From Pararcticibacter amylolyticus (GTDB taxonomy: Bacteria; Bacteroidota; Bacteroidia; Sphingobacteriales; Sphingobacteriaceae): a stretch of 64,000 bases of DNA. Of the stretch, positions 1 to 64,000 are shown piece by piece. How positions within the stretch are numbered: position 1 is the stretch's first letter; the number at the start of each line of letters is the position of its first letter. A program made the translations under genes and the position numbers. The stretch spans positions 45,496 to 109,495 of the forward strand of contig NZ_QEAS01000008.1 in assembly GCF_003130405.1 (NCBI RefSeq), given 5' to 3'. The notes below the pieces were generated by a model, which did no database searches, was not told the origin of the DNA, and saw only the letters and a list, made by a program, of their open reading frames with translations.

Positions 1-25
1 GCCCCGTCGTTTTTAACGACAGGGC
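1..25 (-). terminator. Probable rpsA terminator hairpin (cut by window edge)
   Basis: A short inverted repeat lies just past the rpsA stop codon. The arms read GCCC-C-GTCGTT and AACGAC-A-GGGC around a three-base loop. Read as minus-strand RNA, the single mismatch becomes a G-U pair, so the stem favours the rpsA transcript. Any U-tract would fall outside the window, so intrinsic termination is an inference. Confidence 0.55.
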
Positions 26-50
26 TTATATTTATAAGAACATAACAGAA

Positions 51-2015
51 TTATTCAGCATCCTCATCGGATTTCTTTGCATTGCGTGCCTTGTTTTCAG
101 CACCTTCCATTTGTTCCTTCAATTGAGCAAGAACACCAAGGTCGCCCAGGGTAGATCTTTCAACTGAATCTTTTACTTTCTTCACAGCGCTGGAAGTGGC
201 CTTCTGGTCATTCTTCTTCTGTGTTACTTCAGCAGAACGAGCTTCAGCTCTTGCATCTTCCCAGATACGTGAATGAGAAACAACAATACGCTTAGCATCC
301 TTGCTGAATTCGATGATCTTGAAGTCAGCAACTTCGTCTACTTTAAGTGGCTTGCCATCTTCCTTGATAGAATGTTTAGCAGGAGAGAATCCTTCAACAC
401 CATAAGGAAGTGCAACAATAGCACCCTTATCGCTCACCTTCAATACTGTACCTTCGTGGATAGAATCCAGTGTGAAGATCGTTTCGAATGTATCCCAAGG
501 GTTTTCTTCCAGTTGCTTGTGGCCGAGGCTCAGCTTGCGGTTTTCTTCATCAAGTTCCAGAACAACTACATCCAGTTCTTCGCCTACCTTAGTAAACTCG
601 TTAGGATGGTTGATCTTCTTAGACCATGAAAGATCAGAGATGTGGATCAATCCGTCGATACCTTCTTCGATTTCAACGAAAACGCCGAAGTTGGTCATGT
701 TTTTAACAACAGCTTTGTGCTTGCTGCCAACAGGGTATCTCTGAGCAATGTTCTGCCAAGGATCAGGGGTAAGTTGTTTTACACCAAGGCTCATCTTACG
801 CTCATCGCGGTCTAATGTAAGCACCTGTGCTTCGATCTCATCACCTACCTTCAGGAATTCCTGAGGATTACGCAGGTTTTGTGACCATGACATTTCTGAT
901 ACGTGGATCAGTCCTTCAACACCTGGAGTGATTTCAAGGAACGCACCGTAATCAGCTACAGTAACAATCTTACCTTTTACCTTAGAACCTACTTCGATTG
1001 TAGTATCAAGAGATTCCCAAGGATGAGGAGTAAGTTGTTTTAAGCCAAGGGCGATACGTTTTTTCTCATCATCGAAATCAAGAACAACCACGTTGATCTT
1101 CTGATCAAGTGACAATACTTCTTTCGGATGCTCGATACGGCCCCATGAAATATCGGTGATATGTAATAAGCCGTCAACACCGCCAAGGTCGATGAACACA
1201 CCAAAGTCAGTGATGTTCTTAACAGTTCCTTCAAGAACCTGACCTTTTTCGAGTTTAGCAACAATCTCAGTTTTCTGGTTTTCAAGATCGTCCTCAATAA
1301 GGACTTTGTGAGATACAACCACATTTTTGAACTCGTGATTGATCTTAACAACCTTGAACTCCATTGTTTTGCCAACGTACACATCGTAATCGCGGATTGG
1401 CTTAATGTCAATCTGAGATCCGGGAAGGAAGGCTTCAACACCCATGATATCAACGATAAGACCACCTTTGGTGCGGCTCTTAACAAAACCGGTGATAATG
1501 GTGTCGTTTTCTAAAGCTTCATTGATAAGCTCCCATGACTTCTGAGTCTTAGCACGTTTACGTGAAAGGACTAATTGACCATTAACGTCTTCCTGTGATT
1601 CAACGAAAACATCAACCTGATCGCCTACTTTCAATTCCGGCGTATCACGGAATTCGGAAAGAGATACCATACCATCTGATTTGAATCCGATGTTTAGTAC
1701 CACGTCCTTGTTGTTGATCGATACAACAGTACCGGTGATGATCTCACCTTTGCTGATCGAGTTAAATGTTCCGGCATACATCTGCTCAAGTTTGGCACGT
1801 TCTTCTGAACTGTAATTGCCAAATCCTTTTTCATCTGCATCCCAGTCAAAATCGCCTGAAGGCGCTAACAGAGTTTTAGACTTGATGTCTTCAATTGACA
1901 GTGAATCAGCTTCTGACTCAATGTTTTCCTTTTCTTTAACCGACTTGGTTTCTTCGCCATGGAGTTCAGCTGTTTTAGCCTGTAGCTCCTTTTCTGCTTC
2001 TTGTTTTTTGGCCAT
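51..2015 (-). CDS. rpsA: 30S ribosomal protein S1
   Basis: This 654-residue protein is the ribosomal S1 mRNA-binding factor that helps load messages onto the 30S subunit. Six S1/OB-fold repeats are visible. They begin near residue 90 (GEIITGTV), 170 (DTIITGFV), 260 (GQVLEGTV), 345 (GSKVKGKI), 430 (GSKHKAVV) and 515 (DSIHEGTV). Several carry the typical GVFxxx..GxxGLxHxSD(I/L)SW ending. It is longer than E. coli S1 (557 aa), with an acidic, Glu-rich N-terminal extension of about 80 residues and a charged Lys/Glu/Ala tail; this is common in Bacteroidota. S1 matters especially in this phylum, where most mRNAs lack Shine-Dalgarno sequences. The chosen start reads ATGGCC; the leader immediately upstream is unusual and is listed separately. 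No operon partner is visible. Confidence 0.97.
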   Translation of the reverse strand: MAKKQEAEKELQAKTAELHGEETKSVKEKENIESEADSLSIEDIKSKTLLAPSGDFDWDADEKGFGNYSSEERAKLEQMYAGTFNSISKGEIITGTVVSINNKDVVLNIGFKSDGMVSLSEFRDTPELKVGDQVDVFVESQEDVNGQLVLSRKRAKTQKSWELINEALENDTIITGFVKSRTKGGLIVDIMGVEAFLPGSQIDIKPIRDYDVYVGKTMEFKVVKINHEFKNVVVSHKVLIEDDLENQKTEIVAKLEKGQVLEGTVKNITDFGVFIDLGGVDGLLHITDISWGRIEHPKEVLSLDQKINVVVLDFDDEKKRIALGLKQLTPHPWESLDTTIEVGSKVKGKIVTVADYGAFLEITPGVEGLIHVSEMSWSQNLRNPQEFLKVGDEIEAQVLTLDRDERKMSLGVKQLTPDPWQNIAQRYPVGSKHKAVVKNMTNFGVFVEIEEGIDGLIHISDLSWSKKINHPNEFTKVGEELDVVVLELDEENRKLSLGHKQLEENPWDTFETIFTLDSIHEGTVLKVSDKGAIVALPYGVEGFSPAKHSIKEDGKPLKVDEVADFKIIEFSKDAKRIVVSHSRIWEDARAEARSAEVTQKKNDQKATSSAVKKVKDSVERSTLGDLGVLAQLKEQMEGAENKARNAKKSDEDAE

Positions 2016-2054
2016 TAATTCATTTTTCTCCTTTTTCCTGATTTTGAATCAGGA
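2016..2054 (-). promoter_or_regulatory. rpsA leader: Shine-Dalgarno, two-codon ORF and hairpin
   Basis: Read on the minus strand, the leader has three elements in order. First is a perfect 8-bp stem (TCCTGATT / AATCAGGA, three-base loop, plus-strand 2036-2054). Next is AAGGAG (2028-2033). Last is ATGAATTAATG, in which a Met-Asn-stop minicistron (ATG at 2021-2023) ends in a TAA that overlaps the rpsA ATG (2013-2015). AAGGAG is about five bases from the minicistron ATG and about 13 from the rpsA ATG, so a ribosome docking there would favour the minicistron. True Shine-Dalgarno sites are uncommon in Bacteroidota. Translational control of rpsA by this arrangement is inference. Confidence 0.5.
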
Positions 2055-2248
2055 CTGCAAAGGTAGAAAATAAAATTTTTATTCAGGATAAATTTTTATT
2101 ATTATTTTATTGATTGATAGGCTGTTGGATCTGTGCGGGTGCAGGTCTGTTTTTATATCTCCTGTTTTTAGCCTGAAATGGTCTCTTCCAGTCCTTTTTT
2201 TGTCATCCTATCCGCTTTTTTATACTCCCCGGGGATATTTCCTGCCCA

Positions 2249-5218
2249 TCAGGGATTAAACGGCAGATTGAAAAAAAATGTCGAGCCTTTTCCCGGACTG
2301 CTTTCTACCCAGATGTTGCCATTGTGTCTCCTGATGATTTCCGCACAGATATAAAGTCCTACGCCAAACCCGGAAATATGAGCGGTATGGGGATTTTCTA
2401 TACGGTAGAACCTGCTGAACAAACCCTGCATGTCCTGTTCCGTAATACCCATTCCCTCATCACGCACACTCACCAGGGCCGACTCATTATTGCAGCTGCA
2501 TCTGATATATATATTGCCGCCGTTGGGGGAGTACTTAATGGCATTTCTCAGCAGATTATCAATGACCTGTCCAATTTTGTACCGGTCGGCATTGATCTCG
2601 GTATCATCAATCTGCTCAATGATCAGTTGGTGGTTGGGCGAAACCGGCAGGATCTCCGCTACTATTTCTTTTACCAGGTGGTCAAGAAGAAAAGTCTCCT
2701 GGTTTAGTGTCAGGCGTCCTGATTCCATTCTTGCCACATCGAGGAAACCACTGATCAGCGACTGCATTTTCTTTATCTGTAATTCTACTTTTGCCAAAGC
2801 CAGCCCGGAAAAATCATCGTCCGAATTTTTCGCTTTAGACACGAGCATTTGTACATAGGCTTTAATAGACGTTAAAGGCGTTTTCAGCTCATGGCTTGCC
2901 ATTGCAATGAAGTCATTTTTTCTCGTTTCTTCCAGTTTCCGCTCGGTAATATCCTGTACGGTACCTGAAAAGTGAGATCTTCTGCCGCCGTCAGCAGGAT
3001 ACATTTTTCCGGTCGTCTTCACCCACCGCAGCTTTCCATCATTGAACCTGTTAATGGTATATTCAAGGTCGATGCCCCCTCCCGAAGCGATGGCATCGTT
3101 CGTCGCGTCAATCAATTTCTGACGGTATTCATCACTTACTATAGCCATAGCCGAATCAACAGATACGTGTTCATCGGGGGAGAAACCATATAATTCTTTC
3201 AGCCGGGGAGACAATGTAAATTCGCGTGAATCAGCCGTAAGTGACCAGGTGCCAAGTGCTGCCGACTCCACTGCCAGCCGGAACTGCTCCTGGGCGTGCT
3301 CAGTTTTCTTTCGTTCATACACCCGTTCCGTTACCTCTTCCAGGATAACAAGGATTCCGTATACAGATCCTTTGGCGTCTCTCAGCGGCTGATATAAAGA
3401 GTTAACATACGCTTCGCGGGTTCGGCCCGGTCCTGCATAAAGACGGACGTGTAACTCGCTGTTGACACGTGCTATCCCCGTTGAATACACTTCATCCAGC
3501 CAATCATTGAAAGGCTGTCCTGCAAGCTCAGGTCTGGCAATCCTATGCGGAATATTCAGTATCTCGGACGAAGTACGTCCCCATATTTTCAATATATTAT
3601 CATTTGCCTGTTCCGTGATGTGCTCAGGGCCTCTCAGCACACACATCCCGAGGGGAGCCTGTTCAAAAATTCCCCGGAACAGATCTTCTCTCTCCGCCAG
3701 TTTGTTATAAAGTACCTGCAATTGTTGTTCCGCCTGCAGAAGCTCTTCATTCGATGCGGTCAGCTCTTCGTTGATAGCGATCAGTTCGTCATTACCCGTT
3801 GTAACTTCTTCGTTGAGAGCCTCCAGCTCTTCCTGCCGTTCCTGTAGTTGTTGTCTGGCACGGATGATCTCTGTGATATCACTCACGCTGACCAGGATGG
3901 CTTCAACATTTCCCTCCAGGTCAAATAAGGGGTCATAACTGAAATCTACATAGTGTTCATTAATTTCTCCTTCCGGGGAGACGATCAGGGCAGATACCTC
4001 CGGCATGGAAACTCTTTTTCCTGTATCAAATACTTCTGCCAGTAAAAGCGGGAAAGGCTGGTCTTCAAGCTCGGGAAAAACAGCCATAAGGGGTTTGCCC
4101 AGCACATCTTCTTCCTTTCGCATCCATATCTCAAGCATTCTCTGGTTTGCCACCTCTATGAAAAGATCGCGCGTTTTAAGTATTGCAAGAGCGAACGGAG
4201 TGGTCATCACCATTCTTTTCAGCCTGAACTCACTCGCTTCAAGGTTCTTTTTGGCAGCTACCTGGGGCGAGACGTCCGAGGCCACCACCATAATGCCAAC
4301 CGTTGCACCTGTTTCATCCTGCAGGGGATGATATACAAAATTATAATACCGGGGATTAGAGCCTCTGCCGGAAGGCAGTACGGCTTTCGCTTCATAGGCG
4401 ATATACGGCTTTCCGCTTACAAGCACATCTCTCATAAGCTGGGGAAATGGCTGTCCTTCCAGTTCCGGGAGTGCCGTCAGAAGTGGCAGACCTATAACAG
4501 ATCTGGTCTTTCCCCAGAAATCCAGGATCATTTTGTTGGCCGATTCAATGACCAGGTCTTCACCTGTAAGCAGGCAAATTCCCACGGGCGCATCCTTAAT
4601 CAGCAAATTTGCCTTCTGTTCACTCAAAAACAATTCGCGGGTTCTGGCGACTACCCTGTCTTCAAGCTGCTGGTTTAAAAGGATCAGTGTTTCCCTGGAC
4701 TCATTCAGGTCCTCATTAATTGCCGTTAGCTCTTCATTTGTTGCGGTAAGCTCATCGTTTAAAGCCTGTTGCTCTTCCAGAAGCTGAACCTCATTTGTTC
4801 TTAGTTCCTGTAGTTCAGCCTGACTGTCAACGGCCTGCGTCCGGTCATAAACAGTAAATATCAGGTATATTACTTTGTCCTGTTGAGTGACCGGGCTAAC
4901 TTCTATCTGAAGCCAGCGGGCTGATTCAGCGGAACCCGAATCTTTCTGCAAAAAAGGAGCTGCCGAAACACGCCGTCTCGTTTGCAGAACTTCTTCGACC
5001 GCCAGCTCCAGGCTTCTTCTGTCCCCGCCAAAAGCATCAGGATAGGAGAGTGACCATAAGCTACGGCCGGATAGTTCTTCCTTTATACCCAGCAGGGCAG
5101 TGTTGGCCTCGTTGCAGGCTATAACTGTAAATTGCGGAGCGTCAGCTGTCGTAATTAACCTGGTCTCCGGCAGTTGATTAAAAACTGCATAAAATAACGG
5201 ATCTTTTATATGATGCAT
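2249..5218 (-). CDS. Multi-PAS sensor histidine kinase (soluble)
   Basis: This 989-residue protein has no membrane segment, so it is probably a cytoplasmic sensor kinase. An N-terminal PAS-like domain (about 10-130) is followed by a coiled coil (about 135-195). Two PAS domains (about 205-330 and 335-455), a second coil (457-515), a fourth PAS (520-635) and a PAS_3-type fold (645-760) follow. HisKA comes next with SHELKTPL, phospho-acceptor His776. The HATPase_c domain shows an N box (DNLLRNAIKYSPNGG), G1 (RDEGMGI) and G2 (GFGVGLYI). PAS domains 2-4 look like internal duplications, sharing a (P)EL.(G/D)QPF signature. There is no receiver domain and no adjacent response regulator with a REC domain, so its partner is unknown. 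The divergent neighbour is a PAS-LuxR protein. Ligands of the PAS domains cannot be read from sequence. Confidence 0.93.
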   Translation of the reverse strand: MHHIKDPLFYAVFNQLPETRLITTADAPQFTVIACNEANTALLGIKEELSGRSLWSLSYPDAFGGDRRSLELAVEEVLQTRRRVSAAPFLQKDSGSAESARWLQIEVSPVTQQDKVIYLIFTVYDRTQAVDSQAELQELRTNEVQLLEEQQALNDELTATNEELTAINEDLNESRETLILLNQQLEDRVVARTRELFLSEQKANLLIKDAPVGICLLTGEDLVIESANKMILDFWGKTRSVIGLPLLTALPELEGQPFPQLMRDVLVSGKPYIAYEAKAVLPSGRGSNPRYYNFVYHPLQDETGATVGIMVVASDVSPQVAAKKNLEASEFRLKRMVMTTPFALAILKTRDLFIEVANQRMLEIWMRKEEDVLGKPLMAVFPELEDQPFPLLLAEVFDTGKRVSMPEVSALIVSPEGEINEHYVDFSYDPLFDLEGNVEAILVSVSDITEIIRARQQLQERQEELEALNEEVTTGNDELIAINEELTASNEELLQAEQQLQVLYNKLAEREDLFRGIFEQAPLGMCVLRGPEHITEQANDNILKIWGRTSSEILNIPHRIARPELAGQPFNDWLDEVYSTGIARVNSELHVRLYAGPGRTREAYVNSLYQPLRDAKGSVYGILVILEEVTERVYERKKTEHAQEQFRLAVESAALGTWSLTADSREFTLSPRLKELYGFSPDEHVSVDSAMAIVSDEYRQKLIDATNDAIASGGGIDLEYTINRFNDGKLRWVKTTGKMYPADGGRRSHFSGTVQDITERKLEETRKNDFIAMASHELKTPLTSIKAYVQMLVSKAKNSDDDFSGLALAKVELQIKKMQSLISGFLDVARMESGRLTLNQETFLLDHLVKEIVAEILPVSPNHQLIIEQIDDTEINADRYKIGQVIDNLLRNAIKYSPNGGNIYIRCSCNNESALVSVRDEGMGITEQDMQGLFSRFYRIENPHTAHISGFGVGLYICAEIIRRHNGNIWVESSPGKGSTFFFNLPFNP

Positions 5219-5460
5219 TTACCGGCAACATTTATCATAGGTATTCTGCGAAAATAGCCCAATAGTGATGTTGAAAGCTATAAATGTACTAAAAGAATAA
5301 GAAACGCAGAGCTGGTTCTCCGTAAAATTGCCGGAAGAAGCCCTGGAATGTGCCGCCCGGCGAGCTGCTGAAGCGCGGTTTGGGTGTGCAGATCTGAGAA
5401 GAAAACTGTTCATTTTCTATGACTTAACCTCCTGTTCAATATGTATATATTTAATTCTAT

Positions 5461-6201
5461 ATGCATACATCTATGAGGAACCAAACTTCCATACCATTCG
5501 AAGATGCAACACTTATTTCTGCATCGGTCCTGGATATTGGAAAACGCGTTTCTGGTCAGTCTCTGCTTATTGAGGAGATTGGTGATTATATTCCGGGAAG
5601 TGTGATGGTACAGGACCTGGTGGGTATGACTAACAATTATATGAATAAGCAAGGGTGTGAAATTCTGAGGCATAGTAAGGAAGAACTATTCACGATGGGA
5701 TCTGGGTACTTCAGGAAGTTTTTTCCCGAAGATGAAGTCAGATTCCTTACAGGAAAATTTCATCAGTTCATCAGCGAGAGAGATTACAATAAAGTATTCA
5801 GTTTCTTTCAAAGGGTGAGGCCGGATGAAAGTGAAGAATATAAATGGTATTTAACCACATCCCGACTTATCCCGGTCCTGTCAGAAACCGATATACCAGA
5901 TGTTATGCATATCTCTGTAGATGTTCAGAGCTTGCCTGTGGCCGGAAAGCATATCCGAAACCTTGGCCATGATAACAGCTACCAGATTAAATATTACCAT
6001 AAATTTAATTTACTGAGTAAGAGGGAAAAGGAAATTATAATTTCTATATGCCAGGGGTTTAGTAGTTTAGAGATCAGCGACCGCCTGTTTATCTCCATCC
6101 ATACTGTCAATAACCACCGTAAAAATATACTGACTAAGCTGGAGATTTCTTCGCTTGCCCAGTTAATCAGGTTCGCAGTTGCCTTCGGGCTCGTGGAATA
6201 A
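5461..6201 (+). CDS. LuxR-family transcriptional regulator with PAS-like sensor region
   Basis: The protein is 246 residues long. The C-terminal 65 residues form a LuxR/GerE helix-turn-helix: LSKREKEIIISICQG, then SSLEISDRLFISIHTVNNHR, then the KNILTKLEI recognition-helix end. The N-terminal 170 residues resemble a PAS fold, with a region on a fallen-out GxxVQDLVGMTNNYMNKQG core. There is no receiver-type Asp pocket, so it is not a classical NarL response regulator. It is divergent from the PAS histidine kinase with about 240 bases between the two starts, and may regulate itself or that kinase. An alternative start is Met5 (5473). Function is inferred from the HTH only. Confidence 0.85.
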   Translation: MHTSMRNQTSIPFEDATLISASVLDIGKRVSGQSLLIEEIGDYIPGSVMVQDLVGMTNNYMNKQGCEILRHSKEELFTMGSGYFRKFFPEDEVRFLTGKFHQFISERDYNKVFSFFQRVRPDESEEYKWYLTTSRLIPVLSETDIPDVMHISVDVQSLPVAGKHIRNLGHDNSYQIKYYHKFNLLSKREKEIIISICQGFSSLEISDRLFISIHTVNNHRKNILTKLEISSLAQLIRFAVAFGLVE

Positions 6202-6319
6202 GCGTCGTTGTCCCTCATCTTAAACTTCCTCAGAGAGCTTTTGTATAAGAGACCGGACTTTGGTCTACAAACCCATAACTATAATTACAGCCCAAGCCTG
6301 TTGCACCGGGCTTTGACTT

Positions 6320-6895
6320 TTACTTTCTAATGGAGGGATGAAGTTTGATCTGCCGTTCAACATCCTGTAATGCATTTAAGACGATTTCTGTTCTTTCACT
6401 GACTGTTGTATCTCCGTCTATTCTTACCACAGGGCATGATAATTGGGCCAGCCAGTCGGTATGTGTCTGCAGGTTACGTCCCTGGGTGGTATTGTCATCA
6501 TATCCGCGCGCCCAGGCTACAAACGAGTTGTATAGGTGTGCCCGGACGGGATCTCTAAAGATTTTTTCTCCATAGCGTTCTATTTCACGGTTTTTAAGTC
6601 GCTCCATCCTGATTTCCCCCGGAACATACAGAAACACCACCAGATCGAACATACTCAGCCACTCGTCGCCCCACTTGAGAAGAGAGCCTCCTGTTATCGC
6701 ATTCGGATTTCTGCTCAGTTCCTGTTTGAGCATTTCATTCCGTTCCCGGGCGTCACGTTTGATGGTGAAAGGTGTTTCAGAAGGCAGCCAGAAAAAGTGG
6801 TCAGTGTCAAAATAAGGATAACTTAAGAGGTCGGATAATGCTTTTCCTAAAGTTGTGGAGCCGGCACAGGAAGCACCCATTATATGAATTTTCAT
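6320..6895 (-). CDS. P-loop nucleoside/adenylate kinase-like protein
   Basis: This small P-loop protein begins with MKIHIMGASCAGSTTLGKAL. GASCAGSTT is a Walker A loop of the kind seen in adenylate/shikimate-kinase-like enzymes. A DTDHFFWLPSETPF segment follows, where this family often binds substrate. A hydrophobic strand LVVFLYVP and an Arg-rich lid (RMERLKNREIERYG) support a small-molecule kinase fold. I chose the ATG at 6893-6895 because the fold starts directly there. An in-frame start at 6931 would add twelve residues of no obvious character. The substrate is not identifiable. The gene lies alone between two convergent or unrelated genes. Annotation pipelines often call such proteins AAA family ATPase or adenylate kinase. 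Confidence 0.8.
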   Translation of the reverse strand: MKIHIMGASCAGSTTLGKALSDLLSYPYFDTDHFFWLPSETPFTIKRDARERNEMLKQELSRNPNAITGGSLLKWGDEWLSMFDLVVFLYVPGEIRMERLKNREIERYGEKIFRDPVRAHLYNSFVAWARGYDDNTTQGRNLQTHTDWLAQLSCPVVRIDGDTTVSERTEIVLNALQDVERQIKLHPSIRK

Positions 6896-7008
6896 TTTTA
6901 CTGAACTTGAAATGTTCAGCAAAAATAACAAATGCTCCGGGTGTTAATACCAAACATCCAAATCTCCTGGTAACGTGCTTTGTTCCTTCAGTATGCAGAA
7001 AGTAAAGG

Positions 7009-7030
7009 ATGCGGACAGGACTGCCCGCAT
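7009..7030 (-). terminator. Candidate metE terminator hairpin
   Basis: A 9-bp stem (ATGCGGGCA / TGTCCGCAT on the minus strand, one G-U pair) starts five bases after the metE stop codon. The downstream minus-strand sequence CCTTTACTTTCTG is only moderately U-rich, so termination is plausible but not strong. Confidence 0.45.
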
Positions 7031-7035
7031 TTTCT

Positions 7036-9336
7036 TTATGCTTCCGTCTGGATCTGTTGACGGGCCAGTTTAGCGGCAGCTACCATATTTTCAAGTGCAG
7101 CCTTCGTTTCCGGCCATTTACGTGTCTTCAGACCGCAGTCGGGGTTCACCCATAAGTTCCTCACCGGCAACAGTTCTGCAGCTTTGATTAGCAGAGACAC
7201 CATTTCACCAGTACCAGGTACCCGGGGCGAATGAATATCATACACGCCCGGGCCGATTTCATTCGGGTATTCGAAATTCGAAAAAGCGTGCAGCAATTCC
7301 ATTTGCGACCTTGAGGTCTCAATGGTGATCACATCGGCGTCCATCGCAGCTATGCTCCCGATGATGTCGTTGAATTCGCTGTAACACATGTGGGTATGGA
7401 TCTGTGTGCTGTCCTGAACGCTGCTGGCCGAGATCCGGAATGCCCGCACCGCCCAGTCAAGATAGTAAGCATGCTTCGCTTTACGTAAGGGCAGGCCTTC
7501 CCGGATAGCCGGTTCATCGATCTGTATAATTCCTATCCCTGCCTGTTCCAAAGCGGTCACTTCATCACGGATTGCAAGTGCAATCTGATTCGTGGTCACT
7601 TCCCGCGGTTGATCGTCACGTACAAATGACCATTGAAGGATGGTAACCGGGCCTGTTAACATCCCCTTCATCGGCTTTTGTGTTTTTGATGCAGCAAATT
7701 GGCTCCAGCGTACCGTCATATTTTCCGGGCGGCTCACATCACCGTAAATGACGGGTGGCTTTACACACCGGCTTCCATAACTTTGTACCCAGCCGTTTTT
7801 AGTAAACAAAAAGCCCTGGAGCTGCTCTCCGAAATATTCAACCATATCGTTACGCTCAAATTCGCCATGTACCAATACATCGAGCCCGGTCTCTTCCTGC
7901 CAGCGGATCGCATCGGTAATAGCCTCTTCTATCTTCCTGTCATATTCTGCTGCTGTTAATTCGCCCTTTTTTAGTTTTGAGCGCAACTGGCGGATATCGT
8001 CTGTTTGAGGAAAAGAGCCGATAGTGGTAGTCGGGAATAAAGGAAAATTGAAACGCTCATGCTGCAACTGCTGGCGTACTGGAAATGCACTCCTGCGGGT
8101 TGCATCAGTTTCTGTGATGGCAGCTATCCTGTCTTTTACTGCCTGCTGGTGCACCTGCGCGGAGGATCGTCTGCTTTTAATAGCTTCCTTGTTAGCAGAA
8201 AGGAGGGATGTGTTTCCTTCTGCTATTTGCCTCAGTTCATTTACTTCATTTAATTTCTGTTTGGCAAATGCCATCCAGCTTTTGATTTCCGGGTCAAGGT
8301 TGTTTTCAAGATCCAGATCGATAGGAGAGTGCAGAAGAGAGCAGGACGGAGCGATAATGATTCTGCCCGTACCAAGCTTTCCAACGGCTTTATTAATAAG
8401 AGCCAGGGATTTTTCATAATCATTCTTCCATACATTTCTTCCGTCAACTACACCCAGCGAAAGCTGGAGATGATCCGGAATTTCTGCAAGTACTTCATCC
8501 AGTTGGGCGGGAGCCCGCACCAGGTCAATATGCAGCGCCCTGACGGGAAGATTAACGGCCAGGCTTGTATTATCAAGCAGTGCATCGAAATAGGTTGCGA
8601 GTATTATATTAATTCCGCTCACCCTGTTGGCTATACTTCGATATGCAAACTCAAATGCTTCTTTCTCCTTTTTTGAAAGATCAAGCGCCAGGCAGGGTTC
8701 ATCCAGCTGAATCCATTCAGCTCCCTGCTGCCTCAGCCGGTTGATGACTTCAACATATACCGGCACCAGCTTCCTGATGAGGTCTACGCGTTCAAAGCCC
8801 GCTTCTTTTTCCTTGCCGAGGAGAAGATAACTTACCGGCCCAAGCAGTACGGGTTTCGCTTTATTCCCGAGCAGTCTTTTGGCGCTATGGTGCTCTGCAA
8901 ATATATTCTCATAGAAAATATGGAATTCCTGCCGTGCGGTGAATTCCGGTACGATATAATGATAGTTGGTATCCAGCCATTTGGTCATTTCCATCGCAAT
9001 GATGTCGAGCCCGTCCTTCTGATAGCCACGTGCCATAGCGAAATAAAGGTCAATTTCTTTGTTGGTTTTTACTTCAGATAATACCGGCGCATAGCGCTGC
9101 GGGATCACTCCGAGCAAAAGGCTCATGTCGAGTACCTGGTCATAGAAGCTGAAATCATTACAGGGGATCAGATCAATACCAGCTTCCAGCTGAGCTTGCC
9201 AGTTTTCGTCTTTGATCAGACGGGCCGCCTGGTTCAGATCACTCAGGCTGATCCTGCCTGCCCAATATTGTTCACAGGCCTTCTTAAGTTGTCTTTGGCT
9301 ACCAATACGCGGATAGCCCAGGTTTTGCGTTAGCAT
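7036..9336 (-). CDS. metE: Cobalamin-independent methionine synthase
   Basis: MetE transfers the methyl group of 5-methyltetrahydropteroyl-triglutamate to homocysteine, making methionine without B12. The 766-residue length is normal. The N-terminal half is the Meth_synt_1 domain, starting LGYPRIGSQRQLKKA. The C-terminal Meth_synt_2 domain (from about residue 435) shows TTTIGSFPQT, VHGEFERNDMVEYFGE and the zinc-ligand regions HMCYSEF and NPDCGLKTR. The gene sits downstream of a canonical cobalamin riboswitch on the same strand, so it should be repressed when B12 is present. That fits an organism that also has a B12-dependent MetH or a B12 uptake system elsewhere; neither is in this window. A compact hairpin follows the stop codon. 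Confidence 0.98.
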   Translation of the reverse strand: MLTQNLGYPRIGSQRQLKKACEQYWAGRISLSDLNQAARLIKDENWQAQLEAGIDLIPCNDFSFYDQVLDMSLLLGVIPQRYAPVLSEVKTNKEIDLYFAMARGYQKDGLDIIAMEMTKWLDTNYHYIVPEFTARQEFHIFYENIFAEHHSAKRLLGNKAKPVLLGPVSYLLLGKEKEAGFERVDLIRKLVPVYVEVINRLRQQGAEWIQLDEPCLALDLSKKEKEAFEFAYRSIANRVSGINIILATYFDALLDNTSLAVNLPVRALHIDLVRAPAQLDEVLAEIPDHLQLSLGVVDGRNVWKNDYEKSLALINKAVGKLGTGRIIIAPSCSLLHSPIDLDLENNLDPEIKSWMAFAKQKLNEVNELRQIAEGNTSLLSANKEAIKSRRSSAQVHQQAVKDRIAAITETDATRRSAFPVRQQLQHERFNFPLFPTTTIGSFPQTDDIRQLRSKLKKGELTAAEYDRKIEEAITDAIRWQEETGLDVLVHGEFERNDMVEYFGEQLQGFLFTKNGWVQSYGSRCVKPPVIYGDVSRPENMTVRWSQFAASKTQKPMKGMLTGPVTILQWSFVRDDQPREVTTNQIALAIRDEVTALEQAGIGIIQIDEPAIREGLPLRKAKHAYYLDWAVRAFRISASSVQDSTQIHTHMCYSEFNDIIGSIAAMDADVITIETSRSQMELLHAFSNFEYPNEIGPGVYDIHSPRVPGTGEMVSLLIKAAELLPVRNLWVNPDCGLKTRKWPETKAALENMVAAAKLARQQIQTEA

Positions 9337-9495
9337 TTTCTAAAAATTTAATAAAAAGTTAAAATGTATTCTGCTAAACATTGCAACACTTTGAACGGAA
9401 GAGGAAGGAAGGAGCTTACGTGGCTGAATTTTTATTCAGTCGTTATGTATCATCTCTGGCATTGCCTTATTCCGCGAAAGCATCATCCATCCGTT

Positions 9496-9660
9496 GCAGG
9501 CAGGTCTCCTGGCTTGTAACAATCCGGCCGTCCTTCCCGCCGGTATCCTTACTGGCAGTGGACAATGTTGGCCCGGATTTTCTGATGTTACTTACAGTTG
9601 CGCGACAGCCCGTGATTTGCACACGGTTCCCTTTTAATTCTGATCTTCATCAGAAACCTG
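9496..9660 (-). ncRNA. Cobalamin (AdoCbl-type) riboswitch controlling metE
   Basis: Read on the minus strand, this stretch has all the main blocks of the cobalamin riboswitch in order. They are the P1 5' arm CAGGTTTC, AAAAGGGAA, the GTGCAAATCACGGGCTG and CGCGCAACTGTAAG core, CCACTG (B12-box region), a GGGAAGG segment, and AAGCCAGGAGACCTGCC closing the element. The terminal CAGGTTTC / GAGACCTG arms pair over eight bases (one G-U). Its 3' end lies about 160 bases upstream of the metE start, leaving room for an expression platform. Gene choice (B12-independent enzyme) fits a repressive switch. Family assignment rests on these conserved blocks, not on a covariance model. Confidence 0.95.
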
Positions 9661-9856
9661 TTCCGGCTGATTCAGTAAAGAAAGAACTTGTTTTGTTAGC
9701 CCTTTTAAGGATTAACGTTCGGGACAAATCTAGGAATAAAGATTATATTTCTGAATGAATCCCGATTAATCGGTTTATTAAACTAAATAATTGGTATTTT
9801 TGAGAATATTATTCCAATGTTCTAACTTTGCCGGCGACGTAAAAGAAAATTATTCC

Positions 9857-10318
9857 ATGGAAGAACTGGACGCCGCGGATCTGCAACTACTCAGGCTATT
9901 GGGTGAGAATTCAAAAATGACTGTTAAGGAATTAGCAGCCAGGGTCAATTTATCTCCCTCACCCGTTTTTGAAAGAGTAAAAAGGCTGGAAACAAAAGGA
10001 TATATAAAGAAGTATATCGCCTTAATAGACGCCGAAAAGTTAAATTACGGATTGATGGTATTCTGTAATATAAAACTTAAACAGCACGACAAAAGTATTG
10101 GAAGCCAGTTTGTAAAAGATATCATGCTTCTGACCGAGGTGGTCGAGTGTTATAATATCTCCGGAGATTACGATTTTCTTCTTAAGGTATTAGCCAGAGA
10201 CATGAAACACTACCAGGATTTTGTATTTAACAAGCTCGGATCGGTAACAAGTATAGGAAGTACTCATAGCACATTTGTTATGTGCGAGAATAAGAATACC
10301 TATAATATTAATATCTAA
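9857..10318 (+). CDS. Lrp/AsnC family transcriptional regulator
   Basis: This 153-residue regulator starts MEELDAADLQLLRLLGEN, the classic N-terminal winged-helix start of Lrp/AsnC proteins. The HTH is MTVKELAARVNLSPSPVFER with the wing RVKRLETKGYIKKYIALID. The C-terminal half is a RAM/AsnC ligand-binding domain containing EVVECYNISGDYDFLLKV, including the G-D-Y-D signature. I chose the ATG at 9857; an in-frame TTG at 9791 adds an unlikely extension. It is divergent from metE across the riboswitch region, so control of amino-acid (perhaps methionine) metabolism is a reasonable guess. Proximity is the only support for that link. Confidence 0.92.
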   Translation: MEELDAADLQLLRLLGENSKMTVKELAARVNLSPSPVFERVKRLETKGYIKKYIALIDAEKLNYGLMVFCNIKLKQHDKSIGSQFVKDIMLLTEVVECYNISGDYDFLLKVLARDMKHYQDFVFNKLGSVTSIGSTHSTFVMCENKNTYNINI

Positions 10319-10352
10319 TAGTCTGAATAACTTAGGGCGATGCTTACCTGTA

Positions 10353-11216
10353 TTACCGGAAGATAGTGCGGATTTTTCTGACGCCTTCCAAAAGCAATAC
10401 CGCGAGTATGCCCGCCGTTAATCCAAACGCTATTTCCTTAAGCATAGACGGTATCGTGGGGAGGAAATGGTGGAGGTATTCAATATTATGGGCAAATATA
10501 CCGCCTGATACCAGTATCAAAGCGATTGTACCGACTACAGCTAAAACCCTGATAATAACAGGAAGAGATTTTACCAGTAATGAGCCGATAGTTGCTAAAA
10601 AGCCCTTATTGCCCGAATACCGGATAAGTTTATAGCCGGTATCGTCCATCCTGACGATGAGCGCGACAATTCCGTAAACACCTATTGTTGCCAGCAATGC
10701 TACAGCTGATACGGTTAATATCTGCGTAATTAAACTTTCCTGTGCCACACTCCCAAGAGCAATGATCACAATCTCTATCGAAAGAATGAAGTCTGTGGTA
10801 ATTGCCGATTTAACCCTGGCGGCCTCAGCGGCAGTACTGTCCTGCCTGACCTCTTCAATCACCTCATGCCCCGCTTTCGGACGGTGAAAGAGGTATTCGA
10901 TAATTTTTTCTACTCCTTCGTAAGCCAGGTATACTCCTCCTAGTATCAGGATCACTTTAATTGCCAGCGGGAAAAGGGCGTTTAATATCAGGGCTATCGG
11001 AACAATAATGACTTTGTTAATAAGTGAGCCCTTTGTGATAGCCCAGAGCACTGGTAATTCCCTGGAAGACAGAAAGCCTGTAGCTTTTTCGGCATTCACA
11101 GCCAGGTCATCGCCCAGTATACCGGCCGTTTTACGGGCAGCGACTTTTGTTGTCACAGCCACATCGTCCATCAGAGCAGTTATATCATCCAAAATTGCAA
11201 AAAAACCAGATGCCAT
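10353..11216 (-). CDS. DUF808 family inner-membrane protein (YedI-like)
   Basis: The 287-residue protein starts MASGFFAILDDITALMDDVA, the very conserved opening of DUF808/YedI proteins. KVAARKTAGILGDDLAVNAEKATGF follows, still family-typical. At least five hydrophobic segments are visible, for example VIIVPIALILNALFPLAIKVILILGGVYLAY, DFILSIEIVIIALGSVAQ and LITQILTVSAVALLATIGVYGIVAL. They place the protein in the inner membrane. Family members are conserved, but their biochemical role is not established as far as I know. It converges on the Lrp gene with a 34-base gap and has no evident operon partner. Confidence 0.9.
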   Translation of the reverse strand: MASGFFAILDDITALMDDVAVTTKVAARKTAGILGDDLAVNAEKATGFLSSRELPVLWAITKGSLINKVIIVPIALILNALFPLAIKVILILGGVYLAYEGVEKIIEYLFHRPKAGHEVIEEVRQDSTAAEAARVKSAITTDFILSIEIVIIALGSVAQESLITQILTVSAVALLATIGVYGIVALIVRMDDTGYKLIRYSGNKGFLATIGSLLVKSLPVIIRVLAVVGTIALILVSGGIFAHNIEYLHHFLPTIPSMLKEIAFGLTAGILAVLLLEGVRKIRTIFR

Positions 11217-11474
11217 ATTTTTTAATTCGGAGGCGCTAATATAAGCTTAAATCAAATTTCCCGAAGGATCTAATTCAATCTCATCTAAATGAAAGATATG
11301 GACGGTTTGTAATTCAGTATAAGCTGAAAGTTGAATATACAAAACTATATGCAGGGAAAGATGAGATGACAAGTGTTTTTTTTTATCATATTGTCGGTAT
11401 TTGAGCAGATGTTTTAATAATTGTAGGAAATTATTGCTGGTATTTTGCTAAATTTGGTATGCAAGGTAGTGTAA

Positions 11475-12041
11475 GTGGCAAATTACAACGTATTTTCCGA
11501 TCAGCAGCTTCAATCTTTATTAAATGAAGGTGATGAACTTGCATTTACTGAAATCTATAACCGTCATTGGAAGTTTTTATACACAGCTGCATACAACGTT
11601 TTAAGACATAAAGAAGATACTCTTGATATTTGTCAGTCTGTTTTTATGTGGATGTGGGAAAATCACCAGGATATTACCATCAAAACCAGTTTACGAGCTT
11701 ATCTCTATACAGCTGTTAAGTATAAGGTAGCTAATTTAATCCGCCAGGGTAAGGTAAGAGAATCGTTCCTGGAGGATGTCCTGGGCAGTGAAATCCGGGC
11801 AGATGAGAAGCTCGAGCTGGAAATTAAGGAACTCAGACACTTTATAAGTCAATTGATAAATGAATTACCCGATAAATGCAGGGATGTTTTCTTATTGAGC
11901 CGGGATGAGCATTTAAGCCATAAGCAGATTGCCGAACGGTTAGGTATTTCTGAAAAAACTGTCGATGATCACATTACGCGCGCGTTGAAGAAGTTGCGGG
12001 CATCTTTGGGCAAGATGGCAACTATTTTTATTTCTTTCTAA
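11475..12041 (+). CDS. ECF-type RNA polymerase sigma factor (sigma-70 family)
   Basis: At 188 residues it has the usual ECF size, with only regions 2 and 4. Region 2 shows FTEIYNRHWKFLYTAAYNVL and the core-binding LDICQSVFMWMWENH helix. Region 4 ends in the HTH LSHKQIAERLGISEKTVDDHITRALKKLR. It starts with GTG; an upstream ATG at 11459 is out of frame. It is followed after about 118 bases by a FecR anti-sigma factor and then by a SusC with an STN domain. By family knowledge this forms a trans-envelope relay: ligand-loaded SusC signals through its STN to FecR, which frees the sigma factor to transcribe the downstream genes. Confidence 0.94.
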   Translation: MANYNVFSDQQLQSLLNEGDELAFTEIYNRHWKFLYTAAYNVLRHKEDTLDICQSVFMWMWENHQDITIKTSLRAYLYTAVKYKVANLIRQGKVRESFLEDVLGSEIRADEKLELEIKELRHFISQLINELPDKCRDVFLLSRDEHLSHKQIAERLGISEKTVDDHITRALKKLRASLGKMATIFISF

Positions 12042-12158
12042 ATCGACCGAAATTTTCTTTCTGATTTACAGTTATTTAATAATTTATTAAACTTTTCTCA
12101 ATTTTCGAACCGGTGTTCGCACGCTTTTATGTGCCTTACATATTATAGCGCAGGCGAT

Positions 12159-13304
12159 ATGGACATCAAATCATTCAACAACCTGGTTGATAAGGTTAAT
12201 AATAATACGGCTACAGATGAAGAACTGGCGCAATACAACGCCTGTTTGAACCGCTTAATGCCGGGAACAACAGATTGGACGCAACTTAGCGCCGAAAGTC
12301 CGGAAATTATAAAGGCCGAACTCTGGCGACGCATACAAACCGCCCGCAGTCCTGCTAAAATACGCACTATATGGCCCAGGATAGCAGTAGCTGCTTCAAT
12401 TGTTTTAGCAATATCAGTTGGTAGCTATTTTATGATTTACAAGAATAATGAAGAGGTACCCTATTTTGCAAACGACATCTTACCCGGCCGTAACCAGGCA
12501 ACGCTCACACTGGCTAACGGGCAAAAGATTATTCTCACCATGGGTTTATCCGGGCAACTGGCGCAACAGGGAAATACCACCATTGGCGTAAGCAGTCAAA
12601 ATGCCATAACTTACACTACCTCGGGCGCAGACACCCATTCAGCCGTAACCTATAATACCTTATCCACCGCAGTCGGAGAGCAATCGCCATATCCTTTGGT
12701 TTTACCCGACGGCACCAGGGTTTGGCTTGATGCTATGTCTTCTATTACATTTCCCGTATCGTTTAAGGGCAAGGACCGGACGGTGAAGGTTTCGGGTGAA
12801 GCTTATTTTGAGGTAGTTCACAACGATGCCCAACCCTTTAAAGTGATCCTTAAAAATCAAATTGTGGAGGATATCGGTACGCATTTTAATATCAGCGCCT
12901 ATGATGACGGGAGTGAAACCACCACTACTCTGCTGGAGGGGGCTGTTAAAGTTTCCCTCAGTGGTACCGTTCCGCATGGTAGTCGGCAAGAGCTGCTTTT
13001 AAAACCAGGTCAGCAGTCTGTTTTGAAAGGGAACTCTCTCTCTGCGGTTGATGTTGATCCGCAGGAAGCCATTGCCTGGAAAAACGGGTATTTCCGCTTT
13101 AACAACGAAAATATCCGGAGCGTCATGCTGCAACTTTCCCGCTGGTATGATATTGAGGTCCAATATCTAGGTCCTGTACCAGACGAGAAATTTTATGCCA
13201 CAAGCTCGCGGGAAAAGAATATCAGCGAAGTGCTGACTATGCTGCAAAAAACCAAAGGGGTTCGTTTTAAAATTGAAGGAAGGAGGGTTACTGTTATGCA
13301 ATAA
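12159..13304 (+). CDS. FecR family anti-sigma factor
   Basis: The protein has three parts. An N-terminal cytoplasmic segment of about 75 residues would hold the sigma factor. A single membrane helix follows (IAVAASIVLAISVGSYFMIY). The periplasmic FecR domain starts near EVPYFANDILPGRNQATLTL and includes LPDGTRVWLDAMSSITFPVSF and GEAYFEV. The C-terminal DUF4974 region (RSVMLQLSRWYDIEV to FKIEGRRVTVM) is the STN-like part expected to contact the SusC. I chose ATG 12159 (MDIKSFNNLVDKV); an in-frame ATG at 12129 adds ten residues. A hairpin separates this gene from the SusC gene. Confidence 0.93.
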   Translation: MDIKSFNNLVDKVNNNTATDEELAQYNACLNRLMPGTTDWTQLSAESPEIIKAELWRRIQTARSPAKIRTIWPRIAVAASIVLAISVGSYFMIYKNNEEVPYFANDILPGRNQATLTLANGQKIILTMGLSGQLAQQGNTTIGVSSQNAITYTTSGADTHSAVTYNTLSTAVGEQSPYPLVLPDGTRVWLDAMSSITFPVSFKGKDRTVKVSGEAYFEVVHNDAQPFKVILKNQIVEDIGTHFNISAYDDGSETTTTLLEGAVKVSLSGTVPHGSRQELLLKPGQQSVLKGNSLSAVDVDPQEAIAWKNGYFRFNNENIRSVMLQLSRWYDIEVQYLGPVPDEKFYATSSREKNISEVLTMLQKTKGVRFKIEGRRVTVMQ

Positions 13305-13333
13305 ACATTAACTCAAACGGTAATCAACGAGAA

Positions 13334-13361
13334 AGCCATCCTGATTGGCGTCGGGATGGCT
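13334..13361 (+). terminator. Hairpin between fecR and susC (candidate attenuator)
   Basis: Perfect 8-bp arms AGCCATCC and GGATGGCT enclose a 12-base loop, 30 bases after the FecR stop and about 110 before the SusC start. No clean U-tract follows. It may lower read-through from the sigma/anti-sigma genes into susC. The second ECF locus has a hairpin in the same place. Confidence 0.4.
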
Positions 13362-13469
13362 GAAGTAGGATTACTTTAATAATTATAATCAACTTATTAA
13401 ATCATCGCGAAGAGCCTGGTGCATCCTGACAAATGAAAAGGCAATCCGCATTAAACCCTACTGCAACAA

Positions 13470-16400
13470 ATGTACACTTTTTACTTAAAGTTCCTTGTGC
13501 AGCCGCCTGGCCGTACAGTAAAAAAAATCCTGTTGATTATGAAGTTAAGCTCTCTTCTGCTGATCACAGTCATATTGCATGTCAGCGCCAAAACTTCGGC
13601 CCAAAAAGTTACATTACTGGCAAAAAATGCCCCTCTTGTCGAGATTTTTAATCAGATCAGGGCACAAACAGGATACGATTTTGCCGTCACCTCTGCAACT
13701 CTTATGGATGCCAGGCCGGTGACGATCGAGGTGAAAAATGCCGAACTGCATGACGTTTTAGAAAAGATATTTGATAAGCAGCCTTTAGATTACTCAATTG
13801 AAAACAAATCCGTAATTGTATCCAGGAAAGTCCCGTCAATCGTTGAAAATGTTAAAAGTAAAGCTGCCCGGCTTTTTCACTTGCCTGCACCTGTAAAAGG
13901 CAGGGTAGTTGACACTCTGGGAATGCCCCTGATTGGCGCTACTGTCATTTTAAAGGGCACAAACTACCGTGCTTTTACAGATAATGACGGAAACTTTGTT
14001 TTTCCCTCCGTTCCGCACGGCCGCTATACACTGGCAATAAGCTATGTCGGGTATGCGAAAGTAGAAATGAACATAACGGTAGATGGCCAGGAACTGAATT
14101 TCTTTATAATTACGCGTTTAACTGCTTCCTCGCTTGACAAGGTACAGATTGTTGCTTACGGTAAAGAATCTAAACGCTTTAGTGTTGGAACGGTACATAC
14201 TGTTAGTGCCGAAGCAATAGAAAAACAACCTGTGACTAATCCTTTACTGACGCTGCAGGGACAGGTGCCCGGTTTATCCGTTATTGCCATGAATGGTGTA
14301 CCCGGTTCAACAACCTTGTTACAGGTACGCGGTCAAAACGGACTGGCAACTTCCCAGAACTTTAAACCGTATGACCAGCCTCTCTTCTTAGTAGACGGGG
14401 TACCTTTTGCACCGCAGAATGTTAATATAAATCAGTTGTCAAATCTTGCCACTTCGCAGAGTTTTAGCGGCGGAATAAACCAGGCAACCGGCCTCGGTGC
14501 TTTTAACGGTATTAACCCCAACGATATTGAAAGCATTACCATACTTACTGGTGCCAATGCAACAGCTATTTACGGCACCAAGGGATCTAACGGCGTTGTT
14601 TTGATAACCACAAAAAAAGGGAAAGCAGGTAAAACCACTGTCGATATCAATGTAAACTCACAGGTAAACCAGGTTGCCAGGCCGGTGAAACTGTTGAGTA
14701 CCGGCCAATATATTCAATTAAGAAAGCAGGCGTATGAGCTGGACGAGATTGAACCCAGCGGCGATCCCAATAACTATTCCGGTTTTGCGCCCGACCTCTT
14801 TCTTTTCGACCAGGGTAAATATACCAACTGGCAAAAGGTCATTCAGGGAAACTCCACTCACAATTCAGATATTCATCTTAGCGTGTCTGGCGGAACTGAA
14901 AATAGTACCTTTATGGTGTCAGGCGGCTATACACGCTCAGATTATAATTATCCCGGTAATTTCGCTGACCAGCGATATAGCCTGCATAGCGCTCTGACCG
15001 CTGCTTCAGCAAATAAAAAGCTCACCCTCTCGCTGATAGCAGATTATTCCTATGATCAAAATAATTCTGCAGGTATGGGAGGCTCTGCGCAAGTGATTAT
15101 GGCGCCTAATACCCCCGATCTGAGGGATGCGGACGGTAATTTAGTGTGGAACTACAAAGGCGTACCATTTGAGAATAATTTTTATGCCTCATTATTATGT
15201 CCTACCAACCTGGAAACCTACAATTTCAATAGCTCTTTCAACATAAATTATGAACTGATAAAAGGGTTAACTATTGGCGCTAATGTAGGCTTTAGCCGTA
15301 ATACCAATGCCGAACATTCTATTGCGCCAAAGATTGCGCAATATCCTTCATCATACGCCCAAAGCAATGCAGCCTTTGCAAATGGCGCCGCACAGGACAT
15401 TAACATTGAACCTCAAATAAATTATGAAAAGAATATGCGTAAAAGCATGTTGACTGTATTGTTAGGAGGTACTTATGAAAAGAACACCACCAATACCTAT
15501 CAGGTACAAGCGTATAACTATTCAAACGATAATTTTCTCAATTCAATAAACGGAGCAACCTCACTAACTTCCTGGGACGGGCAAGGGCTGTATAAATACG
15601 TCGCCTTGTTTGGACGGTTAAAATATATTTACAATCAGAAGTATATTTTAGAATTTAGCGGCCGGAGAGACGGTTCAAGTAATTTTGGTCCGGGCAGACA
15701 ATTCGGCACTTTTGGTTCTGCCGGTGCCGGCTGGATCTTCTCTGAGGAGAAAGGCTTCGAAAACACTCTGCCTTTTATCAGCTTCGGCAAGCTTTCCGGA
15801 AGTTACGGAACTACGGGGCAGAATGCGTCTCAGAGCTATCAGTATCAGCCATTATACAGCCCCTATCCATACGGTAATACCACCCCTTTCCAGGATATTA
15901 AACAAATTATTCCTGTCAACCTTTACAACCCCGATTTTCATTGGGCAACAAAAAGATCGATCGACCTGTCTCTGGCTCTTGGTTTTTTTGCCGATCGTTT
16001 GTTGTTAAATGCGACTTATTACAGGCAGCGTCAGGACGATCAGCTTGTTGCCTACCCATTGGCCGGACAAGCCGGTTTTTCAACAGTATTTGAAAACCAG
16101 GACGCCACTGTTCAGAACAAAGGATGGGAGTTCACCTTGTCATCATCCAATATAAAAACCCGTAATTTCACATGGACAAGCAACTTCAATTTAACCTTCA
16201 ATAGAAATAAACTCCTCTCATTTCCCAATCTGGAATCATCATCCTATGCTCAGCAGTATGTTGTAGGCCAGCCTACGTCTGTTATGTTTGGCTATAAATA
16301 TAAAGGGGTAAATCCGGCAACGGGATTATTTGAGTTTTACGCAGCCGACGGAACGCTTACATCCCGTCCCCAATATGGCACGGCGGCGACTGGCGGCGAC

Positions 16401-16919
16401 CAGGTGATCATCGGAAACCGGGAGACTAAATATATGGGTGGTTTTGGCAATACCTTTACTTACAAAAAGCTGAGCCTGTACGTTTTCTGCCAGTTTAACA
16501 GCAGTATGCAGCCCAATGCCCTTTCGGCCCTTTATAATAACAGTGTTCCTGGTTATCAGGCCAATGTACCCGCTTACATACTGGGTAAATATTGGACTGC
16601 TCCCGGTCAGAATGCCGAAATTCAACGTTTAGCAAGTAGTTACAATTCACCGTATGTTGACCCTGTATATAGCTTTGTTCAGTCAACCGGAGCCTACTCA
16701 AACGTTACTTACCTGAGGGTTAAAACGGCGTCGTTATCTTATGACCTGCCTGCCGCCTGGCTCGCAAAGGCTCATATTAAGAATGGCAGTGTTTTCGCCA
16801 ATGCTCAAAACCTGTTCACCTTCAGCGACTACAAGTTCGGCGATCCGGAACAACCCGGCAATTTTGCGGCCTTCCCCTTACAACGTATCCTCGCATTTGG
16901 CTTAAATCTCAAACTGTAA
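13470..16919 (+). CDS. SusC/RagA TonB-linked outer-membrane protein with STN domain
   Basis: This 1149-residue outer-membrane transporter is the channel of a SusCD pair. After a signal peptide (MKLSSLLLITVILHVSAKTSAQ, core Met24 at 13539) comes an STN signalling domain (about 45-110; VEIFNQIRAQTGYDFAV). A carboxypeptidase-regulatory-like barrel follows (about 143-222; VKGRVVDTLGMPLIGATVILKG). The TonB plug comes next, with QVPGLSVIAMNGVPGSTTLLQVRG and the SusC signature TGANATAIYGTKGSNGVVLITTKKG. The rest is the beta barrel ending NLKL. The STN ties it to the upstream sigma/FecR pair. Unlike the two SusCs of the PUL regions, no glycoside hydrolase lies near it; the following genes are SusD, ABC transport and MutS-like genes. 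The substrate is unknown and need not be a glycan. Confidence 0.95.
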   Translation: MYTFYLKFLVQPPGRTVKKILLIMKLSSLLLITVILHVSAKTSAQKVTLLAKNAPLVEIFNQIRAQTGYDFAVTSATLMDARPVTIEVKNAELHDVLEKIFDKQPLDYSIENKSVIVSRKVPSIVENVKSKAARLFHLPAPVKGRVVDTLGMPLIGATVILKGTNYRAFTDNDGNFVFPSVPHGRYTLAISYVGYAKVEMNITVDGQELNFFIITRLTASSLDKVQIVAYGKESKRFSVGTVHTVSAEAIEKQPVTNPLLTLQGQVPGLSVIAMNGVPGSTTLLQVRGQNGLATSQNFKPYDQPLFLVDGVPFAPQNVNINQLSNLATSQSFSGGINQATGLGAFNGINPNDIESITILTGANATAIYGTKGSNGVVLITTKKGKAGKTTVDINVNSQVNQVARPVKLLSTGQYIQLRKQAYELDEIEPSGDPNNYSGFAPDLFLFDQGKYTNWQKVIQGNSTHNSDIHLSVSGGTENSTFMVSGGYTRSDYNYPGNFADQRYSLHSALTAASANKKLTLSLIADYSYDQNNSAGMGGSAQVIMAPNTPDLRDADGNLVWNYKGVPFENNFYASLLCPTNLETYNFNSSFNINYELIKGLTIGANVGFSRNTNAEHSIAPKIAQYPSSYAQSNAAFANGAAQDINIEPQINYEKNMRKSMLTVLLGGTYEKNTTNTYQVQAYNYSNDNFLNSINGATSLTSWDGQGLYKYVALFGRLKYIYNQKYILEFSGRRDGSSNFGPGRQFGTFGSAGAGWIFSEEKGFENTLPFISFGKLSGSYGTTGQNASQSYQYQPLYSPYPYGNTTPFQDIKQIIPVNLYNPDFHWATKRSIDLSLALGFFADRLLLNATYYRQRQDDQLVAYPLAGQAGFSTVFENQDATVQNKGWEFTLSSSNIKTRNFTWTSNFNLTFNRNKLLSFPNLESSSYAQQYVVGQPTSVMFGYKYKGVNPATGLFEFYAADGTLTSRPQYGTAATGGDQVIIGNRETKYMGGFGNTFTYKKLSLYVFCQFNSSMQPNALSALYNNSVPGYQANVPAYILGKYWTAPGQNAEIQRLASSYNSPYVDPVYSFVQSTGAYSNVTYLRVKTASLSYDLPAAWLAKAHIKNGSVFANAQNLFTFSDYKFGDPEQPGNFAAFPLQRILAFGLNLKL

Positions 16920-16931
16920 AAAATTATTCCC

Positions 16932-18341
16932 ATGACAAAGATATTTTCTTATAAAAATAGAATCCTGGCAGCGGGGACGTTTATTATCCTGAGTACTACT
17001 CTTTCGTGTAAAAAACTAATAGAGATCCCGCCCAACCCGCCAACAAGTATTACCCGGCAGGCGGCATTTGCAGACAGCGCCACGGCCATGTCTGCTGTTG
17101 CTGGCGTATATTCTTTTACGCCGAGCACAAACGGCAATGGCATTCCTTACCATAATGGCCTGTTTGATGTAACTACGGCACTCGCAGGTAACGAAGTAGC
17201 TTATATGGGCACTTACGGGGACGATGCTCAATATTACAGTCACACTCTTACACCGCAAAATGACAGACTAAACGAGTTATGGTCGGTACCTTACGCCGGG
17301 ATTTATCAGGTAAATGATATCCTGGCCAACATCACCGGCAACAATAAGTTATCTGCTTCATTTGTAAAGCAAATTACAGGAGAAATGGAGTTCGTAAGGG
17401 CTTTTATTTATTTTTACCAGGTAAATTTGTTCGGCGGAGTGCCGTTGGTTACTTCCACTGATTACACCACCAATACCCGGCTTCCCCGGGCTACGGCAAC
17501 AGAAATCTATGACCAGATCTTTAAGGATCTCGACGGCGCAGCTAAGAAACTACCGGCGACTTACCCCTCAGCCGGGCATGTGCGGCCTAACCTCTACACC
17601 GTCATAGCATTACGGGCGAAAGTTAACCTTTACCGGGGCAATTGGCAAGCTGCTTATAACGAGGCTGATTCGGTTATTACGCGAGGTGGTTTCAGTCTTT
17701 TAACTGATCTTAACAGCGTATTTTTAGAAGAAAGCGCAGAGGCAATCTGGCAGGTGCCTGTTCTGGACGCCTACCAGGGATCGGGAGATGCCATGATTTT
17801 TGTATCCCAGGGTGGGATACCCAATTATTTGGTAACAGATTCTCTGCTGAATAAGTTTGATGATAAAGACTTGCGCAAGGCAGCCTGGCTCGGTTTTAAC
17901 GTGGTAGACAACGATACGCTGTATTACCCTTTTAAGTATAAAGATGTTGTGCCAACAACTCCTGCCACAAACTTTATGCTGCTCAGGTACGCCGAAATGT
18001 ATCTGATCAGGGCTGAAGCTGCTGCGCAACTGGGAGGACTGGCTGAAGCAGTGGATGATATAAATATTATCCGTCGCAGGGCAGGTTTAACACCTGTTTA
18101 CCCGGCAACCCAAACCGCTGTGCTGGATGCCATACGACAGGAGCGAAGGCTGGAGATGTGTTTCGAATTTGGGAACAGGTTTTTTGACCTGAACAGAACC
18201 AGTACCGATAACAAATACCCTTCCTCCGGGCAGGCGCCCGCCGTATTGCCCGGATGGAAGCCAGATTTCGCCATCTTTCCGGTGCCCCAAACGCAGCGAA
18301 CTTTAAACAGTCGTCTTACGCAAAATCCGGGCTATAATTAA
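16932..18341 (+). CDS. SusD/RagB surface lipoprotein
   Basis: This 469-residue lipoprotein starts 12 bases after the SusC stop and is its surface lid. A lipobox (LSTTLSC, about residue 21-27) is followed by KKLIEIPPNPPTS. The SusD-like N-terminal region (AVAGVYSFTPS; LWSVPYAGIYQVNDILANI) and the TPR-type helices around FVRAFIYFYQVNLFGGVPLVT are clear. The C-terminal RagB domain (LLRYAEMYLIRAEAAAQLGG; RQERRLEMCFEFGNRFFDLNR) is intact. It is shorter than the PUL SusDs here (641 and 646 aa), suggesting a smaller or different ligand. About 100 bases separate it from the ABC ATPase gene, with no evident promoter or terminator. Confidence 0.94.
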   Translation: MTKIFSYKNRILAAGTFIILSTTLSCKKLIEIPPNPPTSITRQAAFADSATAMSAVAGVYSFTPSTNGNGIPYHNGLFDVTTALAGNEVAYMGTYGDDAQYYSHTLTPQNDRLNELWSVPYAGIYQVNDILANITGNNKLSASFVKQITGEMEFVRAFIYFYQVNLFGGVPLVTSTDYTTNTRLPRATATEIYDQIFKDLDGAAKKLPATYPSAGHVRPNLYTVIALRAKVNLYRGNWQAAYNEADSVITRGGFSLLTDLNSVFLEESAEAIWQVPVLDAYQGSGDAMIFVSQGGIPNYLVTDSLLNKFDDKDLRKAAWLGFNVVDNDTLYYPFKYKDVVPTTPATNFMLLRYAEMYLIRAEAAAQLGGLAEAVDDINIIRRRAGLTPVYPATQTAVLDAIRQERRLEMCFEFGNRFFDLNRTSTDNKYPSSGQAPAVLPGWKPDFAIFPVPQTQRTLNSRLTQNPGYN

Positions 18342-18437
18342 CAATGTAATAAGCTATAACAAACCAATTGCAATTGCTTCCCGGGCAGTCATTCAACCTC
18401 CCGGGGCAGGCAGTTCCTGTTTGAGAAAAACGAAAAA

Positions 18438-19370
18438 ATGGAAAATTCAATTTTAAGCATTAAGAATTTGTCGCACCGCTACAGCACCTCCTGGGCCATC
18501 CGCGACATTAACCTGGAAATAAACCGGACAGGAATCCTGGGCTTGCTGGGTTCCAACGGAGCAGGTAAATCCACTACCATGAATATCATGTGCGGTGTTC
18601 TCAACCAAACAGAGGGTACTGTACTGATAGACGGCATAGACATCCGTGAAAACCCGGAACTGGCAAAAAAGCAGATCGGGTTCCTCCCTCAGAATCCGCC
18701 GCTATACCTGGATCTGACCGTAGATGAATACCTCGTTTATACTGCCGAGCTCCGCAAAATGGAGCACAAGGACATAAAGCCCGCCCTGGAAGAGGCGAAA
18801 GAACGATGCGGGATTTCCCATTTCAGTCACCGCCTGATTAAAAATCTGTCGGGTGGTTATCGTCAGCGCGTAGGGATAGCGCAATCGATCATTCATAAGC
18901 CTAAACTGGTCGTGATGGACGAGCCGACCAACGGCCTAGATCCCAATCAGATTACGGAAGTCCGGACATTGATCAAGGAAATTGCTGTAGAACATGCAGT
19001 CATCTTCTCTTCTCATGTTTTGTCTGAGGTGCAAATGCTATGTAAGGATATCAAAATGATCGCAGACGGGCGGATCGTTTTTTCCGATACGATGGATGCT
19101 TTTAACAATTACGTAGAGCCGCACAGTGTGTTGATGCAAATGGAAAATCCGCCGCCGGCAGCCGAACTGCTAAGCATAAACGGAGTCGATAAAGTGGATT
19201 TTATTACAGAACGGCAGGCAAGGGTTTATTTTACGGGCGACCAGGAGATCACCGAACACCTTATTGCAGCGGCCGTACACAACGGATGGCGTTTAAGGGA
19301 GATTAGTCTTGATAAAACTGCCCTTGATGAGATCTTCAAACAATTATCCGCAAAATCAACCCATTCTTAA
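18438..19370 (+). CDS. ABC transporter ATP-binding protein (GldA-like)
   Basis: The 310-residue nucleotide-binding subunit has Walker A LLGSNGAGKSTTMNI, the Q loop around GFLPQNPPLYLDLTVDEYL, the ABC signature LSGGYRQRVGIAQ and Walker B KLVVMDEPTNGLDP, followed by the switch His in IFSSHVLSE. The remaining 90 residues are a C-terminal domain typical of ABC-2/GldA-type exporters. The next gene encodes the matching membrane and periplasmic partner, so the two should form one exporter-type complex. In gliding Bacteroidota GldA-F-G form an ABC unit, but this copy is embedded behind a SusCD pair and need not serve motility. Confidence 0.92.
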   Translation: MENSILSIKNLSHRYSTSWAIRDINLEINRTGILGLLGSNGAGKSTTMNIMCGVLNQTEGTVLIDGIDIRENPELAKKQIGFLPQNPPLYLDLTVDEYLVYTAELRKMEHKDIKPALEEAKERCGISHFSHRLIKNLSGGYRQRVGIAQSIIHKPKLVVMDEPTNGLDPNQITEVRTLIKEIAVEHAVIFSSHVLSEVQMLCKDIKMIADGRIVFSDTMDAFNNYVEPHSVLMQMENPPPAAELLSINGVDKVDFITERQARVYFTGDQEITEHLIAAAVHNGWRLREISLDKTALDEIFKQLSAKSTHS

Positions 19371-19383
19371 TTAATCCCCTATA

Positions 19384-21819
19384 ATGAAACTAATTTTTAA
19401 AATAGCAAAAGCAGAGCTGCGCAACTTGTTTTATTCGCCCATAGCGTGGTTTTTAACCATCGCCTTTATGGTACAGTGCGCAATTACCTATACCAGCGTT
19501 TTAAATCAGATCGCCATGACGCAGGAGATGGGCGGAATGGACTTAGAATATCTGACGCAATTGACAGCCCGCGTTTTTACAAACCCCTATGAGGGATTAT
19601 TCAGCAGTATTATGCAAAACCTGTATTTGTATATTCCGCTGTTAACGATGGGCCTCATCAGCCGGGAAATCAACGGCGGCACCATCAGCCTTCTTTATTC
19701 TTCACCGGTGAGGATCAGGGAAATTGTCTTTGGTAAATACCTGGCTATGATGGGATATAGCCTTGTGTTAATGGTGGTTATCGGCATATTCCTGGTGGCT
19801 GGCGTCCTCCATGTCAAGTCTGCGGATTACGGCATGCTTTTATCGGCGGCGCTGGGATTTTATTTACTGTTATGTGCGTATTCAGCTATCGGTCTTTTCA
19901 TGTCTAGTTTGACAAGCTACCAGATAGTTGCAGCAGTAAGCACCTTTGTGACTATAGGAGCCCTCAGTTATATCGGCAAATTATGGCAGGGCATAGATTT
20001 CGTCAGGGACCTCACTTACTTCCTGTCACTTTCAGGCCGAACCCAGCACATGCTGCAGGGACTTATCACCACCAAGGATGTGCTTTACTTCGTTGTTATA
20101 GTATATATATTCCTGGGCTTAAGCATTTACAAATTGCAGTCAGGCCGCGAAACAAAGCCATGGTATGTCACTTCCGGCAGATATGTTTTCATAATAGTCT
20201 CTGCACTGATTATCGGATATGTAAGCTCCCGTCCGGGCTTTACCGGTTACTGGGATACAACAGCGAACCACGATAATACGCTTACCCCAAATACTCAGAA
20301 AATAATCAGGGAACTGGGCGGTGATAAACTTGAAATTACATCATATACCAATTTCCTGGATAACTACTACTGGTTCGGGATGCCTGAACAGCGTAACGAT
20401 TACCTGGGCCGCTGGGAGTCTTATTTACGCTTTAAACCCGATATTGAATTTCATTATGTGACTTATTATGACAACCCTTTGAGCTTGGGATACAACATTT
20501 TTGATTCTTATAAAGGCAAAAGTCTTGAAGAGATAACCGAGCAAAGGGCTAAAGCGTCGGACCTGAAGATGTCGGTGTTAAAGACTCCTGCGCAGATACA
20601 AAAGGAAATTGATCTGAAACCCGAACTGAACAGATTTGTAATGAAACTGGCTTACAAAGGCAGATCAACCTATTTGCGCGTTTTTAATGATCAGATCGTC
20701 TGGCCAATGGAAGCCGAAGTCTCAGCCGCAATAAAAAGGCTCCTGCAGGCTAAAATTCCAAAGATCGTTTTTGTTACAGGTGAAGGAGAACGCAAAATTG
20801 GCAAAAAGGGCGACAGGGAGTATAAAACGCTCACTACCGATAAAACATTCAGGTATGCGCTGATTAACCAGGGGTTTGATATCGATACAGTATCCTTAAA
20901 TACTCAGGATATTCCGGGCGGTATTGCTGCTTTAGTGATAGCGGATCCGCAGCATGAACTTAGTGCCGTTGCCATCGGAAAGCTGGAGGATTTTATTGCG
21001 AAAGGCGGCAATTTACTAATTGCCGGAGAGCCGGGCAGGCAGCACATACTGAATCCTTTATTAAAAAAACTGGGTGTACAGATGACGAATGGAATGCTTG
21101 AACAGCTAAGCGAAGATCATGCCCCGACGCTGGTATTACCTGCTTTAACTAAAACTGCGATCAGTTTCGCTAAGATGCTTGATAAACCGTCAGTAGACAC
21201 TTTACCGGTATCAATGAACGGCGTTGCGGCGTTATCCTATCACGATAGCACTGGATTTAAGATAAAACCTCTGCTGTTAACAAAAGCGGGCGTTGCCGCT
21301 AATTCTACCAGGCGCAATCCCGATCTTGATCTTGTCAATGTCAAAGTGGACGAAAATGCTCAGCCTGGCGGCATCGTTCAAGTTGGAGGAGGCGGGCCGG
21401 TTTCTGTAACAGTTATGGGCAGCGGAACATCCGTAACCGGAAAGAAAAAGGTGAAGAAGCCTCTTCTTAAAAACCAAAATGGGGTCGGAGAGGTCTTTGC
21501 TACCGCATTAGCTTTAACACGACAGGTTAACGGCAAGGAGCAGCGCATCATTGTGAGCGGCGATGCTGACCTTCTTAGTAACTCAGAGCTTGGAAGATAT
21601 GAGCCAAGGATAGTGAATTTCTTCTTTAGCACAGCTCTGTTTAGCTGGCTGGACTATGGCCGGTTTCCGATTGACGCTTCGCGTCCCGACGCAAAGGACA
21701 ACCGGGTAACGGTAAGCACGGACCACGTATCATTTTTAAAGATCCTGTATATTTACGTTATACCTGGTTTGATACTGGTTTTCGGGACCGTCTTCCTTAT
21801 TCGCCGTAAAAGAAAATAA
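19384..21819 (+). CDS. Fused GldF-type ABC permease and GldG-type periplasmic protein
   Basis: This 811-residue protein joins two functions. Residues 1-250 are an ABC-2/GldF-type permease with about six membrane helices (for example YSLVLMVVIGIFLVAGVL and LLSAALGFYLLLCAYSAIGLFM). After one more helix (YVFIIVSALIIGYVSS) residues 290-770 are a periplasmic GldG-like domain (DNTLTPNTQKIIRELGGDKLEITSYT; the Rossmann-like IAALVIADPQHELSAVAI; IAKGGNLLIAGEPG). A final helix (LYIYVIPGLILVFGTVFLI) is followed by a basic tail. A Gly-rich stretch near residues 660-690 is unusual. It starts 13 bases after the ATPase gene and ends two bases before the first MutS-like gene, so all are likely cotranscribed. 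The substrate is unknown. Confidence 0.9.
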   Translation: MKLIFKIAKAELRNLFYSPIAWFLTIAFMVQCAITYTSVLNQIAMTQEMGGMDLEYLTQLTARVFTNPYEGLFSSIMQNLYLYIPLLTMGLISREINGGTISLLYSSPVRIREIVFGKYLAMMGYSLVLMVVIGIFLVAGVLHVKSADYGMLLSAALGFYLLLCAYSAIGLFMSSLTSYQIVAAVSTFVTIGALSYIGKLWQGIDFVRDLTYFLSLSGRTQHMLQGLITTKDVLYFVVIVYIFLGLSIYKLQSGRETKPWYVTSGRYVFIIVSALIIGYVSSRPGFTGYWDTTANHDNTLTPNTQKIIRELGGDKLEITSYTNFLDNYYWFGMPEQRNDYLGRWESYLRFKPDIEFHYVTYYDNPLSLGYNIFDSYKGKSLEEITEQRAKASDLKMSVLKTPAQIQKEIDLKPELNRFVMKLAYKGRSTYLRVFNDQIVWPMEAEVSAAIKRLLQAKIPKIVFVTGEGERKIGKKGDREYKTLTTDKTFRYALINQGFDIDTVSLNTQDIPGGIAALVIADPQHELSAVAIGKLEDFIAKGGNLLIAGEPGRQHILNPLLKKLGVQMTNGMLEQLSEDHAPTLVLPALTKTAISFAKMLDKPSVDTLPVSMNGVAALSYHDSTGFKIKPLLLTKAGVAANSTRRNPDLDLVNVKVDENAQPGGIVQVGGGGPVSVTVMGSGTSVTGKKKVKKPLLKNQNGVGEVFATALALTRQVNGKEQRIIVSGDADLLSNSELGRYEPRIVNFFFSTALFSWLDYGRFPIDASRPDAKDNRVTVSTDHVSFLKILYIYVIPGLILVFGTVFLIRRKRK

Positions 21820-21821
21820 AC

Positions 21822-23168
21822 ATGCTATTTACTACAGACAAGCAAACACAGGAAGATCTGAACATCTATGGCAAACAGGGAACGGAGTCAATCCTTTCCC
21901 TGTTTAACAAGACTTCCACATTGAATGCCGCCAGGATGCTTGAAGAGATGTTTAACTATCCTCTTTCCGACGCCGGGGCCATCAATAAACGAAGTGGTAT
22001 CATCCGCTATCTGAAAGTCACACGGGCTGCATTTCCATTCAGCTCCGAACTTTTTGATCAGGCAGAACCATACCTGGCCAATATTGACGAAAGAACGAAG
22101 CTTTCCACAGAAAAGCATTCCCTCGAAAAAAAACTGACTAACCTGGTTGCCGCTGACGCAGATTACAAACAGATAGTGAACGGAATAACAGCGCTGGTTG
22201 AGATTATAAAGCAACTGGACGACTTTCTGAAAAATACGCTGCTGGTAACCGGAAGCCCCTTAAATGAGGATCCGGAAACTCTAGAGATAGTCAGCCATTT
22301 TACCGCCGAACCCGTAAGCCGCTTGCTGGAGGAAAACCGGAAGAATAAATTGTCAAAAGAAAAACTGGCTATTTACGATACGCTGCTTCGTTTTCGGCAC
22401 AGGGAAACTGTACAGCGGATTCTCAGGTATGTGTATCAGTTGGACGTATATATAACCGTGGCCCGGGTTGCGGCAGAGCGGAACTATGTATTTCCCGATG
22501 CCCTGGATAAAGGCAGCCAAAGTCTGGTGATTGAAGGCTTTTATCATATGCAGATCAAGAATGCAGTCCCCAATACCCTCATTATCAACTCTGAAAGTAA
22601 TGTGGTGTTTTTAACGGGTGCTAATATGGCCGGCAAATCTACTTTCATGAAATCGCTCGGAATTGCCATGTACCTGGCTCACATGGGATTTCCGGTAGCG
22701 GCAAAGAAAATGGAATTTTCTGTATTAGACGGCATTTATACCACCATCAACCTTCCGGATAACCTGGGCATTGGCGCGAGCCATTTTTATGCAGAGGTGC
22801 TGCGGATAAAAAAAGTAGCGAAAGAACTGAGCGCAGGAAAGAACATCTTCGTGATTTTTGATGAGCTTTTCAGGGGGACCAATGTGAAGGATGCTTATGA
22901 AGCCACCATAGCCATCACCTCAGCGTTCGCCCAAAAGCGTAACAGCATATTTGTAATCTCAACCCATATCATTGAAGCAGGCCCGGTGCTGAAGGAGCGC
23001 TGCGCCAATATCAGCTTCAGCTACCTGCCCACCAGGATGAAAGGTTCCACGCCTGAATATACATATACTCTGGAAACCGGCATCACTTCAGACCGCCATG
23101 GGATGATCATTATTCATAATGAAGGAATTCTGGACATATTAAAGAGAGGAAAGGGTATCACCAAATGA
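21822..23168 (+). CDS. MutS-like ATPase lacking mismatch-binding domains (copy 1)
   Basis: This 448-residue protein matches the back half of MutS. A helical core/clamp-like region (about 1-240) opens with TQEDLNIYGKQGTESILSLF. The MutS_V ATPase follows, with Walker A GANMAGKST (Gly266 on), the N3-like region FPVAAKKM and Walker B IFVIFDELFRGTN. Its end is THIIEAGPVL and DRHGMIIIHNEG. The N-terminal mismatch-reading domain (Phe-x-Glu) and connector are absent, so classic mismatch repair is unlikely. The next gene is a paralogue overlapping it by four bases; the pair could form a heterodimeric ATPase, as MutS proteins work as dimers. Its place behind a SusCD/ABC operon is unexplained. DNA binding is not demonstrated by the sequence. 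Confidence 0.9.
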   Translation: MLFTTDKQTQEDLNIYGKQGTESILSLFNKTSTLNAARMLEEMFNYPLSDAGAINKRSGIIRYLKVTRAAFPFSSELFDQAEPYLANIDERTKLSTEKHSLEKKLTNLVAADADYKQIVNGITALVEIIKQLDDFLKNTLLVTGSPLNEDPETLEIVSHFTAEPVSRLLEENRKNKLSKEKLAIYDTLLRFRHRETVQRILRYVYQLDVYITVARVAAERNYVFPDALDKGSQSLVIEGFYHMQIKNAVPNTLIINSESNVVFLTGANMAGKSTFMKSLGIAMYLAHMGFPVAAKKMEFSVLDGIYTTINLPDNLGIGASHFYAEVLRIKKVAKELSAGKNIFVIFDELFRGTNVKDAYEATIAITSAFAQKRNSIFVISTHIIEAGPVLKERCANISFSYLPTRMKGSTPEYTYTLETGITSDRHGMIIIHNEGILDILKRGKGITK

Positions 23169-24478
23169 GTTTTATAGCCGATCAACAAACCCTGGAAGAC
23201 TTGAATCTTCTTGGCAAGTACAAGCAGCATTCTATCTTCAGCCTGTTCAATACCGTAAAAACTGCGGGTGCTGAAAAACTACTGATGGAAATGTTCCGCA
23301 TGCCGCTTACCGACCCTGAAGCGATCAACAGGCGCAGTGCCATATTCCGGTATTTCCAAAGCAGGCAATTGCCTTTTCCCTTCAGCAACGAACAGTTCAG
23401 CGCCATCGACGACTACCTGAGCGATAGTGGCGGTAAGTATTACCTCACGGTGCTGCTTGCACTCGGAAGGAAAAAGCTGCTTGGCGCTGTGGTGAGAGAT
23501 GAAAAGTATCAAAACACCCGGATCAGTTTACAGCAAACCATAAAGTTGATAAATGACAGTAAAATATTTATCAATGAGCTTTCGAATGATAATGACCATC
23601 CGTTTTACGATGAATTGCTTGCCGCAAAAAAGATCCTTAACAATCCAGATCTGGGGGAGCTTGAAACATGGCAAAACAGCGGGCTGTCATTAATGAAAAT
23701 GGCTAAATATGAACATTTGCTGAAGCGTAAAATGCAGGCAGACCTGTTGCTGGTCATCCAGACTTTTTATAAGCTCGATTTATACATTTCTGTGGCTAAC
23801 CTGGCCCGCGAAAAAGGATTCTGTTATGCAAATGCATTCCCTAAAGAAGCCGGCATATTGAAGGCTGCAGCGCTCAGGCATCCGGGAATTAAGCGGGCGG
23901 TAGGAAACCCGGTATTCTTTAATCACGGCAATAATATGATTTTTCTTACCGGTGCCAACATGGCGGGCAAATCCACATTCATGAAAGCATTGGCTATAAA
24001 CGTTTACCTGGCGCACATGGGTTTTCCGGTAGCGGCAGACAATATGGCATTCTCGGTGAAAGACGGTATATACACGTCAATAAACGTACCCGACAACCTG
24101 AATTTGGGGTACAGTCACTTTTATGCTGAAGTACTGCGTGTTAAAAAAGTAGCCGAAGAGGTGAGCAGCGGCAAAAGTCTTGTGGTTATTTTTGATGAAT
24201 TGTTTAAAGGCACCAATGTGAAGGATGCCTATGATGCGACACTGGCCGTTACTACTGCTTTCAGTGAATACGAAGAATGCCTGTTCATTATTTCAACCCA
24301 TATCATTGAAGCTGGTGAAGTGCTTCAGGAACGGAATAACATCCAGATGCTTTATCTGCCTACCCTTATGCAGAATAATATTCCTGCCTATACATATCAG
24401 CTTCAGCCAGGTATTTCCGGCGACAGGCATGGCATGATGATTATAGAAAAAGAAGGAATATTAGAGCTTTTGAGATAG
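23165..24478 (+). CDS. MutS-like ATPase lacking mismatch-binding domains (copy 2)
   Basis: This 437-residue paralogue of the previous gene starts inside its stop codon (ATGA overlap), a mark of translational coupling. It opens with QQTLEDLNLLGKYKQHSIFSLF, closely parallel to copy 1. The ATPase has Walker A GANMAGKST from Gly263, then FPVAADNM, Walker B LVVIFDELFKGTN and THIIEAGEVL. It ends DRHGMMIIEKEGILELLR. As in copy 1, domains I and II of MutS are missing. The strong conservation of both ATPase sites argues that both copies are active, not one degenerate. A strong terminator follows 62 bases after the stop. The role is unknown. Confidence 0.9.
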   Translation: MSFIADQQTLEDLNLLGKYKQHSIFSLFNTVKTAGAEKLLMEMFRMPLTDPEAINRRSAIFRYFQSRQLPFPFSNEQFSAIDDYLSDSGGKYYLTVLLALGRKKLLGAVVRDEKYQNTRISLQQTIKLINDSKIFINELSNDNDHPFYDELLAAKKILNNPDLGELETWQNSGLSLMKMAKYEHLLKRKMQADLLLVIQTFYKLDLYISVANLAREKGFCYANAFPKEAGILKAAALRHPGIKRAVGNPVFFNHGNNMIFLTGANMAGKSTFMKALAINVYLAHMGFPVAADNMAFSVKDGIYTSINVPDNLNLGYSHFYAEVLRVKKVAEEVSSGKSLVVIFDELFKGTNVKDAYDATLAVTTAFSEYEECLFIISTHIIEAGEVLQERNNIQMLYLPTLMQNNIPAYTYQLQPGISGDRHGMMIIEKEGILELLR

Positions 24479-24540
24479 CTGCGATAATGCTGTACTTAGG
24501 TGATTTTAGTTCGCAAGGCACCTGATCTATTCATATAAAT

Positions 24541-24588
24541 AAATCGCCCCACCTCACTCCAGGTTAAGCAACCGGGGCGATTTTTTTT
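24541..24588 (+). terminator. Intrinsic terminator after the MutS-like genes
   Basis: Arms AAATCGCCCC and GGGGCGATTT pair perfectly over ten bases around a roughly 24-base loop and run directly into a string of eight T. This is a strong rho-independent terminator for the preceding plus-strand operon. It may also act weakly on the convergent AraC gene. Confidence 0.85.
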
Positions 24589-24622
24589 ACGGTGTGCACG
24601 TCACTGATATGATTCAGAAATG

Positions 24623-25585
24623 TCACTTTTTATATTGATCCCGCCACTTTTTGGGTTTAATGCCCAGGTGTTCTTCGAAAAGTCTCCCAAAGTAGCTTAA
24701 GTTGCTGAAGCCAAGCCGGTAACCAGCTTCTGATACAGTCAGCCTATCCTCCTTAAGTAGTCTTGCAGCCTCTGCCATCCGGAGATGCTGATGGTAATCA
24801 TAGAGCCCTTTGCCGAACACCTGCGTGAAAAGCTTGCGTAGTTTCAGCTCGTTCATACCGCTCAACCGGGTTAACTCATCAACCGGCAGGGGTTTATCAA
24901 GTGAGGCAGTCATTACATTCCTGACCCGATACACCGCTTCTATTTCATTCGCACTCAGCTGCTGATGCCCGATGGGGTCTCTGCGGGAGAGATTGCTGAA
25001 GAGGTGATAAAGCATTGTTAAACATTTCAGCCGGTAAAATGCATCTGTGAGTATGGGCTCCCGTGCGCGATGCATTACTTCGTCAACAAGGACTGCGATC
25101 TCAGGCGACATAAATTCTTCGATCCAAAAAGTACGTTCCGCGTCGAAAAGATAGCCGAAGCGTTGCTGGTCTTTACCCAGAAACTGCTTCAGGTAATTTC
25201 TGTCTATCAGAATTGAGATTTGACTGATCTGCTTTTGCCTTGAAAAGCTGATTACGCTTTCGAGATGCCAGGGTGAGATCCGCACGTGAGGTCCTTCCTG
25301 GTCTTCCGGCGGGCTTAGACTTTCTGGCTGATCGTGTTGATTTCGGTGAACATTCTGAAAGGAGATTAATAAACTATTCTCCATAGCGCTGGTCGGAGGC
25401 CGTCGAAATGCAACATCCTCCAGGACCAGCAGCGAGCGGACCATCACCAGCATATCCGGCATCAGGTCGACCACCCTGAGTTCATGCATCTTCAGCCTGG
25501 CCAGTCCGGATGCCTGGTCCTGAACGGGCAAACCAATCTTTTCAATCAGGTCGAGCATCGCTTGTATTTGATCCTTCTGACTCAT
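24623..25585 (-). CDS. AraC family transcriptional regulator
   Basis: This 320-residue regulator ends in a double AraC/XylS HTH: first helix pair LPVDELTRLSGMNELKLRKLFTQVFG, second LTVSEAGYRLGFSNLSYFGRLFEEHLGIKPKKWR. The N-terminal 210 residues are an undetermined sensor region with no recognisable cupin motif; ISISFSRQ-like segments suggest a PqrA/AdpA-type effector fold, which is uncertain. It is convergent with the MutS-like operon. Its target is not apparent; the nearby SDR gene, across a hairpin repeat, is a candidate. Confidence 0.9.
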   Translation of the reverse strand: MSQKDQIQAMLDLIEKIGLPVQDQASGLARLKMHELRVVDLMPDMLVMVRSLLVLEDVAFRRPPTSAMENSLLISFQNVHRNQHDQPESLSPPEDQEGPHVRISPWHLESVISFSRQKQISQISILIDRNYLKQFLGKDQQRFGYLFDAERTFWIEEFMSPEIAVLVDEVMHRAREPILTDAFYRLKCLTMLYHLFSNLSRRDPIGHQQLSANEIEAVYRVRNVMTASLDKPLPVDELTRLSGMNELKLRKLFTQVFGKGLYDYHQHLRMAEAARLLKEDRLTVSEAGYRLGFSNLSYFGRLFEEHLGIKPKKWRDQYKK

Positions 25586-25705
25586 TTATGGACTATTAAG
25601 TCTGTATACTGGGGTGTTTTGTCCCTAAATCTACGGATAACTTTGCTGAAAACTGACAATCATGGAATCTCATGAAAAAAGAAATCTTAAGAGGCAGTGG
25701 TGAGG

Positions 25706-25831
25706 CCCTCGTGCGGAACTAGTCGGGACCGCTGGTGAGCTTGTTCGGGACTCGGTCGCCCCCTCGTGCAGACACCTTCGGCAAAAAGGTACAAAAGTGC
25801 ACCTTTTCGGCTGAAGGTGTCCGCACGAGGG
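25706..25831. repeat. Long intergenic hairpin repeat with an extra repeat copy
   Basis: A large imperfect hairpin occupies 25761-25831. The left arm (25761-25790) begins CCCTCGTGC-A-GACACCTTC, and the right arm (25801-25831) is its reverse complement with two substitutions and one indel around a ten-base loop. A further direct copy of CCCTCGTGCGGA lies at 25706-25717. The rest of the 25586-25893 gap between the AraC and SDR genes shows no ORF of merit. The shape is that of a REP-like or small mobile repeat element; dispersal in the genome cannot be seen from this window. Confidence 0.7.
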
Positions 25832-25893
25832 CTGTACTGGCACCCCTTATCCTTCATCTTGATAAGGTTTTATTAATTTGGGCGGAAGCGGGT

Positions 25894-26637
25894 TTACTTC
25901 AAGCCGTAATTGAGATAACCTCCGTCTGCTACTATCTCCGTTCCGGTGATAAAGCTTGCAGCGTCAGAGGCCAGGAATAATACGGTTTGCGCTATTTCAT
26001 CGGGATCGCCTAACCTTTGGAGGGCTGTGGCCGCAGCTAAAAGAGGTTTCCCCTCAGCTGGTATGACGGACTCTAATCCAGGGGTCTGTACGGGGCCCGG
26101 ACTCACGATATTTACGCGGATCTTTCTTTCCGCCAATTCATTTGCGGCGATCTGGGCGATTTTATTTAGCGCCCCTTTAGTAGCAGAATATACACTGGCA
26201 CCTGCATTAGACGCCGTTGCCACTGTTGATGAGGTAAACAGTACTGCTGCACCGTCTGCCAGATGCGGGATCAGTTTTTGCAGGGTAAAGTAATGCCCCT
26301 TAACATTCGTGTTGAACTGTGCGTCGAAATCTGCTTCCGTAGTTTGAGTAATAGGGGTAAATACCGCTATTCCAGCATTCAGAAAGAGGACATCTAATTT
26401 GCTCCCGGTTTCTTCTATTGCTTGCTTAATGATTTCGATATCTGCCAGTTTGGAAGTATCCGAGAGGATTGTTCTCAATCTTGGACTGTTGATCATTGCG
26501 GCTGCTTTTTGAAGATTTTCGTCCTTCCGCCCTGTGATCCACACATTTGCGCCGGCGTTGATAAATGCTTTTGCGGTTGCCAGTCCGATGCCTGTTGTTC
26601 CGCCTGTTATCACTACATTCTTTTCTGTAAAATTCAT
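25894..26637 (-). CDS. SDR family NAD(P)-dependent oxidoreductase
   Basis: The 247-residue classical short-chain dehydrogenase starts MNFTEKNVVITGGTTGIGLA, with the TGxxxGIG dinucleotide-binding loop. An NAG element (LFLNAGIAV), the catalytic Ser (FTSSTVAT) and YSATKGAL with catalytic Tyr/Lys are all present, followed by VNIVSPGPVQTPG. Arg after the second strand (ITGRKDE) suggests NADPH preference. It is divergent from an HxlR regulator, the typical target-regulator layout, with a repeat-rich gap between them. The physiological substrate is unknown. Confidence 0.95.
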   Translation of the reverse strand: MNFTEKNVVITGGTTGIGLATAKAFINAGANVWITGRKDENLQKAAAMINSPRLRTILSDTSKLADIEIIKQAIEETGSKLDVLFLNAGIAVFTPITQTTEADFDAQFNTNVKGHYFTLQKLIPHLADGAAVLFTSSTVATASNAGASVYSATKGALNKIAQIAANELAERKIRVNIVSPGPVQTPGLESVIPAEGKPLLAAATALQRLGDPDEIAQTVLFLASDAASFITGTEIVADGGYLNYGLK

Positions 26638-26691
26638 TGTTTGATTGTTTGTTATATACCATGCAAACCTAATACAGATAAATTAATTTTC

Positions 26692-26739
26692 GTAACTTTG
26701 TAACTAAAAGTAACAGTAACTTTTGAGTAACGAGGTAAC
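26692..26739. promoter_or_regulatory. Six GTAAC repeats between SDR and HxlR (candidate operators)
   Basis: GTAAC occurs at 26692, 26700, 26710, 26716, 26727 and 26735, all in the same orientation, within 48 bases. The block ends just before the HxlR start codon and lies in the divergent gap with the SDR gene. It probably contains the binding sites of the HxlR protein; this is inferred from placement and repetition only. Confidence 0.5.
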
Positions 26740-26741
26740 TT

Positions 26742-27083
26742 ATGACTGACGACGTATGCCACAAAAAGGAGATCATGGCTGTCCACGATGCGATGGATGT
26801 GCTGAATGGAAAATGGAAGATCTCCATTATTTCATCGATCTGCTATTATAATAAAAGAAGGTTCTCCGATATTTTGAATGATGTGAATGGCATCTCCAAC
26901 AAAATGCTGAGCAAGGAACTAAAAGAGCTGGAGGTTAACAAACTGATCGTGCGAACAGTATTAGATACTCAGCCTGTAACGGTTCATTATAACCTGACCG
27001 AATATGGTTTAACCCTGAAGGGCATCATTAACAATCTTGCAGACTGGGGAAAGAAGCACCGTAAAATGATCACCGGTAAATAA
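26742..27083 (+). CDS. HxlR family winged-helix transcriptional regulator
   Basis: The 113-residue protein is a single HxlR domain. It shows the family opening AMDVLNGKWKISIISSI, then RRFSDILNDVNGISNKMLSKELKELEVNKLIVR and the wing QPVTVHYNLTEYG. Cys8-like VCHKKE precedes the domain; HxlR proteins such as YodB and HypR sense thiol-reactive compounds through an N-terminal Cys, so a redox or quinone sensor is possible. It faces the SDR gene, whose transcription it probably controls. Confidence 0.93.
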   Translation: MTDDVCHKKEIMAVHDAMDVLNGKWKISIISSICYYNKRRFSDILNDVNGISNKMLSKELKELEVNKLIVRTVLDTQPVTVHYNLTEYGLTLKGIINNLADWGKKHRKMITGK

Positions 27084-27168
27084 GCTTCAGAACAGTGAAC
27101 GCAGCATTTTTACCTATCTTTTGTACAGCGGAATAATTGCGCTGCTTCGAATGCCTGCAGTGCTTTCG

Positions 27169-27552
27169 TTAATCGGCTTTGCGCATGTCTTCCCTGATCT
27201 TCTCGCGGTGCCGGGCACCCCATTCCCTCAGTTCGTGAAGAACGTTCTGTAAGGTGGAGCTGTATGAAGTTGCTTCGTAGATAACGGTGACCGGAGTGGT
27301 AGGATATACCTTGCGTACCACAAATCCGTTCAGCTCTAATTCTTTCAGCTCTTTTGTGAGAATTTTAGGAGTAATTCCTTCGAGCACCCGCTGCAACTCG
27401 CCGAAACGCTTCGGTGCTTCGCTTAGTGTAAAAATGAGGGGCAGCTTCCATTTACCATTCAGCACGTACAGTGCATCGCGGATATGGCCGACATGGGCGT
27501 TGCATTCCTCCCTGGTTATAACCGGCACTTCCATCTCTTGTATCTCTTTCAT
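27169..27552 (-). CDS. HxlR family winged-helix transcriptional regulator
   Basis: This HxlR protein is about 127 residues from the ATG at 27550-27552 (MKEIQEMEVPVITREEC). A longer start at 27588 would run into the repeat array and is less likely. The core shows ALYVLNGKWKLPLIFTLSEAPKRFGELQ, GITPKILTKELKELELNGFVVRK and the wing TPVTVIYEATSY. A single N-terminal Cys (EECNAHVGH) matches the redox-sensing Cys of YodB-type HxlR proteins. It is divergent from an azoreductase gene, the same pairing known for yodB/azoR1 in Bacillus, suggesting quinone- or electrophile-responsive control. Confidence 0.92.
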   Translation of the reverse strand: MKEIQEMEVPVITREECNAHVGHIRDALYVLNGKWKLPLIFTLSEAPKRFGELQRVLEGITPKILTKELKELELNGFVVRKVYPTTPVTVIYEATSYSSTLQNVLHELREWGARHREKIREDMRKAD

Positions 27553-27568
27553 ACCTGTAAAGGTATAC

Positions 27569-27612
27569 ACTATCCTCAAGGATACCACTATCCTTTGGGA
27601 AAGTCCTATCCT
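27569..27612. promoter_or_regulatory. CTATCCT repeats with 18-base period (candidate HxlR operators)
   Basis: CTATCCT occurs at 27570, 27588 and 27606, spaced exactly 18 bases apart. The first copy is part of a palindrome, TATCCT-CA-AGGATA, at 27571-27584. The array lies between the HxlR start (27552) and the azoreductase start (27689). The exact period and palindrome suggest a cooperative operator. Binding by the neighbouring HxlR protein is inferred from placement. Confidence 0.55.
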
Positions 27613-27688
27613 TCGTATAGTAACAACCGGTAGTTTTGCCTGGACTTCGTTAAGAAAGTAAACAGAAATTTAAAATCTTTAGCATAAT

Positions 27689-28294
27689 ATGAAAACGATC
27701 CTTCATTTAATTTCCAGCCCGAGGCAGGAATCTTCTCTCAGCATTCAATTGGGTAAAGCTATTGTAGCGCAGTTGCAGCAAACTTACCCCGATAGCACGG
27801 TTAACGAGGTGAACCTGATAGAGGAAAATTTTCCGCACCTGGATGCACCTCATCTTCAATCGTTCTTTACGCCGCGTGAAAACCTGACACCGGCCGACCA
27901 GGAAGCGATCCGCTACTCGGAACGGGCTATCGGTCAGCTGATGGAAGCCGACTTCATCGTTGTCGGCGCCCCGTTATATAACTTCAGCATCCATTCTGCA
28001 CTCAAAGCGTGGATCGACCACATCGCCCGCGCGGGTGTCACCTTCCGCTATAGCGAACAGGGGCCGGAAGGACTGGTGAAGGGAAAAAAGGTCTATATCG
28101 CAATGTCTTCGGGCGGGGTGTATTCTGAAGGTCCGTACCAGCCTTACGACTTTGTAGTTCCCTACCTGAAAGCGGTATTGGGTTTTCTGGGTATGACTGA
28201 TATAACGGTTTACCGCGCTGAAGGTGCCAATATTCCGGGTCTTAAAGAGCATGCGCTTGAAAAGGCAATCGGGGAGATCTCGATTGACGCGTAA
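27689..28294 (+). CDS. azoR: FMN-dependent NADH-azoreductase
   Basis: This 201-residue flavodoxin-fold enzyme reduces azo compounds and quinones with NADH and FMN. Markers are the N-terminal phosphate-binding SSPRQESSLSIQLG, the FMN-contacting GAPLYNFSIHSALKAWIDH, and SSGGVYSEGP. RAGVTFRYSEQGPEGLVKGKKV is also family-typical. The length matches E. coli AzoR (201 aa). It is divergent from an HxlR regulator with a repeat array between them, so induction by quinones or other electrophiles is likely. No downstream partner is seen. Confidence 0.95.
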   Translation: MKTILHLISSPRQESSLSIQLGKAIVAQLQQTYPDSTVNEVNLIEENFPHLDAPHLQSFFTPRENLTPADQEAIRYSERAIGQLMEADFIVVGAPLYNFSIHSALKAWIDHIARAGVTFRYSEQGPEGLVKGKKVYIAMSSGGVYSEGPYQPYDFVVPYLKAVLGFLGMTDITVYRAEGANIPGLKEHALEKAIGEISIDA

Positions 28295-28745
28295 AGTAAG
28301 AGGTATTCTTTCCGCGTATCTTGTAACCGGGATGCGCGGAAAGGAATAGCTTCACCAAAACTCCGGCCAACGGAGAAAAAGGCTTCGTCTTATCTTATCC
28401 TGCAAGCAATTTTCTTCAGCCGGTATCCTCAGCTTTACCGGTAATTTCCGGACAAAATAATTCCAACCTTTTTAATGGGCTGAGAACCTGTAAGATTCTG
28501 ACGTGCAAGTTTGAAAAGGTCTTTGACGCCCGTCTTTCTGCATGAGATTGCCCGGTCTCACATTTCAGATTCAAACTTATTGAGTGTTGTTTGTTTGTAA
28601 TACACCGACTGTTCACTTTCGGGCAATTATTCTGGTGTTTATAGGATAATCAGTTAATTATTAGGGTCTTTTTAAAATGGCATAGGCTTGGTAAGCTCTC
28701 TATGCAAAATCATTCATTTTACCCGCGATCCAAACAGAATATACT
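28295..28745. other. 451-base gap; one hairpin after azoR
   Basis: The gap between azoR and the permease gene has no coding ORF that I believe. An imperfect hairpin at 28304-28345 (ATTC-TTTCCGCG with CGCGGAAAGGAAT, one bulge, 18-base loop) follows the azoR stop and may act as its terminator, though no U-tract follows. The remaining 400 bases hold no clear promoter. Confidence 0.4.
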
Positions 28746-31178
28746 ATGGTGTTGAATTACTTCAAAAGCAGCCTGAGGTACCTTTACCGGAATAAAATGT
28801 TTACAGCGCTCAATATCCTTGGCTTAAGTATAGGACTGAGTGCGTGTATCGTCATATCGGGGGTAGTTTATTATGAATTCAGTTTTGACAGGAAGCTTCC
28901 CGACCGGGAGAACATCTATCGTGTTGTTTCGGATTTTGTCTATGAGGGCAGAGAGTCGCTGAACGGCGGTGTTACAAAGCCTCTACCTGAAGCTATAAGA
29001 GCACAGGTGGCAGGGATTAAGAGGGTTGTTCCTGTTTTCGTACAACATCTGAACACTGCTGAGGTGTCCGGTGGAGATCAGACAAAAAAAATTGAAGAAC
29101 CGGAAGATATTGTGAGCACTGACAATACGTATTTTTCGATGGTGCCTTATCACTGGATTGCAGGGAACAGCCGGGCAGCTCTTTCGAAACCTGATGCCGT
29201 AGTGCTCACTCAGAGCCGTGCGAAGGAATATTTTCCCGGTGTTGACCTTCTCAGCCTGATAGGAAAGACCATCCTATACAATGATACATTAAAGAAGGAG
29301 GTCTCCGGAGTGGTAAAAGATCTGGAGGGGCCTACTTCTTTTACGGGCAAGGAGTTTTTTGCAATACCGCTTAAAACCTATTCTGCTACGGAATGGGCTA
29401 CGACCAATGGGGATAACAAACTCTACATCCAATTAAATCCGCATACAGATCGCGGAATAGTTTCCGACCGGATCAACCGGATATTGAAGAACAAGTGGAA
29501 TGTTTTTAAAGACGAGCCCTTCTGGAGAACTACAAAAGTAAGCAACAGGCTTATCGCTTTTGATGACCTGCATTTTACTCCTGATATCAGTGAAGGAGTA
29601 CACAAAGCCAGCAGGGAGGTAATGTACGGATTGATACTAATAGGTGTTTTCCTGTTGCTGCTGGCTTCTATCAATTACATTAATCTGAGCACTGCTCAGA
29701 TATGGCAGCGAACAAGGGAGTTCGGGGTTAGAAAGACGCTGGGAAGCGGAAGGCTCCGTCTGATTGGGCATGTGTTAACAGAGACTTTCTTAATTACGCT
29801 GCTTGCTCTCTGTTTATCGTTCCTGTTTTCGAAACTGATTTTTTTCGCCCTGAAGAACATTATCCCGGAGGGAGCGGAACAATACCTGGATCCCGGAAGC
29901 ATTTCCCTGTTTATCGCAGCTGTCTTAATTCTAGTTCCGCTGATTGCCGGAAGCTATCCTGCATACCTCATCACCAGGGTTAATCCATTGAGGATCATCC
30001 GCAACCATATGCTACTTCCCCGCAGCAGCAGTCTTGGGCTGCGGAAGGGCCTTATAATCTTCCAGTTTTGCGTGGCCCAGATCTTTATAGTCTGCACCTT
30101 TATCGCTGCCTCGCAAATCCGTTACCTGATGAAGAAAGACCCCGGGTTTAACAGGGAGGCCGTATTACTGGTTGAAGTTCCGTGGAAATTACGCTGGAAG
30201 GAACAGTATAAGAGCAAGCAATTTTCCCTGATTAATGAGTTGAGAAACGTGCAAGGCATTACGGATGTATCCCTGGGAGATCCGCCGCTGACAGACGGAT
30301 ACTCGAGTTCTCTGTTCTCTTACACGGATAGCCGGGGAAAGAAAGCTGAGGGGCAATTGTACAGAAAGGTGGCCGATACCAGCTATCTTAACCTATACAA
30401 GATACAGCTGATTGCGGGCAGAAACCTGATTCCTGCTGATACGGCGAAAGAAATGCTCATCAACGAGACTGCGGTAAAGCATTTTGGATTTAAATCGGCG
30501 GAAGATGCTGTTGGGAAAATGCTGGACGATGGCGGAAAGAAGCTGACGATTGCAGGTGTGGTGAAAGACTTCCACTCCCAGTCTTTCTATAACAACATCG
30601 TTCCTGTTTCTATTTTGATGGAAAAACAGGATCTGGCAACATTTAATATCAAACTCAGCACAGAAGAAACAGGCAACTGGCAAACAACCATTGAGTCGAT
30701 CCGGAAAAAGTGGTCGCAATTTTATCCCTCTCATTATTTTGATTACAAGTTCTACGATCAGCACCTGGAAAGTATCTATAAGCAGGAAAGAAATATTTCA
30801 TTGCTTATAAATCTTGCCTGTATTATATCTGTGGTGATTAGTTGCCTTGGTTTGTTTGGATTAGCTGCTCTCACCGCTTTTCAACGGACCAAGGAGATAG
30901 GTATCAGAAAAGTAATGGGAGCTACAACCATCGAAGTGGTACAAATGCTGTCGAAGGACTTTATGAAGCTCGTCCTGATAGCGATTGCTTTGGGATCACC
31001 GGTCGCCTGGTATGTCACGAATAAATGGCTTGAAGGATTTGCCTACCGTGTTCCTGTTCAGTTGTGGGTGTTCTGTGCAGCAGCGGCTACGGCAATAACG
31101 ATCGCTTCACTTACCGTGAGTTCGCAGGCAATAAGAGCTGCAAGAGCCCGGCCGGTAGATAGTTTAAGGAATGAGTAA
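28746..31178 (+). CDS. MacB/FtsX-type ABC transporter permease
   Basis: The 810-residue membrane protein has two MacB-type halves. Each combines an N-terminal MacB_PCD periplasmic region with FtsX-like helices. The first half begins YFKSSLRYLYRNKMFTALNILGLSIGLSACIVISGVVYYEFSFD; FtsX helices (LLLLASINYINLSTAQIWQRTREFGVRKTLG) follow. The second FtsX block is IGIRKVMGATTIEVVQMLSKDF. This layout is common in Bacteroidota, where such permeases pair with separately encoded ATPases for efflux or lipoprotein-type transport. No ATPase gene is adjacent, so its partner is elsewhere. A weak AT-rich palindrome with a T-run follows the stop. Confidence 0.9.
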   Translation: MVLNYFKSSLRYLYRNKMFTALNILGLSIGLSACIVISGVVYYEFSFDRKLPDRENIYRVVSDFVYEGRESLNGGVTKPLPEAIRAQVAGIKRVVPVFVQHLNTAEVSGGDQTKKIEEPEDIVSTDNTYFSMVPYHWIAGNSRAALSKPDAVVLTQSRAKEYFPGVDLLSLIGKTILYNDTLKKEVSGVVKDLEGPTSFTGKEFFAIPLKTYSATEWATTNGDNKLYIQLNPHTDRGIVSDRINRILKNKWNVFKDEPFWRTTKVSNRLIAFDDLHFTPDISEGVHKASREVMYGLILIGVFLLLLASINYINLSTAQIWQRTREFGVRKTLGSGRLRLIGHVLTETFLITLLALCLSFLFSKLIFFALKNIIPEGAEQYLDPGSISLFIAAVLILVPLIAGSYPAYLITRVNPLRIIRNHMLLPRSSSLGLRKGLIIFQFCVAQIFIVCTFIAASQIRYLMKKDPGFNREAVLLVEVPWKLRWKEQYKSKQFSLINELRNVQGITDVSLGDPPLTDGYSSSLFSYTDSRGKKAEGQLYRKVADTSYLNLYKIQLIAGRNLIPADTAKEMLINETAVKHFGFKSAEDAVGKMLDDGGKKLTIAGVVKDFHSQSFYNNIVPVSILMEKQDLATFNIKLSTEETGNWQTTIESIRKKWSQFYPSHYFDYKFYDQHLESIYKQERNISLLINLACIISVVISCLGLFGLAALTAFQRTKEIGIRKVMGATTIEVVQMLSKDFMKLVLIAIALGSPVAWYVTNKWLEGFAYRVPVQLWVFCAAAATAITIASLTVSSQAIRAARARPVDSLRNE

Positions 31179-31191
31179 ATTAGCTGGTACT

Positions 31192-31211
31192 CTTTATATA
31201 TAAAGTTTTTT
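31192..31211 (+). terminator. Weak AT-rich terminator-like palindrome
   Basis: CTTTATATATAAAG is a perfect palindrome and is followed by six T. It lies 13 bases past the permease stop. The stem is AT-only apart from its ends, so strength is doubtful. Confidence 0.4.
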
Positions 31212-31233
31212 CTTTTGAAGCGGAGTATTATTG

Positions 31234-31258
31234 TATACTTGTAGAATAGTATAGAACA
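31234..31258 (+). promoter_or_regulatory. Promoter/operator of the GH-GntR-symporter unit
   Basis: TATACTTG at 31234-31241 resembles the Bacteroidota -7 element (TAnnTTTG, one mismatch). It runs into four pentamers TTGTA-GAATA-GTATA-GAACA (31239-31258), two bases before the ATG of the GH gene. TATACT and AGTATA form an inverted repeat. The same 25-base block, with the two middle pentamers swapped, precedes the susC operon at 36100-36124. The GntR protein encoded two genes into the unit is the likely binder. Confidence 0.55.
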
Positions 31259-31260
31259 AT

Positions 31261-33306
31261 ATGACCATTTATAAACTCTGCCATAGGGTTCTTTTCATAT
31301 TTTTTATTCTTTCCTTTGAATTGGGGGGTGATTGTTACGCTGCAACAAATCCGATAGAAATCTCTTACGGCAGGAACGGCATGATCAAATACGATCTTAA
31401 TAAGGGGAAATTCGATGTTTATGTAAACGGAAAGGTGATATTTTACGACGCTTATGCGCGGGCAAAAAGCAACGGCCAGTTATTAACCGCTCAAAGCTAT
31501 CAAACACATAGCTATTCTAAAAAGACGCTGAACGACTCATTTGGAAAAGGGATTAAGTACATAGTGGAATACCGCTCTGCCGGACTTCCAACTCTAAAGC
31601 ATACCATCTATACTTATCCTGCCAGAGACCATTTTTTTGTAGAGATCACGTTGAATGGAAAGAGCCTGAAATCGAACTATCTCGCTCCCTTTATTGCCAG
31701 TTTCAGGGATATAACGAATGAGTCCCGCAAACGCTCGCTTTTTGTTCCTTTTGATAACGATGCCTGGATCAGGTATGACGCGAAAGAATTAAACGAAGGG
31801 ACGGAATGCACAAGTTCGGAGGTCGGTTTAGTTTATGATGAAGTTTCTGACAGAGCCCTGGTGGCAGGCTCCGTCGAGCATTCTGTCTGGAAGTCTGGCG
31901 TGAGAACAAAAGCTTTGCGTGCCGGAAATGAATTAGAAGCATTTTCCGGGTACACAGATAAGGATGTGACGCGCGATCAGCGCTTTCACGGATTTATTGA
32001 AAATGATGAGGTCAGGTCTGCAAAGTTTTTAGTCGGATATTTTGACGACTGGCGTTCTGGACTGGAAGAGTATGGAAAAGCCAGCAGGCAAGCTGAAAAG
32101 CCTTATGTTTTTAATTGGAATAAGGCGACGCCTGTTGGATGGAATAGTTGGGGAGTATTACAGGCTAACATTAATTATTCGAATGCTTCCCGGGTAGTTG
32201 ATTTTTTTGCTGATAGTTTAAGAAACTTCAGAAGCGGGAATGATGTCTATGTTGATCTTGATTCTTATTGGGATAAGATGATCAAAGGAGGTTTGGAGGG
32301 CGATTATTCTGAGCTTAAAAGCTTTGCCGCTTATTGTTTGAGCAGGGGGGTACAACCTGGAGTTTACTGGGCTCCTTTTACTGATTGGGGATTTAAATCA
32401 GGGGCGGAAAGACGGGTGGAAGGGAGCTCTTACACCTATGGCGATTTGTGGACTAAGGTAAACGGTGGATATCATGACTTTGACGGAGCACGTGCGTTAG
32501 ATCCAACTCATCCCGGAACAAAGGAGCGGATAAAATTGGTGATTGGAAAGTTAAAGGACTGTGGCTTTAAAATGATTAAAATCGATTTCCTGGGACATGG
32601 GGCGATTGAAGCAGATTCCTTCTACGACAAGAATATTAAAACAGGAATGCAGGCCTATAAAGCAGGGATGGAGTTCTTATTAAAGCAACTGGATAATCAG
32701 ATGCTTGTCTATGCCGCTATCTCGCCCAGCATGGCTACAGGGCGTTATGTCCACGTTCGTCGTATTGCCTGCGATGCTTTTAAAAGTATCGGTGACACTG
32801 AATATACGCTTAACAGCGTAACATATGGATGGTGGCAAACATACCTGTACAATTACCTGGATGCCGACCATGTGGTTCTGGCAAACGAAAGCTATGGCGA
32901 GAATAAGGCCAGGACATTGTCTTCCGTTATTACAGGTACTTTGATAACAGGCGATGATTTTTCGACCACGGGTAATTGGACAGTGCGGGCAAAGGAACTG
33001 TTCCAGAAAGGGGAGTTGCTTAAGCTGGTAGCCGATGGAAAAGCTTTCCGGCCGTTGCAGGGTGGCAGCGGTAAATCAGCAGGCGCGATGTTCTGGAAAA
33101 AGATAGATGGATTCTGTTATCTTGCGGTTTTCAATTACGGAGATTTGGAAAAGGTGTTCAATCCGGACCTGGCCAAAGCTGGCATTTTGCCGCAACGCGT
33201 TTTTGTTACTACAGATGTATTTTCCGGAAAGCAATATCATATCGGGAAAAGAAAGCAGATGATAGTCCCCGCAAGAGATGTCGTTTTGCTGAAGTTTAAG
33301 CTGTGA
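31261..33306 (+). CDS. Clan GH-D glycoside hydrolase, alpha-galactosidase-like
   Basis: This 681-residue exported protein has a signal peptide ending near YA|ATNPIEISYG. An N-terminal beta-sandwich (about 30-280) precedes a TIM barrel starting TPVGWNSWGVLQANINY. KMIKIDFLGHG places the likely nucleophile at Asp442, the K-x-D-F pattern of clan GH-D alpha-galactosidases (GH27/GH36). The acid/base candidate is the Asp in RIACDAFKSIGDTEYTL. A C-terminal beta domain ends the chain. It is not close to textbook GH27 or GH36, so the exact family and specificity are uncertain. It leads a small operon with a GntR regulator and a sugar symporter, in keeping with release and uptake of a monosaccharide. 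Confidence 0.8.
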   Translation: MTIYKLCHRVLFIFFILSFELGGDCYAATNPIEISYGRNGMIKYDLNKGKFDVYVNGKVIFYDAYARAKSNGQLLTAQSYQTHSYSKKTLNDSFGKGIKYIVEYRSAGLPTLKHTIYTYPARDHFFVEITLNGKSLKSNYLAPFIASFRDITNESRKRSLFVPFDNDAWIRYDAKELNEGTECTSSEVGLVYDEVSDRALVAGSVEHSVWKSGVRTKALRAGNELEAFSGYTDKDVTRDQRFHGFIENDEVRSAKFLVGYFDDWRSGLEEYGKASRQAEKPYVFNWNKATPVGWNSWGVLQANINYSNASRVVDFFADSLRNFRSGNDVYVDLDSYWDKMIKGGLEGDYSELKSFAAYCLSRGVQPGVYWAPFTDWGFKSGAERRVEGSSYTYGDLWTKVNGGYHDFDGARALDPTHPGTKERIKLVIGKLKDCGFKMIKIDFLGHGAIEADSFYDKNIKTGMQAYKAGMEFLLKQLDNQMLVYAAISPSMATGRYVHVRRIACDAFKSIGDTEYTLNSVTYGWWQTYLYNYLDADHVVLANESYGENKARTLSSVITGTLITGDDFSTTGNWTVRAKELFQKGELLKLVADGKAFRPLQGGSGKSAGAMFWKKIDGFCYLAVFNYGDLEKVFNPDLAKAGILPQRVFVTTDVFSGKQYHIGKRKQMIVPARDVVLLKFKL

Positions 33307-33377
33307 AAGCGAATGACATAAGTAAGTGATCTGCGGTACCGGCAGATTTGGTTTCAATTAAAGAGTATAGAATTTTG

Positions 33378-34397
33378 ATGAACAGTGAACTGTTTAATGA
33401 GATAAGAGCGTTAGAGGATGTAAACTCCTTTTCAAAACATGAAAAGCTGGTGCAGGGTATCATAAATGCCATTGACCAGAAAATTATATCGCGGGGCGAT
33501 ATGCTGCCCTCCGTAAATCAGATGATCCGGGAGCTCACTTATGCAAGGGAGACGATTGTTAAAGCGTACAAGGAGCTGATAAACAGAGGTATTGTAGAAT
33601 CTAAGAACCGCAGGGGGTATTTTGTGTCCACAGAGGATACAGAACAGCATCTTAAAGTTTGCCTGCTGCTGTTTGCGTTTGACACCTTTCAGGAAACCTT
33701 TTACCAGAGTTTCCGGAATAACCTTGGAGAGAATGTTCACCTCGATATTTTCTTTCATCATAATAATCCCCAGATTTTCGAGACAATTGTAAGGGATGTT
33801 AAAGGCAAATACGGAATGTATGTGATAGCACCGATTCCGCAGCCCCAATCTGTGCATCTGCTCGAAGAGCTTCCGATGAACAAGTTCCTGATGGTTGACC
33901 GCTACCTGCAGTTAAAGGATGAACATTCTTACATCGTGCAGGAATTCGAGGAATCTTCATATGAAGCATTCGCCGCTTTAGCCCCGAGGATAAAGGAATT
34001 TAAGGAGTTTGTTTTTTTATTCAAACCCTCTTCAGCAGAGCCTGATGAGGTACTTAAATCCTATAAGAAGTTCATTAAAGATTTCAATATCAACGGAACC
34101 CTGAAGAACAAATACGAGCCCGGGAGTATCGAACCGGGAAAAGTCTATTTTACCATTCACAATCTTGAGCTGTGGCAGATGCTGAAGGATACAAAAAACA
34201 AGGGAATGACCCTTGGAAAAGATCTCGGAATTCTCTCGCACAATGATGATTATGTAAAGGAGATCATTTTTGATGGTATCACAACCTTTTCGATCGACTT
34301 CGCTAACATGGGTAAAATGGCAGCGGAATTTGTACTGAGCAAGAAACCGGTGAAGCTGGTTATGAAAAATGAGTTAATCAGAAGAAACTCTTTGTAG
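33378..34397 (+). CDS. GntR-type regulator with LacI-like sugar-binding domain
   Basis: The protein is about 339 residues from ATG 33378 (MNSELFNEIRALEDV); a TTG at 33348 is a poorer choice. The GntR winged helix is at about 25-95 (KLVQGIINAIDQKIISRGDMLPSVNQMIRELTYARETIVKAYKELINRGIVESKNRRGYFV). The rest is a periplasmic-binding-like effector fold as in LacI/GalR proteins (NLGENVHLDIFFHHNN; ILSHNDDYVKEIIFDGITTFSIDFANMG). This hybrid class occurs in Bacteroidota as a sugar-responsive repressor or activator. A half-site AGTATAGAAT lies at 33364-33373, just before its start, which could give autoregulation. It overlaps the symporter gene by one base and probably governs the whole PUL. Confidence 0.9.
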   Translation: MNSELFNEIRALEDVNSFSKHEKLVQGIINAIDQKIISRGDMLPSVNQMIRELTYARETIVKAYKELINRGIVESKNRRGYFVSTEDTEQHLKVCLLLFAFDTFQETFYQSFRNNLGENVHLDIFFHHNNPQIFETIVRDVKGKYGMYVIAPIPQPQSVHLLEELPMNKFLMVDRYLQLKDEHSYIVQEFEESSYEAFAALAPRIKEFKEFVFLFKPSSAEPDEVLKSYKKFIKDFNINGTLKNKYEPGSIEPGKVYFTIHNLELWQMLKDTKNKGMTLGKDLGILSHNDDYVKEIIFDGITTFSIDFANMGKMAAEFVLSKKPVKLVMKNELIRRNSL

Positions 34398-35998
34398 TGA
34401 ACTTAACGGCAGTTTCGAGCTTTCTGCTATTTATGTTCCTGGTGGCTTTTATCTCCTTTATAAAGTCGTCGCGGAGCCGCAAAGCTACTACCACAGATTT
34501 CTTTTTTGCTAACCGGACCAACGGATACCTTGTTATTGGTTCTTCTCTTTTCTTCAGTAATATCAGTTCGAACCAATTTATCGGGGAGAATGAGTCGGTA
34601 TATATCAATAACATGTCTGTAATAGGATGGGGCGCAACTTCAGTATTTGCGATGTTAATTGTATCTGAATATTTTATTCCGATCTATCTTAAATCAGGGA
34701 TCATGACAACTCCCGACTTCCTGGAAAAACGGTATGATAAGAGTACGAAGGTTCTGGTTTCAGTCGTGTTCTTATTTAGCTATATCATTAATCTGCTGCC
34801 CGCTGTATTGTACGGGGGGGCAATAGCATTCAGCAGTATGTTCAATGTCCCTGCTTTTTTAGGAATCAGCTATTGGGAAAGTATCTGGCTTCTTGTTTTT
34901 ATCGTGGGGATCATAGGAAGTTTGTACTCTATCATCGGAGGGTTTAAGGCGATTACCATATCTGATACGGTATTGAGCACCTGTATGTTTATTCTTGCGC
35001 TGATCATACCTTATTACGGATTGAGGTATTTGGGGGATGGAAGCATCCATTTAGGTTTAGAAACCCTGTTGTCATCGAAAAAGACCCATCTCAATGCTAT
35101 CGGTTCTGAAACAGATGCCGTGCCTTTCTCAACTATCTTCACAGGGATGTTAATCGTCAATCTATATTACTGGGGAATGGAACAGTATATAGTTCAACAA
35201 GCGATTGCCGGTAAAAGCCTGAAGGATAGCCAGAAGGGGATAGCTTTAGCTTGCCTGGCCAAGCTTCTTTGCCCTCTTCTGATCAATATTCCGGGTTTAA
35301 TAGCCGTGCATATGTATCCTTCTTTAACCAATACAGCCGAGGTGTTCCCATTATTGGTAAAAGATGTTTTACCTGCATTTCTTGTAGGGCTGACAGCCTC
35401 TGTGTTGTTAGGGGCAGCGATCACTACTTACAATGCCGGATTAAACAGCAGCAGTACCCTGTTTGTACTCAACTTATATAAACCATACCTGCAGAAAAAA
35501 ACGAACGGAGAGGTCTCTGAAAGAAGGTTGCTCAGAGCCGGGAAGCTGTTTCAGATTTGCATATCCCTGTTTGCCATGTTGTTTGCTCCTTTCATCATCT
35601 TCTCTCAGAACGGTTTCTATAACTACCTTCAAAAGGTAGGGAGTATTTTCACCATACCTATATTCACGATAATATTTATCGGATTCATCACCCGCCGGGT
35701 GCCTGCAATTGCCGCCAAGGTGGGAATGATTTTCTTTATTACCTGTTATGTATTAAGTCAGTTCATCTTTCCGGTTAAGCTGCATTTTCTCCATGTTCTT
35801 GCGATTATTTTTGTAATAACTGCTTTATTGATGATAGCCATAGGTTCAGCAGCACCAATGAAGACCCCTTATACACTTAAACTTGATAATAAAGTAGATA
35901 TAATACCCTGGAAAAACCGTCATTACTACAGTTTCATTTTGCTGATCTTAATGGTGCTCATTTATGTAATATTCTCTCCCGCCGTTCTGGCGAAGTAG
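34397..35998 (+). CDS. Sodium/solute symporter (SSS family), likely sugar importer
   Basis: This 533-residue inner-membrane protein has around 14 hydrophobic segments and the SSS fold. DFFFANRTNGYLVIGSSLFFSNISSNQFIGENESVYI is the helix-1 region. YSIIGGFKAITISDTV and the later NLYYWGMEQYIVQQAIAGKSLKDSQKG match the sugar-transporting SLC5 group (vSGLT-like). It starts with GTG, sharing one base with the regulator stop, so the two are translationally coupled. It most likely imports the monosaccharide released by the PUL hydrolases. The sugar cannot be named from sequence. Confidence 0.92.
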   Translation: MNLTAVSSFLLFMFLVAFISFIKSSRSRKATTTDFFFANRTNGYLVIGSSLFFSNISSNQFIGENESVYINNMSVIGWGATSVFAMLIVSEYFIPIYLKSGIMTTPDFLEKRYDKSTKVLVSVVFLFSYIINLLPAVLYGGAIAFSSMFNVPAFLGISYWESIWLLVFIVGIIGSLYSIIGGFKAITISDTVLSTCMFILALIIPYYGLRYLGDGSIHLGLETLLSSKKTHLNAIGSETDAVPFSTIFTGMLIVNLYYWGMEQYIVQQAIAGKSLKDSQKGIALACLAKLLCPLLINIPGLIAVHMYPSLTNTAEVFPLLVKDVLPAFLVGLTASVLLGAAITTYNAGLNSSSTLFVLNLYKPYLQKKTNGEVSERRLLRAGKLFQICISLFAMLFAPFIIFSQNGFYNYLQKVGSIFTIPIFTIIFIGFITRRVPAIAAKVGMIFFITCYVLSQFIFPVKLHFLHVLAIIFVITALLMIAIGSAAPMKTPYTLKLDNKVDIIPWKNRHYYSFILLILMVLIYVIFSPAVLAK

Positions 35999-36389
35999 AC
36001 GGGCAGCTCTCCCGATTGCCAGCCTGACAAAACCACTGAACCAAGCCAGGCTCTTCCTGAAAAAGAAATAAAAAAAGTTGTTATGAAGGAACTTATTTGT
36101 ATTATTGTAGTATAGAATAGAACAGAATTTTAAACTTAGATTTATAGTATATGAAGAAATAATACCTGCCATTGCAGCAAAATGTGCAGAGGTAAGCAGA
36201 AGATGTCTTTTCTGCGGTTCCCAATCATTGTTAGCTGAAAAAAAACTAATCACGAAGCGATCTTCACATGGGTATAGCTTCGTTTACTATCACAACCCAA
36301 TTATTAACCATTATGAAACTGCTTTTATGAAGTTAGTCTGCGAATTAGTGTCGCTTTTCTGCGACGGAGACGAAGTCAAAGGGAGGAAA
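35999..36389 (+). promoter_or_regulatory. susC operon promoter, operator and long leader
   Basis: This 391-base gap holds a second copy of the operator. TATTATTG at 36100-36107 runs into TTGTA-GTATA-GAATA-GAACA (36105-36124), differing from the copy at 31234-31258 at four of 25 bases. About 265 bases of leader then separate it from the susC start. I see only a weak stem (AGCCTG/CAGGCT, 36021-36052) past the symporter gene and no other gene. An in-frame extension of susC to 36228 is possible but lacks a good signal peptide. Confidence 0.55.
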
Positions 36390-39300
36390 ATGAACCTTTC
36401 CTTTGTTTATTTTATCTTCTTTTTTCTTCTCGCTGCTGGTGTTAGTGCTCAACCCCCCAAAATTACCATAACGGGTACAGTTGCTGACTCGCTGGGTGAA
36501 AGATTGATCGGGGTAAACGTGGCCGCAGAAGGTAAAAAAGGTATCGGTACAAGTACAGATGCCAATGGGAAATTTGTTCTTGATGTAGAACCTGGAACTG
36601 TTTTAAGGATCAGCTATGTTGGTTTCAGAGACAAAAGAGTGACTGTCAACGAAAGTAACAAAGTTTTAAATATCCTGCTTGTGTCGTCGGGGAAACTTGA
36701 AGAAGTGGTGGTGGTGGCTTATGGAAGGAAACAGAGCAGGGAAGCCATCGTTGGTTCGGTCACATCGGTTTCGCCGGGTGATCTTAAAATACCTGCAAGT
36801 AATCTGACTGCTGCCCTGGCGGGGAAAGTAGCGGGTGTTATTGCTTTTCAGCCGGGAGGGCAACCCGGGGTAGACAACGCTAACTTCTTTATTCGCGGCG
36901 TAACGACATTTGGATATCGGAAAGATCCTTTAATCTTAATAGATAATGTAGAAGTGACGGCTTCTGATTTTGCGAGGTTACAACCCGACGATATAGAAAG
37001 TTTCTCGGTCCTGAAAGATGCCAGTGCAACAGCTTTATACGGTGCGCGGGGAGGTAATGGTGTTATCGTAGTTAAAACGAAAGAAGGCAAAATAGGGAAA
37101 GCCCAGGTTAATGTAAGGCTCGAAAGCGCCATTTCTCAATCGGTCAGAAACCTGGAATTTGCAGATCCGATCACGTTTATGAGGTTAAAAAATGAGGCGA
37201 CCATTGCCCGTTATCCACTTGCAGACCGTCCATATACCGAAAATCAGATACGAAATACACAAGCTACAGTCGACGGTGCACCAGGAAGTAATCCCTTTGT
37301 ATATCCTGCTGTTGACTGGATGGAGATGTTGTTTAAAGACAAAACAAATACGGAGCGTGCTAATCTGAATATCAGTGGCGGCAGCGGCGTTGCCCGGTAT
37401 TATGTTGCAGGTTCCGTTTCAAACGATAATGGTCTTTTGAGAACGGATATAAGAAATAATAATAACAATAACGTTAACTTCAAAAACTACCAGCTCCGTT
37501 CAAATGTCAATATCAATCTCACTAAAACGACGGAACTGGTGGTAAGGCTGTCGGGGAATTTCAATGAGTATAATGGCCCTCGTACCAATGATGCATCTTT
37601 CTCAACTGACTTATATAACTTAGCTACGCACACAAGCCCTGTTGATTTCCCGGCATACTACGAGCCGGATATAGCCAATACGGGCGTTAAACATATTTTG
37701 TTCGGAAATACAGTAGATCCTTTGAGCCAGGGCTCCAAAAATCCAATGCAAACTAATCCCTATGCTGCTTTACTAAGTGGACACAGAAATTTCTCCGAGT
37801 CTAAAATGCTCGCACAGTTCGAAGTAAATCAAGGGTTGGATTTTCTGACGAAGGGGTTAAATATTCACGCAATAGCAAGCACGAACCGTTACTCACGTTT
37901 TGAATCGAGCATGGCTTATAAGCCTTTTTATTACCGGGTCGGTTCATACGATAAATTAGCAAATGCTTACACATTAAACTGGATTAACAATGATCCTGGT
38001 CAGGCGCAGGAATATCTTGATTATATTTTGGACAGAGACAGGCAGGCACAAAACAGCTTTCTGTATTTGCAGGGTTCTGTAGATTATAACCGCGACTTTG
38101 GCGATAACAATGTGAGTGGTGCCCTGATTGGTACTATGCAGCAAACGTCCAACGGGAATGCTGACCGTCTTTTGAATGCCCTGCCTTTCAGAAATCTTAC
38201 ATTAGCAGGAAGAGCGACATATGCCTATAAAAGAAAATATTACCTGGAATTCAATTTTGGATATAACGGGTCGGAACGCTTTTCAGAAAACCATCGTTTT
38301 GGATTTTTTCCGACCATTGGAGCGTCCTGGATTATTTCAGATGAGAAATTCTGGGGAGATTTATCTAATGTTTTCGAACGGGTGAAGATCAGGGGAAGTT
38401 ACGGTTTGGTAGGTAATGACGCCATTAGCGACCGGAGGTTCTTCTATCTTTCTGACGTAAACCTGAACGGAGGAAATTCTGCTGTTTTCGGAGTAAATAA
38501 TGGCTATTCCCGCAACGGAGTAAAAATAAACAACTACGAAAATAACGACGTCACCTGGGAAGTTTCCAGGCAGGCTACCTTAGGATTGGAGCTTACTTTT
38601 CTCAGGGATTTCAAAGTAGTGGCGGAGGTGTTTCAGAATAATAAATCAGACATTCTTCAGGATCGTGCTGATATTCCGGCGGAAATCGGACTGGAGTCGA
38701 CCATATCTGCGAATATAGGCAAAGTCAATTCAAAAGGATTTGAAGTGTCGGTTGACGGTACGCGCAACCTGGGTAATACCTGGTGGATAAAGGCATTAGG
38801 CAGTGTGACCTACTCCAAAAATAAATATACGCAATACGAAGAGCCCGATTATCGCGAGTCCTATAGATTTCATGTTGGCCAACCCGTAAATCACAACTAT
38901 GGTTATATAGCAGAAAGATTGTTTGTGGACGACGAAGAGGCGAGAAATTCTCCCACCCAGAGATTCAGCAATGGAGGCTTTTTACCGCAGGGAGGAGATA
39001 TCAAATACAGGGATTTAAATAATGATGGGGTAATTGACGGCAAGGATCAGACTTATCTGGGCTACCCGAATGTTCCCCAAATGGTGTATGGTTTTGGTCT
39101 GAGCGGTGGGTTTAAGAATTTCGATCTTGCTGCCTTTTTTCAGGGGCAGGCACAGATTTCCTTTATGATCGAGCCTGCGAAAGTCAGTCCGTTTATCAGA
39201 AGCCCCGAGCAGTACTTCAGTTCAGGCGATACTCAATTATTAAAAGCATTTGCAGATGATCATTGGTCGGAGGAGAATCAGAACCTGTATGCGTTATACC

Positions 39301-39584
39301 CAAGGCTAGGCCCGGATGGTGCGGCAATAGAGAATAACAGGCAGGGCAGCAGCTGGTGGCTGCGTGATGGCAGCTTTCTGCGGCTGAAATCTCTGGAAAT
39401 AGGTTATACTCTTCCTAAAAAGTTTGCTTCCCGTATTAAACTAAGATCAGCCAGGTTGTATTTTAACGGATTAAACCTGATAACATGGAGTCCTTTCAAA
39501 ATGTGGGATCCTGAACTGAGAGGCAACGGGTTCAGTTATCCTATCCAAAAAGTATATAACATAGGACTTAACGTCAATTTGTAA
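36390..39584 (+). CDS. SusC/RagA TonB-linked outer-membrane transporter (no STN domain)
   Basis: From ATG 36390 (MNLSFVYFIFFFLLAAGVSAQ signal peptide) the protein has about 1064 residues. It contains a carboxypeptidase-regulatory-like domain (ITITGTVADSLGERLIGVNVAAEG), a plug domain (LKIPASNLTAALAGKVAGVIAFQPGG) with VLKDASATALYGARGGNGVIVVKTKEG, and a barrel ending NIGLNVNL. There is no STN domain, matching control by the GntR protein and not by an ECF sigma factor. GGGAGG lies just upstream of the chosen start. It begins a seven- to eight-gene PUL operon. Its closest relative in this window is the SusC at 56098, which does carry an STN. Confidence 0.93.
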   Translation: MNLSFVYFIFFFLLAAGVSAQPPKITITGTVADSLGERLIGVNVAAEGKKGIGTSTDANGKFVLDVEPGTVLRISYVGFRDKRVTVNESNKVLNILLVSSGKLEEVVVVAYGRKQSREAIVGSVTSVSPGDLKIPASNLTAALAGKVAGVIAFQPGGQPGVDNANFFIRGVTTFGYRKDPLILIDNVEVTASDFARLQPDDIESFSVLKDASATALYGARGGNGVIVVKTKEGKIGKAQVNVRLESAISQSVRNLEFADPITFMRLKNEATIARYPLADRPYTENQIRNTQATVDGAPGSNPFVYPAVDWMEMLFKDKTNTERANLNISGGSGVARYYVAGSVSNDNGLLRTDIRNNNNNNVNFKNYQLRSNVNINLTKTTELVVRLSGNFNEYNGPRTNDASFSTDLYNLATHTSPVDFPAYYEPDIANTGVKHILFGNTVDPLSQGSKNPMQTNPYAALLSGHRNFSESKMLAQFEVNQGLDFLTKGLNIHAIASTNRYSRFESSMAYKPFYYRVGSYDKLANAYTLNWINNDPGQAQEYLDYILDRDRQAQNSFLYLQGSVDYNRDFGDNNVSGALIGTMQQTSNGNADRLLNALPFRNLTLAGRATYAYKRKYYLEFNFGYNGSERFSENHRFGFFPTIGASWIISDEKFWGDLSNVFERVKIRGSYGLVGNDAISDRRFFYLSDVNLNGGNSAVFGVNNGYSRNGVKINNYENNDVTWEVSRQATLGLELTFLRDFKVVAEVFQNNKSDILQDRADIPAEIGLESTISANIGKVNSKGFEVSVDGTRNLGNTWWIKALGSVTYSKNKYTQYEEPDYRESYRFHVGQPVNHNYGYIAERLFVDDEEARNSPTQRFSNGGFLPQGGDIKYRDLNNDGVIDGKDQTYLGYPNVPQMVYGFGLSGGFKNFDLAAFFQGQAQISFMIEPAKVSPFIRSPEQYFSSGDTQLLKAFADDHWSEENQNLYALYPRLGPDGAAIENNRQGSSWWLRDGSFLRLKSLEIGYTLPKKFASRIKLRSARLYFNGLNLITWSPFKMWDPELRGNGFSYPIQKVYNIGLNVNL

Positions 39585-39606
39585 ACCACTCTGTAGAGAA
39601 ATTAAA

Positions 39607-41532
39607 ATGAAACGGATATATAAATACTTTCTCGCATTGGCTTTTGTTTCTGCATCTGTATCCTGCAAGAACTATCTTGATGTGACGCCGGAAAACGTAG
39701 GAACCATAGACTATGCATTCAGAAACCGTAACGAAGCCGAAAATTATCTTTTTAGCTGTTACGCCACTTTGCAGCAACTACAATATCCCCAGTACAATGC
39801 AGGTTTTGTCACTTCCGGGGAAGTAATATTTCCAGAGAGAATGAGGGTAACCGGTATTGATCCGGTGGGACTTCGCCTGATGTACGGAACACAAAAAACA
39901 GATGAGCCTTATTTGAATTTTTGGGAAGGGAGGAACAACGTGCCGGCAATGTTCCAGGCGATCAGGCGATGTAATACCATGCTTGAGAATATTGACAAAC
40001 CTATAGATTTAACAGAAACCGAAAAGGTCAGATGGATAGCAGAATCTAAATTCTTAAAGGCGTATTATCACTTCTATTTATTCCGGTTATATGGTCCCGT
40101 ACCGATTGTTGATGTGAATCTTCCGATCAACAGCAGTATCGAAGAGGTGCGGCTGAAAAGGGCACCTGTTGATACTATTGTCAATTATATGGTGCGTTTG
40201 CTGGACGAGTCTATTCCCGATCTGCCACTGGTCATTACAGACGCTAACAGGGAAATGGGAAGAATTACCCGGCCAATCGCGGCATCGGTAAAAGCGGAAA
40301 TTCTGGCTACCGCAGCAAGCCCTCTTTTTAACGGTAACCCGGACTATGCCAGCCTTAAGAACAAGGATGGTGAAGCTCTCTTTCCGGCACTATACGATGC
40401 AAAAAAGTGGGATAGCGCTGCGGAAGCGTGCTTAAATGCTATTACTCTTGCTGAGCAGAGCGGCAGCAGGCTTCATGAGTATACGCCGCAGGGGGTTGTG
40501 CCAACAAACCTGCCTTCTGAACTGAAACGGGTACTTTCAATTCAAACTGCTATCACTGAAAAATGGGAGCTAAACAAAGAAATTATATGGGCTCTTAATC
40601 CAACTTTTGGCTTTGGAAAACAGGAGTACGCTATGCCCCGTTTAACATTGGGTTCAACACAAAACCTGGTTGCCCAGGGTACTCTTGCTGTACCTATTTC
40701 TGAGCAGGAACTTTTCTATACAAAAAATGGTGTGCCCATTAATGAGGACAAAACATGGGATTACTCTAATCGCTATACTTTGCAAAATGGCGATAACGAA
40801 CACCGTTATTACATTAAAAATGGATACACAACAGTTAAAGGACATTTCGACAGAGAAACCAGGTTTTATGCTTCGGTGGCATTCGACGGTGGGATCTGGT
40901 ATGGCAATGGCGATGATTATTTGAGAAACCCGGAGGATGCTCTTTATGTGCAGGCAAGAGGGCCAGCGTCTTATGCAGGTCCAAGAGATGATTCCAAAAC
41001 AAATATTACGGGATACTGGCCAAAGAAGCTGGTTAATTACTTAACTGTTTATGATCGAAATATGACCTGGGTGGATTACAGAATGCCCCTGGTCCGTCTT
41101 TCCGGTTTGTATCTGTTGTATGCAGAAGCGTTAAATGAACAAGGTAAGCCATATACGGAGGTAGTGGCCTACCTCGATAAGGTTAGACAGAGAGCCGGGT
41201 TGCCAGGCATTGTAGAGTCCTGGGAAACTTACTCTAATAACCCTTCAAAGTTTCGTTCACAGAGCGGGATGCGTGAGATCATCCACCGTGAGAGAAGAAT
41301 AGAACTGGCATTTGAAGGACAGGCTGGCTGGGACTTACGCAGGTGGAAGGAGTTGCAGGGGGTGATGTCAGATCCAATGCAGGGCTGGAATATTTTTGAG
41401 TCGGATCCTCAGCGGTATTACCGCCCCGCATCCATATTTACTCCCGTGTTCAGCCTCAGAAATTACTTATGGCCTATAAGAGATAATACTCTCCTGGCAA
41501 ACCCCAATCTTGTACAAAATCCCGGTTGGTAA
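39607..41532 (+). CDS. SusD/RagB surface glycan-binding lipoprotein
   Basis: The 641-residue SusD partner starts 22 bases after susC. The lipobox is ASVSC, followed by KNYLDVTPENVGTIDYAF. TPR-rich SusD helices include FLKAYYHFYLFRLYGPVPIVD. The RagB part contains LSGLYLLYAEALNEQGKPYTEVVAYLDKVRQRAGLPG and the RRIELAFEGQAGWDLRRWKE element. It is closely parallel to the SusD at 59517: both begin C-K-N-Y-L-D-V after the lipobox and both end NPG/NIGW. It holds glycan at the cell surface and closes over SusC. Confidence 0.95.
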   Translation: MKRIYKYFLALAFVSASVSCKNYLDVTPENVGTIDYAFRNRNEAENYLFSCYATLQQLQYPQYNAGFVTSGEVIFPERMRVTGIDPVGLRLMYGTQKTDEPYLNFWEGRNNVPAMFQAIRRCNTMLENIDKPIDLTETEKVRWIAESKFLKAYYHFYLFRLYGPVPIVDVNLPINSSIEEVRLKRAPVDTIVNYMVRLLDESIPDLPLVITDANREMGRITRPIAASVKAEILATAASPLFNGNPDYASLKNKDGEALFPALYDAKKWDSAAEACLNAITLAEQSGSRLHEYTPQGVVPTNLPSELKRVLSIQTAITEKWELNKEIIWALNPTFGFGKQEYAMPRLTLGSTQNLVAQGTLAVPISEQELFYTKNGVPINEDKTWDYSNRYTLQNGDNEHRYYIKNGYTTVKGHFDRETRFYASVAFDGGIWYGNGDDYLRNPEDALYVQARGPASYAGPRDDSKTNITGYWPKKLVNYLTVYDRNMTWVDYRMPLVRLSGLYLLYAEALNEQGKPYTEVVAYLDKVRQRAGLPGIVESWETYSNNPSKFRSQSGMREIIHRERRIELAFEGQAGWDLRRWKELQGVMSDPMQGWNIFESDPQRYYRPASIFTPVFSLRNYLWPIRDNTLLANPNLVQNPGW

Positions 41533-41559
41533 TTGGATACGATAGTTAGAATTAAAATC

Positions 41560-42783
41560 ATGAAAAAAATTAAGAAATCATTATTGCCTCTTTTTATTGC
41601 TTCATTCATGATGCTGGTATTATCGTGTAAGGAGAACAATGGATTTAACGAACCTGTTTCTGCTGACAAGACCAGGCCGGGCATTATTACGAATGTTAAA
41701 GTTGATAATTTTAACGGAGGAGCTTATATCACCTACGATCTTCCTAATTCGGACAACCTGCTCTATGTGCTGGCCAGGTATCGGATTAATGATAAAACCG
41801 TTAGGGAAACAAAAGCCTCCTACTACAAGGATACCATTGTTGTTGAAGGATTTGCAAAATCAAAGGAATATGACGTAACACTTTATACCGTTTCCCGTGC
41901 TAACGTAATGTCAGACCCTATAGAAATTAAAGTCCATCCTCTCACACCGGTATATGAATATGTACAGCCTTCCTTCAAGATGGGTGAGGATTTTGGAGGT
42001 ATCAATATTCAGGGGCTCAATTCTTTAAATAAGGAGATCGGACTGATACTGCTGGCTAAGAATAAGATTACCGGAGAAATGGAGGTACAGGACCAGTTTT
42101 TTACCAAAGATGCGACGGTCAATTATGCCGTACGCGGCTTTGTAAATGAGCCGAGGGACTTTGGATTATATGTTACAGACAAATGGGGTAATATCTCCGA
42201 CACCCTTACGAGTACTTTAACTCCACTTTATGAGGAATTAGTTGACAAAAGCAAGTTCAGCGTCTATAATCTGACTACTGATAGTCCGATTGGATTTGGC
42301 TGGGTCCTTCCTAACCTATGGAACGGGAATACGGGCGGTGACGGATGGCACACCGCTTCGGGGGGGCATCCGCCTTTCGTTGCTTCTTTCGGCATAGGCA
42401 AGACCTATAAATTGAGCCGTTTTGTTATCTGGGAGAGAACAGGTGAATATACTTATGGTCTTGGTAATCCTAAAGATTTTTCTCTATGGGGATCTAATAA
42501 AGATCGTCCGGGTGAAGCACAGTTACCTTTGCTTGCTCCTGAAGGTACTCAGTTAGGTGACTGGATAAATTTAGGCAATTATCACTTCCCCGATCCCCCT
42601 TCCGGCAACCCTCCCGGATCTACGAATAGTGCAGATGAGACTTTCGTCAAAGCCGGTGTGAGCTTCAATGTTCCATTTAATGCCCCCTCAGTTAAGTTCC
42701 TGCGAATTGCAGTCAGAACGACCTGGGGAAACTCAGATGCAGCTCATATTATTGAATTGTCTGTCTATGGCAGGCCGGAATAA
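41560..42783 (+). CDS. Surface lipoprotein, DUF4959-DUF5126-DUF5000 with discoidin-like end
   Basis: From ATG 41560 (MKKIKKSLLPLFIASFMMLVLSC) this lipoprotein has about 407 residues and a lipobox at LVLSC. The first repeat-like region (NVKVDNFNGGAYITYDLPNSDNLLYVLARY) is an Ig-like DUF4959 fold; a second Ig-like module covers about 130-220. The C-terminal 150 residues look like an F5/8-type C (discoidin) jelly roll: LWNGNTGGDGWHTASGGHPPF, FGIGKTYKLSRFVIWER and LRIAVRTTWGNSDAAHIIELSVYGR. This domain layout is typical of SusE/F-position surface glycan-binding proteins encoded after SusD. Its counterpart at 61459 has the same order. The glycan is unknown. Confidence 0.88.
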   Translation: MKKIKKSLLPLFIASFMMLVLSCKENNGFNEPVSADKTRPGIITNVKVDNFNGGAYITYDLPNSDNLLYVLARYRINDKTVRETKASYYKDTIVVEGFAKSKEYDVTLYTVSRANVMSDPIEIKVHPLTPVYEYVQPSFKMGEDFGGINIQGLNSLNKEIGLILLAKNKITGEMEVQDQFFTKDATVNYAVRGFVNEPRDFGLYVTDKWGNISDTLTSTLTPLYEELVDKSKFSVYNLTTDSPIGFGWVLPNLWNGNTGGDGWHTASGGHPPFVASFGIGKTYKLSRFVIWERTGEYTYGLGNPKDFSLWGSNKDRPGEAQLPLLAPEGTQLGDWINLGNYHFPDPPSGNPPGSTNSADETFVKAGVSFNVPFNAPSVKFLRIAVRTTWGNSDAAHIIELSVYGRPE

Positions 42784-42805
42784 GGGATTGTAAAAAGCTT
42801 AAAAC

Positions 42806-44032
42806 ATGAAAAATATCAGATATATATTCTCTTCACTTTTGGTAATTGTTTTTCTGTATAGTTGCGAAAAAAGTGACACTGCGTTCCGCGATTTTTTCAA
42901 CGGCTATGAGATCACTTATCCTGGTGCCGTGGAAAACGTCATCAGTACTCCCGGGAATTTACGTGTGGAACTTAAATGGAAAGGCAGCCCGGACCCGAGT
43001 ATTACTAAATATGTTATTTACTGGAACAACCGGGCGGATTCTCAGGTTGTTAATTTATCTGCGAAAACAGATTCTATTAAAGCAACTATCGGCAACCTCA
43101 GTGAGTATGCATATAGCTTTACAATTTATGCCGTTGACGGAAAGGGAAATCATTCTATTCCCAAAGAGATTAATAACATCAAGGTATACGGCCCTCTCTT
43201 TCAACGAAGTTTGTTAAACCGGAAGTATGATGTTAACCGGTCTTATTACTTAGATAACGACGCTGAATTAGCCCTTAATTTTCTACCTGCTGATACAATG
43301 AATGTGACGCAAGTGTGGACTGTTATAAAATATACCAACAAACAAGGTGTCCTGGTTGAGAAGAAATTTCCCGGCCAGCAAAAAGTAGCTTTAAGTGACT
43401 ATAAGCCAGAAACGGCCATTAAATACCGGTCTGCATACATCCCTGGTAAAGCGTCGATAGATACTTTTTATGTTGAAGAGTATGCTGATTTTCCATCCAT
43501 TGATATGAATAAGGTTTTATATGGAGAAGCGGATAAGTCCTTTTTCAAAGCAATGCCATTAGTGAGCCAGGTTACCGCTGACTGGGGCACTCAATTTGAG
43601 AAATTATGGGATGGAAGCGTTGGCCCTCAAAGTTTTCCAAATCTTTTCCATACCAACGACGTTCCGATGCCTCATTACTTTACATTTGATTTGGGCGTTG
43701 TTTATCAAAACTTAGCCAGAATGGAAGAAACCGGCCGCGATTGTTGCCATAATCCTGTTCAGTTTGAAATATGGGGTATTGCGGACATTAGTAATGCGCA
43801 GACAACGCTGGCGGGTAATCATCCCGGATGGAAAGATGAAATGCTTTCCAAAGGATGGACCTTGTTAGCCGACGTTAGCAGAAATGACGATGGAAGCGCT
43901 CCTTACAGGTTCGATTTAGTTGCTAATCCGCCAGCGGTCAGGTATATTCGGATGAGGGTGAAGCGTACAGCTAACGGCAATACAAATGCCTGCAATATCA
44001 GCGAACTTACGCTTTGGAACAAATTGAAATAA
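42806..44032 (+). CDS. Surface lipoprotein, DUF4998 with discoidin-like domain
   Basis: The 408-residue lipoprotein carries a lipobox (IVFLYSC) and an N-terminal DUF4998-type region with Fn3-like segments (PGNLRVELKWKGSPDPSITKYVIYWNN; LSEYAYSFTIYAVDGKGNHS). The C-terminal part resembles an F5/8-type C fold: LWDGSVGPQSFPNLFHTND, HYFTFDLGVVYQNLARMEETG and RYIRMRVKRTANGNTNACNISELTLWNKLK. It probably serves as a second surface glycan-binding protein. It is the counterpart of the gene at 62648. A terminator-like hairpin follows immediately. Confidence 0.87.
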   Translation: MKNIRYIFSSLLVIVFLYSCEKSDTAFRDFFNGYEITYPGAVENVISTPGNLRVELKWKGSPDPSITKYVIYWNNRADSQVVNLSAKTDSIKATIGNLSEYAYSFTIYAVDGKGNHSIPKEINNIKVYGPLFQRSLLNRKYDVNRSYYLDNDAELALNFLPADTMNVTQVWTVIKYTNKQGVLVEKKFPGQQKVALSDYKPETAIKYRSAYIPGKASIDTFYVEEYADFPSIDMNKVLYGEADKSFFKAMPLVSQVTADWGTQFEKLWDGSVGPQSFPNLFHTNDVPMPHYFTFDLGVVYQNLARMEETGRDCCHNPVQFEIWGIADISNAQTTLAGNHPGWKDEMLSKGWTLLADVSRNDDGSAPYRFDLVANPPAVRYIRMRVKRTANGNTNACNISELTLWNKLK

Positions 44033-44040
44033 TTAAACAT

Positions 44041-44068
44041 AAAGGGCGAAGTTTAGTCTTCGCCTTTT
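44041..44068 (+). terminator. Intra-PUL terminator/attenuator
   Basis: GGCGAAG and CTTCGCC pair around a six-base loop, with AAA before and TTTT after. It lies nine bases past the lipoprotein stop and 18 bases before the esterase start. It has the form of a rho-independent terminator, so the binding and import genes are probably transcribed more than the enzymes behind it. Confidence 0.7.
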
Positions 44069-44086
44069 ACTATAGCACATGGTTTA

Positions 44087-46039
44087 ATGTATAAGATTTT
44101 CTGCTCTTTCGCTTGCTATATCTTTTGGGCAACAGTCTCTCAGGCCCAATATGTAAAATCTTCCGTTCCTGATACATGGAAAGGTTTTCAGAGGATAAAC
44201 TTTTCAATCGGAGATCACAAAGCTTACTACGTAGAGCCCAAAGAGCCATTATCCGGCAAGCCCTGGGTATGGAGGTCTTCATTCCCTGACTGGCATACTG
44301 ATATGGACAGTATCCTTCTTGCAAAAGGATTTCATATTGCCTATGTATCTGTGGATGATCAATTTGGCAGCCCTTATGCGATGCAGGTATGGGACAGATT
44401 TTACTTATATCTTACAGGCATGAAGGGATTGGCCTCCCGGCCAGCACTGGAAGCGGTAAGCAGGGGGGGCCTGTATGCTTATGGGTGGGCAAAAAGGAAT
44501 CCCGATAAGGTTAGCTGCATTTATGCAGAAGCACCTGTTTGCGATATCAAAAGCTGGCCGGGAGGAAAGGGTTCTGGAAAGGGAGACAGTACGGAGTGGA
44601 AGAAATTACTAATTGCCATGCATTGGGATGAGCAGCAAGCGCTGACTTTTCGCGATAATCCGGTTGACAATCTGGAAGGGCTGGCCTCCTTCAAAGTTCC
44701 GGTCCTACATGTGATTGGCCAGGACGACAAGATTGTGCCAAATACAGAAAATACCTATGTTCTCACCCAACGCTATATTGCACTTGGCGGTCCGGCAGCA
44801 GTTTATCCCGTAACGGATGGTCCCCGTCAACTGGAAGGGCATCACTTTCCGATCAGAAAAGCGCGTGAATTTGCTGATTTTATTTATCGGAATTCATTTC
44901 CTGTAAACACGTCACTTAGTTATAAAAATTATATTACAATAAGAGGAGGATTACAAAACTCTTTTAAATTATTTACCGGGAAGAAGGAAGCGACAGTAGG
45001 TTTTTTAGGAGGATCTATCACGCATAACCCCGGCTGGAGGGAGAAAGTCAGTCTTTATCTTAGCGAACGTTTTCCTGAAACTAAATTCAGGTTTATAGAA
45101 GCAGCTATTCCATCTTTGGGCAGTTTAGCCCACAGTTTCCGGCTGCAGCAGGACCTTTTGGACTCAGGAAAGGTCGATTTAATGTTCCTGGAAGCTGCAG
45201 TTAACGACCGTGGGAGCGGTATTGACAGCGTTACAGAACTAAGAGCTTTGGAGGGAATTGTCCGCCATGCTAAAAGATCTAATCCCGCAATGGATATAAT
45301 CATGATGTCTTTTGCTGATACCTATAAAACCGCAGATTACGCCAAAGGGAAAATTCCCCTTGAAGTATTTAATCATGAACTGGTTGCTTCTCATTATAAC
45401 CTGCCATCTATTAATCTGGCCAAAGAAGTGGCTGACAAGATTAAAGAAGGCGAATTTTCATGGGATGACGATTTTAAAGATATTCACCCCTCGCCCTTCG
45501 GGCAGGAGTTATACTTTGCTACAATTAAGAGTTTATTTCAGGATGCTTTCGTTACTCAGGAAAATGAGAGAAATGTAAAATCAAGCCGGCCTGCAGCATT
45601 AATCCCTGCAAGCTTTACTAAGGGCCGCTATTATAATATCAGGAACGGGAAGCCGGACGCTAAATGGACGTATGTTCCCAATTGGAAACCTGCTGATCAT
45701 TTATCAACGAGGGAAGGATTTGTGAATGTTCCCATGCTTGTATCAGAACAGCCGGGCGCAAGCCTGGTACTCCCGTTCAGGGGAACCGCCGTTGGGATGG
45801 CGATAATTTCGGGAGCAGATGCAGGAATTATTTCTTATTCTATTGATAAGGGGCAAGTGAAAGAACTCGATCTATATACTGAATATAGCAGCTGGTTGCA
45901 TTTGCCATACTATATATTATTTGAGGGAGATCTTAAGCGCGGTTCACATACGCTGACACTTACAGTACTGGATAAAAAAAATCAGAATAGTAAAGGAAAC
46001 GCCTGCCGGGTAGTCAACTTCCTTGTCAATGATAATTAG
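44087..46039 (+). CDS. Two-domain esterase: alpha/beta hydrolase fused to SGNH hydrolase
   Basis: The 650-residue exported protein (signal peptide CSFACYIFWATVSQA) joins two esterase folds. The first (about 25-275) is an alpha/beta hydrolase with candidate Ser125 in AVSRGG, Asp in IGQDDKIVP and His in EGHHFPI. The second (about 295-500) is SGNH/GDSL type: block I GFLGGSITHN (Ser310), AAVNDRGSG with the block III Asn, and DIHPSPFGQ with the catalytic Asp/His. A C-terminal beta-rich region (about 520-650) may bind carbohydrate. Such fusions in PULs usually remove acetyl or other acyl groups. Both active sites look intact, so it may strip two kinds of ester. It is coupled to a read-through terminator upstream. 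Confidence 0.85.
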   Translation: MYKIFCSFACYIFWATVSQAQYVKSSVPDTWKGFQRINFSIGDHKAYYVEPKEPLSGKPWVWRSSFPDWHTDMDSILLAKGFHIAYVSVDDQFGSPYAMQVWDRFYLYLTGMKGLASRPALEAVSRGGLYAYGWAKRNPDKVSCIYAEAPVCDIKSWPGGKGSGKGDSTEWKKLLIAMHWDEQQALTFRDNPVDNLEGLASFKVPVLHVIGQDDKIVPNTENTYVLTQRYIALGGPAAVYPVTDGPRQLEGHHFPIRKAREFADFIYRNSFPVNTSLSYKNYITIRGGLQNSFKLFTGKKEATVGFLGGSITHNPGWREKVSLYLSERFPETKFRFIEAAIPSLGSLAHSFRLQQDLLDSGKVDLMFLEAAVNDRGSGIDSVTELRALEGIVRHAKRSNPAMDIIMMSFADTYKTADYAKGKIPLEVFNHELVASHYNLPSINLAKEVADKIKEGEFSWDDDFKDIHPSPFGQELYFATIKSLFQDAFVTQENERNVKSSRPAALIPASFTKGRYYNIRNGKPDAKWTYVPNWKPADHLSTREGFVNVPMLVSEQPGASLVLPFRGTAVGMAIISGADAGIISYSIDKGQVKELDLYTEYSSWLHLPYYILFEGDLKRGSHTLTLTVLDKKNQNSKGNACRVVNFLVNDN

Positions 46040-46070
46040 ATGCTGAGATATATATCACCAATATTTTAAT

Positions 46071-48416
46071 ATGTTCACAGTTAATCGTTTCGTTAAAAAT
46101 ATCTTCTTAAGTATAGGCTGTCTCGTAATTTTTCAAAGTTTCGGACAGCAATCGGGTAGAAAGTTAACTTCCTATGTGAATCCCTTTATCGGAACCGGCC
46201 CTGTTTCGTCCAGTCTGTCGGGGAATAATTTCCCGGGAGCTACCGTTCCTTTCGGCATGGTTCAGTTAAGTCCTGATACCAAAGATGCACCAGACTGGAG
46301 TGCTGCTTCAGGTTACGATCATAACGACAGCACAATTGTGGGATTTAGCCATACGCACCTCAGTGGAACAGGGGTTGCTGAGCTGTTTGACGTATTGATG
46401 ATGCCGGCAACGGGCGATATAAAAACGCGTGCCGGCAATCCTTCTCAACCAGGAAGCGGCTACCGCTCCCGATTTTCTCATCAGCAGGAGACTGCGAAAC
46501 CAGGCTACTACAGCGTCTTTTTACTTGACCATAAAACTAACGTTGAACTAACGGCCACGGAACATGCCGGTTTTCACCGGTATACGTTTCCCAAAGATAG
46601 TAAAGCACATGTTGTCATCGACCTTGATCACTCACTCAAGAAACCTGACTGGAATTGCAGAATTGTAAATGCTCAGTTCCGCCTGGTTAACAACCATGCC
46701 ATCGAAGGCTACCGCATGATAACAGGGTGGGCTAAGTTCAGGAAGGTTTATTTCTACATAGAGTTTTCAAAGCCCATCAAAGCTCATGATTTCGTTGACG
46801 GAGGAGCAGAATACTTTAATCAGCCTTTGATAAACGGAACGGACCTGCGTGCTATTCTCGATTTTGATACCGCAGATACACCCGCCCTGCTTGCAAAAGT
46901 TGGTTTATCGGCAGTAAGTATCGCAAATGCGAAGGCGAATCTTCAATCTGAGATTCCTGCCTGGGACTTCGACAACAAGATACAGGAAGCAGAGGCTAAA
47001 TGGGAGGCAGAACTTCAAAAGATAAAGGTTGAGGGTACAGAGGAGAGAAAACAAATTTTCTATACAAGTCTTTACCATGCTCTCCTTCAACCCAATAATA
47101 TTGCGGATGTTTCCGGAGATTATATGGCTGCGGATTACACAATCAAAAACGCGGAAGACAAAGCACATTATTCTACATTTTCCCTGTGGGACACCTATCG
47201 CGGAGCTCATCCTCTGTATACCTTAATACAAAGGGAGCGCAGTGGTAAATTTGTTAATAGCATGATTCGCCAATACGAAACCTACGGATATTTGCCAGTA
47301 TGGCAATTATGGGGGCAGGAAAACTATTGTATGATCGGTAATCACGCAATTCCGGTAATTGTTGATGCGGTATTAAAAGGTATTCCCGGGTTTGATATTC
47401 AGAAGGCTTATGAAGCGGTAAAAAACTCATCACTTACCGATCATCTGAATTCGCCGTTCAGTATCTGGGAACAATACGGATATATGCCGGAGAATAAGCA
47501 AAGCCAATCGGTATCCATCACTCTGGAAATGGCTTATGACGATTGGTGTGTTGCGCAATTCGCAAGGAAGATTGGGAATACAGCTGATTATGAGCGTTTC
47601 ATAAAAAGGTCACGGTACTATAAAAACCTCTACGATGAGAAAATGGGCTTTTTCAGAGCGAAAGACGACATGGGCAAGTGGATGGAACCTTTTAGTCCCC
47701 TTAAATATGGAGCTAATGGCGGGAATCCTTTTACCGAGGGGAATGCATGGCAATATTTCTGGTATGTTCCTCATGATATTTATGACCTGATATCATTAGT
47801 TGGCGGAGATAACGCTTTTACAGACAAGCTTGATACTTTTTTTACCCTTGACGCCAGGCCGGATGAGGTAAATGGGAACGCCTCCGGATTTATTGGCCAG
47901 TATGCCCATGGAAATGAGCCGAGCCATCATGTTACTTATCTGTATAACTATGCCGGACAGCCGTGGAAGACTCAATATTACGTTTCCAGGGTATTAAATG
48001 ACCTGTATAACACATCCTTTTCAGGCTATGCCGGTAATGACGACTGTGGTGAAATGTCGGCCTGGTATGTGTTCAGCGCGATGGGATTTTATCCGGTAAA
48101 CCCCGCCAGCGGTGTTTACGTTATTGGCTCTCCTGCTTTAGAACATGTGTCTGTCAAACTTGCTGAAGGAAAAACGTTCGGAATAAAGGCTGTTAACGCC
48201 TCGGCAAAGAATATATATATCCAGTCTGCCAGGCTTAATGGACGACCATACACCCGGACTTATATTACGCAATCGGATATTGAGGCAGGAGGGAAGCTCG
48301 AACTGGTAATGGGAGCAAAGCCAAACAAAAATTGGGGGAAGGCTAAAGCAGACCGTCCGTCTGCAAATTCTTTCGGTGTTAGAACCGGCCACTTAACGAT
48401 CAACAGGAATGAATAA
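46071..48416 (+). CDS. GH92 family alpha-mannosidase
   Basis: This 781-residue exported exo-enzyme carries clear GH92 signatures. They are YVNPFIGTGPVSSSLSGNNFPGATVPFGMVQLSPDT, the GFSHTHLSGTG motif, ETYGYLPVWQLWGQENYCMIGNHA, GNEPSHHVTYLYNYAG and GNDDCGEMSAWYVFSAMGFYP. Family members are calcium-dependent, inverting alpha-mannosidases acting on alpha-1,2/1,3/1,4/1,6 linkages; the linkage here cannot be read from sequence. The N-terminus (VNRFVKNIFLSIGCLVIFQSFGQ) is a signal peptide. It lies between the double esterase and the GH95 gene, overlapping the latter's longer ORF by a few bases. Confidence 0.96.
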   Translation: MFTVNRFVKNIFLSIGCLVIFQSFGQQSGRKLTSYVNPFIGTGPVSSSLSGNNFPGATVPFGMVQLSPDTKDAPDWSAASGYDHNDSTIVGFSHTHLSGTGVAELFDVLMMPATGDIKTRAGNPSQPGSGYRSRFSHQQETAKPGYYSVFLLDHKTNVELTATEHAGFHRYTFPKDSKAHVVIDLDHSLKKPDWNCRIVNAQFRLVNNHAIEGYRMITGWAKFRKVYFYIEFSKPIKAHDFVDGGAEYFNQPLINGTDLRAILDFDTADTPALLAKVGLSAVSIANAKANLQSEIPAWDFDNKIQEAEAKWEAELQKIKVEGTEERKQIFYTSLYHALLQPNNIADVSGDYMAADYTIKNAEDKAHYSTFSLWDTYRGAHPLYTLIQRERSGKFVNSMIRQYETYGYLPVWQLWGQENYCMIGNHAIPVIVDAVLKGIPGFDIQKAYEAVKNSSLTDHLNSPFSIWEQYGYMPENKQSQSVSITLEMAYDDWCVAQFARKIGNTADYERFIKRSRYYKNLYDEKMGFFRAKDDMGKWMEPFSPLKYGANGGNPFTEGNAWQYFWYVPHDIYDLISLVGGDNAFTDKLDTFFTLDARPDEVNGNASGFIGQYAHGNEPSHHVTYLYNYAGQPWKTQYYVSRVLNDLYNTSFSGYAGNDDCGEMSAWYVFSAMGFYPVNPASGVYVIGSPALEHVSVKLAEGKTFGIKAVNASAKNIYIQSARLNGRPYTRTYITQSDIEAGGKLELVMGAKPNKNWGKAKADRPSANSFGVRTGHLTINRNE

Positions 48417-48441
48417 TTATACACACTCAGATATATTACTT

Positions 48442-50790
48442 ATGATTATTAAAAAAGCTTTTCAATGTGCAATCGTAGCTGTTTGCCTTGTTCAGGCCAC
48501 GTTCGCGCAGCAGTCCTTAAAACTCTGGTACGATAAGCCGGCACAGATATGGGAAGAAACTCTCCCTCTGGGTAACGGTCATTTGGGAATGACACCCGAC
48601 GGGGGATTTTTTACTGAAAAAATAACTTTGAACGATATTAGCCTATGGTCTGGAAGCCCTCAGGACGCAAATAATTACAATGCCTACAAGGTTCTTCCTC
48701 AAATCCGTAAGCTGATTATGGAGGGGAAGAATGATGAAGCCCAGGAACTGGTAAATAAAGAATTCGTGTGTAAAGGTTCCGGTTCAGGCGGAGCTCAGTG
48801 GGGTAAGTTCCAGGTTTTAGGTGAGCTTCAGCTGACTTATGACTACAAATTGTCGCCAACAGAGAAATTTTATCCCGTGAACTACACCCGCGAATTGTTT
48901 CTGAACAGCGCAGTTGCTACAAGCTCATACAGTGTGAAGGGCGTAAACTACACTAAAGAGTATTTTACCAGTTTTAGTGATGATGTCGGCGTTGTTAGAA
49001 TCAAGGCAGACAAACCCGGAAAACTAAATCTCAGTCTGGCATTAAGCAGGCCGGAGAGCTTCGAAACCACCGTTGAAGACGGCGAACTAGTGATGAGAGG
49101 ACAGCTGGATAACGGAACAGACGGTAAGGGTATGCGCTATATCACCCGCCTGAGAACACGGCTAAAGGACGGAAGTCAGAGCGTCGTGCAAAATACGCTG
49201 GAGATAAAGAATGCGACAGAAGTAATTATCTTTATTTCGGCAGCTACCGACTATAAAAATCCACATTATGCAGAGAAAGCGGCTAAAGCATTAAGGTCGG
49301 CAGTAAAGCGAAATTATGATCAGCAGAAACAGGACCATATCGCAGCCTACCGTAAATTGTTTTCGAGAGTAAGTATTGACCTTGGCCAGGGGGAGAATGG
49401 TAGTCTTACAACAGATAAGCGACTTGCAGCTTACTATAATAATCCCCAGGCCGATAAGGGCCTTCCTGCTCTTTTTTATCAGTTTGGCCGGTATTTAAGC
49501 ATCAGCAGCACTTATGCAGGGCTCCTGCCACCAAATCTTCAGGGACTTTGGGCCAATCAGATCAATACACCCTGGAACGGTGACTACCACCTTGATGTAA
49601 ATGTGCAGATGAACCATTGGCCTTTAGAAGTTTCAAATCTATCGGAACTAAACCTTCCGCTTGCAGATCTTGTGAAGGGATTGGTAAAAAACGGCGAAAA
49701 GACAGCAAAAGCATATTATAATGCAAAAGGATGGATCGCACATGTCATCACGAACGTCTGGGGCTTTACAGAACCGGGGGAGAGCGCATCCTGGGGAGCT
49801 TCCAATGCAGGTTCAGGATGGCTTTGCAATAATTTGTGGGACCATTACGCATTTACAGGAGATAAAGGATACCTGAAAAAGATTTATCCGCTTATTAAAG
49901 GTTCTGCGGAATTTTATAACGATGCGCTGGTAAAAGACCCAAAGACGGGGTGGTTGGTGACTTCTCCGTCGGTATCGCCTGAGAATAGCTTTTATCTTCC
50001 TAACGGGAAGAGTGCGAACATTACAATGGGGCCTACTATCGATAATCAGATCGTGAGGGAACTGTTTGGTAATGTGATCATCGCATCCAGGGTTTTAGGT
50101 AAGGATGATGCATTCAGGAAGATGCTTGAGACAAAAATTAAACAGCTGCCGCCGGTAGGTCAGGTTTCCAAAGATGGGAGAATAATGGAATGGCTTGAAG
50201 ATTATAAAGAAACGGATCCCCAGCACCGCCATATTTCTCATTTGTACGGGCTGTACCCGGCAACACTGATTACTCCGCGGTCGACTCCTGAGCTGGCGGA
50301 GGCAGCAAAGAAGACACTTGAGGTGAGGGGAGATGACGGGCCAAGCTGGACAATCGCTTACAAGCTTCTATTCTGGGCAAGGTTGCACGAGGGGAACAGA
50401 GCGTTCAAGCTGCTCCGGGAACTTTTAAAACCTACGTTGAAAACAGATATCAATTACGGAGCCGGGGGAGGGGTTTATCCCAATATGTTGTCGGCAGGCC
50501 CCCCCTTCCAGATCGACGGCAATTTTGGGGCGACTGCTGGTATTGCCGAGATGCTGATCCAGAGCCATGATGGATATATTGAGTTTATTCCGTCCATTCC
50601 GGATTTATGGAAACCTTACGGTGAAGTAAAAGGACTGAAAGCAAGAGGAAACTATACGGTCGACTTTAGCTGGAAAGACGGAAAAGTGATTAACTATAAA
50701 ATTTTGTCACCTGTACGATCAAACGTAACGGTAAAAGTTAACGGAGTTCTGAAAGAAATACGATCAGAGAAAATACAAGAGAGCAAATAA
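48442..50790 (+). CDS. GH95 family alpha-L-fucosidase (or alpha-L-galactosidase)
   Basis: From ATG 48442 the signal peptide is MIIKKAFQCAIVAVCLVQATFAQ; an upstream ATG at 48409 overlaps the GH92 stop. GH95 markers are LKLWYDKPAQIWEETLPLGNGHLGM, NDISLWSGSPQDANNYNAYK, PWNGDYHLDVNVQMNHWPLE (paired Asn) and the catalytic Asp region QIDGNFGATAGIAEML near the end. The family inverts terminal alpha-1,2-linked L-fucose, and some members act on L-galactose. It is about 780 residues, normal length. Together with GH36 and GH92 it points to a fucosylated or L-galactosylated side chain. Confidence 0.95.
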   Translation: MIIKKAFQCAIVAVCLVQATFAQQSLKLWYDKPAQIWEETLPLGNGHLGMTPDGGFFTEKITLNDISLWSGSPQDANNYNAYKVLPQIRKLIMEGKNDEAQELVNKEFVCKGSGSGGAQWGKFQVLGELQLTYDYKLSPTEKFYPVNYTRELFLNSAVATSSYSVKGVNYTKEYFTSFSDDVGVVRIKADKPGKLNLSLALSRPESFETTVEDGELVMRGQLDNGTDGKGMRYITRLRTRLKDGSQSVVQNTLEIKNATEVIIFISAATDYKNPHYAEKAAKALRSAVKRNYDQQKQDHIAAYRKLFSRVSIDLGQGENGSLTTDKRLAAYYNNPQADKGLPALFYQFGRYLSISSTYAGLLPPNLQGLWANQINTPWNGDYHLDVNVQMNHWPLEVSNLSELNLPLADLVKGLVKNGEKTAKAYYNAKGWIAHVITNVWGFTEPGESASWGASNAGSGWLCNNLWDHYAFTGDKGYLKKIYPLIKGSAEFYNDALVKDPKTGWLVTSPSVSPENSFYLPNGKSANITMGPTIDNQIVRELFGNVIIASRVLGKDDAFRKMLETKIKQLPPVGQVSKDGRIMEWLEDYKETDPQHRHISHLYGLYPATLITPRSTPELAEAAKKTLEVRGDDGPSWTIAYKLLFWARLHEGNRAFKLLRELLKPTLKTDINYGAGGGVYPNMLSAGPPFQIDGNFGATAGIAEMLIQSHDGYIEFIPSIPDLWKPYGEVKGLKARGNYTVDFSWKDGKVINYKILSPVRSNVTVKVNGVLKEIRSEKIQESK

Positions 50791-50804
50791 GGAGCAGGAC
50801 ATTC

Positions 50805-53015
50805 ATGAAATTAAACAAAACTACCGCCGGCAACATCTTTCTATTTGCGGCTTTTTTAATGGGGCAGGTAATTATAAGCGTTACATCTTTTGCTCAAACC
50901 ATTATACCTGTTCAAACCCAACATAATGCACTGGTAATAGCGGCAGAAAAGGATAAAGATATTCGTATTATATTTTTCGGCAAAAAGCTGGCTGACATAA
51001 ATGAATACAAATTATTGCAGGGAGCATATAAACAAACAGAGGAGTATACAGGCCTGGCGAGTTCGGTCTATACTCCTTCAGGATCAAGAAACCTGCTTGA
51101 ACCTGCTATTACCGTTACTCATGCTGACGGTAACAACTCCCTTGATTTGCGCTATGTGAGTCACAGGCAGATAAAAGTAGACGACAACGTCAGCATTTTA
51201 AGTATCCTTTTAAAGGATCCGGTTTATGATTTTCAAGTCACTCTTTTTTATAAATCCTACTTCAGGGAGGATGTTGTTGAGCAGTGGAGTGAAATTAAAC
51301 ATGGTGAGAAAGATAAGGTTATACTGCAAAAGTATGCTTCTGCTAACTTGCATATCAAGGCAAAGAGTTATTGGCTGAATCAGTATCATGGCGACTGGGC
51401 AAAAGAGATGCAGCCCGAAGAGAGCAGGCTGACTCACGGAATTAAAACTCTGGATTCAAAACTGGGCACCCGGGCTAACTTATTTCAGCCGTCGGTATTT
51501 ATGATCTCTCTCGACAAACCGGCGACAGAAGAAGAGGGCAACGTGTTGTATGGTGCTTTAGAATATAGCGGAAATTTCAAAATTGATCTGGAAGTTGATT
51601 ACCAGGATAATCTTCGGATAATAGCGGGCATTAACAACTACGCCTCTCCTTATACCCTGAAGCCGGGGGAGACATTTACAACCCCTGCTTTTTTGTATAC
51701 GTTTTCAGATAAGGGCAAGGGAAATGCCAGCAGGCAACTACAGAGCTGGGCGAGAAATTACAAGCTTCTGAATGGGAATGGCGACCGCCTTACCTTACTT
51801 AATAACTGGGAAGCCACATACTTTGATTTCAATGAAACTAAGCTGGCTGAACTGATAAAAGATACAAAAAAACTCGGGGTCGATCTTTTCCTGCTTGACG
51901 ACGGTTGGTTTGCCAACAAATATCCGAGAAATGATGATCGTGCAGGTTTGGGGGACTGGCAGGAGAACCGGAAGAAGTTGCCTGATGGTATCAGCTCCCT
52001 GGTGAAAGAAGCACAGGGTAACGGAGTGAAATTCGGAATCTGGATTGAACCGGAAATGGTCAATCCCAAAAGCGAGTTATATGAGAATCATCCCGATTGG
52101 GTAGTGAAGCAGCCTGCCCGTGAGGAACATTATTTCAGGAATCAACTGGTTCTTGATCTTTCTAACCCAAAGGTCCAGGACTTCGTTTATGGAATAGTAG
52201 ATAACCTGTTTACTAAAAACCCGGAACTGTCTTACATTAAATGGGACTGTAATGCTGTTATATACAATGCGCATTCTGCCTATCTTAAAAATCAGTCTCA
52301 TTTCTATATTGAATACATGCGCGGCTTGTATAACGTGCTTAAAAGGATCAGAACCAAGTATCCTTCTGTTCCGATGATGCTTTGTTCGGGGGGCGGAGGC
52401 CGGGTAGATTATGCGGCCCTGCAGTATTTTACAGAGTTCTGGCCAAGCGATAATACAGACCCGCTTGAGAGGATCTTCATTCAATGGGAGTATTCTTATT
52501 TCTACCCGGCTATCAGCTCTTCCAATCATGTTACGGATTGGGGAAAACAACCTCTCAAGTTCAGAACAGATGTTGCCATGATGGGTAAGCTAGGTTTCGA
52601 CATCGTAGTCTCTAAGCTTTCCGCTAACGACCTCCGTTTCTGCCGGGAAGCTATTGCAAGCTATAAAAGCCTGAAGGACGTCATTTGGCATGGCGACCAG
52701 TACCGACTTGCCAGTCCATGGGAAAACGATGTTGCTTCTTTAATGTATGTAAACGCAGAACGGCGCAGGGGAGTTGTATTTAATTATCTGGTTAGTAACC
52801 GCTATGGGGCAGGTAGTAAACTTCCGGTAAAATTGAAGGGTCTGGATCCCCTCAGGAAATACCGGATTAGTGAGATCAATCTTTATCCCGGAACATATTC
52901 GTCCCTTGAAAACGGACAGCTGTATTCGGGGGACTTTTTGATGAATGTAGGGTTCAATCCTCAGGTGAATTCAGGCAGAGCCAGTGTAGTTTTTCAAATT
53001 GACGAGGAATTATAA
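50805..53015 (+). CDS. GH36 family alpha-galactosidase
   Basis: The 736-residue exported enzyme has the normal GH36 layout: N-terminal beta-supersandwich (about 40-340), TIM barrel starting LLNNWEATYFDFNE, and C-terminal beta domain. LLDDGWFANKYPRNDDRAGLGDW and FGIWIEPEMVNPKSELYENHPDW are classic. The nucleophile is Asp481 in IKWDCN. The acid/base is the Asp in WPSDNTDPLERI. It removes terminal alpha-galactose, retaining configuration. It is the last gene of the PUL operon, and a 13-bp hairpin follows. Confidence 0.96.
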   Translation: MKLNKTTAGNIFLFAAFLMGQVIISVTSFAQTIIPVQTQHNALVIAAEKDKDIRIIFFGKKLADINEYKLLQGAYKQTEEYTGLASSVYTPSGSRNLLEPAITVTHADGNNSLDLRYVSHRQIKVDDNVSILSILLKDPVYDFQVTLFYKSYFREDVVEQWSEIKHGEKDKVILQKYASANLHIKAKSYWLNQYHGDWAKEMQPEESRLTHGIKTLDSKLGTRANLFQPSVFMISLDKPATEEEGNVLYGALEYSGNFKIDLEVDYQDNLRIIAGINNYASPYTLKPGETFTTPAFLYTFSDKGKGNASRQLQSWARNYKLLNGNGDRLTLLNNWEATYFDFNETKLAELIKDTKKLGVDLFLLDDGWFANKYPRNDDRAGLGDWQENRKKLPDGISSLVKEAQGNGVKFGIWIEPEMVNPKSELYENHPDWVVKQPAREEHYFRNQLVLDLSNPKVQDFVYGIVDNLFTKNPELSYIKWDCNAVIYNAHSAYLKNQSHFYIEYMRGLYNVLKRIRTKYPSVPMMLCSGGGGRVDYAALQYFTEFWPSDNTDPLERIFIQWEYSYFYPAISSSNHVTDWGKQPLKFRTDVAMMGKLGFDIVVSKLSANDLRFCREAIASYKSLKDVIWHGDQYRLASPWENDVASLMYVNAERRRGVVFNYLVSNRYGAGSKLPVKLKGLDPLRKYRISEINLYPGTYSSLENGQLYSGDFLMNVGFNPQVNSGRASVVFQIDEEL

Positions 53016-53022
53016 CCTTCGG

Positions 53023-53058
53023 GTAACGGCCCTGATTGGGTAAAGTCAGGGCTGTTAC
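53023..53058. terminator. Hairpin between convergent GH36 and arr genes
   Basis: Arms GTAACGGCCCTGA and TCAGGGCTGTTAC pair over 13 bases (one G-U) around a ten-base loop, at the end of two convergent genes. A bidirectional terminator is likely by position, although there is no long U-tract on either side. Confidence 0.55.
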
Positions 53059-53069
53059 GGTAAACCGGA

Positions 53070-53813
53070 TTAATTGATGATCTCACCTTTGTTACCGGCT
53101 AATTTTTCTCGCCATTGTTGTAGTTGTTCTGGTGTTTGCCTTTGCCAGTCTGTTACCTCGCCAATGATCTTTAAGGGGTGCTTTGTCCGATAGGAACGGG
53201 TTGTATTGCCGGGAAATTTTTTGTTGGTAACATTCGGATCGTCTTCAAAACCGCCAGTGGGTTCAACGATGTAAACGCGTTCTAATCCTTCACCCCTGGC
53301 TAAAGAAGCGGCCAGCCCTGCGCCGTTGGTCAGGGCTGTAAAGTAAATGTGGTTCATCACCAGTTCTGGATGATAGTTGGACACGCGGCCCGCGGTCAAC
53401 AGGTCGCCTGTCTTTAAGTCTGCTTTTGTACCGTGATAAAATGGTCCCTTGTCTGAGGGCTGGCATGCAGATGCCAAGGATAATTCACGTTGCCTTTTTG
53501 CATGATCGTTGTCGCCCAGCTCTTCGTAACATCCGGCTATATTGGAGTACAGTGACGGCAGTGCGGCTTTAACCGCATCGTTGTTAACCTTCAAAGCAAA
53601 CTGTAAGGCACTTTCATACCACTTTAATTTTTCAGTTGAGTTTGGCTGATGCCGCGCCACATACCAGGAGGCGATAAATTTTTCGAAGTCATTCGATGCT
53701 GCGTTCCAGGCCTGAAGAAATATGGTGCCAGCTTTCCCTGGTTCATTATTTTCTTCCAGTTTCATCCCCTGCAGGCAGAGTTGGATCACGATATTACCGG
53801 GGTTAAATTCCAT
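53070..53813 (-). CDS. arr: TPR-like domain fused to rifampin ADP-ribosyltransferase (Arr)
   Basis: The C-terminal 125 residues match Arr, which ADP-ribosylates and inactivates rifamycins. They include GPFYHGTKADLKTGDLL, SNYHPELVMNHIYFTAL, GAGLAASLARGEGLERVYIVEPTG, FEDDPNVTNKKFPGNTTRSYR and PLKIIGEVTDW. The classical enzyme is about 140 residues; here about 120 residues are added in front. The extension is helical and TPR-like (ASWYVARHQPNSTEKLKWYESALQFALKVNNDAVKAALPSLYSNIAGCYEELGDNDHAKR). It is alone on its strand between a PUL and an ECF locus, with no other resistance genes nearby. Rifamycin inactivation is expected from family knowledge, but a different natural substrate is possible. Confidence 0.9.
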   Translation of the reverse strand: MEFNPGNIVIQLCLQGMKLEENNEPGKAGTIFLQAWNAASNDFEKFIASWYVARHQPNSTEKLKWYESALQFALKVNNDAVKAALPSLYSNIAGCYEELGDNDHAKRQRELSLASACQPSDKGPFYHGTKADLKTGDLLTAGRVSNYHPELVMNHIYFTALTNGAGLAASLARGEGLERVYIVEPTGGFEDDPNVTNKKFPGNTTRSYRTKHPLKIIGEVTDWQRQTPEQLQQWREKLAGNKGEIIN

Positions 53814-54100
53814 AGTTGTTTGTCTTAAAGATATCTCGGGTAGTTCAAAAATAATCAGTAGGAACAGTAGACAATAGGGATTTAAAGTATATTTTTCTCA
53901 GCGCACTATGATCCTGATCCGGACGTTATAACTACAAAAGGTTTCAGCATAACAGTATGCGGTGCTACCCTCTGTCGGTGATGCTATTTAATTAATTATT
54001 AAAGATTAAAATATTCCTATATTTAACTTTCTTTACTAAATCGTTTTTATTAAAAGGATTATGCTTCAATAATGATACCGTTATAGAAGTTACAGGAATT
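53814..54100. other. 287-base divergent gap between arr and ECF sigma gene
   Basis: The gap holds the promoters of the two divergent genes. The sequence is AT-rich, and I see no clear inverted repeat, riboswitch or small ORF. A poor TAnnTTTG match cannot be assigned with confidence. Confidence 0.3.
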
Positions 54101-54679
54101 ATGAGCCGCATAAAAAAGCTTAGTGATGCAGAACTTACGGAACTTCTGAAAGCAGGGGAAGAAGCTGCCTTTACTGAGATATTCAACCGCTATTGGAAGA
54201 GATTAATTGCTGTTGCGTTCAATTATACCAGAGATCAGAACGATGCGAAAGAGATTGTTCAAAGCATTTTTATCAGTCTTTGGGATCGGAGAGAGGTGCT
54301 TATTATCCAAACTCTCGATAATTATTTAGCCAAGGCGGTGAAATTTGCTGTATTAAAAAGCCTCCAAAGAGAAAAAAGACGTACAGAGATCAAGTGCTCT
54401 ATTCAGGAACAGGAGACGATTCCTGTATCGGACGATGTAATTGAGGCTAAGTTTCTGCAGGAATATATCAACGGTATTGTCGATGAGCTTCCGGAGAAAT
54501 GCCGGCTTGTTTTCAAGTATAGCCGTAATTCCGGCTTAAGCATTCCTCAAATCTCGGAAGAGATGAATATAGCGGAAAAAACGGTAGAAGCGCATCTTAC
54601 CAAAGCCTTAAAAACCATTCGGCTTCGCCTCTTCAAGTATGGGTTATTTCTGTATATCATACTGAAGTTTTTGGCTTAA
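54101..54679 (+). CDS. ECF-type RNA polymerase sigma factor (sigma-70 family)
   Basis: The 192-residue protein has sigma region 2 (FTEIFNRYWKRLIAVAFNYTRDQNDAKEIVQSIFISLWDRRE) and region 4 with HTH LSIPQISEEMNIAEKTVEAHLTKALKTIRL. It differs clearly from the first ECF sigma here in the region 4 recognition helix (EKTVEAHL against EKTVDDHI), so the two loci probably have separate regulons. It is followed by FecR and an STN-type SusC. It should control the enzyme-free quartet downstream. Confidence 0.94.
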   Translation: MSRIKKLSDAELTELLKAGEEAAFTEIFNRYWKRLIAVAFNYTRDQNDAKEIVQSIFISLWDRREVLIIQTLDNYLAKAVKFAVLKSLQREKRRTEIKCSIQEQETIPVSDDVIEAKFLQEYINGIVDELPEKCRLVFKYSRNSGLSIPQISEEMNIAEKTVEAHLTKALKTIRLRLFKYGLFLYIILKFLA

Positions 54680-54808
54680 CGACTGTCTGTTGCCAGGTTT
54701 TCCTATCCTCCCCGGATGCAGCATTTTGACAGGCACTGCTTGTGTTTTTTTTTGGTGTGACTAAGGGTAAACTATCCGGTGACGGTACATACATAAACAA
54801 CGCCAAAT

Positions 54809-55960
54809 ATGCAGCCTCAGGAACTAACGTTATTAATCAGAAAATATTTAGCAGGTAAAGCTACTCCTGAGGAGCACAAGCTTTTAGAAGATTGGTATCA
54901 AACCCATGTCGCAGAAGAAGTAGAATGGGACGGGGAGGATGAAGAACTGCTCAGGTTAAATCTGTTGAGAAAAATTCAGGCAGAGACTCATCCGCACGCA
55001 GCCTCCTTCAACCCTACAAGGATCAGGCGATATCGGCTCGCAGCAGCTGCTTCTTTTTTTGTTGTGTTCTCTTTTGCATTATATTTTTTCATTAAAGATG
55101 CTCGTGACGCTGAAGGAAATATAAAGAAGACGGTAAATGTAAAGACGCGTAATGATATCTCACCGGGAGGAAATAAAGCTGTTTTAACGCTTTCGGACGG
55201 ATCGCGGATAATCCTCGAAGAATCAGAAGCAGGCGTCCTGGCAAACCAGGGAAACGCTGTAATCATGAAGAAAAAAGACGGTCAGCTAATTTATGATCAT
55301 CATAACCAGGCAAGTGGCGCCGGCCAAATGAATGAAATATCCACTCCCCGGGGCGGACAATACCAGGTCATTCTTTCTGATGGTACAAAAGTGTGGTTGA
55401 ATGCTTCCTCTTCCTTAAAATTTCCGGCCACATTTACCGGGAGTAAACGATCCATTGAACTTACTGGTGAAGCTTATTTTGAGGTGCAGAAGGACAAAAA
55501 AATGCCCTTTTATTTAAAGGCTGGCGATATGGAGGTGGAAGTCTTAGGTACCCACTTCAACATAATGGCTTATAAAGACGAGGACCAGTCAAATACAACT
55601 CTTGTTGAAGGGCTTGTTATGGTAAAGAAAGGCAATGGAAGCAGACTGATGAAGCCTGGTGAACAGGCTGTTGTTGTAAAAAATACGGATCGTATTAATC
55701 TTTATAAGGCCAATATAAAAAAGGAAATGGCCTGGCAAAGAGGGTATTATATTTTTGAAAGAGATGACGTAGAAAGCATTATGCGGAAAATATCGCGATG
55801 GTACGATGTCGAGATAGTATATGCACCTGGTTTTGAAAATACGACTTTTACGGGCACTGTTTCAAGGTTTAAGAATCTAAGTGACGTTCTGCGGGTACTT
55901 GAGTCAACAGAAGAAGTTCATTTTAAGCTTGAAGGAAGGAGGGTGACTGTTATGCCTTAA
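54809..55960 (+). CDS. FecR family anti-sigma factor
   Basis: The 383-residue anti-sigma factor has an N-terminal cytoplasmic domain (LLIRKYLAGKATPEEHKLLEDWYQ), one membrane helix (LAAAASFFVVFSFALYFFIK) and a FecR domain with LSDGTKVWLNASSSLKFPATF and LTGEAYFEVQKD. The C-terminal DUF4974 region ends FKLEGRRVTVMP. The ending is almost identical to that of the FecR at 12159, marking conservation of the SusC-contacting part. It sits between its sigma factor and SusC, 129 bases after the former; a hairpin precedes the latter. Confidence 0.94.
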   Translation: MQPQELTLLIRKYLAGKATPEEHKLLEDWYQTHVAEEVEWDGEDEELLRLNLLRKIQAETHPHAASFNPTRIRRYRLAAAASFFVVFSFALYFFIKDARDAEGNIKKTVNVKTRNDISPGGNKAVLTLSDGSRIILEESEAGVLANQGNAVIMKKKDGQLIYDHHNQASGAGQMNEISTPRGGQYQVILSDGTKVWLNASSSLKFPATFTGSKRSIELTGEAYFEVQKDKKMPFYLKAGDMEVEVLGTHFNIMAYKDEDQSNTTLVEGLVMVKKGNGSRLMKPGEQAVVVKNTDRINLYKANIKKEMAWQRGYYIFERDDVESIMRKISRWYDVEIVYAPGFENTTFTGTVSRFKNLSDVLRVLESTEEVHFKLEGRRVTVMP

Positions 55961-55998
55961 TTTATACACTCAGACTATTTACCCAATAAAGCATTAAT

Positions 55999-56027
55999 AA
56001 CCAGGGACGGTTGCGACGTCCCCGGTT
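55999..56027 (+). terminator. Hairpin between fecR and susC (candidate attenuator)
   Basis: Arms AACC-A-GGGACG and CGTCCC-C-GGTT pair over 11 bases with one mismatch. The stem starts 38 bases after the FecR stop, the same position relative to the genes as the hairpin at 13334-13361. No U-tract follows. Confidence 0.4.
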
Positions 56028-56097
56028 GATCTGTTGGGTTAATCTAACCAAAAATTGCGGTACAATTCTTTAATCTCTAACCCAAACAATCAAATAT

Positions 56098-59000
56098 ATG
56101 GAATATTATGCTCCATGGCGAAGCATTTATAAGATCTCTGTTCTAAAGATCCTGCTAATAATGAAACTTATTTTGTTTTTTCTTTTGATAGCTATTCTGC
56201 ATGTCAGTGCCAGCACATTTGGCCAGAAAATCAATCTCCAGGTAAAAAATGCCCCGATGCAGAAGGTATTGGACGAAATAAGTCTCCAGTCGGGCTACAA
56301 TTTCCTGTACAGTGACAAGCAGCTCAGTAAAGCTGAACCGGTGAGTGTCGACTTTAAAAATCTTCCTTTAAACGAAGCACTTGAACGGGTATTTTACGGG
56401 CAGCGTTTCGCATACACGATCACCCTCAATACAATAGTTGTAAAACCCTCGCACGCAATAAAAAAAGAGGCAGCAGACATCAGCCTTCAAAAGGTGGTTA
56501 CCGGAACCGTATTTGATGAGGCAGGAGTGACGCTGCCGGGGGTAACCATTAAAATCGAAGGCACTGAGCGGGGGGCTGTTTCTGATAAAGACGGAAAATA
56601 TACGATACAGGTAAACAGCGATGCAGATGTCCTTATATTCTCCTTCATTGGTTGCATAACGCAGAAGGTTGTTATCAAAGACAGGAAAGTGCTGGACATT
56701 AAGTTGCTGCCGAATGCCGATAATGCGCTTCAGGAAGTTTCTGTTGTTGCGTTTGGAGTTCAGAAGAAGGAGAGTGTAATCGGGTCGATAACGACGGTGA
56801 AGCCCGGGGAACTAAGAGTACCTTCAAGCAACCTTACAGGATCCCTTGCAGGCCGGGTTGCCGGAATTATATCCTATCAAAGGAGCGGGGAACCGGGAGC
56901 TGACAACGCTGATTTTTTCGTCAGGGGAATTACAACCTTCGGGAATAATACGAGACCTCTTATTTTAATTGACGGAATAGAGTTAACAGCTACTGATCTG
57001 GCAAGGATGCAGCCCGATGATATAGCTACTTTTTCCGTAATGAAAGACGCGACAGCGACCTCATTGTATGGTGCGCGGGGGGCTAATGGCGTTATATTGG
57101 TTACGACAAAGCAGGGTGCGGTAGGTAAGGCTAAAATTTCGTTGCGACTGGAGAACTCTATATCATCTCCTACAAGAAATGTTGAACTTGCTGACCCTGT
57201 CACCTACATGAAACTGGCTAATGAAGCAGTTGCCACCCGTAACCCCCTCAATGAATTGCCCTATTCGGAAGAAAAAATCGCTAATACAGGTGCGGGGATT
57301 AACCCTTTAGTGTATCCCGCAAATGACTGGAGGAAAATGCTGTTTAAAGATTATGCGTTGAACCAGCGCTTTAATTTGAATGTGAGCGGTGGCGGGAATA
57401 TCGCAAGATATTATGTGGCTGGTGCTTTTAATAATGACAACGGAGTACTGAAAGTAGATCAGCGGAATAACTTCAACAGTAATATTAATCTGAAGAGTTA
57501 TTCTATGAGGGCAAATGTCAATATTAATCTTACCAAATCAACCGAGTTGATTGTCCGGATGAACGGCAATTTTGACGACTACCGTGGCCCGCTTGACGGG
57601 GGGAAGGAAATGTATGGGAAGGTAATGCGTTCTAACCCTGTGCGTTTTCCCGCTTATTATCCCATAGACGATCAGCACAGCTATGTCAAACACATCATGT
57701 TTGGGAATTCCGGAGAAGGGGCGCCCTATCTTAACCCTTATGCCGACATGGTGAAAGGTTATAAAGATAATTCCAGGTCGCAAATGCTGGCACAGTTTGA
57801 ATTGAAACAAGGTTTAAATGGTTTGACAAAAGGCTTGTCTTTCAGAACAATGCTAAACCTTACAAGGCTTAATACATTTGGTTACCTGCGTCAATATGCG
57901 CCGTTCTACTATCAGCTTGCCGGATACGATATCTTAACAAATCAATATAATATTTCGCAGATTAACACGAATGGGCGGGAGTACCTTGACTTTCATGAGG
58001 ACTATAAGACTGTTACCTCGACCTTCTACTCGGAATCAGCCTTAAATTACAACCGGACTTTCGCTAAGAACCATGATGTTGGGGGATTATTGGTTTTTAT
58101 AACAAGAGAAAGTCTGAACGCCAATGCAGGGAGCCTGATACAATCGCTTCCTTCACGGAACCTCGGGCTCTCAGGAAGAGCTACTTATTCTTTTAAGAGG
58201 AAGTATTTTGCAGAATTTAATTTTGGTTATAACGGGTCGGAACGCTTCTCAGAATCCAACAGATTCGGGTTTTTCCCATCGGCAGGTTTAGCCTGGAGCG
58301 TATCAAATGAAAAGTTCTTTGAGCCGCTTGTTCCGGTGGTCTCAAATCTCCGGTTAAGATATACTTACGGACTTGTGGGTAACGACCAGATTGGTGACAT
58401 CAACGACCGGTTCTTTTATATGTCTAATGTCAATATGGATGCATCAGGACGGAGCGCCCGCTTCGGCCGTGATTTCGGGGAGGTTCGGAATGGGGTATTT
58501 ATAGACCGGTATGCAAATCCCAATATAAGCTGGGAGAAATCGACTAAGCAAAATATAGCCATGGAGCTCGGTCTGTTCGGGAAGTCGAATATTATTGCCG
58601 AGTACTTTACTGAAGACCGGGATAATATATTAATGTCGCGGGCATCAATTCCCAGTGTTGTTGGCTTAAGTAATACTCCACGGGCAAATGTTGGAAAAGC
58701 TAGTGGTAAGGGACTTGATATTTCCATGGATTATAGCCAGTCCTGGAGTAAAAACCTTTGGCTTTCGGTGAGGGGTAACTTAACGTACGCAAAGAGCAGA
58801 TATCAGTTTTATGAAGAACCTGAATATAAAGAATACTGGCGTTCGAGGGTAGGGTATTCTCTTTCCCAGCAGTTCGGTTTCATTGCAGAGAGACTATTTG
58901 TTGATGATCAGGAGGCTGCAAATTCTCCCAGACAATTCGGTGATTATGGAGGTGGCGACATTAAATACCTGGATGTAAACAACGACGGAAAGATTGATGA

Positions 59001-59514
59001 TGCAGACCGGGTGCCGATAGGAAATCCAACAACTCCTGAAGTGGTGTACGGCTTTGGATTTTCCCTTAAATATAAAGACTTTGACTTTTCAGCCTTTGCT
59101 CAAGGGGCTGCCAACCAGTCCTTTTGGATTGATCAGGGAGCTACCTCGCCATTTAATAACCAAACACAATTGCTCAAAGCTTACGCAGACAGCCATTGGT
59201 CAGAAGAAAACCGTAATCTCTATGCTGTCTGGCCGAGGCTTAGCCCTACCTTAAATGCTAATAATAATAATTTCAGTACATGGTGGATGCGCAATGCATC
59301 ATTTCTGAGGCTTAAGCAGGTGGAAGTTGGCTATACTTTGCCCAGGAAATTGCTTGAGCGGATAGAGGTTTCCAATCTGAGGATCTATTTGAGCGGGAGC
59401 AATCTTCTAATGCTTAGCAAGTTTAAAATGTGGGACTCTGAAATGGCCGGGGATGGGCTCGGATATCCTCTTCAAAAAGTTTTTAATGCGGGAATAAATC
59501 TAACCTTCAATTAA
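56098..59514 (+). CDS. SusC/RagA TonB-linked outer-membrane protein with STN domain
   Basis: This 1138-residue protein has a signal peptide (MKLILFFLLIAILHVSASTFG, core Met from 56161) and an STN domain (about 40-100; VLDEISLQSGYNFLYS). A carboxypeptidase-regulatory-like domain follows (about 135-205; VVTGTVFDEAGVTLPGVTIKIEG). The plug has LRVPSSNLTGSLAGRVAGIISYQRSG and VMKDATATSLYGARGANGVILVTTKQG. The barrel ends GINLTFN. It shares many segments with the STN-less SusC at 36390 (for example EFNFGYNGSERFSE and FGFFP), so the two are duplicated relatives, probably for related glycans. The STN fits the upstream ECF/FecR pair. Confidence 0.95.
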   Translation: MEYYAPWRSIYKISVLKILLIMKLILFFLLIAILHVSASTFGQKINLQVKNAPMQKVLDEISLQSGYNFLYSDKQLSKAEPVSVDFKNLPLNEALERVFYGQRFAYTITLNTIVVKPSHAIKKEAADISLQKVVTGTVFDEAGVTLPGVTIKIEGTERGAVSDKDGKYTIQVNSDADVLIFSFIGCITQKVVIKDRKVLDIKLLPNADNALQEVSVVAFGVQKKESVIGSITTVKPGELRVPSSNLTGSLAGRVAGIISYQRSGEPGADNADFFVRGITTFGNNTRPLILIDGIELTATDLARMQPDDIATFSVMKDATATSLYGARGANGVILVTTKQGAVGKAKISLRLENSISSPTRNVELADPVTYMKLANEAVATRNPLNELPYSEEKIANTGAGINPLVYPANDWRKMLFKDYALNQRFNLNVSGGGNIARYYVAGAFNNDNGVLKVDQRNNFNSNINLKSYSMRANVNINLTKSTELIVRMNGNFDDYRGPLDGGKEMYGKVMRSNPVRFPAYYPIDDQHSYVKHIMFGNSGEGAPYLNPYADMVKGYKDNSRSQMLAQFELKQGLNGLTKGLSFRTMLNLTRLNTFGYLRQYAPFYYQLAGYDILTNQYNISQINTNGREYLDFHEDYKTVTSTFYSESALNYNRTFAKNHDVGGLLVFITRESLNANAGSLIQSLPSRNLGLSGRATYSFKRKYFAEFNFGYNGSERFSESNRFGFFPSAGLAWSVSNEKFFEPLVPVVSNLRLRYTYGLVGNDQIGDINDRFFYMSNVNMDASGRSARFGRDFGEVRNGVFIDRYANPNISWEKSTKQNIAMELGLFGKSNIIAEYFTEDRDNILMSRASIPSVVGLSNTPRANVGKASGKGLDISMDYSQSWSKNLWLSVRGNLTYAKSRYQFYEEPEYKEYWRSRVGYSLSQQFGFIAERLFVDDQEAANSPRQFGDYGGGDIKYLDVNNDGKIDDADRVPIGNPTTPEVVYGFGFSLKYKDFDFSAFAQGAANQSFWIDQGATSPFNNQTQLLKAYADSHWSEENRNLYAVWPRLSPTLNANNNNFSTWWMRNASFLRLKQVEVGYTLPRKLLERIEVSNLRIYLSGSNLLMLSKFKMWDSEMAGDGLGYPLQKVFNAGINLTFN

Positions 59515-59516
59515 TT

Positions 59517-61457
59517 ATGATGAATTTTCTAAAAAATATAAGAAAAGGAAGATGTACCGCTGCCGGAGTAGCAACGGTTTTAATTCTGTCGTTTTTCGCC
59601 TCCTGCAAGAATTATCTTGATGTTATTCCTGATAATGTGGCTACCATTGACAATGCCTTTGCTATGCGGTCTGAGGCCATTAAATATTTATATGCCTGTT
59701 ACTCCTATATGCCCAAAGACGGTGATCTCACACTGGATCCGGCAATTTTAGGGGGAGATGAGATCTGGGCTCTGTATAATACCGGAAGACCAGAATTTGA
59801 TCACCGGCTTTTCAATCTTGCCAGGGGATTGCAGAATAGTATTAATCCTATAGGTCAGTTTCACTGGGATGAACTTTACAAGGGAATAAGGGACTGCAAT
59901 ATCTTCCTTGAGAATATAAACCGTGTACCCGACCTGACGGCCGAGGAGAGGTCAGCATGGATTGCAGAGGTTAAATTTCTTAAGGCGTATTATCATTTTT
60001 ACCTGCTTCGGATGTACGGCGCGGTGCCGCTTATGAAGGAAAGTATCCCCGTAGATGCTGATATCAGCCAGTTTAAGGTAGCGAGGTCTCCTGCAGACTC
60101 CTGCTTCAGCTATATTAACACTTTATTGAATGAAGCAAAGGATAAACTGCCAATGCAGGTTTCGGATCCTATGAGTATGCTCGGCCGTATTACCAGGCCT
60201 ATAGCCTATTCGCTCAAAGCTAAAGTTTTGGTAACAGCCGCCAGTCCCTTGTTCAATGGCAATACTGATCAGACATCTTTAAAAAATACAGATGGAACGC
60301 CATTGTTTAATACGACCTATTCCCCTGCTAAATGGGATTCTGCAGCGGCAGCCTGTAAAGCGGCAATAGATATCTGTCATCAGGCAGGAAACAGTCTTTT
60401 TAAGTTTACTCCTACAGATAAACAGACGACGCAGCAGATAAGAACGCAGATGAGTCTGCGAAATGCCTTCAATGAGAGGTGGAACAGCGAGATTATCTGG
60501 GGTAATACGCAGAGTATTGCGAATCTGATACAGAAGGTGGCTGCTGTAAAAATAGATCACAGCCGCCTTGAAAATGCACGGATCATGTCGGAACTCGCTC
60601 CGCCGCTTAAGATTGCCGACATGTTCTATACAGACAAAGGCATTCCCATAAATGAGGATAATAGCTGGAATCAGAGCAACCTGCAGACGAAAACAGGTAC
60701 TTCCGGCGATGAACTCTATATCAGAAGGGATTATGTCACATCGGCGAATAATTTTAACAGGGAACCAAGATTTTATGCCTGGCTGGGATTTGACGGAGGT
60801 GTTTGGTACGCAGAAGGTGATAATGGCAGGGCTTATGATAACAACCCCGGAAACTTCTTCTATGTTTCAAACAGAAAAGGGCAGCCCAACGGAAAAGTTG
60901 AAGAGGATTATGGCCCGGTGACCGGGTACTATGTTAAGAAATATGTGCATTATGAGAATGTTCAGGGCAGCGGGTCATCCGATTACAGTGTGAGAGAGTA
61001 TCCGTGGCCTGTTATGCGTCTGGCGCAGCTCTATTTGCTTTACGCAGAGGCATTAAACGAATCGCAAGGCCCGGTTGAGGAAGTTCATCAGTATATTGAT
61101 CTTGTCAGGGCACGGGCCGGCCTTCAACCGGTAAGGACCTCCTGGACCAATTATTCTAATAACCCGGGTAAGTACACCACGAAAGAGGGTATGAGGGATA
61201 TCATTCAAACAGAGGAGCTGATCGAGCTAGCTTTTGAAGGTCACCGCTTCTGGGACCTGAGGAGATGGAAACGCGCTTTGGAAGAGTTTAACCGTCGCCC
61301 CGTACAGGGATGGGACATAGATCAGTCGAGTCCTCAATTCTACTACAGGCCTAAAATGATCTTCCAGCAACGATTTATGCTAAGAGATTATTTCTGGCCT
61401 ATATCTGATTATAACCTGGTAGTCAACCCAAAATTAGTTCAAAACATCGGTTGGTAA
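59517..61457 (+). CDS. SusD/RagB surface glycan-binding lipoprotein
   Basis: This 646-residue SusD starts two bases after the SusC stop. The lipobox is FFASC with KNYLDVIPDNVATIDNAF next. RagB features include FLKAYYHFYLLRMYGAVPL and MRLAQLYLLYAEALNESQGPVEEVHQYIDLVRARAGLQPV, with LIELAFEGHRFWDLRRWKRALEE near the end. It is a clear paralogue of the SusD at 39607. It pairs with SusC in the outer membrane and binds glycan. Confidence 0.95.
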   Translation: MMNFLKNIRKGRCTAAGVATVLILSFFASCKNYLDVIPDNVATIDNAFAMRSEAIKYLYACYSYMPKDGDLTLDPAILGGDEIWALYNTGRPEFDHRLFNLARGLQNSINPIGQFHWDELYKGIRDCNIFLENINRVPDLTAEERSAWIAEVKFLKAYYHFYLLRMYGAVPLMKESIPVDADISQFKVARSPADSCFSYINTLLNEAKDKLPMQVSDPMSMLGRITRPIAYSLKAKVLVTAASPLFNGNTDQTSLKNTDGTPLFNTTYSPAKWDSAAAACKAAIDICHQAGNSLFKFTPTDKQTTQQIRTQMSLRNAFNERWNSEIIWGNTQSIANLIQKVAAVKIDHSRLENARIMSELAPPLKIADMFYTDKGIPINEDNSWNQSNLQTKTGTSGDELYIRRDYVTSANNFNREPRFYAWLGFDGGVWYAEGDNGRAYDNNPGNFFYVSNRKGQPNGKVEEDYGPVTGYYVKKYVHYENVQGSGSSDYSVREYPWPVMRLAQLYLLYAEALNESQGPVEEVHQYIDLVRARAGLQPVRTSWTNYSNNPGKYTTKEGMRDIIQTEELIELAFEGHRFWDLRRWKRALEEFNRRPVQGWDIDQSSPQFYYRPKMIFQQRFMLRDYFWPISDYNLVVNPKLVQNIGW

Positions 61458-61458
61458 A

Positions 61459-62640
61459 ATGAAACAAGTAAGTAAATTCACGACGATTATATGCTTTCTT
61501 TTGGCGATTCTTTATGGTTGTAAAAAGGAAGAGAGGCTGGATCATTTCGACGCTGATGCTCCTGCACCACGAAATGTTGACAATATTAAGGTAACCAGCA
61601 CGCCCGGCGGAGCTATTCTTACCTACGATATACCTGCAGACCCCAATCTTTCTTATGTCCGTGCTGTATATGAGATACAACCCGGAGTTTTTAAAGAAGC
61701 GAAATCATCCGTCTACACAGATACCTTAAGATTGGAAGGATTTGGAGATACAAAGCAATATGAGGTAAAAGTATATGGGGTAGGAAGAAATGAGAAAGGA
61801 TCGGAGCCGGCTACAGTTATGGTACAGCCTCTTACGCCTCCTGTATATTCTGCATTTAATGATCTAACCATTGAACCCGGATTCGGGGGGATAAAAGTGA
61901 AGTTAAAAAATGCTTATAAAGCAAACCTGGCAATAGTAATAGAGGCAGACACGCTTGGAAATGGTATTAAGTTCCCGCTACGGACTTTTTACACGAATTC
62001 GCCTGAAGCGTCTTATGCTGTGCGGGGCCTTTCGGCAACTGAAAAGAAGTTTTACGTCTATTTAAGGGACCGGTGGAATAACAAGTCCGATACTCTTGAA
62101 AAGACCTTAACTCCTTATTTTGAGCAACCTGTTGCCAAGCCATATGACATGGTAAAATTACCTACAGATAGCTGGGAACCGACTGCGGACTCTTATCCTA
62201 TGAGCCGGATGTGGGATGGTCTTGTAGATATATGGATTTTTGCGTCGAAACGGACCAAACCGCTGCCTGTGTGGTTTACTATTGATTTAAAATCGACCTA
62301 TACCCTTAGCCGAATGAAGATGCATCAGCGGGGTTCGCCCTATACGTACACAGGCGGAAATGTAAAAAGATTCGAATTGTATGGATCGAATAGTCCTGAC
62401 ATTGACGGCGGTTGGTCTAACTGGCAGTTATTAGGAACATTTGACTCTACCAAGCCTTCCAGGAAACCTTCTGGTGCAACAACGGAAGATGTTGATTATG
62501 CCTTCACCCAGGGCGAAGATTTTGAATTAACCGAGACGCCGCCACCGTACAGATATGTCAGGATAAAAGTCATGGATACATGGGGAGGAGATATACAGGT
62601 ATGGATTACAGAGTTAAGTTTCTTTGGCGAAAAAAAGTAA
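61459..62640 (+). CDS. Surface lipoprotein, DUF4959-DUF5126-DUF5000 with discoidin-like end
   Basis: The 393-residue lipoprotein has lipobox LYGC and begins one base past the SusD stop. Ig-like modules (NIKVTSTPGGAILTYDIPADPNLSYVRAVYE; second module at about 125-215) precede a discoidin-like C-terminus: MWDGLVDIWIFASKRTKPLPVWFTIDLKSTYTLSRMKMHQR and YRYVRIKVMDTWGGDIQVWITELSFFGEKK. It parallels the protein at 41560. By position it is a SusE/F-type glycan-binding protein. Confidence 0.88.
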   Translation: MKQVSKFTTIICFLLAILYGCKKEERLDHFDADAPAPRNVDNIKVTSTPGGAILTYDIPADPNLSYVRAVYEIQPGVFKEAKSSVYTDTLRLEGFGDTKQYEVKVYGVGRNEKGSEPATVMVQPLTPPVYSAFNDLTIEPGFGGIKVKLKNAYKANLAIVIEADTLGNGIKFPLRTFYTNSPEASYAVRGLSATEKKFYVYLRDRWNNKSDTLEKTLTPYFEQPVAKPYDMVKLPTDSWEPTADSYPMSRMWDGLVDIWIFASKRTKPLPVWFTIDLKSTYTLSRMKMHQRGSPYTYTGGNVKRFELYGSNSPDIDGGWSNWQLLGTFDSTKPSRKPSGATTEDVDYAFTQGEDFELTETPPPYRYVRIKVMDTWGGDIQVWITELSFFGEKK

Positions 62641-62647
62641 TTTTTAA

Positions 62648-63754
62648 ATGAATAGTATGAAATTAAGATTTTATAGTATCGTGTTAATTACCGTAGTTGT
62701 TTGCATGAGTGTATCCTGCAAAAAAATGGATAGCACATATGAGAATTTCGTTGTAAAAGGAGGGCGGCAATATCCGGGAGCTCCCGTTTCTTTGAAGTTT
62801 CACGGGGGACTGAACAGGGCTAAGATTTCCTTCTTACGGGGCAGTGATGCTAATGCGGTAAAGGCAAGAATTTTCTGGAATAATTTTTCGGATTCAGTAG
62901 AGGTAGATATGAAGGGTAAGAATACAGTTGAATACACCTTTGTTGATCTTCCCGAAGCGTTCTATTCATATTCAGTGCGTACATACGACGCGATGGGAAA
63001 CAGCTCTATTATTCTTGAAGTTTCAGGAAATGTATATGGAGATAAATACAAGAGCACTATGCTGGCCCGACCATTGAACTCAGTTTTGCTGAATAAGGAT
63101 AATGAGCTTAATCTCAGCTGGGCTTCAGCGGATACGACGGGCGGTGCTTATGCTACCGAAGTTGAATACGTAAACGTCCAGGGAAGTTTGGTTACCAGGC
63201 GTTTCCCTACAAAGGAGCAAGTGTCGAAGATATATGATTTTGGGCGTACAAGTTCAACGATTAAATACAGGACCGTTTATTTGCCGGATTCTCTCTCTAT
63301 TGATACTTTTTATACAGCTGCTCAAACCGCCCCGTATTTTATAGATAAGAGAGATTGGTCGGTAGTAGCTTTTGACAGTGAACATCCGGGTGATGAGAAC
63401 AGGGTAGTAAATATCATTGATGGAGATCCGGGTACCAGATGGCATGGGCAGGTAGGAGCTGGAAATTATCCCCATTTCTTCACGGTTGACATGGGAACAA
63501 ACCGGACAATTAAGAGACTGAGCCTTTGGAGAATGAAAGGAGATGACAGAGCTCCGGACAAAATTCAGATTTCGACGAGTGAGGATAAATTAACCTGGGT
63601 GGACCAGGGCACCTTCAGCTTTGACAGGTTTAATGATGCCGAACAAATATTTGACATGAGGCTACTTTCTCCGTCCCGTTATTTCAGGGTGACAGGTTTG
63701 CAGGGACCACAACAATATATCGTTTTGGGAGAGGTAAGTGTATCAGAATACTAA
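62648..63754 (+). CDS. Surface lipoprotein, DUF4998 with discoidin-like domain
   Basis: The 368-residue lipoprotein has lipobox CMSVSC, a DUF4998-type front part (APVSLKFHGGLNRAKISFLRGSDANAVKARIFWNN; VDLPEAFYSYSVRTYDAMGNSS) and an F5/8-type C-like end: IDGDPGTRWHGQVGAGNYPHFFTVDMGTNRTIKRLSLWRMKG to YFRVTGLQGPQQYIVLGEVSVSEY. It is the counterpart of the protein at 42806. An alternative start is Met4 (62657). It is the last gene of the second quartet; a 12-bp hairpin follows and no glycoside hydrolase comes after. Confidence 0.87.
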   Translation: MNSMKLRFYSIVLITVVVCMSVSCKKMDSTYENFVVKGGRQYPGAPVSLKFHGGLNRAKISFLRGSDANAVKARIFWNNFSDSVEVDMKGKNTVEYTFVDLPEAFYSYSVRTYDAMGNSSIILEVSGNVYGDKYKSTMLARPLNSVLLNKDNELNLSWASADTTGGAYATEVEYVNVQGSLVTRRFPTKEQVSKIYDFGRTSSTIKYRTVYLPDSLSIDTFYTAAQTAPYFIDKRDWSVVAFDSEHPGDENRVVNIIDGDPGTRWHGQVGAGNYPHFFTVDMGTNRTIKRLSLWRMKGDDRAPDKIQISTSEDKLTWVDQGTFSFDRFNDAEQIFDMRLLSPSRYFRVTGLQGPQQYIVLGEVSVSEY

Positions 63755-63766
63755 AAACCTGTTATA

Positions 63767-63804
63767 ATATAACCGGGTGTCATAATACCGATACCCGGTT
63801 ATAT
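63767..63804. terminator. Hairpin after the second SusCD quartet
   Basis: Arms ATATAACCGGGT and ACCCGGTTATAT pair perfectly over 12 bases around a 14-base loop, 12 bases after the lipoprotein stop. It lies between convergent genes, so it could serve both. No strong U-tract follows. Confidence 0.6.
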
Positions 63805-63866
63805 GTATAAGCTGGCTATCATTTCCTTTCGGCACAATCTGCGTTGGCGGGTAAATTGATCTTCTT

Positions 63867-64000
63867 TTACAGATCCCGTAGCATCCATATATTACAGGAG
63901 CTATGTCCGGAATTTCCAAGGGGTTCGTTCAATGATTTAAACCCCATTTTCTTATACATGCTCACAGCCCTGGAAAACTCGGGAAGACTTTCGAGATATA
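63867..64000 (-). CDS. GNAT family N-acetyltransferase, C-terminal end (partial)
   Basis: A minus-strand reading frame enters from the window edge and stops at 63867-63869. Its 43 visible residues are AVSMYKKMGFKSLNEPLGNSG followed by HSSCNIWMLRDL, preceded by YLESLPEFSR. The (A)xxxYxKxGF core and closing H-x-x-C-x-x-W-M-x-K/R-D-L are the typical last strand and helix of GNAT acetyltransferases. The start and acetyl-CoA loop lie beyond the window, so the substrate cannot be guessed. Confidence 0.75.
   Translation of the reverse strand, partial: YLESLPEFSRAVSMYKKMGFKSLNEPLGNSGHSSCNIWMLRDL

Follow-up and report, generated by a model that had tools for sequence, protein, structure and literature searches.

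Most of what is known about clamps of the MutS type concerns DNA repair and, in the case of MutS2, ribosome rescue. Among envelope systems, the closest described relatives of the locus considered here are the SusCD loci of the polysaccharide utilisation type that carry an ECF sigma factor, FecR and an STN-SusC protein, and the GldA-GldFG transporter of gliding Bacteroidota, and NosDFY offers an analogue for mechanotransmission. MutS2 splits stalled ribosomes and thus acts on a machine other than DNA (PMC10897456), which sets a precedent for a MutS-type ATPase serving such a machine. The parts of the operon described below are known individually; their combination, the putatively heterodimeric MutS pair devoid of mismatch domains and the radiation of paralogs were not found in the literature searched, and no description of the operon was found in open-licence papers on MutS with SusC, GldG, M16, Chitinophaga or KamC.

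The window analyzed here is the whole stretch of 64,000 nucleotides from a contig of Pararcticibacter amylolyticus, a soil-type Bacteroidota bacterium. Judged by gene order and domain content, eight genes on the plus strand form a putative operon at 11475-24478. The first four encode an ECF sigma-70 factor of the Bacteroidetes type (11475..12041; TIGR02985, 146.1 bits, above the cut-off of 126.4), a FecR-type anti-sigma/sigma regulator with FecR and FecR_C domains and one hydrophobic segment near residue 90 (12129..13304), a SusC/RagA TonB-dependent transporter with an N-terminal STN domain (13470..16919; TIGR04056, 676 bits; STN, 1.1e-07) and a SusD/RagB lid lipoprotein with an N-terminal signal followed by a cysteine (16932..18341). 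They are followed by an ABC ATPase of the GldA/DrrA (ABC-2) type (18438..19370), a GldF-GldG-like fusion (GldFG, 19384..21819) that joins an ABC-2 membrane domain to a large domain with ABC_transp_aux (residues 459-735), and two MutS-like ATPases, MutA (21822..23168), in which only MutS_III and MutS_V are matched, and MutB (23165..24478), in which MutS_V is clear and the N-terminal part of MutS_III falls just below the Pfam cut-off. The first-pass annotation had described a nine-gene plus-strand array; its order, strand, coordinates and domain content hold, and the count is corrected to eight. The gaps it gave (12, 97, 13 and 2 bases and a four-base overlap) agree with the coordinates, which place 12 bp between SusC and SusD, about 96 bp between SusD and the ABC gene, 13 bp between ABC and GldFG, 2 bp between GldFG and MutA and an overlap of 4 bp between MutA and MutB. 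Spacing is looser between the sigma factor and FecR (87 bp) and between FecR and SusC (165 bp), so that joint transcription of all eight genes is presumptive.

The terminator proposed to follow the last gene corresponds to a terminator-like hairpin on the plus strand, AATCGCCCC/GGGGCGATT, located by eye at about 24542-24582 with a T run to 24588; it sits between convergent genes and so may act for both. The scan for promoters and terminators yielded counts near, or at most about 1.5 sd from, the shuffled mean, and its terminator part takes only loops of up to 8, so this hairpin lies outside its reach. With the sigma factor, FecR with FecR_C, STN-SusC and SusD adjacent on one strand, the front of the operon is that of a signaling SusCD locus of the ECF/FecR/STN-SusC kind, and from the encoded families it is plausible that these components act as one switch for the operon.

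MutA and MutB, both of about 440 aa, share 47% identity. Walker A, signature, Walker B and H-loop of domain V are essentially invariant in the 48 MutA and 48 MutB sequences compared, as seen in the motifs GANMAGKST, SHF/Y..E, DELF..GTN and the H-loop of both chains across the 48 loci, which places both proteins among the MutS superfamily ATPases. The predicted model of MutA (pLDDT 84, pTM 0.85) aligns to residues 264-772 of E. coli MutS with Z of about 33, and also to MutS2; it contains the core, lever and ATPase, and the mismatch-recognition and connector domains are absent. In neither protein is the clamp domain (MutS_IV) matched in Pfam, and conservation is lowest at the lever tip, which has a net acidic charge. 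The pair scores far below the cut-offs for mismatch repair MutS (140.6 and 128.3 vs 480 bits; MutS_III and MutS_V only), for MutS2 (82 and 64 vs 400 bits; the protein stops after the ATPase domain) and for the KamC reactivase (121 and 106 vs 300 bits). A true MutS (1033 bits) and a true MutS2 (829 bits) are encoded elsewhere in the genome, and the role outside repair that had been suggested for the pair is therefore probable. In 12 loci MutA and MutB form a single ORF of about 860-900 aa, which is strong evidence that the two proteins would form a heterodimer. A third MutS-like protein of 608 aa with a clear domain V is also encoded elsewhere in the genome (L151:2044-3867), with no SusCD gene in the surrounding 5.5 kb.

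Since the fold and the ATPase are clearly homologous to MutS, the pair could be thought to act on nucleic acid, either regulating or protecting the DNA of the locus or taking part in DNA uptake or recombination, and proteins devoid of recognition domains may still bind DNA or RNA in some form. The missing mismatch-recognition and connector domains, the unmatched MutS_IV and the variable, acidic lever tip speak against this reading, as does co-evolution of the pair with ABC-GldFG (see below). No DNA-handling gene is seen in the labelled loci, a result that also tells against the DNA or nucleotide uptake entertained in the first-pass annotation, and we regard action on nucleic acid as quite unlikely.

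The ABC ATPase is GldA-like and is not assigned as GldA, because it reaches only 264.8 bits against the equivalog cut-off of 402.6 (TIGR03522). GldFG likewise stays below both Gld cut-offs (TIGR03518, 71.8 vs 288.5; TIGR03521, 19.2 vs 389.85), so that the gliding transporter GldA-GldF-GldG is not indicated here, and a true GldG (613.7 bits) is encoded elsewhere in the genome. No solved relative of GldFG is found by sequence; its predicted model is of low confidence (pLDDT 55), and the protein carries a C-terminal hydrophobic helix at 787-805. Residues of about 640-700 of GldFG, in the predicted periplasmic part, are Gly/Val-rich and poorly modelled. NosF is among the solved relatives of the ABC ATPase. 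Another ABC permease, of the MacB/FtsX type, is found in the window at 28746-31178.

An ATPase of the ABC-2/DrrA type could also belong to a self-protection system, in which an antimicrobial peptide is detected through SusCD and FecR and then expelled or inactivated by the ABC-2 pump and its MutS helpers. A lantibiotic-protection ATPase model is among the best matches of the ABC ATPase, though below its cut-off, relatives have peptidases near the locus, and many SusCD variants occur per genome. On the other hand, none of the known immunity transporters was matched closely, PADLOC returned generic ATPase matches only, an importing SusCD would be odd for resistance, and no cognate peptide gene is seen; we hold self-protection to be unlikely. 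Neither is any gene for RiPP biosynthesis seen, in line with the earlier view that a RiPP cluster is unsupported.

The arrangement is not limited to one strain. When MutA was used as a query, 91 of 301 family genomes matched at 1e-60, and a group of tandem pairs could be told apart from a group of single copies; the single-copy group (about 33-41% identity; Pedobacter and relatives) lies outside SusCD-ABC loci and was set aside. Neighborhoods were fetched from Sphingobacteriaceae and Chitinophagaceae, and their ORFs were labelled by BLAST against the proteins of the window. This gave 92 stretches with the pair, about 90 of them distinct (L144 and L148 overlap others), from dozens of species including Mucilaginibacter xinganensis, Chitinophaga arvensicola and C. 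costaii. GldFG lies immediately upstream of MutA-MutB in 86 of the approximately 90 loci, and the usual order is ECF sigma, FecR, SusC, SusD, (lipoproteins), ABC ATPase, GldFG, MutA, MutB, (TlpA), (M16 peptidase). The same-strand run contains SusC in 86 of the 92 stretches, ABC in 85, SusD in 81, FecR in 76, sigma in 67 and M16 in 40, counts that are lower bounds because some stretches end at contig or window ends. Median gaps across loci are 2 bp for GldFG-MutA and -4 bp for MutA-MutB, with starts taken at the first ATG, GTG or TTG, so that outliers are soft. Recurrence in about 90 loci puts the arrangement far beyond chance and supports its reading as one unit. GldFG occurs in 35 of 35 family genomes with the pair vs 59 of 301 overall (P 3e-30, uncorrected for phylogeny and shared operons). 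The taxonomic range is narrow: the pair was found in 17 of 197 genomes of the Chitinophagaceae sample, and it turned up in 5 genomes out of 395 when the phylum was scanned and in 5 out of 295 for the class. We read the locus as a single copy of an envelope transport module that recurs and exists in multiple copies; gene order, adjacency, domain content and joint inheritance are established.

With GldFG as the query, 81 loci were recovered, 78 with SusC, 50 with the MutS pair and 31 with no pair. By these numbers the core is SusCD-ABC-GldFG, to which the MutS pair is frequently added, and the 31 loci imply that the transporter is able to work without MutA and MutB. The pair is an optional part of the unit, and its presence or absence changes at least 8 times on the GldFG tree, with at least one of these changes being an artefact, since L129 ends at a contig end. 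Some loci without the pair have ABC-GldFG placed between sigma and FecR (L114-L116, L120, L142), a position that speaks for the transporter as an inherent part of the unit. In another variant, likewise always devoid of the MutS pair, two GldFG genes flank one ABC gene (L117, L122-L124, L132, L136-L138), often together with DUF4843 (L117, L123, L138). In one genome (G019) the pair is missing from three GldFG loci, but an unlinked MutA-MutB-M16 set is present (L053, L108-L110), which is consistent with service in trans. Other variants include L088, where GldFG is followed by just one MutS-like gene, which may encode a homodimer or reflect a loss, and three loci with fused MutA-MutB (L144-L146) in which a second GldFG follows M16; a scanned gene of the fatty-acid hydroxylase family comes after the second GldFG in L144, and similar ORFs are present in L145 and L146.

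The closest partners of the pair were sought among paralogs of one genome, because correlations across species share the species tree; indeed, in cross-species distances over 34 loci all genes correlate. A Chitinophagaceae genome of 6.7 Mb (G936) yields 47 matches in about 24 loci (L156-L163, L176-L192), whose SusC proteins have a mean mutual identity of only 28%. Protein distances over 19 complete paralogous loci of this genome fall into two blocks, SusC-SusD and ABC-GldFG-MutA-MutB. Correlations are 0.94 for SusC-SusD, 0.86 for ABC-GldFG and 0.95 for MutA-MutB; those of MutA and MutB with ABC or GldFG are 0.73-0.87, and those of ABC or GldFG with SusC 0.38-0.43. For MutA and MutB with SusC the values are 0.53-0.56, which means that the two blocks are not completely separate. 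A second genome (G1028; 21 matches, 7 loci) has the same pattern. The MutS pair thus appears to travel chiefly with the inner-membrane transporter, and SusCD to be more freely exchanged, and the single unit described earlier is refined into two parts: ABC-GldFG-MutA-MutB holds together tightly, and the SusCD front end is attached to it less firmly. These data also bear on the suggestion that the pair is a passenger, duplicated along with the SusCD locus and functionally unconnected to it. The optional presence of the pair and its repeated changes on the GldFG tree would fit such a history, which we nevertheless consider very unlikely, given the place and spacing fixed in nearly all loci with the pair, the intact ATPase motifs, the MutA-MutB fusions, a correlation stronger with ABC-GldFG than with SusC, and a linkage kept across the roughly two dozen copies of one genome.

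As for the cargo, the HxxEH motif is present in 48 of 48 M16 copies, and S41, Met-zincin and trypsin-like peptidases are further neighbors in relatives. Peptides may thus be the likeliest cargo, an assignment that is weak because 225 of 301 family genomes have M16 and the operon at 11475-24478 does not. The SusC of the operon resembles RagA and other solved SusC proteins to a similar degree, and the PDB matches of SusC and SusD give no way of telling peptide substrates from glycans. A polysaccharide utilisation locus is not indicated, as no CAZyme is found among the eight proteins; among the examined downstream genes of relatives, GH2 was encountered once (L064). Two other SusCD loci are present in the window. 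The one at 36228-53015, with SusCD genes, a GDSL lipase and GH95, resembles an ordinary glycan utilisation locus, and the other, at 54101-62640, comprises ORFs judged by size to be of sigma and FecR length, STN-SusC, SusD and DUF4959/DUF5126/DUF5000, with no ABC or MutS genes.

We propose, with about an even chance of being right, that the operon encodes a transport module in which a MutA/MutB heterodimer is a cytosolic ATP-switched clamp or remodeller acting on the transporter or its cargo and not on mismatched DNA. By analogy with the known families, a ligand at the outer membrane would be sensed through STN-SusC, FecR and the ECF sigma factor, turning the locus on. The bulky substrate that SusCD would carry into the periplasm is most likely a peptide, and peptidases encoded in the locus (M16 in many relatives, absent from the copy described here) may cut it there. 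The GldA-like ATPase and the GldF-GldG fusion would constitute an inner-membrane machine of the ABC-2 type that either expels a product or drives a conformational change in the periplasm, the direction of transport being one that we infer only from the ABC-2 class. MutA and MutB, each combining a lever with an ABC ATPase, would then switch with ATP to clamp or remodel the transporter or cargo in the cytosol. Somewhat less probable, at a little under an even chance, is that they represent a new class, a heterodimeric MutS clamp free of mismatch domains that gates or remodels an ABC-2/GldFG machine linked to SusCD import, in a two-ATPase envelope system with about 24 paralogs in one genome; a categorically new MutS role is possible. 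If so, membrane transporters would join DNA and ribosomes as clients of MutS proteins, here of a dedicated heterodimer, and the locus would provide a simple genetic system for testing how the MutS ATP switch is re-used. This large class of SusCD loci, about 24 of them in one Chitinophagaceae genome, would also be mis-annotated as a mixture of mismatch repair, gliding and starch uptake.

Compared with SusCD loci of the polysaccharide utilisation type, the operon has the sigma factor, FecR, STN-SusC and SusD in the usual order; unlike them, it contains no carbohydrate enzyme and has an ABC-2 transporter and a MutS-like pair. With GldA-GldFG of gliding Bacteroidota it shares a GldA-like ATPase and the GldF and GldG domains, which here are fused, all of them scoring below the equivalog cut-offs. 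MutA and MutB resemble MutS and MutS2 in the core and lever, the ABC ATPase fold and the logic of the dimer, but differ from both in a size of only about 440 aa and the organization as a tandem pair or fusion, from MutS in the absence of mismatch-recognition and connector domains, and from MutS2 in the absence of the Smr/KOW region. KamC, the MutS-like reactivase ATPase of lysine 5,6-aminomutase, is likewise a small MutS-like ATPase, and one whose protein target is named, whereas no aminomutase gene is present here. Finally, as in NosDFY, an ABC-2 machine would work with a periplasmic domain, but the periplasmic part is here GldG-like and fused.
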